Assembly (NCBI GenBank): GCA_020439555.1
Contig: JAGQSN010000049.1
Coordinates: forward strand, 1,183 to 42,479
DNA: 41,297 nucleotides
DNA from: Acidimicrobiales bacterium
Lineage (GTDB): Bacteria; Actinomycetota; Acidimicrobiia; Acidimicrobiales; Iamiaceae
Reading direction: 5' to 3'
A program made the translations under genes and the position numbers. The notes under the pieces are model-generated. The model made no database searches, was not told the DNA's origin, and was given only the letters and a program-made list of their open reading frames with translations. The stretch's first letter is position 1; the number at the start of each line of letters is the position of its first letter. Below, piece after piece: positions 1 to 41,297 of this stretch.

Positions 1-216
1 GTCGACTACTTCGAGGAGCACCGGATCCCCTTCGTCGTCGGTATGAACTGCTTCGACGGTCAGGCCACCCACTCGCCCGACGACGTGCGTGAGGCCTTGG
101 CGGTGTCACCCGACACGCCCGTGGTCCTCCTCGACGCCCGGGAGCGTGAGTCCACCAAGGCGACGCTGCTCGAGCTGGTCCAACACGCCCTGGTGCGGGC
201 CACCAGCGCACCCTGA
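1..216 (+). CDS. CvnD-like GTP/ATP-binding protein, C-terminal fragment
   Basis: The first frame is open from the window edge to a TGA at 214-216 and gives 71 residues; the N-terminus lies outside. The fragment contains PFVVGMNCFDG, where NCFD stands at the G4 (NKxD-like) base-recognition position. It continues with an SPDDVREAL helix, VVLLDARERES (G5-like) and a closing LLELVQHAL helix. This matches the end of the small GTPases encoded in actinobacterial conservons, which normally follow a sensor-like kinase, a roadblock/LC7 protein and a DUF742 protein. Those partners would lie to the left and cannot be seen. In known systems the protein is membrane-associated and takes part in G-protein-like signalling. 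The family call is fairly firm; the function in this organism is inferred. Confidence 0.8.
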   Translation, partial: VDYFEEHRIPFVVGMNCFDGQATHSPDDVREALAVSPDTPVVLLDARERESTKATLLELVQHALVRATSAP

Positions 217-536
217 CGAACGCCCGTCGCCGCCGGGGCGGCTTCCCAACCCGCTGCTCGTGGCGCCCTCCGCGGGCGCCCGTACAGAGCCTCCGGCGAG
301 TCGGCGACGACGGGTTTCTCGGCCTTCTGGCTCGGAGGAGCCTGCCGTCGGGTTCTTTGCAGCCGGAACCGTTCGCTTCGGCCGAGTCAAGAGGAGCGGC
401 ACGACCGCAGCAGCGTGAGCTCAAGAGGCTCGACCGTCGAGGTGTCCGATCAGGTCTACCGACCGATCGTGACGCGCCCGCGGTCCGGCGTGCGGCCCAT
501 CCCCGCCGAAGGACCTCTCAGCCCCTGCTCGGCGGA
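217..536. other. Gene-free 320-bp spacer with one small GC hairpin
   Basis: No convincing gene is seen between the CvnD tail and the convergent end of the GGDEF-EAL gene; the frames open here are composition-driven. The one clear structure is an inverted repeat GGCGCCC / GGGCGCC (262-268 and 274-280, loop of 5). It could help terminate the conservon transcript, but no T-run follows it. I recognise no RNA gene or riboswitch. Confidence 0.4.
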
Positions 537-2495
537 TCAGAAGTCGTCGGACGGCCGGTACTCCCGTAGGCGAGGCAGCGCCGGCCGTCCCGCGCGACCG
601 CGACGAACATCGATGCTGTCAGTGGGGTCGGGCAGCGCTGATCCACCCTGCGGCTCGGCCGTCCTGGTGGAGTTCTGGTCGATCCCATCGGCAGGCTTCT
701 GCGCCATGAGCATCGGTGTCACCGTCGCGCGGCGATCGTCGGAAGCCTCGAGGAGTCCCGGAGGGACGACGAGACTCTCCACGTCAGGCTCCGACGTAGG
801 CCGCTCACGCACCCTCAGAGCACGAGGCGTCTTCGTCATGGGAGGTGACAGGTCCACGATCGACGAACGCCGATCGGAACGATCGGCAACGTGCTCCCAG
901 GGGTCCGTGACGGGAAGGTTCTCGCAGGCGGTGGTCGGGTCCACGGCGAAGGGGGAGGAGGCGCGCTCGACCAGGAGTCGCTCGAAGTCACGAGCCGGAA
1001 TCGGCCTCGAGAACACATAGCCCTGACCGAGGCGGCAGCCGAGGCCCCTCAAGAGGTCGACCTGTTCCCGGTCCTCGATCCCTTCTGCGACGGTTGCCAT
1101 GCCGAGTGCATGAGCCATGCCGATCACGTGTTCGACGATCGCCCGGTCCTCGGGGCTCGAAGCCAGGCCGTCGACAAAGCTCTTGTCGATCTTCAGCATG
1201 TCGAGGCTGAAACGGCGGACGTAGGACAAGGACGAGTAGCCCGTTCCGAAGTCGTCGAGAGCGAGCTTCACGCCCTGCGCCTTGACCTTCCTCAGCGCTG
1301 CCCATGCTGATCCGACGTCGTCGAGCAACGCGACCTCGGTGATCTCGAGGTGCACCTGCGACGCGTCGATCTCCGCCGCGTCGACCGCTGCGACCACCGT
1401 GTCCTCGAAGTCGATCTGTGCGATCTGCCGGGGGGAGACGTTGACGGTGATCGTCATCGGCTCGACGTCGGGAAGGAGTTGGGTTATGACGGCGATCTGC
1501 CTGCACGCCTCGCGGAGCACCCAGGTTCCGACCGGAACGATCAGGCCGGTCTCCTCGAGGATCGGGATGAATTCGGCCGGGGGCATCGTCCCCTTCTCGG
1601 GGTCGACCCATCTCAGGAGTGCCTCGGCCCCCACTATCCGACCGCTCGAGAGGTCCACCACCGGCTGGTAGAAGAGCTGGAAGTCACCGTCGTCGAGGGC
1701 ACGCTTGATCCGACGTTCGGCCGCGGCCGGTGTGAGGCTGCCGGTCATCGAGCGGTCGAAGACGACGACCTTTCCACGACCGCCCTCCTTGGCCCTGAAC
1801 ATCGCCAGGTCGGCGTCATGGATCACGTCTTCCACGTTGACGCTGTGCTTCTCGACCAGTGCCACGCCGACGCAGGCCGAGATCGTCAACGAGGAGTTGC
1901 CGACGGTGAACGGTCGCTCGATCATGCGGATGACCAGTTCGGCGAGCCGCCGCGCCGAGACCGGGTTGAGGTCGGGCGCGATGATCACGAACTCGTCGCC
2001 GCCGTAGCGCAGGACGCGGCCCGTTCCGGCGGCCAACTCCTCCAACCGATGCGCGACAGCCACCATGAGCCGGTCGCCGATCTCGTGGCCGTGGGTGTCG
2101 TTGACCTGCTTGAAACGGTCGAGGTCGACGAACAGGACACCCGCCTGGCCATTGTGGGCCTTCGACTCCTCGATATCGGCGCGGAACCACTCGTTGAGAA
2201 GACGCCGGTTCGGTAGTCCCGTGAGAACGTCGTGCACCGAGTAGCGCACCAGGTCCTGGCGGACCGCCCTCAACTCCACGAGGCGCCTGCGAGCGAAGAT
2301 GGCGAGCCCCACGGGCAGGATCACCGCCGCCGCGAGGATTGCCTCACTGACTCCTCGGGCGGGCGTCCTCCCGTTCAGGAGGACGTCCATGGGCTTGTAC
2401 CAGGCCGCGAAGCCCACAACGACCCCGCAGCAGAGCAGGATCACCAGAAAGTCGACGAGGGTCCGCTTCGGCGTCCCGACGCGTGGCTCCTCCAT
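537..2495 (-). CDS. Membrane-anchored GGDEF-EAL cyclic-di-GMP protein
   Basis: Dual-domain protein of 652 residues for synthesis and/or breakdown of c-di-GMP. Two membrane segments (about 12-33 and 52-68) are followed by a GGDEF domain with an intact RYGGDEF signature (G165-F169). The EAL domain follows, with E291-A-L293, an NVSPRQ metal-site Asn, LEITE, a DDFGTGYSS loop, a KIDKSFV lysine and AEGIED, so both active sites look intact. The RxxD inhibitory I-site that normally sits nine residues before GGDEF reads AGTG and is absent. After the EAL domain comes a tail of roughly 150 residues, polar and proline-rich, probably disordered. The ATG at 2495 is preferred because an AAGGGAG ribosome site lies 8 nt upstream; an in-frame start at 2564 lacks one. 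Catalytic direction cannot be read from sequence. Confidence 0.93.
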   Translation of the reverse strand: MEEPRVGTPKRTLVDFLVILLCCGVVVGFAAWYKPMDVLLNGRTPARGVSEAILAAAVILPVGLAIFARRRLVELRAVRQDLVRYSVHDVLTGLPNRRLLNEWFRADIEESKAHNGQAGVLFVDLDRFKQVNDTHGHEIGDRLMVAVAHRLEELAAGTGRVLRYGGDEFVIIAPDLNPVSARRLAELVIRMIERPFTVGNSSLTISACVGVALVEKHSVNVEDVIHDADLAMFRAKEGGRGKVVVFDRSMTGSLTPAAAERRIKRALDDGDFQLFYQPVVDLSSGRIVGAEALLRWVDPEKGTMPPAEFIPILEETGLIVPVGTWVLREACRQIAVITQLLPDVEPMTITVNVSPRQIAQIDFEDTVVAAVDAAEIDASQVHLEITEVALLDDVGSAWAALRKVKAQGVKLALDDFGTGYSSLSYVRRFSLDMLKIDKSFVDGLASSPEDRAIVEHVIGMAHALGMATVAEGIEDREQVDLLRGLGCRLGQGYVFSRPIPARDFERLLVERASSPFAVDPTTACENLPVTDPWEHVADRSDRRSSIVDLSPPMTKTPRALRVRERPTSEPDVESLVVPPGLLEASDDRRATVTPMLMAQKPADGIDQNSTRTAEPQGGSALPDPTDSIDVRRGRAGRPALPRLREYRPSDDF

Positions 2496-2559
2496 CCCGT
2501 TGACTCCCTTTGCGATGTCCGGCCCTCCCCGGAGCGAGCGGCGGTACAACCGTGCCTGT

Positions 2560-2589
2560 CTCAATCGGCGCCGGGCGGCGCGAATTGAG
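2560..2589. terminator. Hairpin between the GT4 and GGDEF-EAL genes
   Basis: CTCAAT (2560-2565) pairs with ATTGAG (2584-2589). Inside, after a small internal loop, GCGCC (2568-2572) pairs with GGCGC (2577-2581). It lies downstream of the GT4 gene and upstream of the GGDEF-EAL gene, both on the minus strand. There is no T-run on the minus strand, so a terminator role for the GT4 transcript is only plausible. Confidence 0.35.
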
Positions 2590-2643
2590 CGTACGTCGTC
2601 ACGCCGTCGGCATTGGTGGCGCTGCAGTGAAGGAGCAGGCGCC

Positions 2644-3804
2644 TCAGCGATGCCGCCGAGCTTCGTCGGCCAGGATCCGCATGATCTGGGTCGCCGTGTT
2701 CATCCACGTGAGCGTGGACGCGTGGTCGAGCGCAGCCGCGCCGAGACGTTCCCGCAGCGGCGCATCGGTCATGATCCGAACCAGGTTGGTGACCAGTTCC
2801 CCGTCGTCGTCCGCGAGTAGGCCGGTACGCCCGTCGAGCACGGCGTCGGCGTGGCCCGCGATGCGGGTGGCGACCGCCGGGGTGCCGCAGGCGGCCGCCT
2901 CGGTGAGAGTCATGCCCCAACCCTCGCGGACGGAACTCGAAGCGACGGCCCAGGCGCGGCGATAGCTGTCGACCAGTTCGTCGTCCTCGACGTGGCCGCG
3001 GAAGGTGACCACGTCGTCGGCTTCGAGTTCGGCGACGAGCCTCCCGAGGGATTCGCGTTCCGGGCCGGTCCCGACGATCTCGAGGTTCAGGTTCGGGACG
3101 GCGCCACGGGCGCTCACCACTGCGCGGATCAGTCGGTCGAATCGTTTCACCGGCACGAGGCGGCCGACGGCCACGACGAGCGGACGCTCCGACGGCGCTC
3201 CTCCAGGCGTGAAACGTGGGTCCACACCAGGTGGGACGACGTCCACGAGTTCGTCCTTGAAGCCGATCTCGGTCATCTCGGACTTGGAGGACGGCGAGAG
3301 CGTCACCATGCGGGAGCGGCTGTAGAGCCGAGGGCCGAGACGCGACTCGATCGCGTCCCCCATGCGAGCGACCGCCGGTGGCAGGGCCATCTTCCACATC
3401 TCGGCGTGGACGTGGTGGAGGAACACGACGCGGGGACCTCGTGCCCACAACGGCGAGAAGAACGGCATGCCGTTCCAGATCTCGATCAGCGCGTCGCGTC
3501 GACCGTTGCGACGTAGCGCCTCTGCAGCAGCGGCCCGGGGGAACACCATGTGACGGCCGCCGCGTCGAACGACCTCGTAACCGGCCCGCCGCGTCCGGAC
3601 CGGCTGGCCCTGCGCGAACGATGTCCTGTGAACCACCTCGATTCCCGCCTCGGCCCACAGGCGGGAGATCTCGTGAGCGTGGACCTCCGATCCGCCGGCG
3701 TCCACGTCGTCCAGGTCTCGCCAGGCGAGCACATGGATGCGCTTGATGCCGGCCTCGGCGGCCAGGTCTCCGACCTTCTGGATGTGGGGATCTGAAGGAG
3801 GCAC
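2644..3804 (-). CDS. GT4-family glycosyltransferase (GT-B fold)
   Basis: Retaining glycosyltransferase of the GT4 type, expected at the cytoplasmic face with a nucleotide-sugar donor. The N-terminal half carries HVLAWRDLDD and a DAGGSE loop, typical of the acceptor domain. The C-terminal half has VAVGRLVPVKRFDRLI, GTGPERESL and the E-x7-E donor site (REGWGMTLTEAAACGTP). It opens the left end of the envelope-sugar locus and is divergent from the methyltransferase gene. The start is uncertain. GTG at 3804 (386 residues) leaves a 150-bp divergent promoter region. A longer frame reaches 3951 but would leave only 3 bp before the neighbour and adds unfamiliar sequence. No good ribosome site is seen at either start. 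Acceptor and sugar cannot be deduced. Confidence 0.85.
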   Translation of the reverse strand: MPPSDPHIQKVGDLAAEAGIKRIHVLAWRDLDDVDAGGSEVHAHEISRLWAEAGIEVVHRTSFAQGQPVRTRRAGYEVVRRGGRHMVFPRAAAAEALRRNGRRDALIEIWNGMPFFSPLWARGPRVVFLHHVHAEMWKMALPPAVARMGDAIESRLGPRLYSRSRMVTLSPSSKSEMTEIGFKDELVDVVPPGVDPRFTPGGAPSERPLVVAVGRLVPVKRFDRLIRAVVSARGAVPNLNLEIVGTGPERESLGRLVAELEADDVVTFRGHVEDDELVDSYRRAWAVASSSVREGWGMTLTEAAACGTPAVATRIAGHADAVLDGRTGLLADDDGELVTNLVRIMTDAPLRERLGAAALDHASTLTWMNTATQIMRILADEARRHR

Positions 3805-3954
3805 GTGCCACCGGTTCGGGTGGGAGGTACGGGCCTTCGAGACGGGTGCAGTACGCTGCACGTCCGGTCTCCCGGCCGACCCGAAGCACTTCGAGACTAG
3901 TGCCGGTCGGTTGGTCGACTTTGAACCCGCCGCCCTTTCCGGAGGAACCACTGC

Positions 3955-4710
3955 ATGACGTCCTCACCCGCGACAACGTTCGAGGACGTCCTTGCAGAGG
4001 TGGCTGACGTCGAAGGTTGGATGACCGACGACCAGGCGCGAAAGCTCTGGAACGCGGCCAGGTCCGTGCCCGAGAACGGTCGGATCGTCGAGATCGGTTC
4101 GTTTCGAGGCCGTTCCCTGATCGTGCTCGCGTCCGCGGCAACGCGAGGGGTGGAGATCGTGTCGATCGACCCCCACGCCGGCAACGACAGGGGGCCACAG
4201 GAGATCGAAGGGTTCGTGGACCAGGCGGTGGAGGACCACGACGTGTTCAACCGCAACCTCTCCGAAGCCGGGGTCGCCGACCGGGTCACCCATCTTCGCA
4301 AGTTCTCCGACGATGCCCTCGGGGACGTCACCGGCCCGATCGACGTCCTCTACATCGACGGTGCCCACCGATTCGCACCCGCCCGATCCGACATCGTCAA
4401 GTGGGGTGCGAAGGTCGCCGACGGCGGCGATCTCCTCATCCACGATTCCTTCTCCTCCGTCGGAGTCACCCTCGCGCTGGTGACGACGTTGTTCTTCGGC
4501 TCCGACTTCCGGTACGTGGGCCGGGCACAGTCGATGACCCACTATCGACGCCATCGCATGGGTCCGCGTGAGCGGCTGCGCAACGGTCTTCGTCAGCTCG
4601 CCGAATTGCCCTGGTTCGCGAGGAACGTCCTCATCAAGGTGCTGATCGTCGCGAAACTCGGTTCTCTGACGCGGTTCCTCGGCCACGACGAGCCGACGTG
4701 GCCCTACTGA
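3955..4710 (+). CDS. Class I SAM-dependent methyltransferase
   Basis: Predicted S-adenosylmethionine-dependent methyltransferase of 251 residues, of the kind found in polysaccharide clusters (Methyltransf_24-like). Motif I is IVEIGSFRGRS (about 44-53), the acidic residue that binds the SAM ribose is in IVSIDPH (D72), and the motif around LYIDGAHRF (about 135) carries a likely metal or substrate aspartate. A C-terminal basic and hydrophobic segment (RNGLRQLAEL onward) may sit on the membrane. A GGAGGA ribosome site (3941-3946) lies 8 nt before the ATG. The GT2 gene follows after 10 bp, so the two are probably co-transcribed and the methyl acceptor may be the glycan or its lipid carrier; that link is inferred. 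Confidence 0.85.
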   Translation: MTSSPATTFEDVLAEVADVEGWMTDDQARKLWNAARSVPENGRIVEIGSFRGRSLIVLASAATRGVEIVSIDPHAGNDRGPQEIEGFVDQAVEDHDVFNRNLSEAGVADRVTHLRKFSDDALGDVTGPIDVLYIDGAHRFAPARSDIVKWGAKVADGGDLLIHDSFSSVGVTLALVTTLFFGSDFRYVGRAQSMTHYRRHRMGPRERLRNGLRQLAELPWFARNVLIKVLIVAKLGSLTRFLGHDEPTWPY

Positions 4711-4720
4711 ACCCTCAGCC

Positions 4721-5425
4721 ATGAAATCCTTGACGATCCTCATGCCCGTCTACAACGAACGGGCGACGTTGAGAACGGCGCTGGACCGCCTGCTCGCGGT
4801 CGAGATGCCCGTCCCCACCGAGATCCTCGTCGTCGACGACGGATCCACCGACGGCTGCACGTCGACGATCTCGGATCTGGTGGACTCCGGCGCTGTCCGC
4901 CTGCTCACCCAGGAACAGAACCAGGGCAAGGGTTCTGCGTTGCGTCGGGGGATCAGTGAGGCGGACGGTGAGCTCCTGACGATCCTGGACGCCGATCTGG
5001 AGTACGACCCGCGGGACTTTCCGGCGTTGCTGGCTCCGATCCTCGCCGGGGACGCCGAGGTCGTCTACGGAGCGAGGAGCTACGGCGGCCACGCGGCCTA
5101 CTCCTTCTGGTTCGTGATGGGCAACAAGATGCTCGCCCTCTGGGCCTCCTTCCTCTTCGACGCGTGGTTGACCGACATCGAGACCTGCCTGAAGGTCGCA
5201 CCGACCTCCACGTGGAAAGCGGTCGACCTCCAGTCCAACGGCTTCGGGATCGAGGCCGAGTTGACGGGGAAGCTCCTGGCACGGCGTGAGCGAATCTTCG
5301 AGGTGCCGATCCGTTACCGGGCGAGAGGCCGCGAGGAGGGGAAGAAGATCCTGTGGACAGACGGCGTGGCCGCGCTCTGGATCCTCCTCAGGATCAGGAT
5401 CCGGGGTAACCGGCCATCCCGCTGA
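4721..5425 (+). CDS. GT2-family glycosyltransferase, dolichol-phosphate-sugar synthase type
   Basis: Inverting GT-A glycosyltransferase of 234 residues. It has the N-terminal fold MPVYNERATL, the nucleotide-binding VVDDGSTDG (D39, D40), NQGKGSALRRG, and a DAD metal site (D90-A-D92 in TILDADLEYDP). The later GARSYGG and the QSNGFGIEAEL region are typical of enzymes that load hexoses on polyprenyl phosphate or transfer to lipid acceptors. No membrane anchor domain follows the catalytic core, but the C-terminus (ALWILLRIRIRG) is hydrophobic and basic. It lies 10 bp after the methyltransferase gene with no obvious ribosome site, so it probably depends on translation of its neighbour. It is a distant paralog of the second GT2 at 9135. 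Confidence 0.87.
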   Translation: MKSLTILMPVYNERATLRTALDRLLAVEMPVPTEILVVDDGSTDGCTSTISDLVDSGAVRLLTQEQNQGKGSALRRGISEADGELLTILDADLEYDPRDFPALLAPILAGDAEVVYGARSYGGHAAYSFWFVMGNKMLALWASFLFDAWLTDIETCLKVAPTSTWKAVDLQSNGFGIEAELTGKLLARRERIFEVPIRYRARGREEGKKILWTDGVAALWILLRIRIRGNRPSR

Positions 5426-5426
5426 C

Positions 5427-5478
5427 CTGGTCACTCTCGGTGGCTCTGGTCACGTCCCCGACAGCCTGCTACTGTCGG
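5427..5478. promoter_or_regulatory. Repeat-rich putative control region of the propeller lipoprotein gene
   Basis: CTGGTCAC occurs twice as a direct repeat (5427-5434, 5446-5453). Next comes a perfect inverted repeat CCGACAG / CTGTCGG (5458-5464, 5472-5478) with a 7-nt spacer. A possible -10 box TACTGT (5470-5475) overlaps the right arm. The region could hold a repressor site over a promoter, or a terminator of the preceding gene; no T-run follows. Confidence 0.4.
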
Positions 5479-5539
5479 TGGTGACGAAAAGCAAGACCAC
5501 TACGCACCGTGAGGTTTCGTGCGGGGGAGGTAGTCACCC

Positions 5540-7147
5540 ATGACTACGAGGAAGGCGAGGAGGGTTGGCGCCGTCGTCTCGACCGTTTCGGTCGCCGCGC
5601 TGGTACTGGCGGCTTGTCAGACGGTTTCGGTGCCCGAGTCCACGGTGCTCACCGTCGCGAGCGACCGGACGACCCACGTGCCCTTGAACTGCACGGCCGA
5701 CGACGCACCCTGTGAGGGCACCGTCGCTGTTCGTGTGGGAGGTCTCGACAGTCCCGCCGTCTCCTTCAACATCCCTCAGGCGTCCTCAGCATCGGTGACC
5801 GTCACCCTCACCACCGCTCAGGACGCTCTGGTGCCGTCCTCCGGAGCGGTCTCGGGCCAGGTTCTCCTCGACCAGTCGGCACCGAGCGACGAGGAGCCCT
5901 CGACTGCTGACGTCCTCCTTCGACGTCAGCCACCTCCGATCGACATGGTCTCCACCGCCGCTGACGGCACACAGGCGAATCAGGGTTCGGCGGCACCTTC
6001 GCTGACCGACGACGGTCGTTTCGTCGCCTTCGAGTCGTTCGCAACGAACCTCGTGACCACGCCGACCTCGACCGGTGGGCAGGTGTACGTCAAGGATCGC
6101 GTGCTCGGCACCGTCGACCGGGTGTCGGTGGCCGGTGACGGCACTCCGGGTGATGCCGACTCCGGCTCCGCGTCGATCAGCAACTTCGGCCGCTACGTGG
6201 CGTTCAGTTCACTGGCGGACAACCTCGTCTCCGGGGACGTCAACGGACGGTCCGACGTGTTCGTTCGGGATCGGACCGCAGGGACTACGACGAGGGTGTC
6301 GGTCTCCTCCTCGGGGACCGAAGGCAACGACGACTCGACGGCTCCGGCGATCAGCGGTGACGGTCGGTGGGTTGCATTCACGTCGTCGGCTTCGAACCTC
6401 GTCACCTCCGACGTACCCGGCAGCGGGGACGTCTTCCTGTTCGATCGCAACAACGGCACGACGACCCGGGTCTCGACCGGAGTCGGCGGCGCGCAGCCGA
6501 ACGGCGACTCCTACGGGGCGACCGTCAGCGACAACGGCCAGTTCGTCGCCTTCCTCTCCGACGCCTCGAACCTGGTCGCCGGAGACACGAACGGGGTCAC
6601 CGACGTCTTCGTCTGGGACCGGGTGGCCGGCACCACGACCAGGGTCTCCGTCGCGACCGACGGGACCGAGGCCGACGCTCCTGCCCAGGACGCCATGATC
6701 GCCGGTGGTGGTGGTTTCGTGGCCTTCTGGACCGACGCCGCAAACCTCGTCACCGGTGACACGAACGGCAAGTTCGACGTGTTCGTCCGTGACCTCACCG
6801 CCGCGACGACGAGCCGTGTGTCGGTCGCGAGCGACGGGGCGGAAGCCCAGGGGTACTCGCTCGACGCCGCCATCAGCGACGACGGGCGTTACGTGAGCTT
6901 CCGCTCGGACGCTGTGAACCTCGACGCCGGTGTGACCGGAACGCACTGGGACGTCTTCCTCCACGATCGCACCGCCGGCACCACGATCCTCGCGACGCTC
7001 GGACACGACGGCTCACCGATCGACGGTGACATCGACGACGTCGCCCTGTCGGGCGGCGGTACCGTGCTCGGGTTCACTTCGTCGAGCACGAACATCGTCG
7101 TGGGCGACGGGAACGGCGTTGCCGACGTGTTCGCTCAGGAGCACTGA
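5540..7147 (+). CDS. Lipoprotein with seven-repeat TolB/WD40-like beta-propeller
   Basis: Secreted, lipid-anchored protein of 535 residues. A basic n-region and hydrophobic stretch end in the lipobox LAAC, with C26 the lipidated residue. Residues about 27-130 form a Thr/Val-rich beta domain. From about 137 seven units follow with a strict 58-residue period (starts near 137, 195, 253, 311, 369, 427, 485). Each carries VSVAxDGT, then SxDGRxVAFxSxAxNLV, then a D-x-NG-x-x-DVFVxDR loop and TAGTTTRVS. This fits a seven-bladed propeller of the TolB/PD40 kind, and the acidic NG loops may bind calcium. GGGGGAGG (5523-5530) lies 9 nt before the ATG. The role is unknown; location within the sugar locus suggests a surface glycan-binding or scaffold function. 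No catalytic motif is seen. Confidence 0.88.
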   Translation: MTTRKARRVGAVVSTVSVAALVLAACQTVSVPESTVLTVASDRTTHVPLNCTADDAPCEGTVAVRVGGLDSPAVSFNIPQASSASVTVTLTTAQDALVPSSGAVSGQVLLDQSAPSDEEPSTADVLLRRQPPPIDMVSTAADGTQANQGSAAPSLTDDGRFVAFESFATNLVTTPTSTGGQVYVKDRVLGTVDRVSVAGDGTPGDADSGSASISNFGRYVAFSSLADNLVSGDVNGRSDVFVRDRTAGTTTRVSVSSSGTEGNDDSTAPAISGDGRWVAFTSSASNLVTSDVPGSGDVFLFDRNNGTTTRVSTGVGGAQPNGDSYGATVSDNGQFVAFLSDASNLVAGDTNGVTDVFVWDRVAGTTTRVSVATDGTEADAPAQDAMIAGGGGFVAFWTDAANLVTGDTNGKFDVFVRDLTAATTSRVSVASDGAEAQGYSLDAAISDDGRYVSFRSDAVNLDAGVTGTHWDVFLHDRTAGTTILATLGHDGSPIDGDIDDVALSGGGTVLGFTSSSTNIVVGDGNGVADVFAQEH

Positions 7148-7162
7148 CATCGTTTCGACCGA

Positions 7163-9055
7163 TCAGTCGACGAGGTAGACCCTGACGCTTCCCTCTGCGA
7201 GCAGGGCTCGGAGCCGATCCAACGTGTAGAGGTCGTCGACCCGACCGGCCGGGAGCCTTACCTGACCGGCCGCGGCCATCTGGCCGAGCATTCCTCGGTC
7301 GAAGGCTCCGAGCGGGTCGGCCAGAGCCGACGCGACCTGGGCACGTACGGTCGGATCGTCGCTCCGTCTCGGCCCGGCACGCAGACCGGACCGTGCGATG
7401 CGGTCACGCCACGCACGCGTCTGCGACTTCACCTTCTTCGCCTCGTCGGTGTCGAGTAGTCGGGAGGACGCGAGGAGGCGGGCGCTGTTCGGCAAGTCGT
7501 CGGGACGTGGTCCACTGACGACCCAGACGTCCACCGAGCCGGCGGGGGCGTTGTTCGGCGAGCGGTGGTCCCCCCAGGGCAGCACCTCCAATGGTGTGCC
7601 CATGTCGATCGAGGTCGGCGTTCCGCCGGATTCGATGGCCAGCGCGACGGCGGATCCGCTCGAGAGGAACGCCGTACCGCCGCGCGCGTGCACGATGACG
7701 TGGCGGGCGCCGATGCGTTCGACCGATCGCTGCACCTCGTCCGCGATGTCACCGGCAGCCCGTCTCTGTTCCTGCCACGGCTCCCACGCCCCGGGTCGGG
7801 GCAGAGCGGCGACGATGGAAGCGCACACCAGAGCGGCCGCGGCCAGGGCACCAAGCCTGATCCTCGGAAGTCGCTTGGCCGGAACGCACCGAACCGCCGC
7901 CGTCACGAGCAAGGCCCAGACCGTCGCAGCGAGCGGCCACATCCAACGGCCGTAGTACCGGAAGAGGACGCCGTCGGCGAGGGGCATCCGAGTCGCAGTC
8001 ACCGCCGCAGCGACAAGTGCGACGAGGCAGGTCGTGGCCACCCGTACCGTCCTGCCGTCCCTGCGTGAACGACCGAGAACGATCAGGACGACTGTCACCG
8101 CGAAGGGGATCAGGAGTGGCAGGAGGCGGAGGATCGAACTCGGTGTGGGATCCACGACCAGGTCACCGGCGGGTGCCGCTCCGAGAATTGGAATCCCGAC
8201 GGTCCGAGCCAGTTGGTCGAGTCCGTCGAGGCCGACGGGATGCCCGCCCGGACCTGTGAGTGAACTGACGATCTGTCCGATGTTTCCCGGGTGGCCGGTC
8301 ACCTGCTGGAGGAGGGGAGGGAACCACAGAACGAAGACCGTCGCGACCGCCCACGCCACTGACCTGAGGTGACCTCGGCGTGCATCGGGATCCTGCTGAC
8401 GCCAGATGTCCCGGCCGGTCACGGCGACCGACCAAACCATCAACAGACCGATCAGACCCACGTAACTGAGGTGCGTCTGTGCGACGAATGATGCCCATGC
8501 ACAGAGCACCGGCAGCCAGCGATGCCGCCGGACACTCACGAGACAGCTCGTGACGATCGTCGCCGCGAACGGGAGCGCGACCACATCCGGGTTCCACACC
8601 GACGACGTGACATCACCTCCGAGGCCCCACACGGCGAGACCTGCGGCCAGGAGTCCGAGGAGACCCGCTGACGGACCCCCGAGGTCGTGGAAGGCGAGGC
8701 CCACGGTCGCGACGGCCAGGATCGCCAACAGCGAAACAGCGACGGTCACAGCAGGAACAGGACCTCCTGGAGACCGGGCGAAGGGCGCCAGCCCGTAGAA
8801 CTCCAGAGGCCCGGGGTGGTGAAGTTCCGGGTTCGACAAGCCGTCGCCACCCGTCGAAACCATGCCCACGAGTGGCACATGTCGACTGAACACGTCCCTG
8901 GACAACAGCACGATGGTGGCGTCGTCGCTCTCGGGGTACCAGCCGTCGGAACTGCGCTGCGCCGCGGAAGCGACGATCGGAAGGACGGTGATCACCAGCA
9001 GCAGCCACCACCACACCGTCGGCATCCGGCGGGCGGATATCGGCCGGCTGGGCAT
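7163..9055 (-). CDS. GT-C type integral-membrane glycosyltransferase
   Basis: Polytopic membrane protein of 630 residues resembling ArnT/PMT-type transferases, which use polyprenyl-phosphate sugars on the outer face. After the first membrane helix (about 12-32) an acidic loop holds YPESDDATIVLLS (D44, D45), where GT-C enzymes keep the catalytic aspartate. NPELHHPGPLEFY follows at about 75-87, then roughly ten hydrophobic segments up to residue 425. The last 200 residues are soluble, probably extracytoplasmic. The gene ends 15 bp from the convergent lipoprotein gene. ATG 9055 is chosen because a TAAGCT box ends 6 nt before it, as in a leaderless transcript; another ATG at 9025 is possible. The sugar is unknown. 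Confidence 0.82.
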   Translation of the reverse strand: MPSRPISARRMPTVWWWLLLVITVLPIVASAAQRSSDGWYPESDDATIVLLSRDVFSRHVPLVGMVSTGGDGLSNPELHHPGPLEFYGLAPFARSPGGPVPAVTVAVSLLAILAVATVGLAFHDLGGPSAGLLGLLAAGLAVWGLGGDVTSSVWNPDVVALPFAATIVTSCLVSVRRHRWLPVLCAWASFVAQTHLSYVGLIGLLMVWSVAVTGRDIWRQQDPDARRGHLRSVAWAVATVFVLWFPPLLQQVTGHPGNIGQIVSSLTGPGGHPVGLDGLDQLARTVGIPILGAAPAGDLVVDPTPSSILRLLPLLIPFAVTVVLIVLGRSRRDGRTVRVATTCLVALVAAAVTATRMPLADGVLFRYYGRWMWPLAATVWALLVTAAVRCVPAKRLPRIRLGALAAAALVCASIVAALPRPGAWEPWQEQRRAAGDIADEVQRSVERIGARHVIVHARGGTAFLSSGSAVALAIESGGTPTSIDMGTPLEVLPWGDHRSPNNAPAGSVDVWVVSGPRPDDLPNSARLLASSRLLDTDEAKKVKSQTRAWRDRIARSGLRAGPRRSDDPTVRAQVASALADPLGAFDRGMLGQMAAAGQVRLPAGRVDDLYTLDRLRALLAEGSVRVYLVD

Positions 9056-9061
9056 CGGACG

Positions 9062-9067
9062 AGCTTA
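9062..9067 (-). promoter_or_regulatory. Predicted -10 box (TAAGCT) of a leaderless transcript
   Basis: On the minus strand TAAGCT is followed by 6 nt (CGTCCG) and then the ATG at 9055. This is the -10-to-start distance of leaderless mRNAs in actinobacteria. No clear -35 box and no ribosome site are present. Confidence 0.5.
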
Positions 9068-9121
9068 GGAGGGGCTGCTACGGACCGGTGACGACGAGCC
9101 GGTGCGGTCGAAGGCCTCTGG

Positions 9122-9127
9122 TACCCT
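9122..9127 (+). promoter_or_regulatory. Predicted -10 box (TACCCT) of a leaderless transcript
   Basis: TACCCT is followed by 7 nt (GCCGCCC) and the GTG at 9135. No Shine-Dalgarno sequence precedes this GTG, which supports a leaderless start over the in-frame GTG at 9102. The box lies 55 bp from the divergent TAAGCT box of the neighbouring gene. Confidence 0.55.
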
Positions 9128-9134
9128 GCCGCCC

Positions 9135-9848
9135 GTGTCCAGCCTGGTCGTCGTACCCACCTATCAGGAGGCTGAGAACATCGAGGCGTTCCTGAGGGCG
9201 GTCCGGAACGCCGTTCCGGACTTCGACGTGCTCGTCGTGGACGACGGAAGCCCGGACGGAACAGGGGAGCTGGCCGAGAAGGTCGCTGCCGACATCGGTC
9301 AGATCTCGGTGCTGCACCGGGCTGGCAAGGCCGGACTCGGATCGGCATATCGGGCCGGATTCGGAAGGGCGTTGGCCGAGGGATACGACCTCGTCGTCCA
9401 GATGGACTGCGACCTGTCACACGATCCCGCAGCGATCCCCTCCCTGCTGGAGCGCATCTCGGACGGTGCCGACTGCGTCATCGGCAGCAGGTACGTCCCC
9501 GGCGGTTCGACACCCCATTGGCCTTGGCGTCGACGGGTTCTCAGCCGGTACGGCAACAGGTACACCTCAGCGGTGCTGAAGCTCGGCATCAGTGACGCAA
9601 CCTCCGGATACAGGGCTTACCGGGCGTCCACGCTCGAAACGATCGACGTCGCGTCGACGGAGTCGAACGGCTACGTGTTCATGAGCGAGATCGCTCACCG
9701 GATGGTCCACGCGGGCATGCGCATCGACGAGGTACCGATCACGTTCCTGGACCGCCAGGCCGGTCACTCGAAGATGTCGGGACGGATCATCGTCGAGTCG
9801 ATGTTCAGGGTGACCCTGACCGGGATCCGGAACTCCTGGAGCCGGTGA
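9135..9848 (+). CDS. Polyprenol-phosphate mannose synthase-like GT2
   Basis: GT-A glycosyltransferase of 237 residues close to DPM1/Ppm1-type synthases, which move mannose from GDP-mannose to polyprenyl phosphate at the cytoplasmic face. It shows VVVPTYQEAENI, VVDDGSPDGTG (D36, D37), GLGSAYRAGF, and the hallmark metal site QMDCDLSHDP (D91, D93). Further landmarks are GSRYVPGG, DATSGYRAYR and the late FLDRQAGHSKMS segment characteristic of the family. It lacks the C-terminal membrane domain of some homologs. The start at 9135 is set by the leaderless-type promoter. Its stop overlaps the start of the following GT-C gene by 4 bp, strongly linking donor synthesis to sugar transfer. The exact sugar is inferred from family similarity. 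Confidence 0.9.
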   Translation: MSSLVVVPTYQEAENIEAFLRAVRNAVPDFDVLVVDDGSPDGTGELAEKVAADIGQISVLHRAGKAGLGSAYRAGFGRALAEGYDLVVQMDCDLSHDPAAIPSLLERISDGADCVIGSRYVPGGSTPHWPWRRRVLSRYGNRYTSAVLKLGISDATSGYRAYRASTLETIDVASTESNGYVFMSEIAHRMVHAGMRIDEVPITFLDRQAGHSKMSGRIIVESMFRVTLTGIRNSWSR

Positions 9849-11158
9849 CCCGCCTCTTCGCGGGGACCTTCCGCCGCCTCGTCTGGGTCGCCGCTGTCCT
9901 GGGATTGGCGGTTCGCGCGTGGTGGACGGCCTGGGCCACCCGGACCCCGACCGGACTGTTCGACCCCGCCCGCTATCTGGGCTTCGGGGACCGGATCGCC
10001 GACGGTCTCGGTTACGTCGAGTTCACCGGCCATCCGACCGCCTACTACCCGCCCGGCTACCCGTACTTCGTCGGGATACTCACCTGGTTGTCCCGTCCGT
10101 TCACCCACGACCCGACCCGGATCGTGGCGGCGGTCCAGGTGCTGCTCGGGACGGCGACGGTCCTGCTCGTGGCATTCGTCGCCCGGCGTCTGGGAGGGCG
10201 CGGAGCGGGTGTCGTGGCGGCGTTCGCGTACGCCCTGTACCCGAACCTCGTCATGCACTCGGGGGTGCTGCTGGGCGAGACGCTGAACATCTTCCTGATG
10301 ATGTCGTTCCTGGCCGTCGTCGTCCGGCGGCCCCTGTCGGAGGACCGTTCCACGGCGGAGCTGGTCGGGATCGGGGTTCTGCTCGCTCTGGCGCTCCTGG
10401 TACGGCCCGTCAGCGGAGCGCTCCTGGTGGCGCTGATACTGGCGTGGTGGGTGGCCAGGCGTGATCTGGGCGAGGTGTTGCGCCGGACGGGGTTGGTCCT
10501 CGTCGGCGTCGCGCTGTGCCTGACTCCGTGGATCGTTCGCAACGCTGTTCGAATGCACGGCTTCGTGCCGATGAGCACCAACACGGGGGACAACCTGTGC
10601 ATCGGATATCAGCCCGATGCGAACGGCGCCTTCGCATTCGACGACCATTGCGCGATCGGAGATCCGTTCCGAGGACCGGCGTCGGAGATCGCCACGGACA
10701 AGGCCAAGACCAGGTACGCGCTCCACCAGATTCGTCGCGATCCAGGCCGGCTGCCGTGGCTGCTGTGGCGTCGTACCTACTTCACCTGGTTCCGCGACGG
10801 CGATCACGATGCGGTGAGCGCAGCTCAGGACTACTACACGGTCGCCTGGATGGCACCCGCCACCAACGACCGCCTCGAGCGCGTCGCGGACCTCTACTAC
10901 TGGTTGGTCGGCTCGGTCGGGGTCGCCGGGTTGGCGCTGTTGGCATGGCGGCGCCGGGCCGACGGCCTGCTGATCGTCGGGTCCTTCGTCGTCACGGCAG
11001 GCCTGCCGCTGCTCTTCTTCGGGGAGTCGCGCTTCAAGGTGCCGGCGATCCCCCTGCTGATCGTGTCGGGCGCGGTAGCCGCGTCCGTCGCGGTCGGATC
11101 GGCGGTCAGTTCGATGAGGACCGATCGCTCCGAGCGTCGAGAACAGCCCGTGGGATGA
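9845..11158 (+). CDS. GT-C / PMT-like membrane glycosyltransferase
   Basis: Polytopic membrane protein of 437 residues with a GT-C layout. Helix 1 (about 11-30) is followed by an acidic loop with FDPARYLGFGDRIADG (D40, D49) and the TAYYPPGYPYF motif (about 66-75) seen in PMT/ArnT-like enzymes. About ten hydrophobic segments follow, with an external loop around 230-330 holding TNTGDNLCIGYQPDANG. The GTG start sits inside the stop codon of the polyprenol-phosphate synthase gene, so the two are translated together, and this enzyme is the likely user of that lipid-linked sugar. The 3' end overlaps the convergent FAD gene by 53 bp. The acceptor could be protein or glycan and cannot be told from sequence. 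Confidence 0.85.
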   Translation: MTRLFAGTFRRLVWVAAVLGLAVRAWWTAWATRTPTGLFDPARYLGFGDRIADGLGYVEFTGHPTAYYPPGYPYFVGILTWLSRPFTHDPTRIVAAVQVLLGTATVLLVAFVARRLGGRGAGVVAAFAYALYPNLVMHSGVLLGETLNIFLMMSFLAVVVRRPLSEDRSTAELVGIGVLLALALLVRPVSGALLVALILAWWVARRDLGEVLRRTGLVLVGVALCLTPWIVRNAVRMHGFVPMSTNTGDNLCIGYQPDANGAFAFDDHCAIGDPFRGPASEIATDKAKTRYALHQIRRDPGRLPWLLWRRTYFTWFRDGDHDAVSAAQDYYTVAWMAPATNDRLERVADLYYWLVGSVGVAGLALLAWRRRADGLLIVGSFVVTAGLPLLFFGESRFKVPAIPLLIVSGAVAASVAVGSAVSSMRTDRSERREQPVG

Positions 11159-12680
11159 CGGGTGCGTCCCGGCCGGTGCCGTGGGACCCGGCGGGCCGGT
11201 CCTTCGGGGTGGGGGAGACCTGTTCCTCGTGGTACTCCTCCTCGACGTTCACCTCCCACACGTCGTGGTCGGTGCCTTCGGCGATGTTCTCCACGGTGAG
11301 CATCGCCGTGAACATCGAGTGGTCCTGGTTGTTGTAGCGGAACATGCCGTTGCGACCGACCGGGTGCACGTTCGAGGCCTCCGAGGCGAGCCAGGCCCGG
11401 AGGACGTCGACGTTCGCCCTGTAGCGGTCGTCGTACATCGGGTACGCCTTCGGCTGTCGAACGACGTATCCCTCCTCGATCTCCCCGGCCTTCGCCAGGC
11501 CGAGGTGTTCGAGCTCCTGCTTGGCACGCTGCACGAGGAAGTCGTCATCCGCGTTCCACTCGTCGTCGCCCTCCCACACCGTGTACTCGAGGCCGAGGGT
11601 GTTGTAACCCGGCTTGACCATGTAGGGCGACCAGGACCCGAAGTTCTGGATGCGCATCGTCCGCACGTTCAGGTCGTGGATGTACAGCCAGTTGTCGTCG
11701 AAGGTGACGAGGTTCTCGGGCAGCACCAGAGCGACGATCATGTAGTCGCGGTAACGCAGGTCGGCGGCAGCCGCCAGCACCTCCCCCGGGGGAGGCGGAT
11801 CCATCGCCGCCAGTAGTTCGGAGATCGGCATCGACGAGATCACGTGGGTCGCCGGGTGGACCGTCTCCACGCCGTCGGCATCACGGGCGACGACTTCCGT
11901 GGCGACGCCGTTCGCGTGGCGGACCTTCGTCACGGTCGTCTCGAGCGAGATCGTCGATCCCTGCTTCTCGACCTTCTCGAGGCAGACCTCCCACATCATC
12001 CCGGGTCCGTACTTCGGGTACTGGAACTCCTCGATGAGTGACGTGATCTCCTTCTGGTTCCTGTTCGGCAGAAGGGCGTTCTTGATCGCGTTGCCGAGCG
12101 TCAGTCCCTTGACCCGTTGCGCCGCCCAGTCCGAAGGCATGTCGGATACGGGCACACCCCAGAGCTTCTCGGTGTATGTCTTGAAGAAGGTGCGGTACAG
12201 GCGCCATCCGAAGCGGGCAACCAGCCATCCCTCGTAGTTGGACTGGTCCTTGGGGGGAGCGATCCTGGAGCGGGCGTAGGACGCAACGCATGCGACAGCC
12301 TCGACCGGACCCAGGTTGCGAAGCGCGTTGGCGGCCTTCAACGGGTAGTCGTAGTACTTGCCCTCGTAGAAGATGCGGCTCTTGCGGGGCCGCATGAGGA
12401 ACTCCTCGTCGGGGAGGATCTCGTGCCAGAGGTCCTCGACGGCCTGCACCTTCGTGAAGAACCTGTGGCCGCCGATGTCGAAGCGCCAACCGTCGCGCTG
12501 GGCGGTACGCGAGATGCCACCGACCTGCGAGTCGGCTTCGAGGATCGTGGAGGAGATCCCGTACTTGTGGAACTGGAAAGCGGCGGTCAGGCCTGCTGGG
12601 CCGGCGCCGATGACCACGATCTGTTCGGCATCGTTCCCACGCGGCGAGTCGGTGCGGGTCTCCGAGGGTGATTCGGACAT
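11106..12680 (-). CDS. FAD-dependent oxidoreductase, UDP-galactopyranose mutase/HemY-like
   Basis: Flavoprotein of 524 residues. The N-terminal dinucleotide fold is VVIGAGPAGLTAAFQF, then ILEADSQVGGISRT and GWRFDIGGHRFFTK, a combination seen in polysaccharide-cluster oxidoreductases related to UDP-galactopyranose mutase and protoporphyrinogen oxidase. KTYTEKLWGVP and GPGMMWEVCLEKVE follow, and the C-terminal FAD-contacting region contains GRNGMFRYNNQDHSMFTAM. A role in sugar ring isomerisation or oxidation fits the locus but is not proven, and the sequence is longer than a typical mutase. ATG 12680 is preferred over an in-frame start at 12803 that would run into the divergent acyltransferase gene. 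The last 35 residues are polar and overlap the convergent GT-C gene. Confidence 0.85.
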   Translation of the reverse strand: MSESPSETRTDSPRGNDAEQIVVIGAGPAGLTAAFQFHKYGISSTILEADSQVGGISRTAQRDGWRFDIGGHRFFTKVQAVEDLWHEILPDEEFLMRPRKSRIFYEGKYYDYPLKAANALRNLGPVEAVACVASYARSRIAPPKDQSNYEGWLVARFGWRLYRTFFKTYTEKLWGVPVSDMPSDWAAQRVKGLTLGNAIKNALLPNRNQKEITSLIEEFQYPKYGPGMMWEVCLEKVEKQGSTISLETTVTKVRHANGVATEVVARDADGVETVHPATHVISSMPISELLAAMDPPPPGEVLAAAADLRYRDYMIVALVLPENLVTFDDNWLYIHDLNVRTMRIQNFGSWSPYMVKPGYNTLGLEYTVWEGDDEWNADDDFLVQRAKQELEHLGLAKAGEIEEGYVVRQPKAYPMYDDRYRANVDVLRAWLASEASNVHPVGRNGMFRYNNQDHSMFTAMLTVENIAEGTDHDVWEVNVEEEYHEEQVSPTPKDRPAGSHGTGRDAPVIPRAVLDARSDRSSSN

Positions 12681-12781
12681 GCTCGGGGGTCCATCCTGGA
12701 TTCGGCGGCGTGACAGACTCGAACCATGGATGTGCCACGGAGAAGCATCGATGTCTCCGGTCGTGGCCCGGAGGGCGGTTC

Positions 12782-14056
12782 GTGACGGTCGCCGTGGGTG
12801 CACGGGACCGCAGCAAAGCTATCCGATCCGCTTCGCCCGACCCGCACTTCGGAGGGTTCGAATCCCTGCGCGCCGTCGCAGCGACGATGGTGCTGCTGCA
12901 CCACGCCGGGTCGCTCACCGGAGGGCGCCTCGGACGCCTGTCGGACCTGGTCGCGGTGTTCGACGGTGGAGTAGCCGTGTTCTTCGTGCTGTCGGGTTTC
13001 CTGCTCTACCGACCGATGGTCAGGCGCAGCATCGAGGGAGTCGAACAGCCCCGGTGGAGGGACTTCTGGTGGCGGCGTGTCCTGCGGATCGTCCCTGCCT
13101 ACTGGCTGGCTCTCAGCGTGCTGTGGGCCGTCGGTGCCTTCGACCTGGGCGAACAGTGGTGGCGCTACTACTTCTTCCTCCAGATCTACCGGGTCGACAC
13201 GATCCTCGGTGGGATCGTGCCTGCCTGGAGCCTCTGCACGGAGCTGTCCTTCTACCTGTTGCTGCCGCTCTTCGCCGCCGCGGTCGCCCGTGCGGCGGCG
13301 GGACTTCCGGCGGAGCGTCGACGGGTCCTCCATCTCGCCGCGTGCGCCACCCTCTGGGCGTCCGGCTTCGCCTTCAGGCGTCTCTTCGACACTGTCTGGA
13401 GCGGTCGCCGGGGCCTGGCCTTCAACTGGCTGCCCACCAATCTCGACCTGTTCGCCGGCGGGATGCTCCTGGCTGTGCTGTCGGTCGTGTGGGAGCCGGG
13501 ATCGGACCGCCGTGACCGCCTGGACCGCGTTGCGACACCGGTGTGGCCGTGGTGGGTCGCGGCCGGTGCCCTTTTCGCCTGGTACGCATTCCGCGTGGGA
13601 CCGACCACGTTCGAGGCCGGCTACAGCGGCTGGTACTGGCAACAGCGACAGTTGGTCCTGGCCGTCTTCACCGTGCTCGTCCTCGTGCCGATGGTCTTCG
13701 GTGACCAGACGGTCGGTCTCGCGCGGCGAGCCTGGTCCTACAGGCCGATCGTCTGGCTGGGAACCGTTTCCTACGGCCTGTACCTGTGGCACCTCGATCT
13801 GATGGAACTGGCGGTCGAGCACGGTTGGATGCGGATTGAAGGGGCCGCGACCGGGGCGGTTTGGCGGGCACCGAGCAGGCTCGCCGAGGCGGACTGGTAC
13901 CTCCGCTTCGATCCGTACGTGACACTCGCGGTGTTGGCCGGTATCGGGATGTTGGCCGGCCTCGCGTGTGCTGCGACCAGTTGGTACGGACTCGAACGAC
14001 CCCTGCAGCGCTTCCGCGGCGCACTCAGGTCGGGCAGATCACCAGTCCGCTCATGA
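12782..14056 (+). CDS. Membrane acyltransferase, acyltransferase-3 family
   Basis: Integral-membrane O-acyltransferase of 424 residues, of the OafA/acyltransferase-3 type that adds acetyl or other acyl groups to surface glycans. The diagnostic N-terminal motif FESLRAVAATMVLLHH (catalytic-type His at 40-41) is followed by VAVFFVLSGFLLYRP, WWRRVLRIVPAYW and WSLCTELSFYLLLP. A late LGTVSYGLYLWHLDLM segment and about ten hydrophobic helices complete the fold. GTG 12782 is chosen because GGAGGG (12770-12775) lies 6 nt upstream; longer frames would overlap the divergent FAD gene. The stop overlaps the ATG of the next gene (ATGA), so the acyltransferase and the following GT-C are one operon. Confidence 0.92.
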   Translation: MTVAVGARDRSKAIRSASPDPHFGGFESLRAVAATMVLLHHAGSLTGGRLGRLSDLVAVFDGGVAVFFVLSGFLLYRPMVRRSIEGVEQPRWRDFWWRRVLRIVPAYWLALSVLWAVGAFDLGEQWWRYYFFLQIYRVDTILGGIVPAWSLCTELSFYLLLPLFAAAVARAAAGLPAERRRVLHLAACATLWASGFAFRRLFDTVWSGRRGLAFNWLPTNLDLFAGGMLLAVLSVVWEPGSDRRDRLDRVATPVWPWWVAAGALFAWYAFRVGPTTFEAGYSGWYWQQRQLVLAVFTVLVLVPMVFGDQTVGLARRAWSYRPIVWLGTVSYGLYLWHLDLMELAVEHGWMRIEGAATGAVWRAPSRLAEADWYLRFDPYVTLAVLAGIGMLAGLACAATSWYGLERPLQRFRGALRSGRSPVRS

Positions 14057-16017
14057 CGTCGTCGATTCGCAGGGTCCGGTCGTTGCTCTTGTCGCGCTAC
14101 TACTTGGGGGCGTTGGTCCTCGGAGCGGGTTGCGTCGCAGTGGCGAGTCGGCATCTCGTCTACCCGTACCTCTCCTGGAACCGGGACGAGCCCGTGTACC
14201 TGTGGCAGGCGGACCTGCTCAGGAGCGGTCAACTCACCTCGACCGACGGCGGCTTTCCGGCCTTGTTCCAACCTTGGTTGAGTGCTCATCACGACGGTCG
14301 CTTCTTCAGCCAGTACCCGCTCGGCTGGCCGTCCGCCATCGCGGTCGGGGGAGCCGTCGGATGGCAGGACCTGACCCTGGTCATCGCGAGCGTCCTCGCC
14401 GTCCTCGGCGCCTACGCGCTGACGACCGAGGTCACTCGGCGCAGGGAGGTCGCAGCGGTGACCGCGACCCTGTTCCTGTGCTCGCCGATCTTCGCGGTCC
14501 AGGGAGGGGTGTTCCTCACCTACCTGTTCGCGACCGGACTCGGCTGTTGCTTCGCTGCCGGATTGCTGCGCGGTGTCCGTCTGCCTTCGAAGTCCGCGCT
14601 GTTCGCTTCCGGGGCATGCCTCGGCTTGCTCGTCGCCACGAGAACCTTCGATGCCGTCGTCTGGGCCGTGGCCGTGGGGGGCTACATCGCCCTCGTCGAG
14701 CGGCACCGCTGGCGAGAACTGATGCGCCTCCTGCCCCCGTTCCTCGCCGGTGTCGTACCGCTGGTGGCGCTGCAACTGCTCCACAACTGGTCGACGACCG
14801 GCAGCCCCACCCAGTTCGCCATCACCGTCGCGGACCCGCTGGACCGGTTCGGGTTCGGGGACCGTCGCCTGATGCCGAGGCTGGACCCCGTCGACTACAC
14901 GCCGGGCGTGGCGGCCAAAGGAACTCTCAAGCACCTCTTCTTCCTGCCGTGGTTCCTCGTCGGGGCACATGTCGGCGGCCTCGTCGCGATCCTGGGGGCC
15001 TGGTGGGAGAGACGACGAGCCGGAACAGGTCTGCTCGTCGTGCTGTGTCTGGCGTTTCCGATCGCCTACTTCCCCTTCTGGGGAATCCACATCTCGTCGT
15101 TGACGACCCGCATCAGCGGGCCGATCTACTACATCCCCGCATACGTCCCGATCTGCGCACTGCTCTCCCTGGGGCTGGTGGCGATCGCCAGGAGGCGCCC
15201 GGCGGCGCTGCTCGTGACCATCGCTGCGATCGTCACCGTCACCGTGCCGGTAGCGGTCGGTCGACTCGGTCTGAACCGGCAGCTCAGCCGGGTTCAGAAC
15301 GCGTGGGCTCGAACCGCTGAGGAGATCCCGGACGGCTCGATCGTCGCCGTCTCTCCGTCCCCGTACCTCCTGTATCTCGCTCCCGAGGGCATCTCGCGGC
15401 CGGACCGGCCGGGCAGGTTGACCTACGTGACGGACGAGTCCCCGACGCTCGTCGAGTTCCTGGAGCGGAGTCGGCGCCGCGCCTTCGTCCTTCGACCGAC
15501 CGTCCCAGCCGGCGAGCTGGCCCCGAGCGAACACACTCGGCCGTTCGGTGTCGAGGCCGTGCCCTTGGAAGTCGTGTCCGGTCCGACTCTCGACCTGGAT
15601 GTGAAGGCGGTGTCTCCCGCCACCGGCGTGATGGTCGTGGACGTGACGGTCGACGAGACGCGCCGTTGGTCTGCACCGGTGCGAAGGGTCCGAGCAGGGG
15701 AGTCGACGACCGTCCAGGTGCTCATGGGGTCGAACAGCCGTCTCTCCGGGCGAGCCGGCGTGGCCATCGGCGACGCTCCCGCGACCGTGGACGTGACCGT
15801 CGGTTTCGGGCGAACCGCGACAGCCGCGCGATCCGCACCTCGGGTCAGGTACCGGGTCCTCCTCGACGGCGGCGACATGCTCCGCGCTCTGTCCCAGGGG
15901 CGCACCTATCGCCCGGTCGAAGCGGCATTGACGAAGGGCGAGCTTCGCTGGACCGATGGCGTCCCATCCGAGGACGTCGAGTTCGACATCAGCCAGAAGG
16001 TCTCCGCCGGCGGTTGA
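14053..16017 (+). CDS. GT-C type membrane glycosyltransferase with C-terminal extracytoplasmic domain
   Basis: Protein of 654 residues with about ten membrane helices up to roughly residue 410. The first external loop contains SWNRDEPVYLWQADLL (D45, E46) and QYPLGWPSA, matching the acidic catalytic loop of ArnT-like GT-C enzymes. From about 420 the chain is soluble and beta-rich (SPYLLYLAPEG, VDVTVDETRRWS), presumably outside the cell. The start is the ATG inside the acyltransferase stop codon; upstream in-frame sequence belongs to the acyltransferase gene. The end overlaps the convergent AftD-like gene by 29 bp. It probably works on the same glycan that the acyltransferase decorates. No substrate can be named. 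Confidence 0.83.
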   Translation: MTSSIRRVRSLLLSRYYLGALVLGAGCVAVASRHLVYPYLSWNRDEPVYLWQADLLRSGQLTSTDGGFPALFQPWLSAHHDGRFFSQYPLGWPSAIAVGGAVGWQDLTLVIASVLAVLGAYALTTEVTRRREVAAVTATLFLCSPIFAVQGGVFLTYLFATGLGCCFAAGLLRGVRLPSKSALFASGACLGLLVATRTFDAVVWAVAVGGYIALVERHRWRELMRLLPPFLAGVVPLVALQLLHNWSTTGSPTQFAITVADPLDRFGFGDRRLMPRLDPVDYTPGVAAKGTLKHLFFLPWFLVGAHVGGLVAILGAWWERRRAGTGLLVVLCLAFPIAYFPFWGIHISSLTTRISGPIYYIPAYVPICALLSLGLVAIARRRPAALLVTIAAIVTVTVPVAVGRLGLNRQLSRVQNAWARTAEEIPDGSIVAVSPSPYLLYLAPEGISRPDRPGRLTYVTDESPTLVEFLERSRRRAFVLRPTVPAGELAPSEHTRPFGVEAVPLEVVSGPTLDLDVKAVSPATGVMVVDVTVDETRRWSAPVRRVRAGESTTVQVLMGSNSRLSGRAGVAIGDAPATVDVTVGFGRTATAARSAPRVRYRVLLDGGDMLRALSQGRTYRPVEAALTKGELRWTDGVPSEDVEFDISQKVSAGG

Positions 16018-19000
16018 GCAGATCGGGAACGGCCGCTGCGACGACCACTCCGAGCGCGAGCCATCCGAGTTCGGGGCGGTGACCGAACCGCGCAACGAGC
16101 AACGTGACCGGCGCCAGGACTGCGGCGGCCCACGCAACGGCAGGCCGCCTCGACACGACGAATGCGAGGCATCCGGCGACGAATCCGATCCAGGCACGGC
16201 TGACCAGCCCTACGAACACTGCCGTCGCCACGGCCGCGACGAGCGCACTGGTCCAGGTCACGGAGCGGGGAGCGTCGCGGAGACCGATGAATGCAGGTGC
16301 ATCGGATGGGACCGGCATCTTTTCGTCCGGGGAGGTTCGCAGCAGTATCAGCAGGGAGAGCACCACCATCGCAGCCGTCGTGACGAGGCCCCCCACGACC
16401 GTCCGCTGAGGTGTCCACGTGACCGTGATGTGCAGGCGTCCAGCCGATGCGGGAGTGATCAACCAACCGTTCGCATAGCCGTCCACGACGGTCCGCGGAC
16501 CAGCAGAACCACCGTCCACCTGGATCTTCCAGCCACGGTTGGAGCTCTGGCCGAGGACGAACCAGAAGGGCCGCGTGCCTGCGTCGACGGTCGCTCGGAC
16601 CTCGGTCATGCCGGTGGTGGACGACGTCACCGACGCGCCGATGTCGCTTCCGTCAGCGCCCGGGACCTTCGTGACGGCCTCGTCGTCGGAGCCGTCGGAA
16701 CGGAGCCGGAGCGCGTCGACGTTCCACCCGGTGGAGGAGCCGATCGCGGAGCGGAGCCGGTGCGTACCACGGGCGAGGGCCACGGATCCGCAGGACGTCA
16801 TGGTCGCGGTACCGGTCCGGTCGACGGGGGCGACCCGGACGGCGATGCCCTGCCCGTCCACCTCGAGGAGATCGGAACGGCAGGCGCTCCGGGGCGATCC
16901 GGTACCGCGTGTGTGCCAGCCGGTGCCTTCGATCTCCGCTATCGACACGGGCAGAGGCGAGTCGGTGCCTCCCGTCCCGTCAGCACTTCGCGGGTACGTG
17001 GCGTCGAAGACCACCCTGATCCGTTCCGCCGTCACGGGTCGTTCGAAGGGCACCTCGACCGTCGTGACGTGGCCTGCGGCCGAACTCTCCTTGGGCAACG
17101 GCACGGAACGGCTCGCAACCTTCCGCCCGTCGACGAGAACTGTCACGTGCTTCGGGAGCGAATGACGACCATCCGCGACCACGGCGAGGCGCAGAGCGTC
17201 GACGCTGTGACGAGGCACGCCGGTGAGGTCGATCCAGGAACCAGCGCCGGTCCCGAAGGCCGCTGTCCAGGCCGTGGAGCGGTCCCCGTCGAGGACCCTC
17301 GACGCACGCGAACCTGGCGAACCCTGCAACCTGCTCGAGGAGGTGGCCCGCACGGTGTCGTCGGTGCCGAAGAGGGTGTCCACCAGGTCGTCGGGCGCCG
17401 AGTCCGACACCCGAATGGTTCCGGACAAGCTGAAGGTGCGGCGGGAGGGGAGTGCGAAGGTCCGATCGAGGAGCCGCTCCTCGTCCTGGCGGGTCCAGTC
17501 GTCGGCCGAGCGTCGAAGCCGTGTGAGGACGACGTCGAGCGGCAGGGACGAGCTTCGTGCACCCGCGCGGCCCAGGAGGTCCGACGGGAGGCGAACCGTC
17601 TCGGTGACCGTGAGATCGGCGATCCTCAACTCGGCGATCCCGACGGCGTTGGCGAGTGACGGGTCGAAAGGTGGGGTGCTGACGCCGGTCAACTCGACAT
17701 CGATCCTGTTGGTCGTCCGAGCCGGAAAGGTGACGACCTGTCCCGTCCTGGTGAGGGAGCGACCGTCGAGGGTCACGTCGATCGCGGGACCGTTCGAGGT
17801 GCGGATCCTGACCTTGGTGAGCACCCTGTCCCGAGGACCGTCCTGGGGCTGGACGATCGTCAGCCGGTCGATGCGTCGAGGCCGTTGAAGGGTGACCGTG
17901 AGGTGGTTGCCGGTCGGGTCGGCTCCACCGATACGCCAGGAGCTCTCGACGCTTCCGTCGAGAGCGGCCGTCGGTCTGTCGGCCGGTCGAGCAGCCCCTC
18001 CGCTGTCGGTGGCCGTGACGGTCGCACCGAACTGCTCCACGACGGACCGGTCTGCGTCGGTCTCGTTCGGATAGGAGTGGAGCCGGCTGTCGTAACCGGT
18101 CGGCTCGACGATCACCTCACCGGCTCTTTCCGTCGGACCCCTGGTGTCGCGCAACGAGTAGAACCACGTCTGGATCCGCCGCCGGTTCGAGTCGGTGAGC
18201 AACAGGTGCGGCGACCGTCCCAACACATCGTCGAACTGGGCGTTCGTCAGTGCCGCGGACCCGACGACCAGACGTCGACCGTCGACGACGCCAGCAGCCG
18301 CTGCGTCCACGATCCCGTCGGCGTCTCCGCCGAGCAGGATCGGCCCGTCGGCCGAGGCGACCCGCACGATCGGCTGGGGCTGTCGAACCGAGAGGACCGC
18401 AACCGGCGGAATGGCCAAGGTGCGCTCCGGGGAGGTGGGTGACAGGTCGCTCGGTACCAACGGGACGAGGGCCGAAGGTGCGCTCGGCCGCGACGGTGAT
18501 CCGAACGCAACCGGTCCGTCGAGGCCGGGAGCCGGTGGTTCCGCGATCGTGCTCCAGACCTGCGACGGCGTGGGAAGCCCGAAACGTTCGATCGCCAGGT
18601 CCGAACGGACGAGAACGTCGCCCACGCCGAGCAGCCTCGCCACCGGTGCGATACTCGACGGGTCGAGTACGCCGTTCTGGAGGCGTCGGTCCAGTGCGTC
18701 GAGCAGGAGCGCGGATTCGCTGGAGCCTTGTGGGAGCACTTCCCGGGCGATGAACGGCCTGTCCAGCAGCAGAGGGGCTATCGGTTCGATGGCGTTCCCC
18801 CACCTGTACGCCGCGAAGTTCGCTCCTGGTAGAGCCAGCACCCTGGTGCCCTCGCCCCGACCGTCCAGGTAGCGGGTCGCGTCCTTCCAATAGCCGGGAA
18901 GTTCCTGTGGGCGTTCGGCCGGCGGTGAGAGCATCCCAACCTTGAGGACCGGTGAGAGTCCGGCGAGAGCAGCCAGGCAGACGACCGACGCGAAGGCCGC

Positions 19001-20182
19001 CCGGATGCGCATGGGCATCGCTCGGACTGCAGCGGAGACCGCCAATGCCATGCCCAGCACGACGAGAGGAACGATGCGCGGTGCGTTGCGGAACGCGAGG
19101 CCGGCCGAGGACGACTCGGTGAACCAACGGAACGCTCGGCCGTAGAGGCTCGGGTGGTCGTAGGGCCATGCTCCGACGGCGACGACGGCGGCTGCAACCA
19201 TGGCGAGTGCCACGCCGCGCCCCCGCCAGCGGGCGATCGACAGGGCGGCAAGGGCGATTGCGGGCACCACGAGTGACGCCAGGACGACGAGGTCATTGGT
19301 GTCGTAGTAGGGCGACTGGACGACCGCCGGGCCGAGTCGGTCTCCGCCGTAGAAGAACCAGTTCCCGAGACCCCTCAGGACGTCGTCCGGGCTGGATCTG
19401 GACGAAACGGTCCGCAGATTCTCCGTCACCGCGAGGATGTCCATTCCGTACGCCGACTGGACCCGGAGGGCCGCTATCCACGCTGCGCACATCGGGACGG
19501 TGACGGCGGCGATGCGGACTGCGGTCCCGGCCGCGCGTCGGGCATTGCCGCGGACGGCGTCGGCGACGATCAGGACGCACGGACCGAGACCGACGAGCAG
19601 CAGGGTCGGCGCGTTGACCCCTGCAACGGTGAACACGACGAGGGCGAAGGCTGCGGGGTGTCTCCAGCCGCCTCGGTGGAGCGCCCTCCGGGTCAGTTCG
19701 AACAGCCACGGGAGGCCGGCCCAGGGCAGGAGGAGGACCGACATCTGCGCTGTGAACGCGAACTGGTACGGCGTCGACGCGTATACGAACGCGGCTGCGA
19801 GCGCAGCGGCACGACCGTGGCCGAGCGAACGGACGAGCCAGCGGACACCCATCGCGGCGGCGAAGGTGATCGTTCCGAGCCAGAGACGTTGAGCGATCCA
19901 GTCCGGTACTCGGATCAGGTCGAAGAACCAGAACCAGGGACCCATCGGCCACAGGTATCCCAGGTGCTGATGCGGGACCGTTCCGGCTCCGACTCCTGGG
20001 TCCCAGAGGCTGAGCGCCTCCCGGAGGAACCCCGAAGGAGCTACGTAGAGAGCTTGCTTGCTGTCCGACGCGAGGCGTCCTGGGGCCGAGAGGAGGAACG
20101 GGAGGTAGGCGACCACTACCAGGGCGACGGCGTCCCACTGAGGTCTGAGGGAGGGCCGGCGCCGGGCCACTAGGGTTGCCAT
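15989..20182 (-). CDS. AftD-like arabinofuranosyltransferase, copy A
   Basis: Giant membrane protein of 1397 residues in the AftD family (DUF3367), which in mycobacteria adds alpha-(1->3)-arabinofuranose branches from decaprenyl-phospho-arabinose to arabinan. The N-terminal GT-C core (about 18-415) contains LSAPGRLASDSK (D40, the family acidic residue), REALSLWDPGVGAGTV and GYLWPMGPWFWFFDL. A large external region follows, with two discoidin-like carbohydrate-binding modules: AALDGSVESSW (about 739-749) and VLDGDRSTAWT (about 963-973). A conserved FVLGQSSNRGWK / DGYANGWLITP block (about 1208-1245) and about four C-terminal helices close it. ATG 20182 is favoured: TACCAT (20192-20197, minus strand) lies 9 nt upstream. 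The family call is strong; true sugar and acceptor here are unknown. Confidence 0.9.
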   Translation of the reverse strand: MATLVARRRPSLRPQWDAVALVVVAYLPFLLSAPGRLASDSKQALYVAPSGFLREALSLWDPGVGAGTVPHQHLGYLWPMGPWFWFFDLIRVPDWIAQRLWLGTITFAAAMGVRWLVRSLGHGRAAALAAAFVYASTPYQFAFTAQMSVLLLPWAGLPWLFELTRRALHRGGWRHPAAFALVVFTVAGVNAPTLLLVGLGPCVLIVADAVRGNARRAAGTAVRIAAVTVPMCAAWIAALRVQSAYGMDILAVTENLRTVSSRSSPDDVLRGLGNWFFYGGDRLGPAVVQSPYYDTNDLVVLASLVVPAIALAALSIARWRGRGVALAMVAAAVVAVGAWPYDHPSLYGRAFRWFTESSSAGLAFRNAPRIVPLVVLGMALAVSAAVRAMPMRIRAAFASVVCLAALAGLSPVLKVGMLSPPAERPQELPGYWKDATRYLDGRGEGTRVLALPGANFAAYRWGNAIEPIAPLLLDRPFIAREVLPQGSSESALLLDALDRRLQNGVLDPSSIAPVARLLGVGDVLVRSDLAIERFGLPTPSQVWSTIAEPPAPGLDGPVAFGSPSRPSAPSALVPLVPSDLSPTSPERTLAIPPVAVLSVRQPQPIVRVASADGPILLGGDADGIVDAAAAGVVDGRRLVVGSAALTNAQFDDVLGRSPHLLLTDSNRRRIQTWFYSLRDTRGPTERAGEVIVEPTGYDSRLHSYPNETDADRSVVEQFGATVTATDSGGAARPADRPTAALDGSVESSWRIGGADPTGNHLTVTLQRPRRIDRLTIVQPQDGPRDRVLTKVRIRTSNGPAIDVTLDGRSLTRTGQVVTFPARTTNRIDVELTGVSTPPFDPSLANAVGIAELRIADLTVTETVRLPSDLLGRAGARSSSLPLDVVLTRLRRSADDWTRQDEERLLDRTFALPSRRTFSLSGTIRVSDSAPDDLVDTLFGTDDTVRATSSSRLQGSPGSRASRVLDGDRSTAWTAAFGTGAGSWIDLTGVPRHSVDALRLAVVADGRHSLPKHVTVLVDGRKVASRSVPLPKESSAAGHVTTVEVPFERPVTAERIRVVFDATYPRSADGTGGTDSPLPVSIAEIEGTGWHTRGTGSPRSACRSDLLEVDGQGIAVRVAPVDRTGTATMTSCGSVALARGTHRLRSAIGSSTGWNVDALRLRSDGSDDEAVTKVPGADGSDIGASVTSSTTGMTEVRATVDAGTRPFWFVLGQSSNRGWKIQVDGGSAGPRTVVDGYANGWLITPASAGRLHITVTWTPQRTVVGGLVTTAAMVVLSLLILLRTSPDEKMPVPSDAPAFIGLRDAPRSVTWTSALVAAVATAVFVGLVSRAWIGFVAGCLAFVVSRRPAVAWAAAVLAPVTLLVARFGHRPELGWLALGVVVAAAVPDLLNRRRRPSG

Positions 20183-20191
20183 GGCATCCCG

Positions 20192-20197
20192 ATGGTA
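20192..20197 (-). promoter_or_regulatory. Candidate -10 box (TACCAT) before AftD copy A
   Basis: On the minus strand TACCAT is followed by 9 nt and the ATG at 20182, leaving almost no leader and no ribosome site. The 80-bp space to the divergent AftD copy B must hold both promoters; I see no comparable box for copy B. Confidence 0.35.
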
Positions 20198-20262
20198 ACG
20201 AGGCCCCTGGTCGCCTCCGGGCCACGCGGTGTCGAGACCGCCCGGCCGTGCCACTGGACCCG

Positions 20263-23200
20263 ATGACAGACGTCCCTCTCCGTCGAGACGAGCCCGAAGA
20301 CGATCTCGTCGAGCGCGACGGCGGGCGGCTACCGCATCCGTCGGGGTCCTGGTGGCCGCTCGTCCCGGTGGCGCTCCTCGCGTACGTGCCGTTCCTGGCG
20401 ACGAGACCCGGGTTGATCAGCGCCGACACGAAGTCGTACCTGTACCTCGATCCCGGGCGCCTGCTGTCCCGTGCTTGGTCCATGTGGGACCCGAACGTCG
20501 GTCTCGGCACTGTGTCGCACCAGACCATCGGGTACCTCTGGCCGATGGGACCATGGTTCTGGTTCTTCGATCTGATCGGGGTGCCCGACTGGGTGGCGCA
20601 ACGACTGTGGTGGGGGACGCTCGTGTTCGCGGCGACATCAGGTGCTGCGTACCTGTTCCGACGCTTCGAGTTGCCTGCCGTCGCCTTGTGGCCTGCCGCC
20701 GTTGCCTTCGGGCTGAGTCCTTATGCGGTCGCTTACCTGGGGCGGCTGTCAGGGGTGCTCCTTCCGGCGGTCGGCCTGCCCTGGCTGCTCGCGTTCACGA
20801 TCCAAGCGACGAGATCGAAGGGATGGCGGTATCCGGCTTTGTTCGCCCTGACCGTCACGACCGTCGGCAGCGTGAACCTGACGGCACTGGCACTCGTCGG
20901 GATCGGTCCACTGACCTGGATCATCTTCGTCGTGGTCAGCGGCAGGGTCCGGTGGTCGGAGGCACTCGCCGTGGTCGGTCGGATCGGGGCGCTGACCCTG
21001 CCCACGTCGGCCTGGTGGCTGGCGGGCCTGTCGGTTCAGGCGACGAACGGGATCGACATCGTCCGCTACTCGGAGACCGCCGAGGTGGTGGCTCGGACGT
21101 CCATTGCGCTCGAAGTCCTCCGAGGCCTGGGCTACTGGTTCTTCTACGGAGGCGACAAGGTCGAACTCTGGATCGAGCCGAGCTTCCAGTACACGAAACG
21201 CCGGATCATCTACCTGGGGACCTTCGCGTTGCCGTGGTTGGCGATGCTGAGCGGCGCCGTCAGCCGATGGCGGCACCGCACCTACTTCGTGATGCTGCTC
21301 GTCGTCGGTGTGGTCGTGTCGGTCGGGGCGAACCCGTGGCAGGACCCGTCTCCCGTAGGTGCGGCGATCAAGTGGTTCCTCGGCACCGACCGTGGGCTGG
21401 CCTTCCGCAGCCTGCCGAGGGCGGTCCCACTCGTCGCGCTGGCCTCCGCAGCCCTCATCGGCGGCCTCCTTTCCGGACTCCGCGACCGCAAGCCCGTCGT
21501 CGCCCGCGTCTCGGCGGTGGCCGTACTCGTGGCTGCCGTCTTCGGGATGGTGCCCATGTGGCAGCGGTCGATCGTCCAGGACGGCCTGGCGCGAAGCACG
21601 GTCCCCGGATACTGGAAGGAAGCCGCCCGGGTCCTCGATGAGCGCGACGACGGTACCCGGGTGCTGGCGGTTCCCGGCAGCGACTTCGCGTCCTACCGCT
21701 GGGGCAACACGGTTGATCCGATCCTTCCCGGTCTGATGGACCGTCCGTTCGTCGCCCGTGAACTCGTGCCGTACGGGACGCCCCCCTCAGCGGATCTTCT
21801 GAACGACTTCGACCTGCCGATCCAGGAACGGACGCTCCAACCGCAGGCGATCGCCCCCGTCGCACGGCTGATGCGAGTCGGCGACATCCTCGTGCGCAGC
21901 GACCTCCAGTACGAGAGGTACAACCTGGCTCGGCCACGGCTCGTGTGGGAGCTGTTCCGGGACGCTCCCGGCCTCGGCACCCCCATCGAGCTGTCGGGCC
22001 CTTGGGTGAATCAACCGCTCGAACGTCTCCAGATGCACGACGAGGTTTGGTTGAGCAGGGAACTCGGTCTACCCGACCCTCCCGTCGCGGCGATCATCCC
22101 CGTCACCGACAGCAGACCCATCTACGACGTGAAGCCGGCCGACGGTGCCGTCCTGCTGTCGGGTGACGGTGCCGGCATAGTCGATGCTGCGACGGCTCGA
22201 CGGATCGACGGGAACGAACTGATCCGTTACAGCGGAAGCCTCGACGCGGCCGAGATCGAGGCCGAGCTCCGCCGTGGGGCGTCGCTCGTGGTCACCGACA
22301 CGAACCGAAAACGTGGGGAGCGTTGGGGCACCCTGCGGCACACGCGCGGTCAGACGGAGCAGGCGGACGAACCGAAACTGGAGGAGGACCTGACCGACAA
22401 CAGGCTCCCCCGTTTCGAGGGTCGAGGGTCCGACGTCCAGACGGTCACCGTCCAACGTGGGGGCATACGGGCCTTCGCAACCTCCTACGGGAATCCGATC
22501 ACCTTCGTCGCCGACGCTCGCCCAGCGCTGGCCGTCGACGGGAACCCCGACACGCAGTGGGCCACTGCGGCGTTCACGGATGCGCGTGGTGAGCGCCTGG
22601 TACTCGCTCTCGACGAGCCGTTGTCGTTCGATCACCTGACCCTCCAACAACTTCCGGTTTCGCGGACGACGCGTGCGATCACGAAGGTCCGACTCGATTT
22701 CGGTGACGGTCGTCCGCTCGAGGTGTCGCTCGGGAAGGTCTCGCGGACGTCGCCGGGACAGCGCATAGACGTCGGTACGCGTCGGACCTCGAAGGTGACG
22801 ATCACGATCGTCGCGGACTCTCTCGGGAACCCTGTGCTCTACGGCGACGTGGGCCCCGTCGGCTTCGCCGAGGTCCGCCTGGGAGACGATCCACCACACG
22901 TGGACGAGACGGTTCGGATGCCCACGGACCTCGTCGATGCCGTGTCCCGTAGCCGGGGCCGAGCGCGAGCGGCGCGTCTCACCTACGTGCTCACCCGTGT
23001 TCGTCAGGACGCGACCGACCGCACGCGGGACGACGACGAGCGCGCGATGGCTCGGACCTTCCGCGTGCCGGGAGCGAGGGGCTTCACCCTGAAGGGTGTC
23101 GCCCGGATCTCCCCTCGCGCGGATGACGCGGTCATCGATGAACTGCTCGGCACGACCTCCTCGGAACTGGTGAGCGTCGTGTCGAACCATCGGCTCGACG

Positions 23201-24642
23201 GTTCCCGGACCGACCGGGCCAGCGCCGCTCTCGACGGCAACCCGAAGACCGCCTGGACGAGTCGCTTCGTTCGTCCCGCCGGTTCCACGATCACCGTGAC
23301 GACCCGGTCGAAACGATCCTTCGATCGCCTCGACCTTCGGGTGGTGTCGGATCTGGCCCACTCCACGCCGAAGACCGTCGAGGTCGCCGTCGACGGACGC
23401 GTCGTCACGCGGCGGGAGCTACAGAGCATCGAGCCTGGTGCGCTCGGCACGACGACCCGGGTTCCGATCACGTTCCCTTCCACGGAGGGACGCAGACTCA
23501 CCGTCAAGGTCACCGCCGTGCACAAGGTGACATCGTTCGACTGGAACTCGAACGATCCCGTCGCCCATCCGATCGCCATCGCGGAGTTGGGTGTTCCCGG
23601 ACTGCGAGTCGACGCCGCTCCCACGCGCTTCGACGATCGTTGCCGATCGGACATCCTGACGCTCGATGGGAAGCCGCTCCCGGTGAGCATCAGCGGATCG
23701 TCGGTCGATGCCCAGGCGGGGCGTCCTCTCGACGTGAAGCTCTGCGACTCGGACGCTGTTCGCCTCACCGCCGGTGATCACGAACTCGACGCGAGAGCGG
23801 GTGTCGACAACGGACTGGACATCGACCAGCTGGTGATCGACTCGTCGGGCACGGGCGGAGCAGGATCGACCCGGGGCTCCGGCGGTACCACCGACAGCGT
23901 GCCTCGGGTGGAGGTTTCCCACGAAGGCCGTGACTCCTCGACGATGAGGATCAGCGGTCTCGAACCCGGTAAGCCGGTGTGGGTGATCCTCGGCCAGAGC
24001 TTCTCCGACGGCTGGAAGGCGACTGTCGAGGGTGGACCTGACCTGGGTGCCCCGAAACTCGTGGACGGGTTCGCGAACGGCTGGTTTGTCACACCCGAGA
24101 GCAGCTCGATCGTCGTACGGACGGAGTTCGTGCCACAGAAGCGCGTCGACATCGCTCTCGTACTGTCGGCTCTCGCGCTCGTCGTGACCCTGTTCCTCGC
24201 GCTGCGTCGTCCTTCGGTTGCCGGGCCGGTGGACGCGGCCGATGGCTCCGTGGCGCTCGACGCGGGGCAGCCCACCGGACTGCGTACCGGGGTCGTCGTC
24301 GCCATCGCCACTGCGGCGGTCGTGTTCCTCGTGTCCACGCCGATCGTCGCCGTGGGGATCGGTGTCGCCGCAGGCCTGGCGTCGGTGCGATCAGGCTGGC
24401 GACGCTTCATGCACCTGCTCCCGGCCGCCCTTCTCATGGCATCGGTGGCCGTGGCGCTATGGATCGACGTCCGTGACGACGTCCCGGCCGGTATCGAGTG
24501 GGTGACCACCATCGAACCCGCACATCCCGTTGCGATGGCAGCGGTCTGTGCCCTGGCGGCTGATCAGGTCGTCGACCTGCTGTGGCGGCGTCGCCGGCGC
24601 CGGGACGGAAGCGAAGACTCCCGGCTTCCGGAGGAGGAGTGA
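20263..24642 (+). CDS. AftD-like arabinofuranosyltransferase, copy B
   Basis: Second AftD-family protein, 1459 residues, divergent from copy A. An acidic cytosolic tail of about 29 residues precedes the GT-C core. Landmarks match copy A: ATRPGLISADTK (D55), SRAWSMWDPNVGLGTV, GYLWPMGPWFWFFDL, YWFFYGGD, GLAFRSLPRAVPLV, PGYWKEAARVLDER, RVLAVPGSDFASYRWGN. Two discoidin-like modules appear (AVDGNPDTQWA and ALDGNPKTAWTS), then VILGQSFSDGWKATVEGG / DGFANGWFVTP and C-terminal helices. It is likely an outer-face furanosyltransferase acting on a related but distinct acceptor site. ATG 20263 is preferred; GTG 20248 is an alternative, and neither has a good ribosome site. An upstream in-frame start at 20176 would overlap copy A. 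Confidence 0.9.
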   Translation: MTDVPLRRDEPEDDLVERDGGRLPHPSGSWWPLVPVALLAYVPFLATRPGLISADTKSYLYLDPGRLLSRAWSMWDPNVGLGTVSHQTIGYLWPMGPWFWFFDLIGVPDWVAQRLWWGTLVFAATSGAAYLFRRFELPAVALWPAAVAFGLSPYAVAYLGRLSGVLLPAVGLPWLLAFTIQATRSKGWRYPALFALTVTTVGSVNLTALALVGIGPLTWIIFVVVSGRVRWSEALAVVGRIGALTLPTSAWWLAGLSVQATNGIDIVRYSETAEVVARTSIALEVLRGLGYWFFYGGDKVELWIEPSFQYTKRRIIYLGTFALPWLAMLSGAVSRWRHRTYFVMLLVVGVVVSVGANPWQDPSPVGAAIKWFLGTDRGLAFRSLPRAVPLVALASAALIGGLLSGLRDRKPVVARVSAVAVLVAAVFGMVPMWQRSIVQDGLARSTVPGYWKEAARVLDERDDGTRVLAVPGSDFASYRWGNTVDPILPGLMDRPFVARELVPYGTPPSADLLNDFDLPIQERTLQPQAIAPVARLMRVGDILVRSDLQYERYNLARPRLVWELFRDAPGLGTPIELSGPWVNQPLERLQMHDEVWLSRELGLPDPPVAAIIPVTDSRPIYDVKPADGAVLLSGDGAGIVDAATARRIDGNELIRYSGSLDAAEIEAELRRGASLVVTDTNRKRGERWGTLRHTRGQTEQADEPKLEEDLTDNRLPRFEGRGSDVQTVTVQRGGIRAFATSYGNPITFVADARPALAVDGNPDTQWATAAFTDARGERLVLALDEPLSFDHLTLQQLPVSRTTRAITKVRLDFGDGRPLEVSLGKVSRTSPGQRIDVGTRRTSKVTITIVADSLGNPVLYGDVGPVGFAEVRLGDDPPHVDETVRMPTDLVDAVSRSRGRARAARLTYVLTRVRQDATDRTRDDDERAMARTFRVPGARGFTLKGVARISPRADDAVIDELLGTTSSELVSVVSNHRLDGSRTDRASAALDGNPKTAWTSRFVRPAGSTITVTTRSKRSFDRLDLRVVSDLAHSTPKTVEVAVDGRVVTRRELQSIEPGALGTTTRVPITFPSTEGRRLTVKVTAVHKVTSFDWNSNDPVAHPIAIAELGVPGLRVDAAPTRFDDRCRSDILTLDGKPLPVSISGSSVDAQAGRPLDVKLCDSDAVRLTAGDHELDARAGVDNGLDIDQLVIDSSGTGGAGSTRGSGGTTDSVPRVEVSHEGRDSSTMRISGLEPGKPVWVILGQSFSDGWKATVEGGPDLGAPKLVDGFANGWFVTPESSSIVVRTEFVPQKRVDIALVLSALALVVTLFLALRRPSVAGPVDAADGSVALDAGQPTGLRTGVVVAIATAAVVFLVSTPIVAVGIGVAAGLASVRSGWRRFMHLLPAALLMASVAVALWIDVRDDVPAGIEWVTTIEPAHPVAMAAVCALAADQVVDLLWRRRRRRDGSEDSRLPEEE

Positions 24643-24649
24643 AGTCCTC

Positions 24650-24856
24650 TCAGTCCTTGGTGGCGACTGCGTTCGGGGTGACGTTCATCTTCGGCACGTA
24701 GTCCGCGACGGTCACGTCTCGGGCATCACCGCCCAGTGTCGATCGGAGTTCGTCCCGACAGCTCCTACAAGGGCCGTAGTAGGTCTCGACGACGGTCGAT
24801 CGGCAGCGTGGGCAGGCGAACTCCAGGTTCTCGGGCACGGGATCGACGACAGTCAT
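24650..24856 (-). CDS. Small zinc-ribbon protein
   Basis: 68-residue protein with four cysteines as C-P-R-C (15, 18) and C-R-S-C (30, 33), spaced like a treble-clef or rubredoxin-type zinc ribbon. It ends in a polar segment VADYVPKMNVTPNAVATKD. No enzyme motif is seen. ATG 24856 opens just before the conserved part; an in-frame start at 24937 would overlap the upstream small gene. The latter ends 40 bp before this ATG, so the two may form an operon. The stop lies 7 bp from the convergent AftD copy B. The function could be nucleic-acid or protein binding; I cannot decide. Confidence 0.75.
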   Translation of the reverse strand: MTVVDPVPENLEFACPRCRSTVVETYYGPCRSCRDELRSTLGGDARDVTVADYVPKMNVTPNAVATKD

Positions 24857-24896
24857 CGAGCTAAAGGTTCGCGCGTCGACCGGTTCGCGCAGGGGA

Positions 24897-25142
24897 TCAC
24901 GCCGACCGAAGGTCTCGGACGTTCTCGGAGACCTCACCGAGGACCGTCACCGGTTCGAGTCTCCTGATCGCGATGATCTCGGCCGTTCGGAAGCTCGCAA
25001 CCCGCGTGCTCCACGTGTCGACGGTCGTCCGGCCGGACGCGTTGGCGAAGAAAGTGGTCATCTGACCCTCCTGCTGGTACGCGTCGGCTCCGTCGATGCG
25101 CTCGGTCGAACGGTCCTTCAGGGTGACGTTGTAGCTGGACAT
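24897..25142 (-). CDS. Hypothetical 81-residue protein
   Basis: Unrecognised small soluble protein. It begins MSSYNVTLKDRS and has a central TTFFANASGRTTVDTWSTRV stretch rich in Thr/Ser, then a likely amphipathic strand-helix AEIIAIRRLEPVTVLG. No cysteine, signal peptide or membrane segment is present. A strong ribosome site (GAGGAGGAGG ending 5 nt before the ATG) supports the start and argues that it is a real gene. It precedes the zinc-ribbon gene in the same direction, 40 bp apart. Confidence 0.65.
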   Translation of the reverse strand: MSSYNVTLKDRSTERIDGADAYQQEGQMTTFFANASGRTTVDTWSTRVASFRTAEIIAIRRLEPVTVLGEVSENVRDLRSA

Positions 25143-25207
25143 GGCGACCTCCTCCTCGCTCCCCGCATTTGTACGACGGGACGGGTGTGCGAAACGAGTG
25201 GGTCAAC

Positions 25208-25235
25208 CCTGTGGATTCGAGAAGTTGTCCACAGG
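25208..25235. repeat. Inverted pair of DnaA-box-like sites
   Basis: CCTGTGGA (25208-25215) and TCCACAGG (25228-25235) are perfect 8-bp inverted arms with a 12-nt spacer. The right side reads TTGTCCACA (25225-25233), the DnaA-box form preferred in high-GC actinobacteria. The left side reads GAATCCACA on the opposite strand. The repeat ends exactly at the glycosylase stop codon, so it may also act as an RNA hairpin; no T-run follows. Confidence 0.5.
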
Positions 25236-26132
25236 TCAGTCCGGACGGATGTCCCGGGGGGAGTAGCGCGGTCCGCGCCGTGGCGCCCGGATCCCGGCAG
25301 CCTCGATCAGGCGCACGACCCGTCCTCGGTGCCCGGGGAACAATGCGAGCGCATCGAGCATCGCCTCGTCGTCGTCGACCGCTTCCCCGGTCAACGCCCA
25401 GGTCACGTCAGCCGGCAGGTGGGCATCTCCGACGGGTACCGCGTCTGCGTCACCGAGTGCGACGAGGGCGGTCCGGGCGACGGTCCAACGACCGACGCCG
25501 GTGACACGGAGAAGGGCGGACTCGGCGTCCTCGAGCGGCTCGGAAGCCAGGGCGTCCAGCCTCGACGCCGAACGGGCCACCCGACGCACCGTCTCGGCGC
25601 GCTCCCGTTCGACGCCGCACACGTGAAGGTCGTAATAGGCGGTGCCGGCGAGGACCGAGGGATCGACGGGAAGGAGAAGTTCGGCCGGCCCCGGTGCCGG
25701 CTCGCCCCAACTGCGCACGATCTGGGACTGCGCGCGTCGAGCCTCGAAGGTGGTGACGCGCTGTTCCAGGACGTTCGCGACCAGCGCCTCCACGACGGCA
25801 CCCGAGCGTGGGACCCGATGGTCTGACATCTCGTGCCAGATTCGAGCCATCAGAGGATGGTCCGGCTCGAATCCCGACGAATCGTCGGTCGCTCCGATCA
25901 GGTCGGGGACCTGATCGAGGATCGCCTCCGCTCCGTCGCCCCACGCCGTCGCGTGCACGAGGTCACCGTCCGGTACCAGCCGAAGGGTCGAAGGGCCACC
26001 GGGGGTCCGTGTGGCTCGCCAGATCCCGTCCGCCGCGACTCGGCACGTCGGGTCGTGGCGTCCGCGTCGCAGACCGTGCCAAGTGCCGACGATGTCGACG
26101 GGGTGCGCAAGGTGAACGGTTCGCTCGATCAT
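25236..26132 (-). CDS. HhH-GPD DNA glycosylase, AlkA-like
   Basis: Predicted base-excision repair glycosylase of 298 residues acting on alkylated purines. A divergent N-terminal beta domain (about 1-90) is followed by the helical core. This contains PLMARIWHEMSD, then ALVANVLEQRVTTFEAR, where the AlkA family keeps a similar helix. The helix-hairpin-helix is LLRVTGVGRWTVARTALVALGD, with the catalytic aspartate in PVGDAHLPADV. There is no C-terminal 4Fe-4S cysteine cluster, which separates it from MutY and endonuclease III. ATG 26132 has no clear ribosome site. The acyl-CoA synthetase gene ends 96 bp upstream on the same strand. Substrate range is inferred from family. Confidence 0.87.
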   Translation of the reverse strand: MIERTVHLAHPVDIVGTWHGLRRGRHDPTCRVAADGIWRATRTPGGPSTLRLVPDGDLVHATAWGDGAEAILDQVPDLIGATDDSSGFEPDHPLMARIWHEMSDHRVPRSGAVVEALVANVLEQRVTTFEARRAQSQIVRSWGEPAPGPAELLLPVDPSVLAGTAYYDLHVCGVERERAETVRRVARSASRLDALASEPLEDAESALLRVTGVGRWTVARTALVALGDADAVPVGDAHLPADVTWALTGEAVDDDEAMLDALALFPGHRGRVVRLIEAAGIRAPRRGPRYSPRDIRPD

Positions 26133-26228
26133 GACGGATGCGGCCGAACACGCTCGTCGGTCTGACGTCGACGCTACCGGGACGGGAGGTGAGGCTGCGA
26201 GGCGAACCGGAACGGGCGGACTCGCAGG

Positions 26229-27860
26229 TCAGGCGCCGGTCGCCACTCGTCGGGCCCACGGATAGTCCGGCTTGCCGCTGGGACTCCTCTGGACCTGCTC
26301 GACGATCACCAGGTCCCGCGGCAACTTGTAGCCGGCGAGGTGAGCGGACGCGGTGGAACGGATCTCCTCGAGTGTGACGGAACCTCCGGGACGCAGAGCG
26401 ACGACCGCCACGACTTCCTGTCCCCAGCGTTCGTCGGGACGACCTACGACGATGGCGTCATACACGGCAGGGTGGGCCTTGACGGCCTGTTCCACCTCCT
26501 CGGCGAAGACCTTCTCGCCCCCGGTGTTGATCGTGCCCGACTGGCGGCCATGGAGTTCGATCCGGCCGTCGTCCCCCCAGGTGGCACGATCGCCGGCCAC
26601 CGCCCACCTGACGCCGTCGATGACGGGGAAGGTTTCCTTCGTCTTGGCCTCGTCGCCGAGGTAGCCGCGCGGGACACGCCCGCCCTTGGCCAGCCAACCC
26701 TCACGGCGGTCACCCGGTGGGATCAGAGCTTCGAGGCCGTCGTCGACGATCGCAGTGTTCTCCCCGGGCTCGAAGTGGTTGTCCGCCGAACCCGGACGGG
26801 AGCGGGCGACTGCCTGACGGCCGGATTCCGACGAACCGAGCACGTCGACGACCGTCACGTTGGGCATCAGTTCCAGCAGCTCTGCACGGACCGACGGCGA
26901 GAGAACCGCTCCGCCGGTAAGGACATGGCGGAGGTGGGTCAGATCCCTGGGGGACCTTCGCTGTTCCTCGACAAGCGGACGGGCGAACGCGTCACCGACG
27001 ATCAGAAGGGAGGTGACGTCCTCCTTTGCGCAGGTGTCGAGAACGTCGGCCGGATCCAGCCGGTCCGTGACCGATTGGATCACCACCGTTCCGCCGGAAA
27101 GCCACGCGCTCAACGCGTTCCAATGTGCTGCGCCGTGCATGAGCGGGGGCGCCGGCAGCGCCCTGAGGGTGCGAGCCGACACCCGCTCCACGAGCTGCTC
27201 CACCGACTCGAAGTCAGTCCCGTCGGGCTGCCTGACCCCGAGTGCGGCGACGAGGAAGTCGGCCTGACGCCACAGAACCCCCTTGGGGTTCCCGGTGGTT
27301 CCTCCCGTGTACACGACGTAGAAGTCGTCGGGAAGCCAGTCGACTGCCGGGCGTGCCGGGGAGGAAGCAGCCAGTGCCTCCTCGTAGTCGATCGCGCCCG
27401 GCAAGAGTTCGTCGTCGGTGCCGTCGTCGACCCTCAGCAGCAGGCGAGGAGCAGTGTCGAGCTTGGGCAGGACTTCACCGAGGGCGCCCGCGAACCGACC
27501 GTGATAGATGATCGCCGCCGCCTCGGCATCGTTGAACAGGTAGAGCAGCTCGTCGGCCACATAGCGGTAGTTGACGTTGAACGCCGCTGCTCCCGCCTTT
27601 GCAGCACCGAGCATTCCCTCCAGGTAGGCGTTCGAGTTCGTCAGATAGAGAGCGACGTGGTCGTGCGGGGACTCCCACGCAGCGCAGTCGTGCAGGGAAC
27701 GGTGCCTGCCGATGCCGTGGTCTCCGAGAAGGTTCCCGAGCCGTCTCGTCCGCTCGGTCACCTCGCGCCAGGTCCACGATCGCCCCCGCCAGACCAGGCA
27801 CGGGCGATCGGGGACCTTGGCAGCGACTGCCTCATGGGACGCCGCGAGGTTGAGCTCCAC
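26229..27860 (-). CDS. Acyl-CoA synthetase (AMP-forming)
   Basis: ANL-superfamily ligase of 543 residues that activates a carboxylic acid to acyl-AMP and then acyl-CoA. The ATP-binding P-loop is YTGGTTGNPKGV (about 184-195). The core also has HGAAHWNALSAW, the A5-like region VLGSSESG, the WAVAGDRATWGDDGRIELHGR hinge-aspartate region, and the C-terminal catalytic lysine in SPSGKPDY (K530). Length is normal for FadD-like enzymes. The GTG start lies 7 nt after the cyclophilin stop with no ribosome site, so translation is probably coupled. Chain length of the substrate is unknown. The frame covering it on the opposite strand is a composition shadow. Confidence 0.93.
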   Translation of the reverse strand: MELNLAASHEAVAAKVPDRPCLVWRGRSWTWREVTERTRRLGNLLGDHGIGRHRSLHDCAAWESPHDHVALYLTNSNAYLEGMLGAAKAGAAAFNVNYRYVADELLYLFNDAEAAAIIYHGRFAGALGEVLPKLDTAPRLLLRVDDGTDDELLPGAIDYEEALAASSPARPAVDWLPDDFYVVYTGGTTGNPKGVLWRQADFLVAALGVRQPDGTDFESVEQLVERVSARTLRALPAPPLMHGAAHWNALSAWLSGGTVVIQSVTDRLDPADVLDTCAKEDVTSLLIVGDAFARPLVEEQRRSPRDLTHLRHVLTGGAVLSPSVRAELLELMPNVTVVDVLGSSESGRQAVARSRPGSADNHFEPGENTAIVDDGLEALIPPGDRREGWLAKGGRVPRGYLGDEAKTKETFPVIDGVRWAVAGDRATWGDDGRIELHGRQSGTINTGGEKVFAEEVEQAVKAHPAVYDAIVVGRPDERWGQEVVAVVALRPGGSVTLEEIRSTASAHLAGYKLPRDLVIVEQVQRSPSGKPDYPWARRVATGA

Positions 27861-27867
27861 GGCCGTG

Positions 27868-28380
27868 TCAGTCGTCCTCGACCGTCACCCGCTCGATCAC
27901 GACGTCCTCCACCGGACGGTCGCCGCGCCCTGTAGGCGTAGTGGCGATGGCATCCACGACCGCCTTGCTCGCGTCGTCGGCGACCTCACCGAAGATCGTG
28001 TGGCGGTTCTGGAGGTGCGGGGTGGGCGCAACCGTGACGAAGAACTGCGAACCGTTGGTGCCCGGACCAGCGTTCGCCATGGCCAGCACGTAGGGGTGAT
28101 CGAAGGTGAGCCCGGGAGCGAACTCGTCCTCGAAGTCGTAGCCGGGACCGCCGTTGCCGATCCCCTTCGGGCAGCCTCCCTGGATCATGAAACCTGCGAT
28201 GACGCGATGGAAGATGATCCCGTCGTAGAAGGGAGCGGTCCGGTCGCGGCCGAGTTCCTGGTCCCGCCAGGTGGGTTCGCCCTTGGCGAGGCTCGTGAAG
28301 TTCGCGACGGTCTTTGGCGCCTGGTCGGGGAACAGTTCGAGGCGGATGTCGCCTCGGTTCGTGTGAAGGGTTGCGTGCAT
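27868..28380 (-). CDS. Cyclophilin-type peptidyl-prolyl isomerase
   Basis: Single-domain cyclophilin of 170 residues that isomerises X-Pro bonds. The active-site arginine is in FYDGIIFHRVIAGFMIQGG, and MANAGPGTNGSQFFVT and NRHTIFGEV complete the substrate groove. There is no signal peptide, so it is cytoplasmic. The ATG at 28380 follows CAGGAT plus 6 nt, which may be a weak -10 box of a leaderless message. The acyl-CoA synthetase gene follows 7 nt downstream, an unusual but probably co-transcribed partner. Confidence 0.95.
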   Translation of the reverse strand: MHATLHTNRGDIRLELFPDQAPKTVANFTSLAKGEPTWRDQELGRDRTAPFYDGIIFHRVIAGFMIQGGCPKGIGNGGPGYDFEDEFAPGLTFDHPYVLAMANAGPGTNGSQFFVTVAPTPHLQNRHTIFGEVADDASKAVVDAIATTPTGRGDRPVEDVVIERVTVEDD

Positions 28381-28435
28381 CGTCCGATCCTGCCATGCGG
28401 ACGGTCCGGGTACGCACCCGGGATGCGGATCGGAT

Positions 28436-29461
28436 CTACGAGGTGCGCAGATCTACGAGCGTCTCACCCGGCGCCAGCGGATGGTGGCAGGCGACGAAAT
28501 GGTCGGCACCGATGCCGTGCATCTCGGGAACCTCCTGCTTGCACTGCTCGTCGGCACGCGGGCAGCGGGTACGGAAACGACATCCCGACGGAGGTGACAG
28601 GGGAGAGGGGATCTCGCCGCCGAGAGTCGTACGCTCGTCCGGGCGGACCGCCGGATCGGGCACGGGGATCGCGCTCAGCAAGGCAGCCGTGTACGGGTGC
28701 GCGGGCGCCTGGTACAGGACGTCGGGATCTCCGACCTCGCAGAGCCTGCCCAGGTACATGACCGCCACCCTGTCGCTGATGTTCTTCACGACGGCGAGGT
28801 CGTGAGCGATGAAGATGAGCGTCAGGCCGTACTGCTCCTTCATGTCCTCGAGAAGGTTCAGGATCTGGGCCTGCACGGAAACGTCGAGAGCGGACACGGG
28901 CTCGTCGCAGACGATCAATGCCGGTTCTGTAGCCACGGCACGAGCGATCGAGATCCGCTGACACTGGCCACCCGAGAACTGGTGAGCCCGCCGTCCACGT
29001 GCGACCGTCGGATCGAGACCGACCGTCACGAGCAGGTCGTCGACCTTCTTCTGACGTTCGTCCTTGGTCCCTTTGCCCCAGATGTCGAGACCCTCCGCCA
29101 CGAGCTGTTCGACCTTGCGACGTGGGTTCAGCGACGAGATCGGATCCTGGAAGATCATCTGGAGCTTCGTACGGACCTGCCGAAGGTCCCGTCCGCCGAG
29201 TGTCGTGATGTCCGTGCCCTCGAAGGTCACGGTTCCCGACGTCGGTGGTGGTAGCTGGAGGATCGCCTTACCCGTCGTGCTCTTGCCGCAGCCCGACTCG
29301 CCCACGAGGCCGAGAGTCTCACCCTTCAGGACATCGAGACTGATGTTGCTGACGGCATGGACCTTCTGTCCCCGAGATGCGGGGAACTCGACCACGAGGT
29401 CCTCGACTCGGAGCAGGACTCGATCTCGGTCGCGCAGGTGCGCCGTACCGGTGCCGGCCAT
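28436..29461 (-). CDS. Peptide/nickel ABC importer ATPase (DppF-like)
   Basis: Second ATPase of a Dpp/Opp-type importer, 341 residues. Walker A is GESGCGKST, the signature FSGGQCQRISIARA, and Walker B LIVCDEPVSALD. HDLAVVKNISDRVAVMYLGR gives the switch histidine. The C-terminal oligopeptide domain carries GCRFRTRCPRADEQCKQE, whose cysteines may hold an iron-sulfur cluster as in related ATPases. The ATG overlaps the stop of the DppD-like gene (TGATG); an in-frame start at 29533 lies inside that gene. It is the last gene of the five- or six-gene transport operon. Confidence 0.95.
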   Translation of the reverse strand: MAGTGTAHLRDRDRVLLRVEDLVVEFPASRGQKVHAVSNISLDVLKGETLGLVGESGCGKSTTGKAILQLPPPTSGTVTFEGTDITTLGGRDLRQVRTKLQMIFQDPISSLNPRRKVEQLVAEGLDIWGKGTKDERQKKVDDLLVTVGLDPTVARGRRAHQFSGGQCQRISIARAVATEPALIVCDEPVSALDVSVQAQILNLLEDMKEQYGLTLIFIAHDLAVVKNISDRVAVMYLGRLCEVGDPDVLYQAPAHPYTAALLSAIPVPDPAVRPDERTTLGGEIPSPLSPPSGCRFRTRCPRADEQCKQEVPEMHGIGADHFVACHHPLAPGETLVDLRTS

Positions 29462-30552
29462 CAGTTGGTGGCCCTGTTCGTGGCGGAGGTGGGTTGAGGC
29501 ACTGCGACCGATCCTGAGACGGGGAAGTGGCAAGCGACCAGGTGTTCCGTATTGTCGCCGTCCGGCTGGAGTACCGGTTCCTCGGTTCGACAGCGGTCCT
29601 GCGCGTAGGGACAGCGGGGTGCGAACTTGCAGCCCTGCGGAAGGTTGACGAGATCCGGCGGCCTGCCGTCGATCGCCTCCAGACGAGTGTGCTTGGCCAT
29701 CTCGAGCTTCGGGATCGATCGGAGGAGCGCCTGCGTGTACGGATGGCGGACCCGTCCGAACAACTCTTTCGCCGGCGCCTTCTCGACGATCTGACCCGCG
29801 TACATCACGGCGATGTCGTGGGCGCGTCCTGCCACCACGCCGAGGTCGTGGGTCACGAGGATCATCGACATCTGCCGGTCACGCTGGAGCGCCTGGAGCA
29901 GGTCGAGGATCTGTGCCTGAACGGTCACATCCAGGGCCGTCGTTGGTTCGTCGGCGAAGAGCATCCGTGGACCGCAGGCGAGCGCGATCGCGATCATCAC
30001 GCGTTGGCGCATGCCACCCGACATCTCGTGCGGATACTGGCGGAGCCTTCTGTCCGGCTGGGGAATGCCCACCGAACGCAGCAGCTCCAGGGCCGTCTCG
30101 TTGGCCACCGTCCGGGAGATGTCCAGGTGTTCGTGGAGTGACTCGGTGATCTGCTTGCCGACTCGGACCACCGGGTTGAGGGCGGTCATCGGATCCTGGA
30201 AGATCATCGACATCTGATCCCCCCAGAGGGTCCGCATCCGCTTGGGGGAGATGTCGAGAACGTCCTGACCGGCGAAGCGGACCGATCCCGTCCGGCTCGC
30301 GTTCGAGGGCATCAGGCCCATGATCGATCGGGACAGCACCGACTTGCCCGAGCCGGACTCGCCGACGACGCCGAGGGTGCGGCCGCGGCGAAGGTCGAAC
30401 GAGACACCGCGGACCGCGTGGACCGTGCCGCGTGGGGAGGAAAACCTCGTGTGGAGGTTCTCGACCTCCAGCAGTACCTCGTCCGGTTCGACGGCGGCGA
30501 AGACGCCGTCGGATGCGTTGGATGCAGCAGGGGCTGTGGTGGATCCGGTCAC
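29461..30552 (-). CDS. Peptide/nickel ABC importer ATPase (DppD-like)
   Basis: First ATPase of the importer, 363 residues. Walker A is GESGSGKSV, the signature MSGGMRQRVMIAIAL, Walker B MLFADEPTTALD and the H-loop LVTHDLGVVAGRA. The C-terminal domain has GCKFAPRCPYAQDRCRTEEP. It pairs with the DppF-like subunit to power two permeases. The GTG start overlaps the permease stop by 4 bp (GTGA), indicating coupled translation. The N-terminal 20 residues (SNASDGVFAAVEPDE) are a non-conserved extension. Confidence 0.95.
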   Translation of the reverse strand: MTGSTTAPAASNASDGVFAAVEPDEVLLEVENLHTRFSSPRGTVHAVRGVSFDLRRGRTLGVVGESGSGKSVLSRSIMGLMPSNASRTGSVRFAGQDVLDISPKRMRTLWGDQMSMIFQDPMTALNPVVRVGKQITESLHEHLDISRTVANETALELLRSVGIPQPDRRLRQYPHEMSGGMRQRVMIAIALACGPRMLFADEPTTALDVTVQAQILDLLQALQRDRQMSMILVTHDLGVVAGRAHDIAVMYAGQIVEKAPAKELFGRVRHPYTQALLRSIPKLEMAKHTRLEAIDGRPPDLVNLPQGCKFAPRCPYAQDRCRTEEPVLQPDGDNTEHLVACHFPVSGSVAVPQPTSATNRATN

Positions 30553-31472
30553 AGGGCGCTCTCTCTCACGTCGAACCGGTCCCGGATCGCGTCGCCCAGG
30601 AAGTTCAGGGACAGCACGGTCACGAACAGGGCGATGATCGGCACGAACATCAGGAACGGTGCGTCCTCCATCTGGCTCTTGCCGTCGACGATCATCGTGC
30701 CCCAGGTGGTCTCGGGCGGTTCGACGCTCGCACCGAGGATCGCGAGGCTGCCCTCGGCGACGATGGCGATCGCGATGCCGAGGAGGGCGATGTAGACCAT
30801 CGCGGGTAGGACGTTCGGCAGGATCTCGCGGAAGAGGATCCGTCGATCGGTCGCTCCCTGGGCCCGCGCTGCGGTGACGAAGTCGCGCTGGGACCAGGCC
30901 ATGGTCGAGGCACGGGTGATGCGGGCGATCAGCGGGATCGAGACGACCGCGAGGGTGAGGACCAGGATCCAGAGGGGATCCATGCCCGATCCCGAGGTCG
31001 GGTCACCCTTGAGCACGGCGACGAGCGCGAGCGCGAGCACCAGTGCGGGGATGGCCAGGAGGATGTCGAAAAGCCCGGCGAGGACCTTTCCGATCCAATT
31101 CCGGTAGTAGCCGGACAGAAGACCGAGCAGACCTCCGATGAGGAAACCGGCGCTGATCGATCCGACCGAGATGATCACCGAGTTCCGTCCGCCGTAGACG
31201 AGCCGGGCGAGGACGTCGCGGCCGTTCGCATCCAATCCGAGCAGGAACCCGCCTTGTCCGGGTGCCAGCAACGGAGTGCCCAACTCGGCGTACGGGTCCT
31301 CGAAGGGCAGGAAGTCGGCGAACACGACGATGAAAGCGAGAGCGGAGAGCCATCCGACCGACAGCCACCCGGCGATGCCGAGGGACTTCTTGGAGGAGAT
31401 CTCGGCTTCGCCGTCGGAAGCGGGGTCGGAAGGAACTTCGGCCTCGACGGTGGGGGTGGCGAGGTCGGTCAT
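30549..31472 (-). CDS. Peptide/nickel ABC importer permease (DppC-like)
   Basis: Integral-membrane subunit of 307 residues. An N-terminal cytosolic stretch (about 1-28) precedes the first helix (SVGWLSALAFIVVFADF). The family loop LGLDANGRDVLARLVYGGRNS follows, with five more helices. The coupling EAA-type loop is FVTAARAQGATDRRILFREILPN. It overlaps both neighbours by 4 bp. Confidence 0.94.
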   Translation of the reverse strand: MTDLATPTVEAEVPSDPASDGEAEISSKKSLGIAGWLSVGWLSALAFIVVFADFLPFEDPYAELGTPLLAPGQGGFLLGLDANGRDVLARLVYGGRNSVIISVGSISAGFLIGGLLGLLSGYYRNWIGKVLAGLFDILLAIPALVLALALVAVLKGDPTSGSGMDPLWILVLTLAVVSIPLIARITRASTMAWSQRDFVTAARAQGATDRRILFREILPNVLPAMVYIALLGIAIAIVAEGSLAILGASVEPPETTWGTMIVDGKSQMEDAPFLMFVPIIALFVTVLSLNFLGDAIRDRFDVRESAL

Positions 31473-32431
31473 GCGGCACGCTCACGAATTCTGGGGTCGA
31501 GCAAGGTGTAGAGGTAGTCGACGAGGAAATTGAGCAGCACGAACACGATGGCGATGATCGCCACGTAGCTCTGAAGCGCCACGTACTGACGGGCGAGGAT
31601 CGCGTACGCGATCTGCATGCCCATGCCGGGGATGCTGAACAGCGCTTCCACGACGATGGTGCCGCCGATCAGGTTTCCCACGTTCAGGCCGACGACGGTG
31701 AGCAGGGTGAGGCTCGAAGGCCGGAGGGCGTGTCGCCACATCACCCGACGGTTAGAGATGCCCTTGGACTTCGCCATCAGGATGAAGTCCTCCTGAAGCG
31801 TGGCGATCAGGTCCGAACGCAAGAGGCGCATGTACACGGCGATCTGACCCAAGGACAGCGATATCACCGGTATGACGACGGACTTGAAGTGCTCGACGAG
31901 GTCGTCGGTGGGAGATGTGTAACCGGTGGCCGGTAGCCACCCCATCTTCACCGCGAACACGTAGGAGAGGAGCAGGGCCACGGCGAAGCCGGGTAACGAG
32001 AGGAAGCTGAATGCCATGCCGCCTATCAGCTTGTCGATGAGTTTGCCGTTCTTGTACGCCGAGAGGATCGCCAAAGGTATCGACAGCAGGATCGCGACGA
32101 TCTGCGTGTAGAGGATCAACAGGGCCGATATCGGAGCGGCGCTCTTCACCGTCTTGCTGACGGGGTTGGTACCGGTCGACGAGTACAGGTTGCCCATGTC
32201 GCCGGTCACGAACCGACCTGCCCACCGAGCCCAGCGGACGACGAGTGGCTTGTCGAGGTCGTTCTGCTCCCGGAACTTCTGACGCTGGACCTGACCGGGC
32301 GTGTTGTCGAACGGGATGACCAGCACTTCCGGCTTGCCGGGCACCAATGACATCAGGGCGACCGTGAAGAACGTCACGACCACGAACACGACCGCCAACT
32401 GAAGCAGCCTTGCGCCCAGATCTCTCAACAA
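31469..32431 (-). CDS. Peptide/nickel ABC importer permease (DppB-like)
   Basis: Integral-membrane subunit of 320 residues with the classical N-terminal helix (LLQLAVVFVVVTFFTVALMSLVPG cut in two by the membrane border), a long first external loop, and the coupling loop DFILMAKSKGISNRRVMWRHALRPS. It probably starts at TTG 32431, because TGAGGA (32438-32443, minus strand) lies 6 nt upstream and a nearby ATG is out of frame. A rare TTG may lower output relative to the solute-binding protein upstream. Confidence 0.93.
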   Translation of the reverse strand: MLRDLGARLLQLAVVFVVVTFFTVALMSLVPGKPEVLVIPFDNTPGQVQRQKFREQNDLDKPLVVRWARWAGRFVTGDMGNLYSSTGTNPVSKTVKSAAPISALLILYTQIVAILLSIPLAILSAYKNGKLIDKLIGGMAFSFLSLPGFAVALLLSYVFAVKMGWLPATGYTSPTDDLVEHFKSVVIPVISLSLGQIAVYMRLLRSDLIATLQEDFILMAKSKGISNRRVMWRHALRPSSLTLLTVVGLNVGNLIGGTIVVEALFSIPGMGMQIAYAILARQYVALQSYVAIIAIVFVLLNFLVDYLYTLLDPRIRERAA

Positions 32432-32458
32432 GTCATTTCCTCAATGTTCGGGTTGGAC

Positions 32459-32494
32459 CCGTTGCGGGACCGGCTGCGACCGGTCCCGCAACGG
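32459..32494. terminator. Strong intercistronic hairpin between binding protein and permease genes
   Basis: A perfect 15-bp stem (32459-32473 with 32480-32494) with a 6-nt loop CTGCGA lies 18 nt below the stop of the second binding-protein gene. No T-run follows on the minus strand. Such hairpins commonly stabilise the upstream binding-protein message and lower transport-subunit expression; partial termination is the other option. Confidence 0.65.
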
Positions 32495-32511
32495 TGAGTC
32501 CAGGGTGGGTG

Positions 32512-34269
32512 CTACTTGGAGATCCAGAGACCGATCAGCGAGTGCCCGACGGCGAGGCCGAGGCTCGGCTTGCGGGCCGGATCGTCGGTCGTTGCGGGCC
32601 CGGGCTTGGAGGCGTCCTCACCCGGAAGAGGCGGACCGAGGATCCCGTGGACGTTCGAGCTTTCCGCTATGGCCCACGGTGTGAACCACGTCCAGAGCCC
32701 GTAGACCTGCGAACCCATCTGCTTGTCCAGGGTCTCGTAGATCTTCTCCCGCTTGGTCGGGTCCGGCTCCGAGCGGCCGTCGTCGAGCGCCTTGTCGACG
32801 ACCTTGTCGGCGAAGCCGGCGAAGTTGACCGGGTTGCTGGCGTAGCCCTCGGGGTTGGCACCACCGCTGTGGAACCAGACGTAGAGGGAGTCCGGGTCAC
32901 CACCGGGGTAGTTGCGGAAGGTCATCGCCTGGAAGTCGCGACCGATCGCGTCGTTGATCAGCGCCGCCTGGTCGCGGTAGCGGATCTTCACCGTGACACC
33001 GATCGCCTTGGCACGCGTCTGCACGAGTTGGACGAGTTGCTTCACAGCAGGATCGGGCGTGGAGGAGAGGGTGAACTCGGACTTGTGGCCCTCGCCCACG
33101 TACTCCTGCACGAGGGCACGTGCCGCCTTCTGGTTGTAGGCGGGGAACCCGGTGTCCTTCACGAAGCCGAGTGACCCGGGGGAGATGGGTCCGTTGGCGA
33201 TCGTGTTCAGGCCACTGTTGACGATCTCGTTGATCTGTTCACGGTTGGCTGCCATCGCCATGGCCTTGCGCATGCGGACGTCGTTGAACGGCGGCTTGGT
33301 GGCGTTCAACTGGAGGAATGCGACCTCGGCCTGCTCCTCGGAGACGTACATGTTGATCTTGCCGTCCTCGCGGAGCTTCCACAGCTTGTTCGCGATGTCC
33401 ATCGAGTTGGTGGTGTGCATCAGGTTGATGTCACCGGCCTGGAGGGCCTGATTGCGGACCTGTCCGTCCGTGATCGGCCGGAACTCGATCCCGTCCGCGT
33501 AGGGGTACGGCTTGCCGTCCGGCGCGATCTGCCAGTAGTTCGGGTTCCGCTTGGCCACGAGCTTCGAGTTCTCGGTCCAGGAGACGAGTTGGAACGGGCC
33601 GGTGCCGATGAGCTTCTTGTCGCAGTTGTCCGAATCGAGCTGGGCCTGGCCGACGATGCCGAGGCGGCTGGAGGAGAAGAGGTAGGCCGGGAATGCGACC
33701 CAGGGCTTCTTCGTGGTCACCTTCACGGTCAGAGGACCTGTCACCTCGACGGTGTCGATGTTGGAGAGCACGAACGTGAACAACAGGGACGAGCGGCCCG
33801 GGTACTTGCCTCGGTAGGCGTCGAGGTTGTTCTTGACCACCTCGGCGGTGAGGTCGGACCCGTCCGAGAACTTGATGCCCTTGCGAAGGGTGATCGTCCA
33901 CTCGTCGTAGGTGGCGTTGTGGTCGAGCTTCTGGGCGAGGTACGGCACGTACTCGCCCTTCTCGTTCGGGACGGTGAGCGTGTCGTACAACGCACGAACG
34001 ACCAACATGCCGGAGATCGCGAGCTGGGCCTCGGGTAGGCAGTAGGAGGCGGTGTCGGCTTCGACGCCGTACTTGAGAGTTCCACCGCGGACCGGCTTGC
34101 CGGCTTCAGCAAGGCCGGACTCCCCGTCGGCGGCTGTCAGGTGCTTCTCCTTGAGGCTGACCTCGTTGGTCTCGCCCTCCTTCTTGCCGCCGCAGGATGT
34201 GGCGACCAGGGAGAGTGCAAGGAGGCCGAGGGCCACCTTTCGGGTTGCTCTCCGAGCTCCGAGTCTCAT
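32512..34269 (-). CDS. Family 5 solute-binding lipoprotein, copy 2
   Basis: Extracytoplasmic binding protein of 585 residues (SBP_bac_5) for the adjacent importer. It has a basic n-region (RRATRK), a hydrophobic core and the lipobox VATSC, with the lipidated cysteine near 24. The mature part has TASYCLPEAQLAISGMLVVRALYDTL, WTITLRKGIKFSDGS, LIGTGPFQLVSW and NPNYW, typical of Dpp/Opp/Nik binding proteins. The C-terminus has WFTPWAIAESSNVHGILGP and GHSLIGLWISK. AGGGGA lies 5 nt before ATG 34269. Very similar landmarks in the upstream gene show a tandem duplication. The ligand is probably a peptide or other small polar compound; not predictable. Confidence 0.93.
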   Translation of the reverse strand: MRLGARRATRKVALGLLALSLVATSCGGKKEGETNEVSLKEKHLTAADGESGLAEAGKPVRGGTLKYGVEADTASYCLPEAQLAISGMLVVRALYDTLTVPNEKGEYVPYLAQKLDHNATYDEWTITLRKGIKFSDGSDLTAEVVKNNLDAYRGKYPGRSSLLFTFVLSNIDTVEVTGPLTVKVTTKKPWVAFPAYLFSSSRLGIVGQAQLDSDNCDKKLIGTGPFQLVSWTENSKLVAKRNPNYWQIAPDGKPYPYADGIEFRPITDGQVRNQALQAGDINLMHTTNSMDIANKLWKLREDGKINMYVSEEQAEVAFLQLNATKPPFNDVRMRKAMAMAANREQINEIVNSGLNTIANGPISPGSLGFVKDTGFPAYNQKAARALVQEYVGEGHKSEFTLSSTPDPAVKQLVQLVQTRAKAIGVTVKIRYRDQAALINDAIGRDFQAMTFRNYPGGDPDSLYVWFHSGGANPEGYASNPVNFAGFADKVVDKALDDGRSEPDPTKREKIYETLDKQMGSQVYGLWTWFTPWAIAESSNVHGILGPPLPGEDASKPGPATTDDPARKPSLGLAVGHSLIGLWISK

Positions 34270-34334
34270 TCTGTCCCCTTGGGTTTGACGTTCGATCGAG
34301 CGCCGCGTCACCGCGGGCACATCGAGTGACCGAA

Positions 34335-34340
34335 ACCATA
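34335..34340 (-). promoter_or_regulatory. Candidate -10 box (TATGGT) between the two binding-protein genes
   Basis: On the minus strand TATGGT lies 65 nt before the ATG at 34269, within the 125-bp gap between the paralogs. It could give copy 2 and the permeases their own promoter. The -35 region is poor. Confidence 0.3.
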
Positions 34341-34394
34341 GCGGTGTCACGCGCGGCGTTCAGTCCGTCGCTCTGGCGAGCGTTCCAGCGGGGT

Positions 34395-36101
34395 TCAGGA
34401 ACGGTCGATCCACACTCCGACGAGCGAGTGACCGGTCACCAACTGCTTGCCGGGCTCGCTACCGTCGGGCAGCTTCGGCCCGAGGATCCCGTGCACGTCG
34501 GCCGACTCGGCCACCGCCCACGGCGAATACCAGAGGTAGATGTTGTACTGCTGCTTGGCGAACTGGCGGTTGAGCGTCTCGTAGGCCTGGCGGCGCTTGG
34601 CCGTGTCGCTCTCGGTACGGCCGATGCGGAGGCTCCGGTTGATCACGTCGTCGTCGAAGCGACCGAAGTTGAGGATCGTCCCGCCGTACCACCAGTGGTA
34701 GTTCGTGTCCGGATCCTCGCTCGGTTGGTTCCGGAAGTCGGCGATGTCGTAGTCGCCGGCGATGACCTTGTTGATGAGTTCCACCTGGTCGACGGTGACG
34801 ACCTCGACCTGGAAACCGGCCGCATTGAGCATCTGACGGACGAGGTCGGCTCGAACCACCGAGCTCGCCTCTGCGTCGACGAGATAGCGGACCTTCACGC
34901 TCTGGCCGCTCGCCTTCAGTTTGCGGACGGCGTCCTTGGCGGCGTCGAGGTCGAACTCGGGTCGACCCGGGTCCTCCAGGTAGCCCAAAGTTCCCGGGGC
35001 GAACGGCCCGTCGGCCGGGGTCGCGAAGCCGTGGTTCTCGACCTCGTTCAGCTTCGAGCGGTCGATCGCCTGGGCGATCGCACGGCGGGCCTCGACCTTC
35101 GCCAGGATCGGCGCCTTGTCGCTCTTGACGTTGATGATCAGGTAGCTGGTCTCGGTGTGCTCCTCGGAGATCATCAGGTTGATGTCACCGGAGTCCTTCA
35201 GCTGTGCGAGCGCTCCCTCCATGTCGCGCATGGTGGAGGTCTGCATCATGTTGAGCTCGCCCTGTTGGAGGTCCACCACGCGCGAACCGGTGTTGGCGAT
35301 CGGGCGGAACTCGATTGCAGCCAGGTACGGGTAGGGCTTCCCGTCGGGAGCCTTCTGCCAGTAGTGGTCGTTGCGGACGCCCTGGAGGTTGCGGCCCCGA
35401 GCCCACGACACGAACTTGAAGGGGCCTGTGCCCACCAGGTTCGTCGTGCAGTCGTCCTGTTCACCCGGTGCGATCGGCTGGCCCTTGCGGGTTCCGCGGC
35501 CTTCGAGTTGTGCGCGTCCGATGATCCCGACGCGGCCACCGCCGTACAACGCCGCCGGGAAGGTGACCCACGGCTGGTCGAGGGTGACCTTGACCGTGAG
35601 CTCGTTGACAGCCTCGACGCTCTTCACGGGCTCGTACACGACGCTGAACAGGACCGAGTCCATGTACGCGAGGAGGTTGTCCCGGACGATCGCGGAGTCG
35701 AGGGGTGTTCCGTCGGTGAACTTGATGCCGGGACGTAGCGTGATCGTCCAGACGCGATGGTCGGGACTCGACTCCAGGCCCTTGGCCAGATAGGGGGAGT
35801 AGCCGCCCTTGGCGTTGGGGACCACAAGAGGGTCGTAGAACGCCCGGAGCACCTGCATGCCGGAGATCGCGAGCTGGGCGTCGGGGAGGCAGAAGCTGTC
35901 GCTCTCGGCCTCCAGCCCGTACACGAGCTTGCCCCCGCGGGTCGGCGTCGGATCGTCCGGCATCCCGGACTCGACAGCGTCGGGGCGGAGGCGAACGGAC
36001 CCGGCGTCGCCATCGCCGCCGAGGCTGCATGACGTCCCGATCAACGAAAGCCCGAGCAGGACGGCGCTGATGCGTCGTGTGGTGCTGCGAGGTGATGACA
36101 T
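34395..36101 (-). CDS. Family 5 solute-binding lipoprotein, copy 1
   Basis: Paralog of the next gene, 568 residues. Signal sequence SSPRSTTRRISAVLLGLSL leads to IGTSC as lipobox (cysteine near 25). The mature protein has DSFCLPDAQLAISGMQVLRAFYDPL, WTITLRPGIKFTDGT, LVGTGPFKFVSW and NDHYW. The C-terminal region has WYSPWAVAESADVHGILGP and GHSLVGVWIDRS, so the two copies share start, middle and end landmarks. AGGGAG lies 11 nt before ATG 36101; an upstream in-frame GTG at 36128 is less likely. It is the first gene of the importer cluster and divergent from the crotonase gene. Differing internal segments suggest different ligand preference, as an inference. Confidence 0.92.
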   Translation of the reverse strand: MSSPRSTTRRISAVLLGLSLIGTSCSLGGDGDAGSVRLRPDAVESGMPDDPTPTRGGKLVYGLEAESDSFCLPDAQLAISGMQVLRAFYDPLVVPNAKGGYSPYLAKGLESSPDHRVWTITLRPGIKFTDGTPLDSAIVRDNLLAYMDSVLFSVVYEPVKSVEAVNELTVKVTLDQPWVTFPAALYGGGRVGIIGRAQLEGRGTRKGQPIAPGEQDDCTTNLVGTGPFKFVSWARGRNLQGVRNDHYWQKAPDGKPYPYLAAIEFRPIANTGSRVVDLQQGELNMMQTSTMRDMEGALAQLKDSGDINLMISEEHTETSYLIINVKSDKAPILAKVEARRAIAQAIDRSKLNEVENHGFATPADGPFAPGTLGYLEDPGRPEFDLDAAKDAVRKLKASGQSVKVRYLVDAEASSVVRADLVRQMLNAAGFQVEVVTVDQVELINKVIAGDYDIADFRNQPSEDPDTNYHWWYGGTILNFGRFDDDVINRSLRIGRTESDTAKRRQAYETLNRQFAKQQYNIYLWYSPWAVAESADVHGILGPKLPDGSEPGKQLVTGHSLVGVWIDRS

Positions 36102-36131
36102 CTGATTCGTGCTCCCTGGGCCGGACACCGT

Positions 36132-36166
36132 GACCGGCTACCCCTCCCGGTCGGCCCGAGTCGGGC
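36132..36166. promoter_or_regulatory. Dyad-rich stretch in the divergent importer/crotonase spacer
   Basis: GACCGG (36132-36137) faces CCGGTC (36147-36152). Next to it lies a 13-bp dyad GCCCGA-G-TCGGGC (36154-36166). It sits about 50 bp upstream of the binding-protein start and could hold an operator for the importer or the crotonase gene. The evidence is symmetry alone. Confidence 0.3.
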
Positions 36167-36290
36167 GGTCTTGAGTTCATCTTGTCCGACACCGGAACGA
36201 CCGGAGGTGGATCGGGAAGTCCTTCCGGCGGACGCGGGGTGATGTCCCGACGCGCCAGACTGCGGATCTTCCGACGATCCAGGAGTGATG

Positions 36291-37088
36291 ATGGAGCCAC
36301 GCGTGACCATCGAGGTGAACGACGGCGTTGCCGACGTGCGCCTCAACCGACCGGACAAGCTGAACGCGCTGGACGGTGAGATGTTCCGCGCCATCGCCGA
36401 CGCGGGTGACGAGGTGGCGGCGGACCGGTCGGTGAGGGCAGTGGTCCTTTCGGGCGTGGGCCGGGGCTTCTGTGCCGGACTCGACATCGAGTCCTTCCTG
36501 GGTGGTGGAGGCGGGGACTTCGACCTCCTGGGGGGACGGACGGATGGTCGGATAGCGAACCTCGCGCAACAGGTGGCCTACACCTGGACCTCTCTGCCGG
36601 TACCGGTGATCGCGGCCGTCCACGGCGTAGCACTCGGCGGGGGAATCCAGATCGCGCTGGGAGCCGACATCCGCTTCGTCGCTCCGGATGCCAAGTTGTC
36701 GGTGCTGGAGGTCCGTTGGGGGCTCCTGCCGGACATGACCGGCGTCCAGTCACTGGTCCGTCTCGTGGGCCTCGACCGTGCGAAGGAACTGGCCTTCACC
36801 GGGCGGTTCATCGACGGAGCCGAAGCAGTCGAACTCGGTGTCGCCACGCACGTGAGCGAAGATCCGTACCGCGACGCTCACGTGTTGGCGCGCGAGATCG
36901 CGGGCAAGAACCCGCAGGCCATCCGTGGGATGAAGGCCTTGTTCAACGACGCCGGCACGAGGCCCCTGTCGGAATCCTTCCGTGAGGAGACCCGGCTGAT
37001 GACCGGGTTGATCGGATCGCCCAACCAACTGGAGGCCGTCTCCGCGTTCCTGGAGAAGCGGCCGCCGGTGTTCACAGATCCGGAGTAG
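36291..37088 (+). CDS. Enoyl-CoA hydratase/isomerase family protein (crotonase fold)
   Basis: Crotonase-fold protein of 265 residues. The CoA and oxyanion-hole segments are RGFCAGLDIESF (about 58-69) and VALGGGIQIALGADIRF (about 113-129). Of the two hydratase glutamates, the first (GGGxE) is glutamine here (Q120), while the second is kept in VLEVRWGLLPDM (E140). An aspartate eight residues later (D148) recalls the Glu/Asp pair of dienoyl-CoA isomerases. Isomerase-like or other crotonase chemistry is therefore more likely than plain hydration. AGGAG (36281-36285) lies 5 nt before ATG 36291; GTG 36285 and ATG 36288 are too close to it. It ends 12 bp from the convergent phosphodiesterase gene. 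Confidence 0.88.
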   Translation: MEPRVTIEVNDGVADVRLNRPDKLNALDGEMFRAIADAGDEVAADRSVRAVVLSGVGRGFCAGLDIESFLGGGGGDFDLLGGRTDGRIANLAQQVAYTWTSLPVPVIAAVHGVALGGGIQIALGADIRFVAPDAKLSVLEVRWGLLPDMTGVQSLVRLVGLDRAKELAFTGRFIDGAEAVELGVATHVSEDPYRDAHVLAREIAGKNPQAIRGMKALFNDAGTRPLSESFREETRLMTGLIGSPNQLEAVSAFLEKRPPVFTDPE

Positions 37089-37100
37089 GCGCCGGTCGGC

Positions 37101-37865
37101 TCAGTACCAGGTCCCGCGCGATTGGAGGACTTCCTTCAAGGCCGCTGGTCTGTCGGTCATGATCCCGTCCACTCCGAGATCGAGGAGCTCGTGCATCTCG
37201 GCTTCGTCGTCGATCGTCCAGACGTGCACCTGAAGGCCCGAGGAATGTGCCTTCTCCACGAATCTTTCGTCGACGACGGTCACTCCCTTGACCCGGTGGG
37301 GCACCTGCGCGCACGCCCCTGCCGGGTGGCCGCTTCCGGGCAGGCCGTAGGAGGCGCCGCGCAACAGTGCAATCGCCTTCGGGCCGAGGGAGGTGCAGAG
37401 CGTCGGCCCGAGGATCTGGCGTATCCGCTTCAGGCGGGTATCCGAGAACGATCCGATGCACACCCGCTCGACGGCATCGCTGCGCCGGAGGACGTCGGCG
37501 ACTGCATCCACCGACTCGTCGGACTTCGTGTCGATGTTGATCCGCGCCTCCGGGAACGAGCCGAGGAGGTCCGCGAGCAGTGGGATCGGCTCCACCCCGT
37601 CCACCCGGGCCTCACGGACCTTCGAGTAGGGAAGTTCGGCGATCACCCCCTCCATGTCCGTCACGCGGTCCAGCCGATCGTCGTGGAAGGCGAGGCACAC
37701 CCCGTCGGCCGTCACGTGCGCATCGGTCTCGAGGTAGCGATAGCCGAGTCGGACCGCGCCTTCGAACGCCGGCATCGTGTTCTCGGGCCACTCTCCCGCG
37801 CCGCCCCGATGGGCGAAAGGAAGGGGTCCGGGATGGTCCAGGAAGGTCCAGGAGCTGAGTGGCAC
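37101..37865 (-). CDS. Glycerophosphodiester phosphodiesterase
   Basis: Cytosolic GDPD of 254 residues hydrolysing glycerophosphodiesters to glycerol-3-phosphate and an alcohol. Catalytic and metal motifs are present: AHRGGAGEWPENT (H19, R20, E28, N29), then ETDAHVTADG and AFHDDRLDRVTD for the second metal and general acid. INIDTKSD and VWTIDDEAEM with GVDGIMTDRP complete the TIM barrel. No signal peptide. The GTG start is supported by TACCCT located 7 nt upstream, the same leaderless layout as the gene at 9135. Confidence 0.93.
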   Translation of the reverse strand: MPLSSWTFLDHPGPLPFAHRGGAGEWPENTMPAFEGAVRLGYRYLETDAHVTADGVCLAFHDDRLDRVTDMEGVIAELPYSKVREARVDGVEPIPLLADLLGSFPEARINIDTKSDESVDAVADVLRRSDAVERVCIGSFSDTRLKRIRQILGPTLCTSLGPKAIALLRGASYGLPGSGHPAGACAQVPHRVKGVTVVDERFVEKAHSSGLQVHVWTIDDEAEMHELLDLGVDGIMTDRPAALKEVLQSRGTWY

Positions 37866-37872
37866 GACCGGG

Positions 37873-37878
37873 AGGGTA
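37873..37878 (-). promoter_or_regulatory. Predicted -10 box (TACCCT) of a leaderless transcript
   Basis: On the minus strand TACCCT is followed by 7 nt (CCCGGTC) and the GTG at 37865. The hexamer and spacing are identical to those before the GTG at 9135. No ribosome site is present. Confidence 0.55.
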
Positions 37879-37901
37879 TCCAGCGACGAGCTGCCGGCTC
37901 G

Positions 37902-38513
37902 TCAGAGCGAGATGGAAGGGAGCGGCGGCTCGTCGAGATGCGGGGCCTCGTTGAGGCTGACGAGCTGACGATGTCCGCCCTTCCGCCAGAGGATCCGGCT
38001 CACGCTGGTGTATGCGGGTTCGAAGAACATGGTGCCCGGCAGGTTCAGCGTCTCCGCGATGTAGGAGTTGATGACGCCACCGTGGCAGACGATCGCCGCC
38101 CGGGAACCGGGTGCCTCGCCGGCGAAGCGGTCTATCGCAGCGACGACGTCGGCTCGGAAGTTGCGGCGCTGTCTCTCGGCCTCCGGTGAAAGCCATTCCT
38201 CGAGCATCGCCTCCCACAGGTCCGGGTCCGCCTGGAGCTCCTCCACGGGGATGTACGTGGGAAGGTGTGCGTCGAACTCGCGCAACTCGTCGTGCGCGCT
38301 GACGGGGAGTCCGAGCGCCTCGGCCAAGGGCTCCGCAGTCTCCCGGGCCCTACGCATCGAACTGGACAGGACGGAGTCGACGCCGAAGCGTGACCACCAC
38401 TTCGCGAGTCGAGCCGCCTGCTCGTGACCTTCGCTGGTCAGCGCCGGGTCGGCGGGTCCGTCGCCGCCGTCGATGCGGACAGGACGGGCGTGACGGATCA
38501 ACCAGAGCTCCAC
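37902..38513 (-). CDS. Histidine phosphatase superfamily protein
   Basis: Phosphoglycerate-mutase-like phosphatase of 203 residues. The phosphohistidine motif is LIRHARPV (R7, H8). SSSMRRARETAEPLAEALG holds the second arginine, ELREFD the acid, and VCHGGVINSY the second histidine. The family removes phosphate from sugars, nucleotides or proteins; the substrate here is unknown. It ends 36 bp before the phosphodiesterase start on the same strand. The GTG start follows a TACGAT box by 7 nt, so a leaderless message is likely. Confidence 0.9.
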   Translation of the reverse strand: MELWLIRHARPVRIDGGDGPADPALTSEGHEQAARLAKWWSRFGVDSVLSSSMRRARETAEPLAEALGLPVSAHDELREFDAHLPTYIPVEELQADPDLWEAMLEEWLSPEAERQRRNFRADVVAAIDRFAGEAPGSRAAIVCHGGVINSYIAETLNLPGTMFFEPAYTSVSRILWRKGGHRQLVSLNEAPHLDEPPLPSISL

Positions 38514-38520
38514 GTCGGGG

Positions 38521-38526
38521 ATCGTA
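38521..38526 (-). promoter_or_regulatory. Predicted -10 box (TACGAT) of a leaderless transcript
   Basis: On the minus strand TACGAT is followed by 7 nt (CCCCGAC) and the GTG at 38513. It faces the plus-strand TAGCTT box within a 44-bp spacer. Confidence 0.55.
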
Positions 38527-38545
38527 GGTGTTCGCGTCGGGGCTC

Positions 38546-38551
38546 TAGCTT
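38546..38551 (+). promoter_or_regulatory. Predicted -10 box (TAGCTT) of a leaderless transcript
   Basis: TAGCTT is followed by 6 nt (CCTCGG) and the GTG at 38558. No ribosome site is present, and the only space for promoter elements is shared with the divergent phosphatase gene. Confidence 0.55.
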
Positions 38552-38557
38552 CCTCGG

Positions 38558-39343
38558 GTGGCCTCGGAGGAAAGACGGTTCGTCCGCAACGGACTCGCTG
38601 TGATCGAGCGGACGGTCGCCGGCGCTCCGCTCATCGTCATCGTCCACGGGGCGATGGACCGGGCGAGTTCGTTCGGGCGGGTGGCACGCAGGCTCGAGGA
38701 CGTTTCGTTGCTCCGCTACGACCGCAGGGGTTATGGCAGGTCGGACCCGGGGCGTCCCACCACGCTCGGCGAACACGTCGAGGACCTCCTCGGCCTCATC
38801 GACGGACGTGAAGCGCTCGTGTTCGGGCACAGCTTCGGAGGGACGATCGGACTGGCCGCGGTGATGCACTCCTCGGCGACCATACGTTCGCTCGTCGTGT
38901 ACGAGTCGCCCGTACCCTCCGTGGCCGTTCCCGATCCGTTCCCTCGGGGTCACGACGACGATCCGGGCGACGTCGCCGAGCGGTTCATGCGGACAATGGT
39001 CGGCGATCGGATCTGGGCGCGGCTGCCGGCTTCGACGAAGGAAGCCCGTCGCAGCGAGGGGCCGTCACTGATCGCGGACTTCGAATCGGCTGGCGACGCC
39101 GCCCGGTCGATAGACCCGAGCCGGATCGGGGTTCCCGTCGTCGTGGGCGCCGGCTCGGACAGCCCGGAGCGTGTCAGGGAACGCGCGCGTCTGCTGGCGG
39201 ATGCACTGCCGCGCGGCAGCTTCGAACTCGTCGTCGGCGCGGGCCACGGCGTGCATCTGACGGACCCGACGGGCACGGCGGCACTCCTCAGACGTGCCCT
39301 GGAGGGGAGCGAGAAGGGTTCGGAGCCCAGCCCAGGGCCCTGA
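38558..39343 (+). CDS. Alpha/beta-fold hydrolase
   Basis: Hydrolase of 261 residues with an alpha/beta fold. The oxyanion turn is IVIVHGAMD (H30, G31), followed by LLRYDRRGYGRSDPG. The nucleophile elbow is GHSFGG (S92), the acid is in VVGAGSDSPERV, and the catalytic histidine in GAGHGVHLTDP. The size suits a small esterase or related enzyme; the substrate is not predictable. The GTG start is set by the leaderless-type promoter. The stop codon begins a possible hairpin (CCTGAAA at 39339-39345 pairing with TTTCAGG at 39369-39375) that may end the transcript. Confidence 0.88.
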   Translation: MASEERRFVRNGLAVIERTVAGAPLIVIVHGAMDRASSFGRVARRLEDVSLLRYDRRGYGRSDPGRPTTLGEHVEDLLGLIDGREALVFGHSFGGTIGLAAVMHSSATIRSLVVYESPVPSVAVPDPFPRGHDDDPGDVAERFMRTMVGDRIWARLPASTKEARRSEGPSLIADFESAGDAARSIDPSRIGVPVVVGAGSDSPERVRERARLLADALPRGSFELVVGAGHGVHLTDPTGTAALLRRALEGSEKGSEPSPGP

Positions 39344-39408
39344 AATGGGCCGATGGGCCTATTCAGGCTTTCAGGCGTCGGACCGAACTAGTTGGGGACA
39401 GGAAGTAC

Positions 39409-39424
39409 CACCCCGCTTGGGGTG
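39409..39424 (+). promoter_or_regulatory. Short hairpin in the Flp pilin leader
   Basis: CACCCC / GGGGTG (39409-39414, 39419-39424) with a GCTT loop lies about 20 nt before the pilin ribosome site. It may stabilise the leader or modulate access to it. No known riboswitch is recognised. Confidence 0.3.
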
Positions 39425-39459
39425 ATCCCATCAACCAACAACATCAGGAGCTCACCCCA

Positions 39460-39651
39460 ATGCTGACCAAGTTCGACTTCATCGCCTCCTACCTCCGGGC
39501 CCGCTTCGGTGACGACGAGCGTGGCGCCTCCCTCGTGGAGTACGCCCTCCTCGTGGCGCTCATCGCCGTCGTCTGCATCATCGCGGTGACCTTCCTCGGC
39601 AACAGCGCCAAGGACAAGTTCTCCGAGGTGGGCTCGGCCGTCGCCGGCTGA
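39460..39651 (+). CDS. Flp/Fap-type pilin
   Basis: Small pilin precursor of 63 residues. A short leader ends before the hydrophobic segment, with the class IVb hallmark G-A-S-L-V-E-Y (E27, Y28): cleavage by a prepilin peptidase would leave ASLVEYALLVALIAV as the N-terminal assembly helix. The C-terminus (GNSAKDKFSEVGSAVAG) is short and polar, as in Flp1. AGGAG lies 9 nt before the ATG. No tad, rcp or prepilin peptidase gene is in the window, so assembly must rely on a locus elsewhere. A strong terminator follows, consistent with a monocistronic, highly expressed unit. Confidence 0.93.
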   Translation: MLTKFDFIASYLRARFGDDERGASLVEYALLVALIAVVCIIAVTFLGNSAKDKFSEVGSAVAG

Positions 39652-39679
39652 TCCGTCGCTTCCCTCGGGAAGCACAACT

Positions 39680-39720
39680 GCAGGGCCGGGTCCTTCGGGA
39701 TCCGGCCCTGCGGTCGTTTT
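39680..39720 (+). terminator. Rho-independent terminator with UUCG tetraloop
   Basis: A 14-bp stem (39680-39693 with 39698-39711, one G-U pair) is capped by TTCG (39694-39697) and followed by GTCGTTTT (39713-39720). It begins 28 nt after the pilin stop and is the clearest intrinsic terminator in the window. Confidence 0.88.
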
Positions 39721-39748
39721 CGGACCAGGTTTCGGCCGCAGTGACGAC

Positions 39749-40531
39749 TCAGGAACGTGGAACGTCGGGCACCCGCACGACGACGTCGACCGGCTCCCAC
39801 GAGCCGGTCAGCAATCCGATGAGGTGGTCACTGATCCAGGTGGGATCGTTCCAGGAGCCGGTCCTGTGCAGGTCGATGAACCGTTCGAGCGCCGGGAAGG
39901 CAGTCTCGTCGGCTGCGCGGATCTCGGCCTGCATGTCGGTGTCGACGACGCCGGGTGCGACGGCGTGGACGACGAGTTCGGGTTCCTCTGCTGCGATGTG
40001 CCGGCTGTAGTGGTCGACTGCGGCCTTCGTCGGGCCGTAGGTCGACCATCCCGGGTAGACGGTCGTCGCCGCTCCTGAGGAGATGTTGACCAGGACCCGG
40101 CGCGACGCGGGCCAGGTGCGGGCGAGTCGGGCGAAGGCTGCCGAACCGTTCATCGTTCCGACGAGGTTCGTCAGCACGGTCTGCCGGACCTGGCTGGGAT
40201 CGGAATCTCGAGCGGGCGCTATCGGGCCGAGCAGACCGGCGTTGTTCACCCAGATGTCGATGGGGCCGAACCGTTCGGTGACCGCTTCGGCGAAGCGCTC
40301 GACCGCGGCGGCGTTGGACACGTCGACCGGCTCTGCCAGGACCCGTTCGAGGTCGGTGCCGGAGGGGGCGTTCGGCCGCGTGCGTGCGCACAGGCCTACG
40401 GATGCGCCGAGGCGACCGAACCGTCGGGCGATCGATGCCCCCAGGCCACGGCTCGAACCCGTGATCACAGCGACGGTGCCGGTCAGATCGTCCGGGATCT
40501 GGAAGGGCGGCTGCAGACGGCTCACGGCCAC
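39749..40531 (-). CDS. Short-chain dehydrogenase/reductase
   Basis: Classical SDR of 260 residues. Cofactor motif TGSSRGLG (24-31), NNAG (96-99), catalytic serine in NISSG (S151 or S152), and Y165-GPT-K169. After the cofactor fold's second strand the residues are LCARTRPN, which suggests NADP(H). APGVVDTDM follows the active site as usual. The GTG start overlaps the aldehyde dehydrogenase stop by one base (TAGTG), so the two are translationally coupled and may act in one alcohol-aldehyde-acid pathway. The substrate is unknown. Confidence 0.92.
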   Translation of the reverse strand: MAVSRLQPPFQIPDDLTGTVAVITGSSRGLGASIARRFGRLGASVGLCARTRPNAPSGTDLERVLAEPVDVSNAAAVERFAEAVTERFGPIDIWVNNAGLLGPIAPARDSDPSQVRQTVLTNLVGTMNGSAAFARLARTWPASRRVLVNISSGAATTVYPGWSTYGPTKAAVDHYSRHIAAEEPELVVHAVAPGVVDTDMQAEIRAADETAFPALERFIDLHRTGSWNDPTWISDHLIGLLTGSWEPVDVVVRVPDVPRS

Positions 40532-41297
40532 TACTCCGAGAAGAAGACGTTCTTGACCTCGGTGTAGGCGTCCATGGCCTGCATGCCGAGCTCACGACCG
40601 AGACCCGAACGCTTGTAGCCACCGAAGGGTGCCTCGTAGCGGACGGAACGGTTCGTGTTCACCGAAAGGGTCCCGGTGCGGATCGACTTGGCGACGCGGA
40701 TCGCTCGGGTGGCCGACCCGGTCCACAGCGATCCGGACAGCCCGTAGTCGCTGTCGTTGGCGATTCGGATCGCGTCGTCCTCGTCGTCGAACGGGAGGAT
40801 CGACGCGACCGGACCGAAGATCTCCTCCCGGGCGATGCGCATCGAGTTGTCCACGTCGGCGACGACCGTCGGGGTGATGAAGTAGCCGTCGACGTCGGGC
40901 ACCTCGCCGCCGGCCACGAGCCTGGCTCCTTCGCCGAGGCCGATGGCGACGTAGTCGAGCGATGTCTGGCGTTGCCCGTCGGAGATCATCGGGCCCATCT
41001 CCGTCGCCTCCGAAAGTGGGTCCCCGACGGTCAGCGCCGCGGTCGCCGCGGCGAAGGCCTCGACGAACTCCTCGTATGCGCTCCGTTCCACCAGGATCCT
41101 GGACCGGGCGCAGCAGTCCTGGCCGGCGTTCCCGAAGACCGACAGGGGCGCTTCGGACGCGGCCTTGGCCACGTCCGCGTCGGCGAAGACGATCGCCGCC
41201 GACTTGCCACCCAGTTCGAGCGAAACCCGGGCGATGTTCTCGGAGGAGGAACGCAGGATCGACGCGCCCGTCGTGGTCTCGCCGGTGAAGGAGATCT
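40531..41297 (-). CDS. Aldehyde dehydrogenase, 3' part (cut by window edge)
   Basis: The frame is open to the window end, giving 255 C-terminal residues; the N-terminal half lies outside. Visible motifs are ISFTGETTTG, the general base in LELGGKS, the catalytic cysteine in FGNAGQDCCARSR (C61 of the visible part), EEIFGPVASILPF and the C-terminal FGGYKRSGLGRELG. This is a normal NAD(P)-dependent ALDH oxidising an aldehyde to the acid. It is followed directly by the SDR gene. Confidence 0.95.
   Translation of the reverse strand, partial: ISFTGETTTGASILRSSSENIARVSLELGGKSAAIVFADADVAKAASEAPLSVFGNAGQDCCARSRILVERSAYEEFVEAFAAATAALTVGDPLSEATEMGPMISDGQRQTSLDYVAIGLGEGARLVAGGEVPDVDGYFITPTVVADVDNSMRIAREEIFGPVASILPFDDEDDAIRIANDSDYGLSGSLWTGSATRAIRVAKSIRTGTLSVNTNRSVRYEAPFGGYKRSGLGRELGMQAMDAYTEVKNVFFSE

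Follow-up and report, generated by a model that had tools for sequence, protein, structure and literature searches.

AftD is best known from tuberculosis-type bacteria, and the Mycobacteriales enzyme (Rv0236c / NCgl2757) is represented in the PDB by entries 6w98, 6wbx and 6wby. The linkage formed by this reference enzyme is itself debated, because an alpha-1,3 activity was assigned to mycobacterial AftD at first and an alpha-1,5 activity later (PMC6034362, PMC12041299). In mycobacteria, it is established that phosphoribose is transferred from PRPP to polyprenyl phosphate, dephosphorylated, and then epimerised by DprE1 and DprE2 (PMC11127046). A second group of described systems, the three-component pentofuranose systems (Citrobacter O1/O2, GT136), combines a polyprenyl-phosphoribose synthase with a dedicated MATE flippase and a GT-C transferase (PMC11127046).

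The window analysed here is a stretch of 41,297 nucleotides from an Acidimicrobiales MAG (3.2 Mb in 457 contigs, 77% complete), whose named relatives, judged from protein matches, are likewise Acidimicrobiales MAGs. It contains two large open reading frames, one on the minus strand (15989-20254) and one on the plus strand (20176-24642). The codon-position GC of both is typical of the window's genes and supports coding. Read from the first ATG, AftD-A occupies 15989..20182 on the minus strand (1397 aa; ATG at 20182, ORF open to 20254) and AftD-B occupies 20263..24642 on the plus strand (1459 aa; ATG at 20263, ORF open from 20176). An earlier note on this DNA had described two AftD-family proteins of 1397 and 1459 residues lying head to head across a gap of 80 bp, and these coordinates and lengths proved exact. 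The divergent spacer between the start codons (20183..20262) holds a TACCAT -10-like box on the minus strand at 20192-20197, and a TANNAT box is found 9-12 nt ahead of the AftD-A start in 5/5 head-to-head loci. Our preferred reading, to which we give a probability of roughly 0.58, is that AftD-A and AftD-B are paralogous, catalytically competent AftD-type GT-C transferases in an Acidimicrobiales envelope-glycan locus, and that they add a DPA-derived pentofuranose.

Placement of both proteins in the DUF3367/AftD family was borne out by Pfam, in which they match GT-C_AftD (PF11847) far over the cut-off of 26 bits (AftD-A, 270.5 bits; AftD-B, 298.8 bits). Behind this domain, CBM_AftD (PF24607) scores 32.1 and 45.6 bits in the two copies (cut-off 27), and both also carry an F5_F8_type_C domain, in keeping with the discoidin-like modules previously read in each. 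The GYLWPMGPWFWFFDL segment and the C-terminal NGW block, likewise described before, were seen in both proteins. In AftD-A, the GT-C_AftD domain covers ORF residues 53-693 (18176..20098, minus strand) and includes D64 and E278, while the discoidin-like and CBM_AftD modules span residues 757-1112 (16919..17986, minus strand). In AftD-B, the corresponding domain covers ORF residues 71-734 (20386..22377, plus strand) with D84 and E300, and the CBM_AftD and discoidin-like modules span residues 782-1117 (22519..23526, plus strand). For both proteins, the PDB matches returned by phmmer were the mycobacterial AftD entries 6w98, 6wbx and 6wby only. The GT-C domain of AftD-A was modelled with AlphaFold2 on 59 window and locus sequences (pLDDT 91, pTM 0.91). 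This model had AftD 6w98 as its best PDB match (Foldseek E 8e-24, TMq 0.75), and superposed on it with a VIA Z of 36.0 (2.8 Å, 614 residues), compared to 21.4 for the next non-AftD structure.

Residue conservation was assessed in a 112-sequence alignment comprising Mycobacteriales-like AftD, the A clade described below, and other Acidimicrobiia. Residues conserved at >=85% in all three groups are, in ORF numbering (A/B), D64/D84, K66/K86, Q96/Q116, R123/R143, N214/N234, E278/E300, R294/R316, W299/W321, R389/R411, D552/D576 and D688/D708. In GT-CA enzymes, the tip of juxtamembrane helix 1 carries a shared, essential Asp (PMC12041299), and D64/D84 are, judging from their position, the likely counterparts of this residue. 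Because the invariant residues are kept in both AftD-A and AftD-B, both are expected to be catalytically active. The pair is like Mycobacteriales AftD in its GT-C_AftD domain, its CBM_AftD and discoidin-like modules, its invariant acidic and aromatic residues, and its overall fold, but differs from it in sequence (~23% identity), in the presence of two old paralogs side by side, and in its neighbours.

The left half of the window is a glycan locus. A GT4 gene (2644..3951, minus strand; PF00534) is the commonest AftD-B neighbour in the class, with homologs in 29/64 AftD loci. It is followed on the plus strand by genes for a methyltransferase (3955..4710; PF13578), a GT2 enzyme with a sub-threshold AglJ match (GT2a, 4721..5425; PF00535), a second GT2 enzyme that is like polyprenyl-phospho-sugar synthases and has sub-threshold AglJ/PpgS matches (GT2b, 9102..9848; PF00535; homologs in 19/64 AftD loci), and a PMT_2-type GT-C transferase (9845..11158; PF13231). 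An acyltransferase-3 (12668..14056, plus strand; PF01757), with homologs in 21/64 AftD loci, may O-acylate the glycan. A second GT-C enzyme with an SWNRDE motif (13861..16017, plus strand) has no Pfam match and a weak match to the LA_3751 family; its model has an ArnT-like fold at medium confidence (pLDDT 67), and it adjoins AftD-A in five loci (L060, L068, L069, L102 and L141). The minus-strand gene at 11106..12803 encodes a PRK07208-type FAD oxidoreductase (NF005548, 772 bits; homologs in 8/64 AftD loci). It was considered as a UDP-galactopyranose mutase and rejected, the match being weak, N-terminal and limited to the surroundings of the FAD motif. The right half of the window, which encodes an oligopeptide ABC transporter and CoA and lipid enzymes, appears unrelated.

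The polyprenyl-phospho-pentose pathway that the earlier note had proposed searching for was found elsewhere in the same genome. Contig C171 encodes DprE2 (309.6 bits, cut-off 250) and DPPR synthase (369 bits, cut-off 207), and its end carries DprE1 model positions 3-104. Model positions 263-449 are on contig C345 (247 bits), in a fragment that aligns to M. tuberculosis DprE1 (E 4e-51), so that DprE1 is split over two contigs with its middle part missing. NF053785 served as the DprE1 marker in place of Pfam ALO (PF04030), which was dropped as too unspecific. Intact DprE2-DPPRS-DprE1 sets, with DprE1 over the cut-off, are present in two genomes of the same family (G110 and G114). Both a family match and a donor pathway, the genomic points on which the earlier proposal had been made to depend, were thus found. 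AftD and DPPR synthase co-occur strongly in the class, both when counted by genome with kinship not taken into account (both/AftD alone/DPPR synthase alone/neither, 72/24/22/129; Fisher p 5.6e-22) and when counted by genus, with no phylogeny correction beyond that level (48/14/13/50; p 1.4e-10). In ten genomes of family f2, AftD lies ~5-30 kb from DPPRS/DprE1. In the genome of the window, separate contigs carry the DPA genes and the AftD pair, and in the related complete genome G110 ~370 kb lie between the two.

The association is incomplete, as DPPR synthase is missing in 14/62 AftD genera and AftD is missing in 13 genera with DPPR synthase. The latter fits an alternative in which the Acidimicrobiia AftD-like subfamily uses another polyprenyl-phospho-sugar, e.g. 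a hexose or aminosugar supplied by the neighbouring GT2 enzymes, and the DPA genes feed other GT-C enzymes. More directly, DPPRS and DprE1 were not found in three genomes of 96-100% completeness that encode both paralogs (G199, which has the head-to-head pair, G072 and G048), or in the AftD-bearing genomes of L107, L111, L112 and L113. The AftD loci with homologs of GT2b include DPPRS-negative ones. Because of these genomes, arabinose is not proven as the donor, and a non-arabinose donor is given real weight. However, the strong co-occurrence, the linkage of AftD to DPPRS/DprE1 in family f2, and the conserved residues common to true AftD all argue against this alternative, which we consider rather unlikely on balance. 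For the arabinan-like or furanose-bearing envelope glycan suggested earlier, the family, the pair, the setting and the donor genes therefore stand, while the product stays an inference in view of near-complete genomes that encode both copies and lack the DPA pathway.

Comparative analyses show that the pair is not a peculiarity of the source strain. AftD was detected in 96/247 sampled Acidimicrobiia genomes, of which 49 have one match and 47 have two or three; the figure of 47 is a maximum, since a gene that is split is counted twice. With about half of AftD-bearing genomes having at least two AftD matches, the pair recurs within the class. In the phylum as a whole, a single copy was seen in each of 14 genomes with AftD at 725-954 bits, taken as Mycobacteriales-like from score; the earlier statement of a single copy per genome thus holds for these and fails in the window's own class. 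A FastTree phylogeny built on the GT-C domains assigns the copies from the window to two distinct Acidimicrobiia clades (A and B), and the order (G199,(L103,(window,(L102,L105)))) is identical in both, with weak support for the window node (0.23 and 0.46). The pair is head to head in all five of these, and so this arrangement is no freak, being present in four further Acidimicrobiia genomes. The A and B copies of L067, L068 and L069 have a convergent orientation instead. Since the branching order matches in both clades, AftD-A and AftD-B are old paralogs inherited together. A duplication in the source strain alone is rejected in view of this match, the separate clades, and the identity of only 39% over 1299 aa between the two proteins. 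The conservation of the A/B pairing, whether divergent or convergent, would also suit a non-catalytic role for one copy, which would regulate its partner or serve as its acceptor-binding subunit, but this is improbable, as both clades retain all the invariant residues, among them the juxtamembrane Asp and the Glu, and the same-family genomes G110 and G114 have no A-clade copy.

The machinery of mycobacterial arabinogalactan was sought with models that all matched in a control C. glutamicum genome. Emb (PF04602) was found in 5/247 genomes of the class and not in that of the window, AftA (PF12250) was absent in 17/17 genomes including that of the window, GT87 (AftC) was not found in the genome of the window, and UDP-galactopyranose mutase (Glf; TIGR00031) was over the cut-off in 0/19 genomes. 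The genome of the window is only 77% complete, and relatives of up to 100% completeness agree on the absence of Emb, AftA and Glf. Therefore, although the DPA pathway and AftD are both present, an ordinary mycobacterial-type arabinogalactan wall of which the pair is part is very unlikely, and this reading is rejected. The acceptor, in contrast to that of Mycobacteriales AftD, cannot be mycobacterial galactan, and the earlier view that the locus does not look like a mycobacterial arabinogalactan cluster is borne out. AftD-A and AftD-B share the GT-C fold and, probably, the DPA donor with the EmbA/B/C and AftA/B/C arabinofuranosyltransferases, but belong to different families.

By family, the two proteins are AftD; by logic, the system also appears to resemble the three-component pentofuranose systems (PMC11127046). 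As in those, a polyprenyl-phosphoribose synthase is accompanied by an extracytoplasmic GT-C enzyme with a CBM, these being the two components found in the genome of the window, and by DprE1/E2-type epimerisation, which is optional there. The GT-C family, the number of transferases (two) and the actinobacterial host are different. What is new relative to Mycobacteriales AftD is the presence of two paralogs without Emb, AftA and Glf, and relative to the three-component systems it is the GT-C family.

From these observations, we infer as follows which donor is used, what linkage is formed, what serves as acceptor, and how the two enzymes share the work. The cell would make polyprenyl-phospho-beta-D-arabinofuranose via DPPR synthase, DprE1 and DprE2. 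On the external side of the membrane, AftD-A and AftD-B would take D-Araf (or a related pentofuranose) from the lipid donor and attach it by inversion, thereby decorating or extending a glycan built by the neighbouring GT4, GT2 and GT-C enzymes and held by the discoidin-like CBM modules. The two transferases would most likely form different linkages or act at different acceptor sites.

In the literature collection searched, no report of arabinan or arabinogalactan in Acidimicrobiia was found. More tentatively, and at somewhat less than even odds, members of the class may have an Emb-independent and galactofuranose-independent envelope glycan that bears pentofuranose, with the AftD paralogs as its main pentofuranosyltransferases; it would be an arabinan-type wall system, distinct from the one in mycolic-acid bacteria and from Gram-negative decoration systems. 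With this finding, AftD and the arabinose-donor pathway (DPPRS/DprE1/DprE2) are located in a large actinobacterial class whose members are mostly uncultured, apart from Emb and galactofuranose. It thereby offers a natural setting for asking what AftD does alone, a role that is disputed in mycobacteria between alpha-1,3 branching and alpha-1,5 extension. The prediction that follows is an uncharacterised glycan in the envelope of Acidimicrobiia, which would be within reach of simple sugar analysis.

The ATG of AftD-A, one of the two head-to-head AftD-type GT-C paralogs, is preceded by a TANNAT box at a distance of 9-12 nt in all five head-to-head loci (spacer 20183-20262 in the window). This placement suggests that the AftD-A transcript is leaderless. 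Also encoded in the window are a PRK07208-type FAD oxidoreductase (11106-12803, minus strand), which matches NF005548 (772 bits; named only "hypothetical protein") and has homologs in 8 of 64 AftD loci, and a complete operon for an oligopeptide-type ABC transporter, including genes for two solute-binding proteins (28436-36128, minus strand). When AftD loci were compared, a DppF-like gene was likewise found close to AftD in some other Acidimicrobiales.

A few Acidimicrobiia encode AftD-like proteins far nearer the Mycobacteriales type, at 600-665 bits (loci L152:6325-14406 in genome G149, L003 in G196, and L005 in G012); that of G149 is contained within a 2693-aa ORF. Emb-like proteins are present in another Acidimicrobiia family, f24 (L051, G241:C30; L050, G125:C23; L049, G026:C7), with four consecutive copies in G241. 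Profile searches of this family returned no match above cut-off for AftD or DPPR synthase.

Where M. tuberculosis DprE1 has Cys387, the residue bound by benzothiazinones, alignment places Ala in the own-genome DprE1 piece (contig C345, L054:5079-5648) and Cys in the same-family genome G110 (L057:7250-8710). This natural variation is relevant wherever a DprE1 inhibitor serves as a probe.
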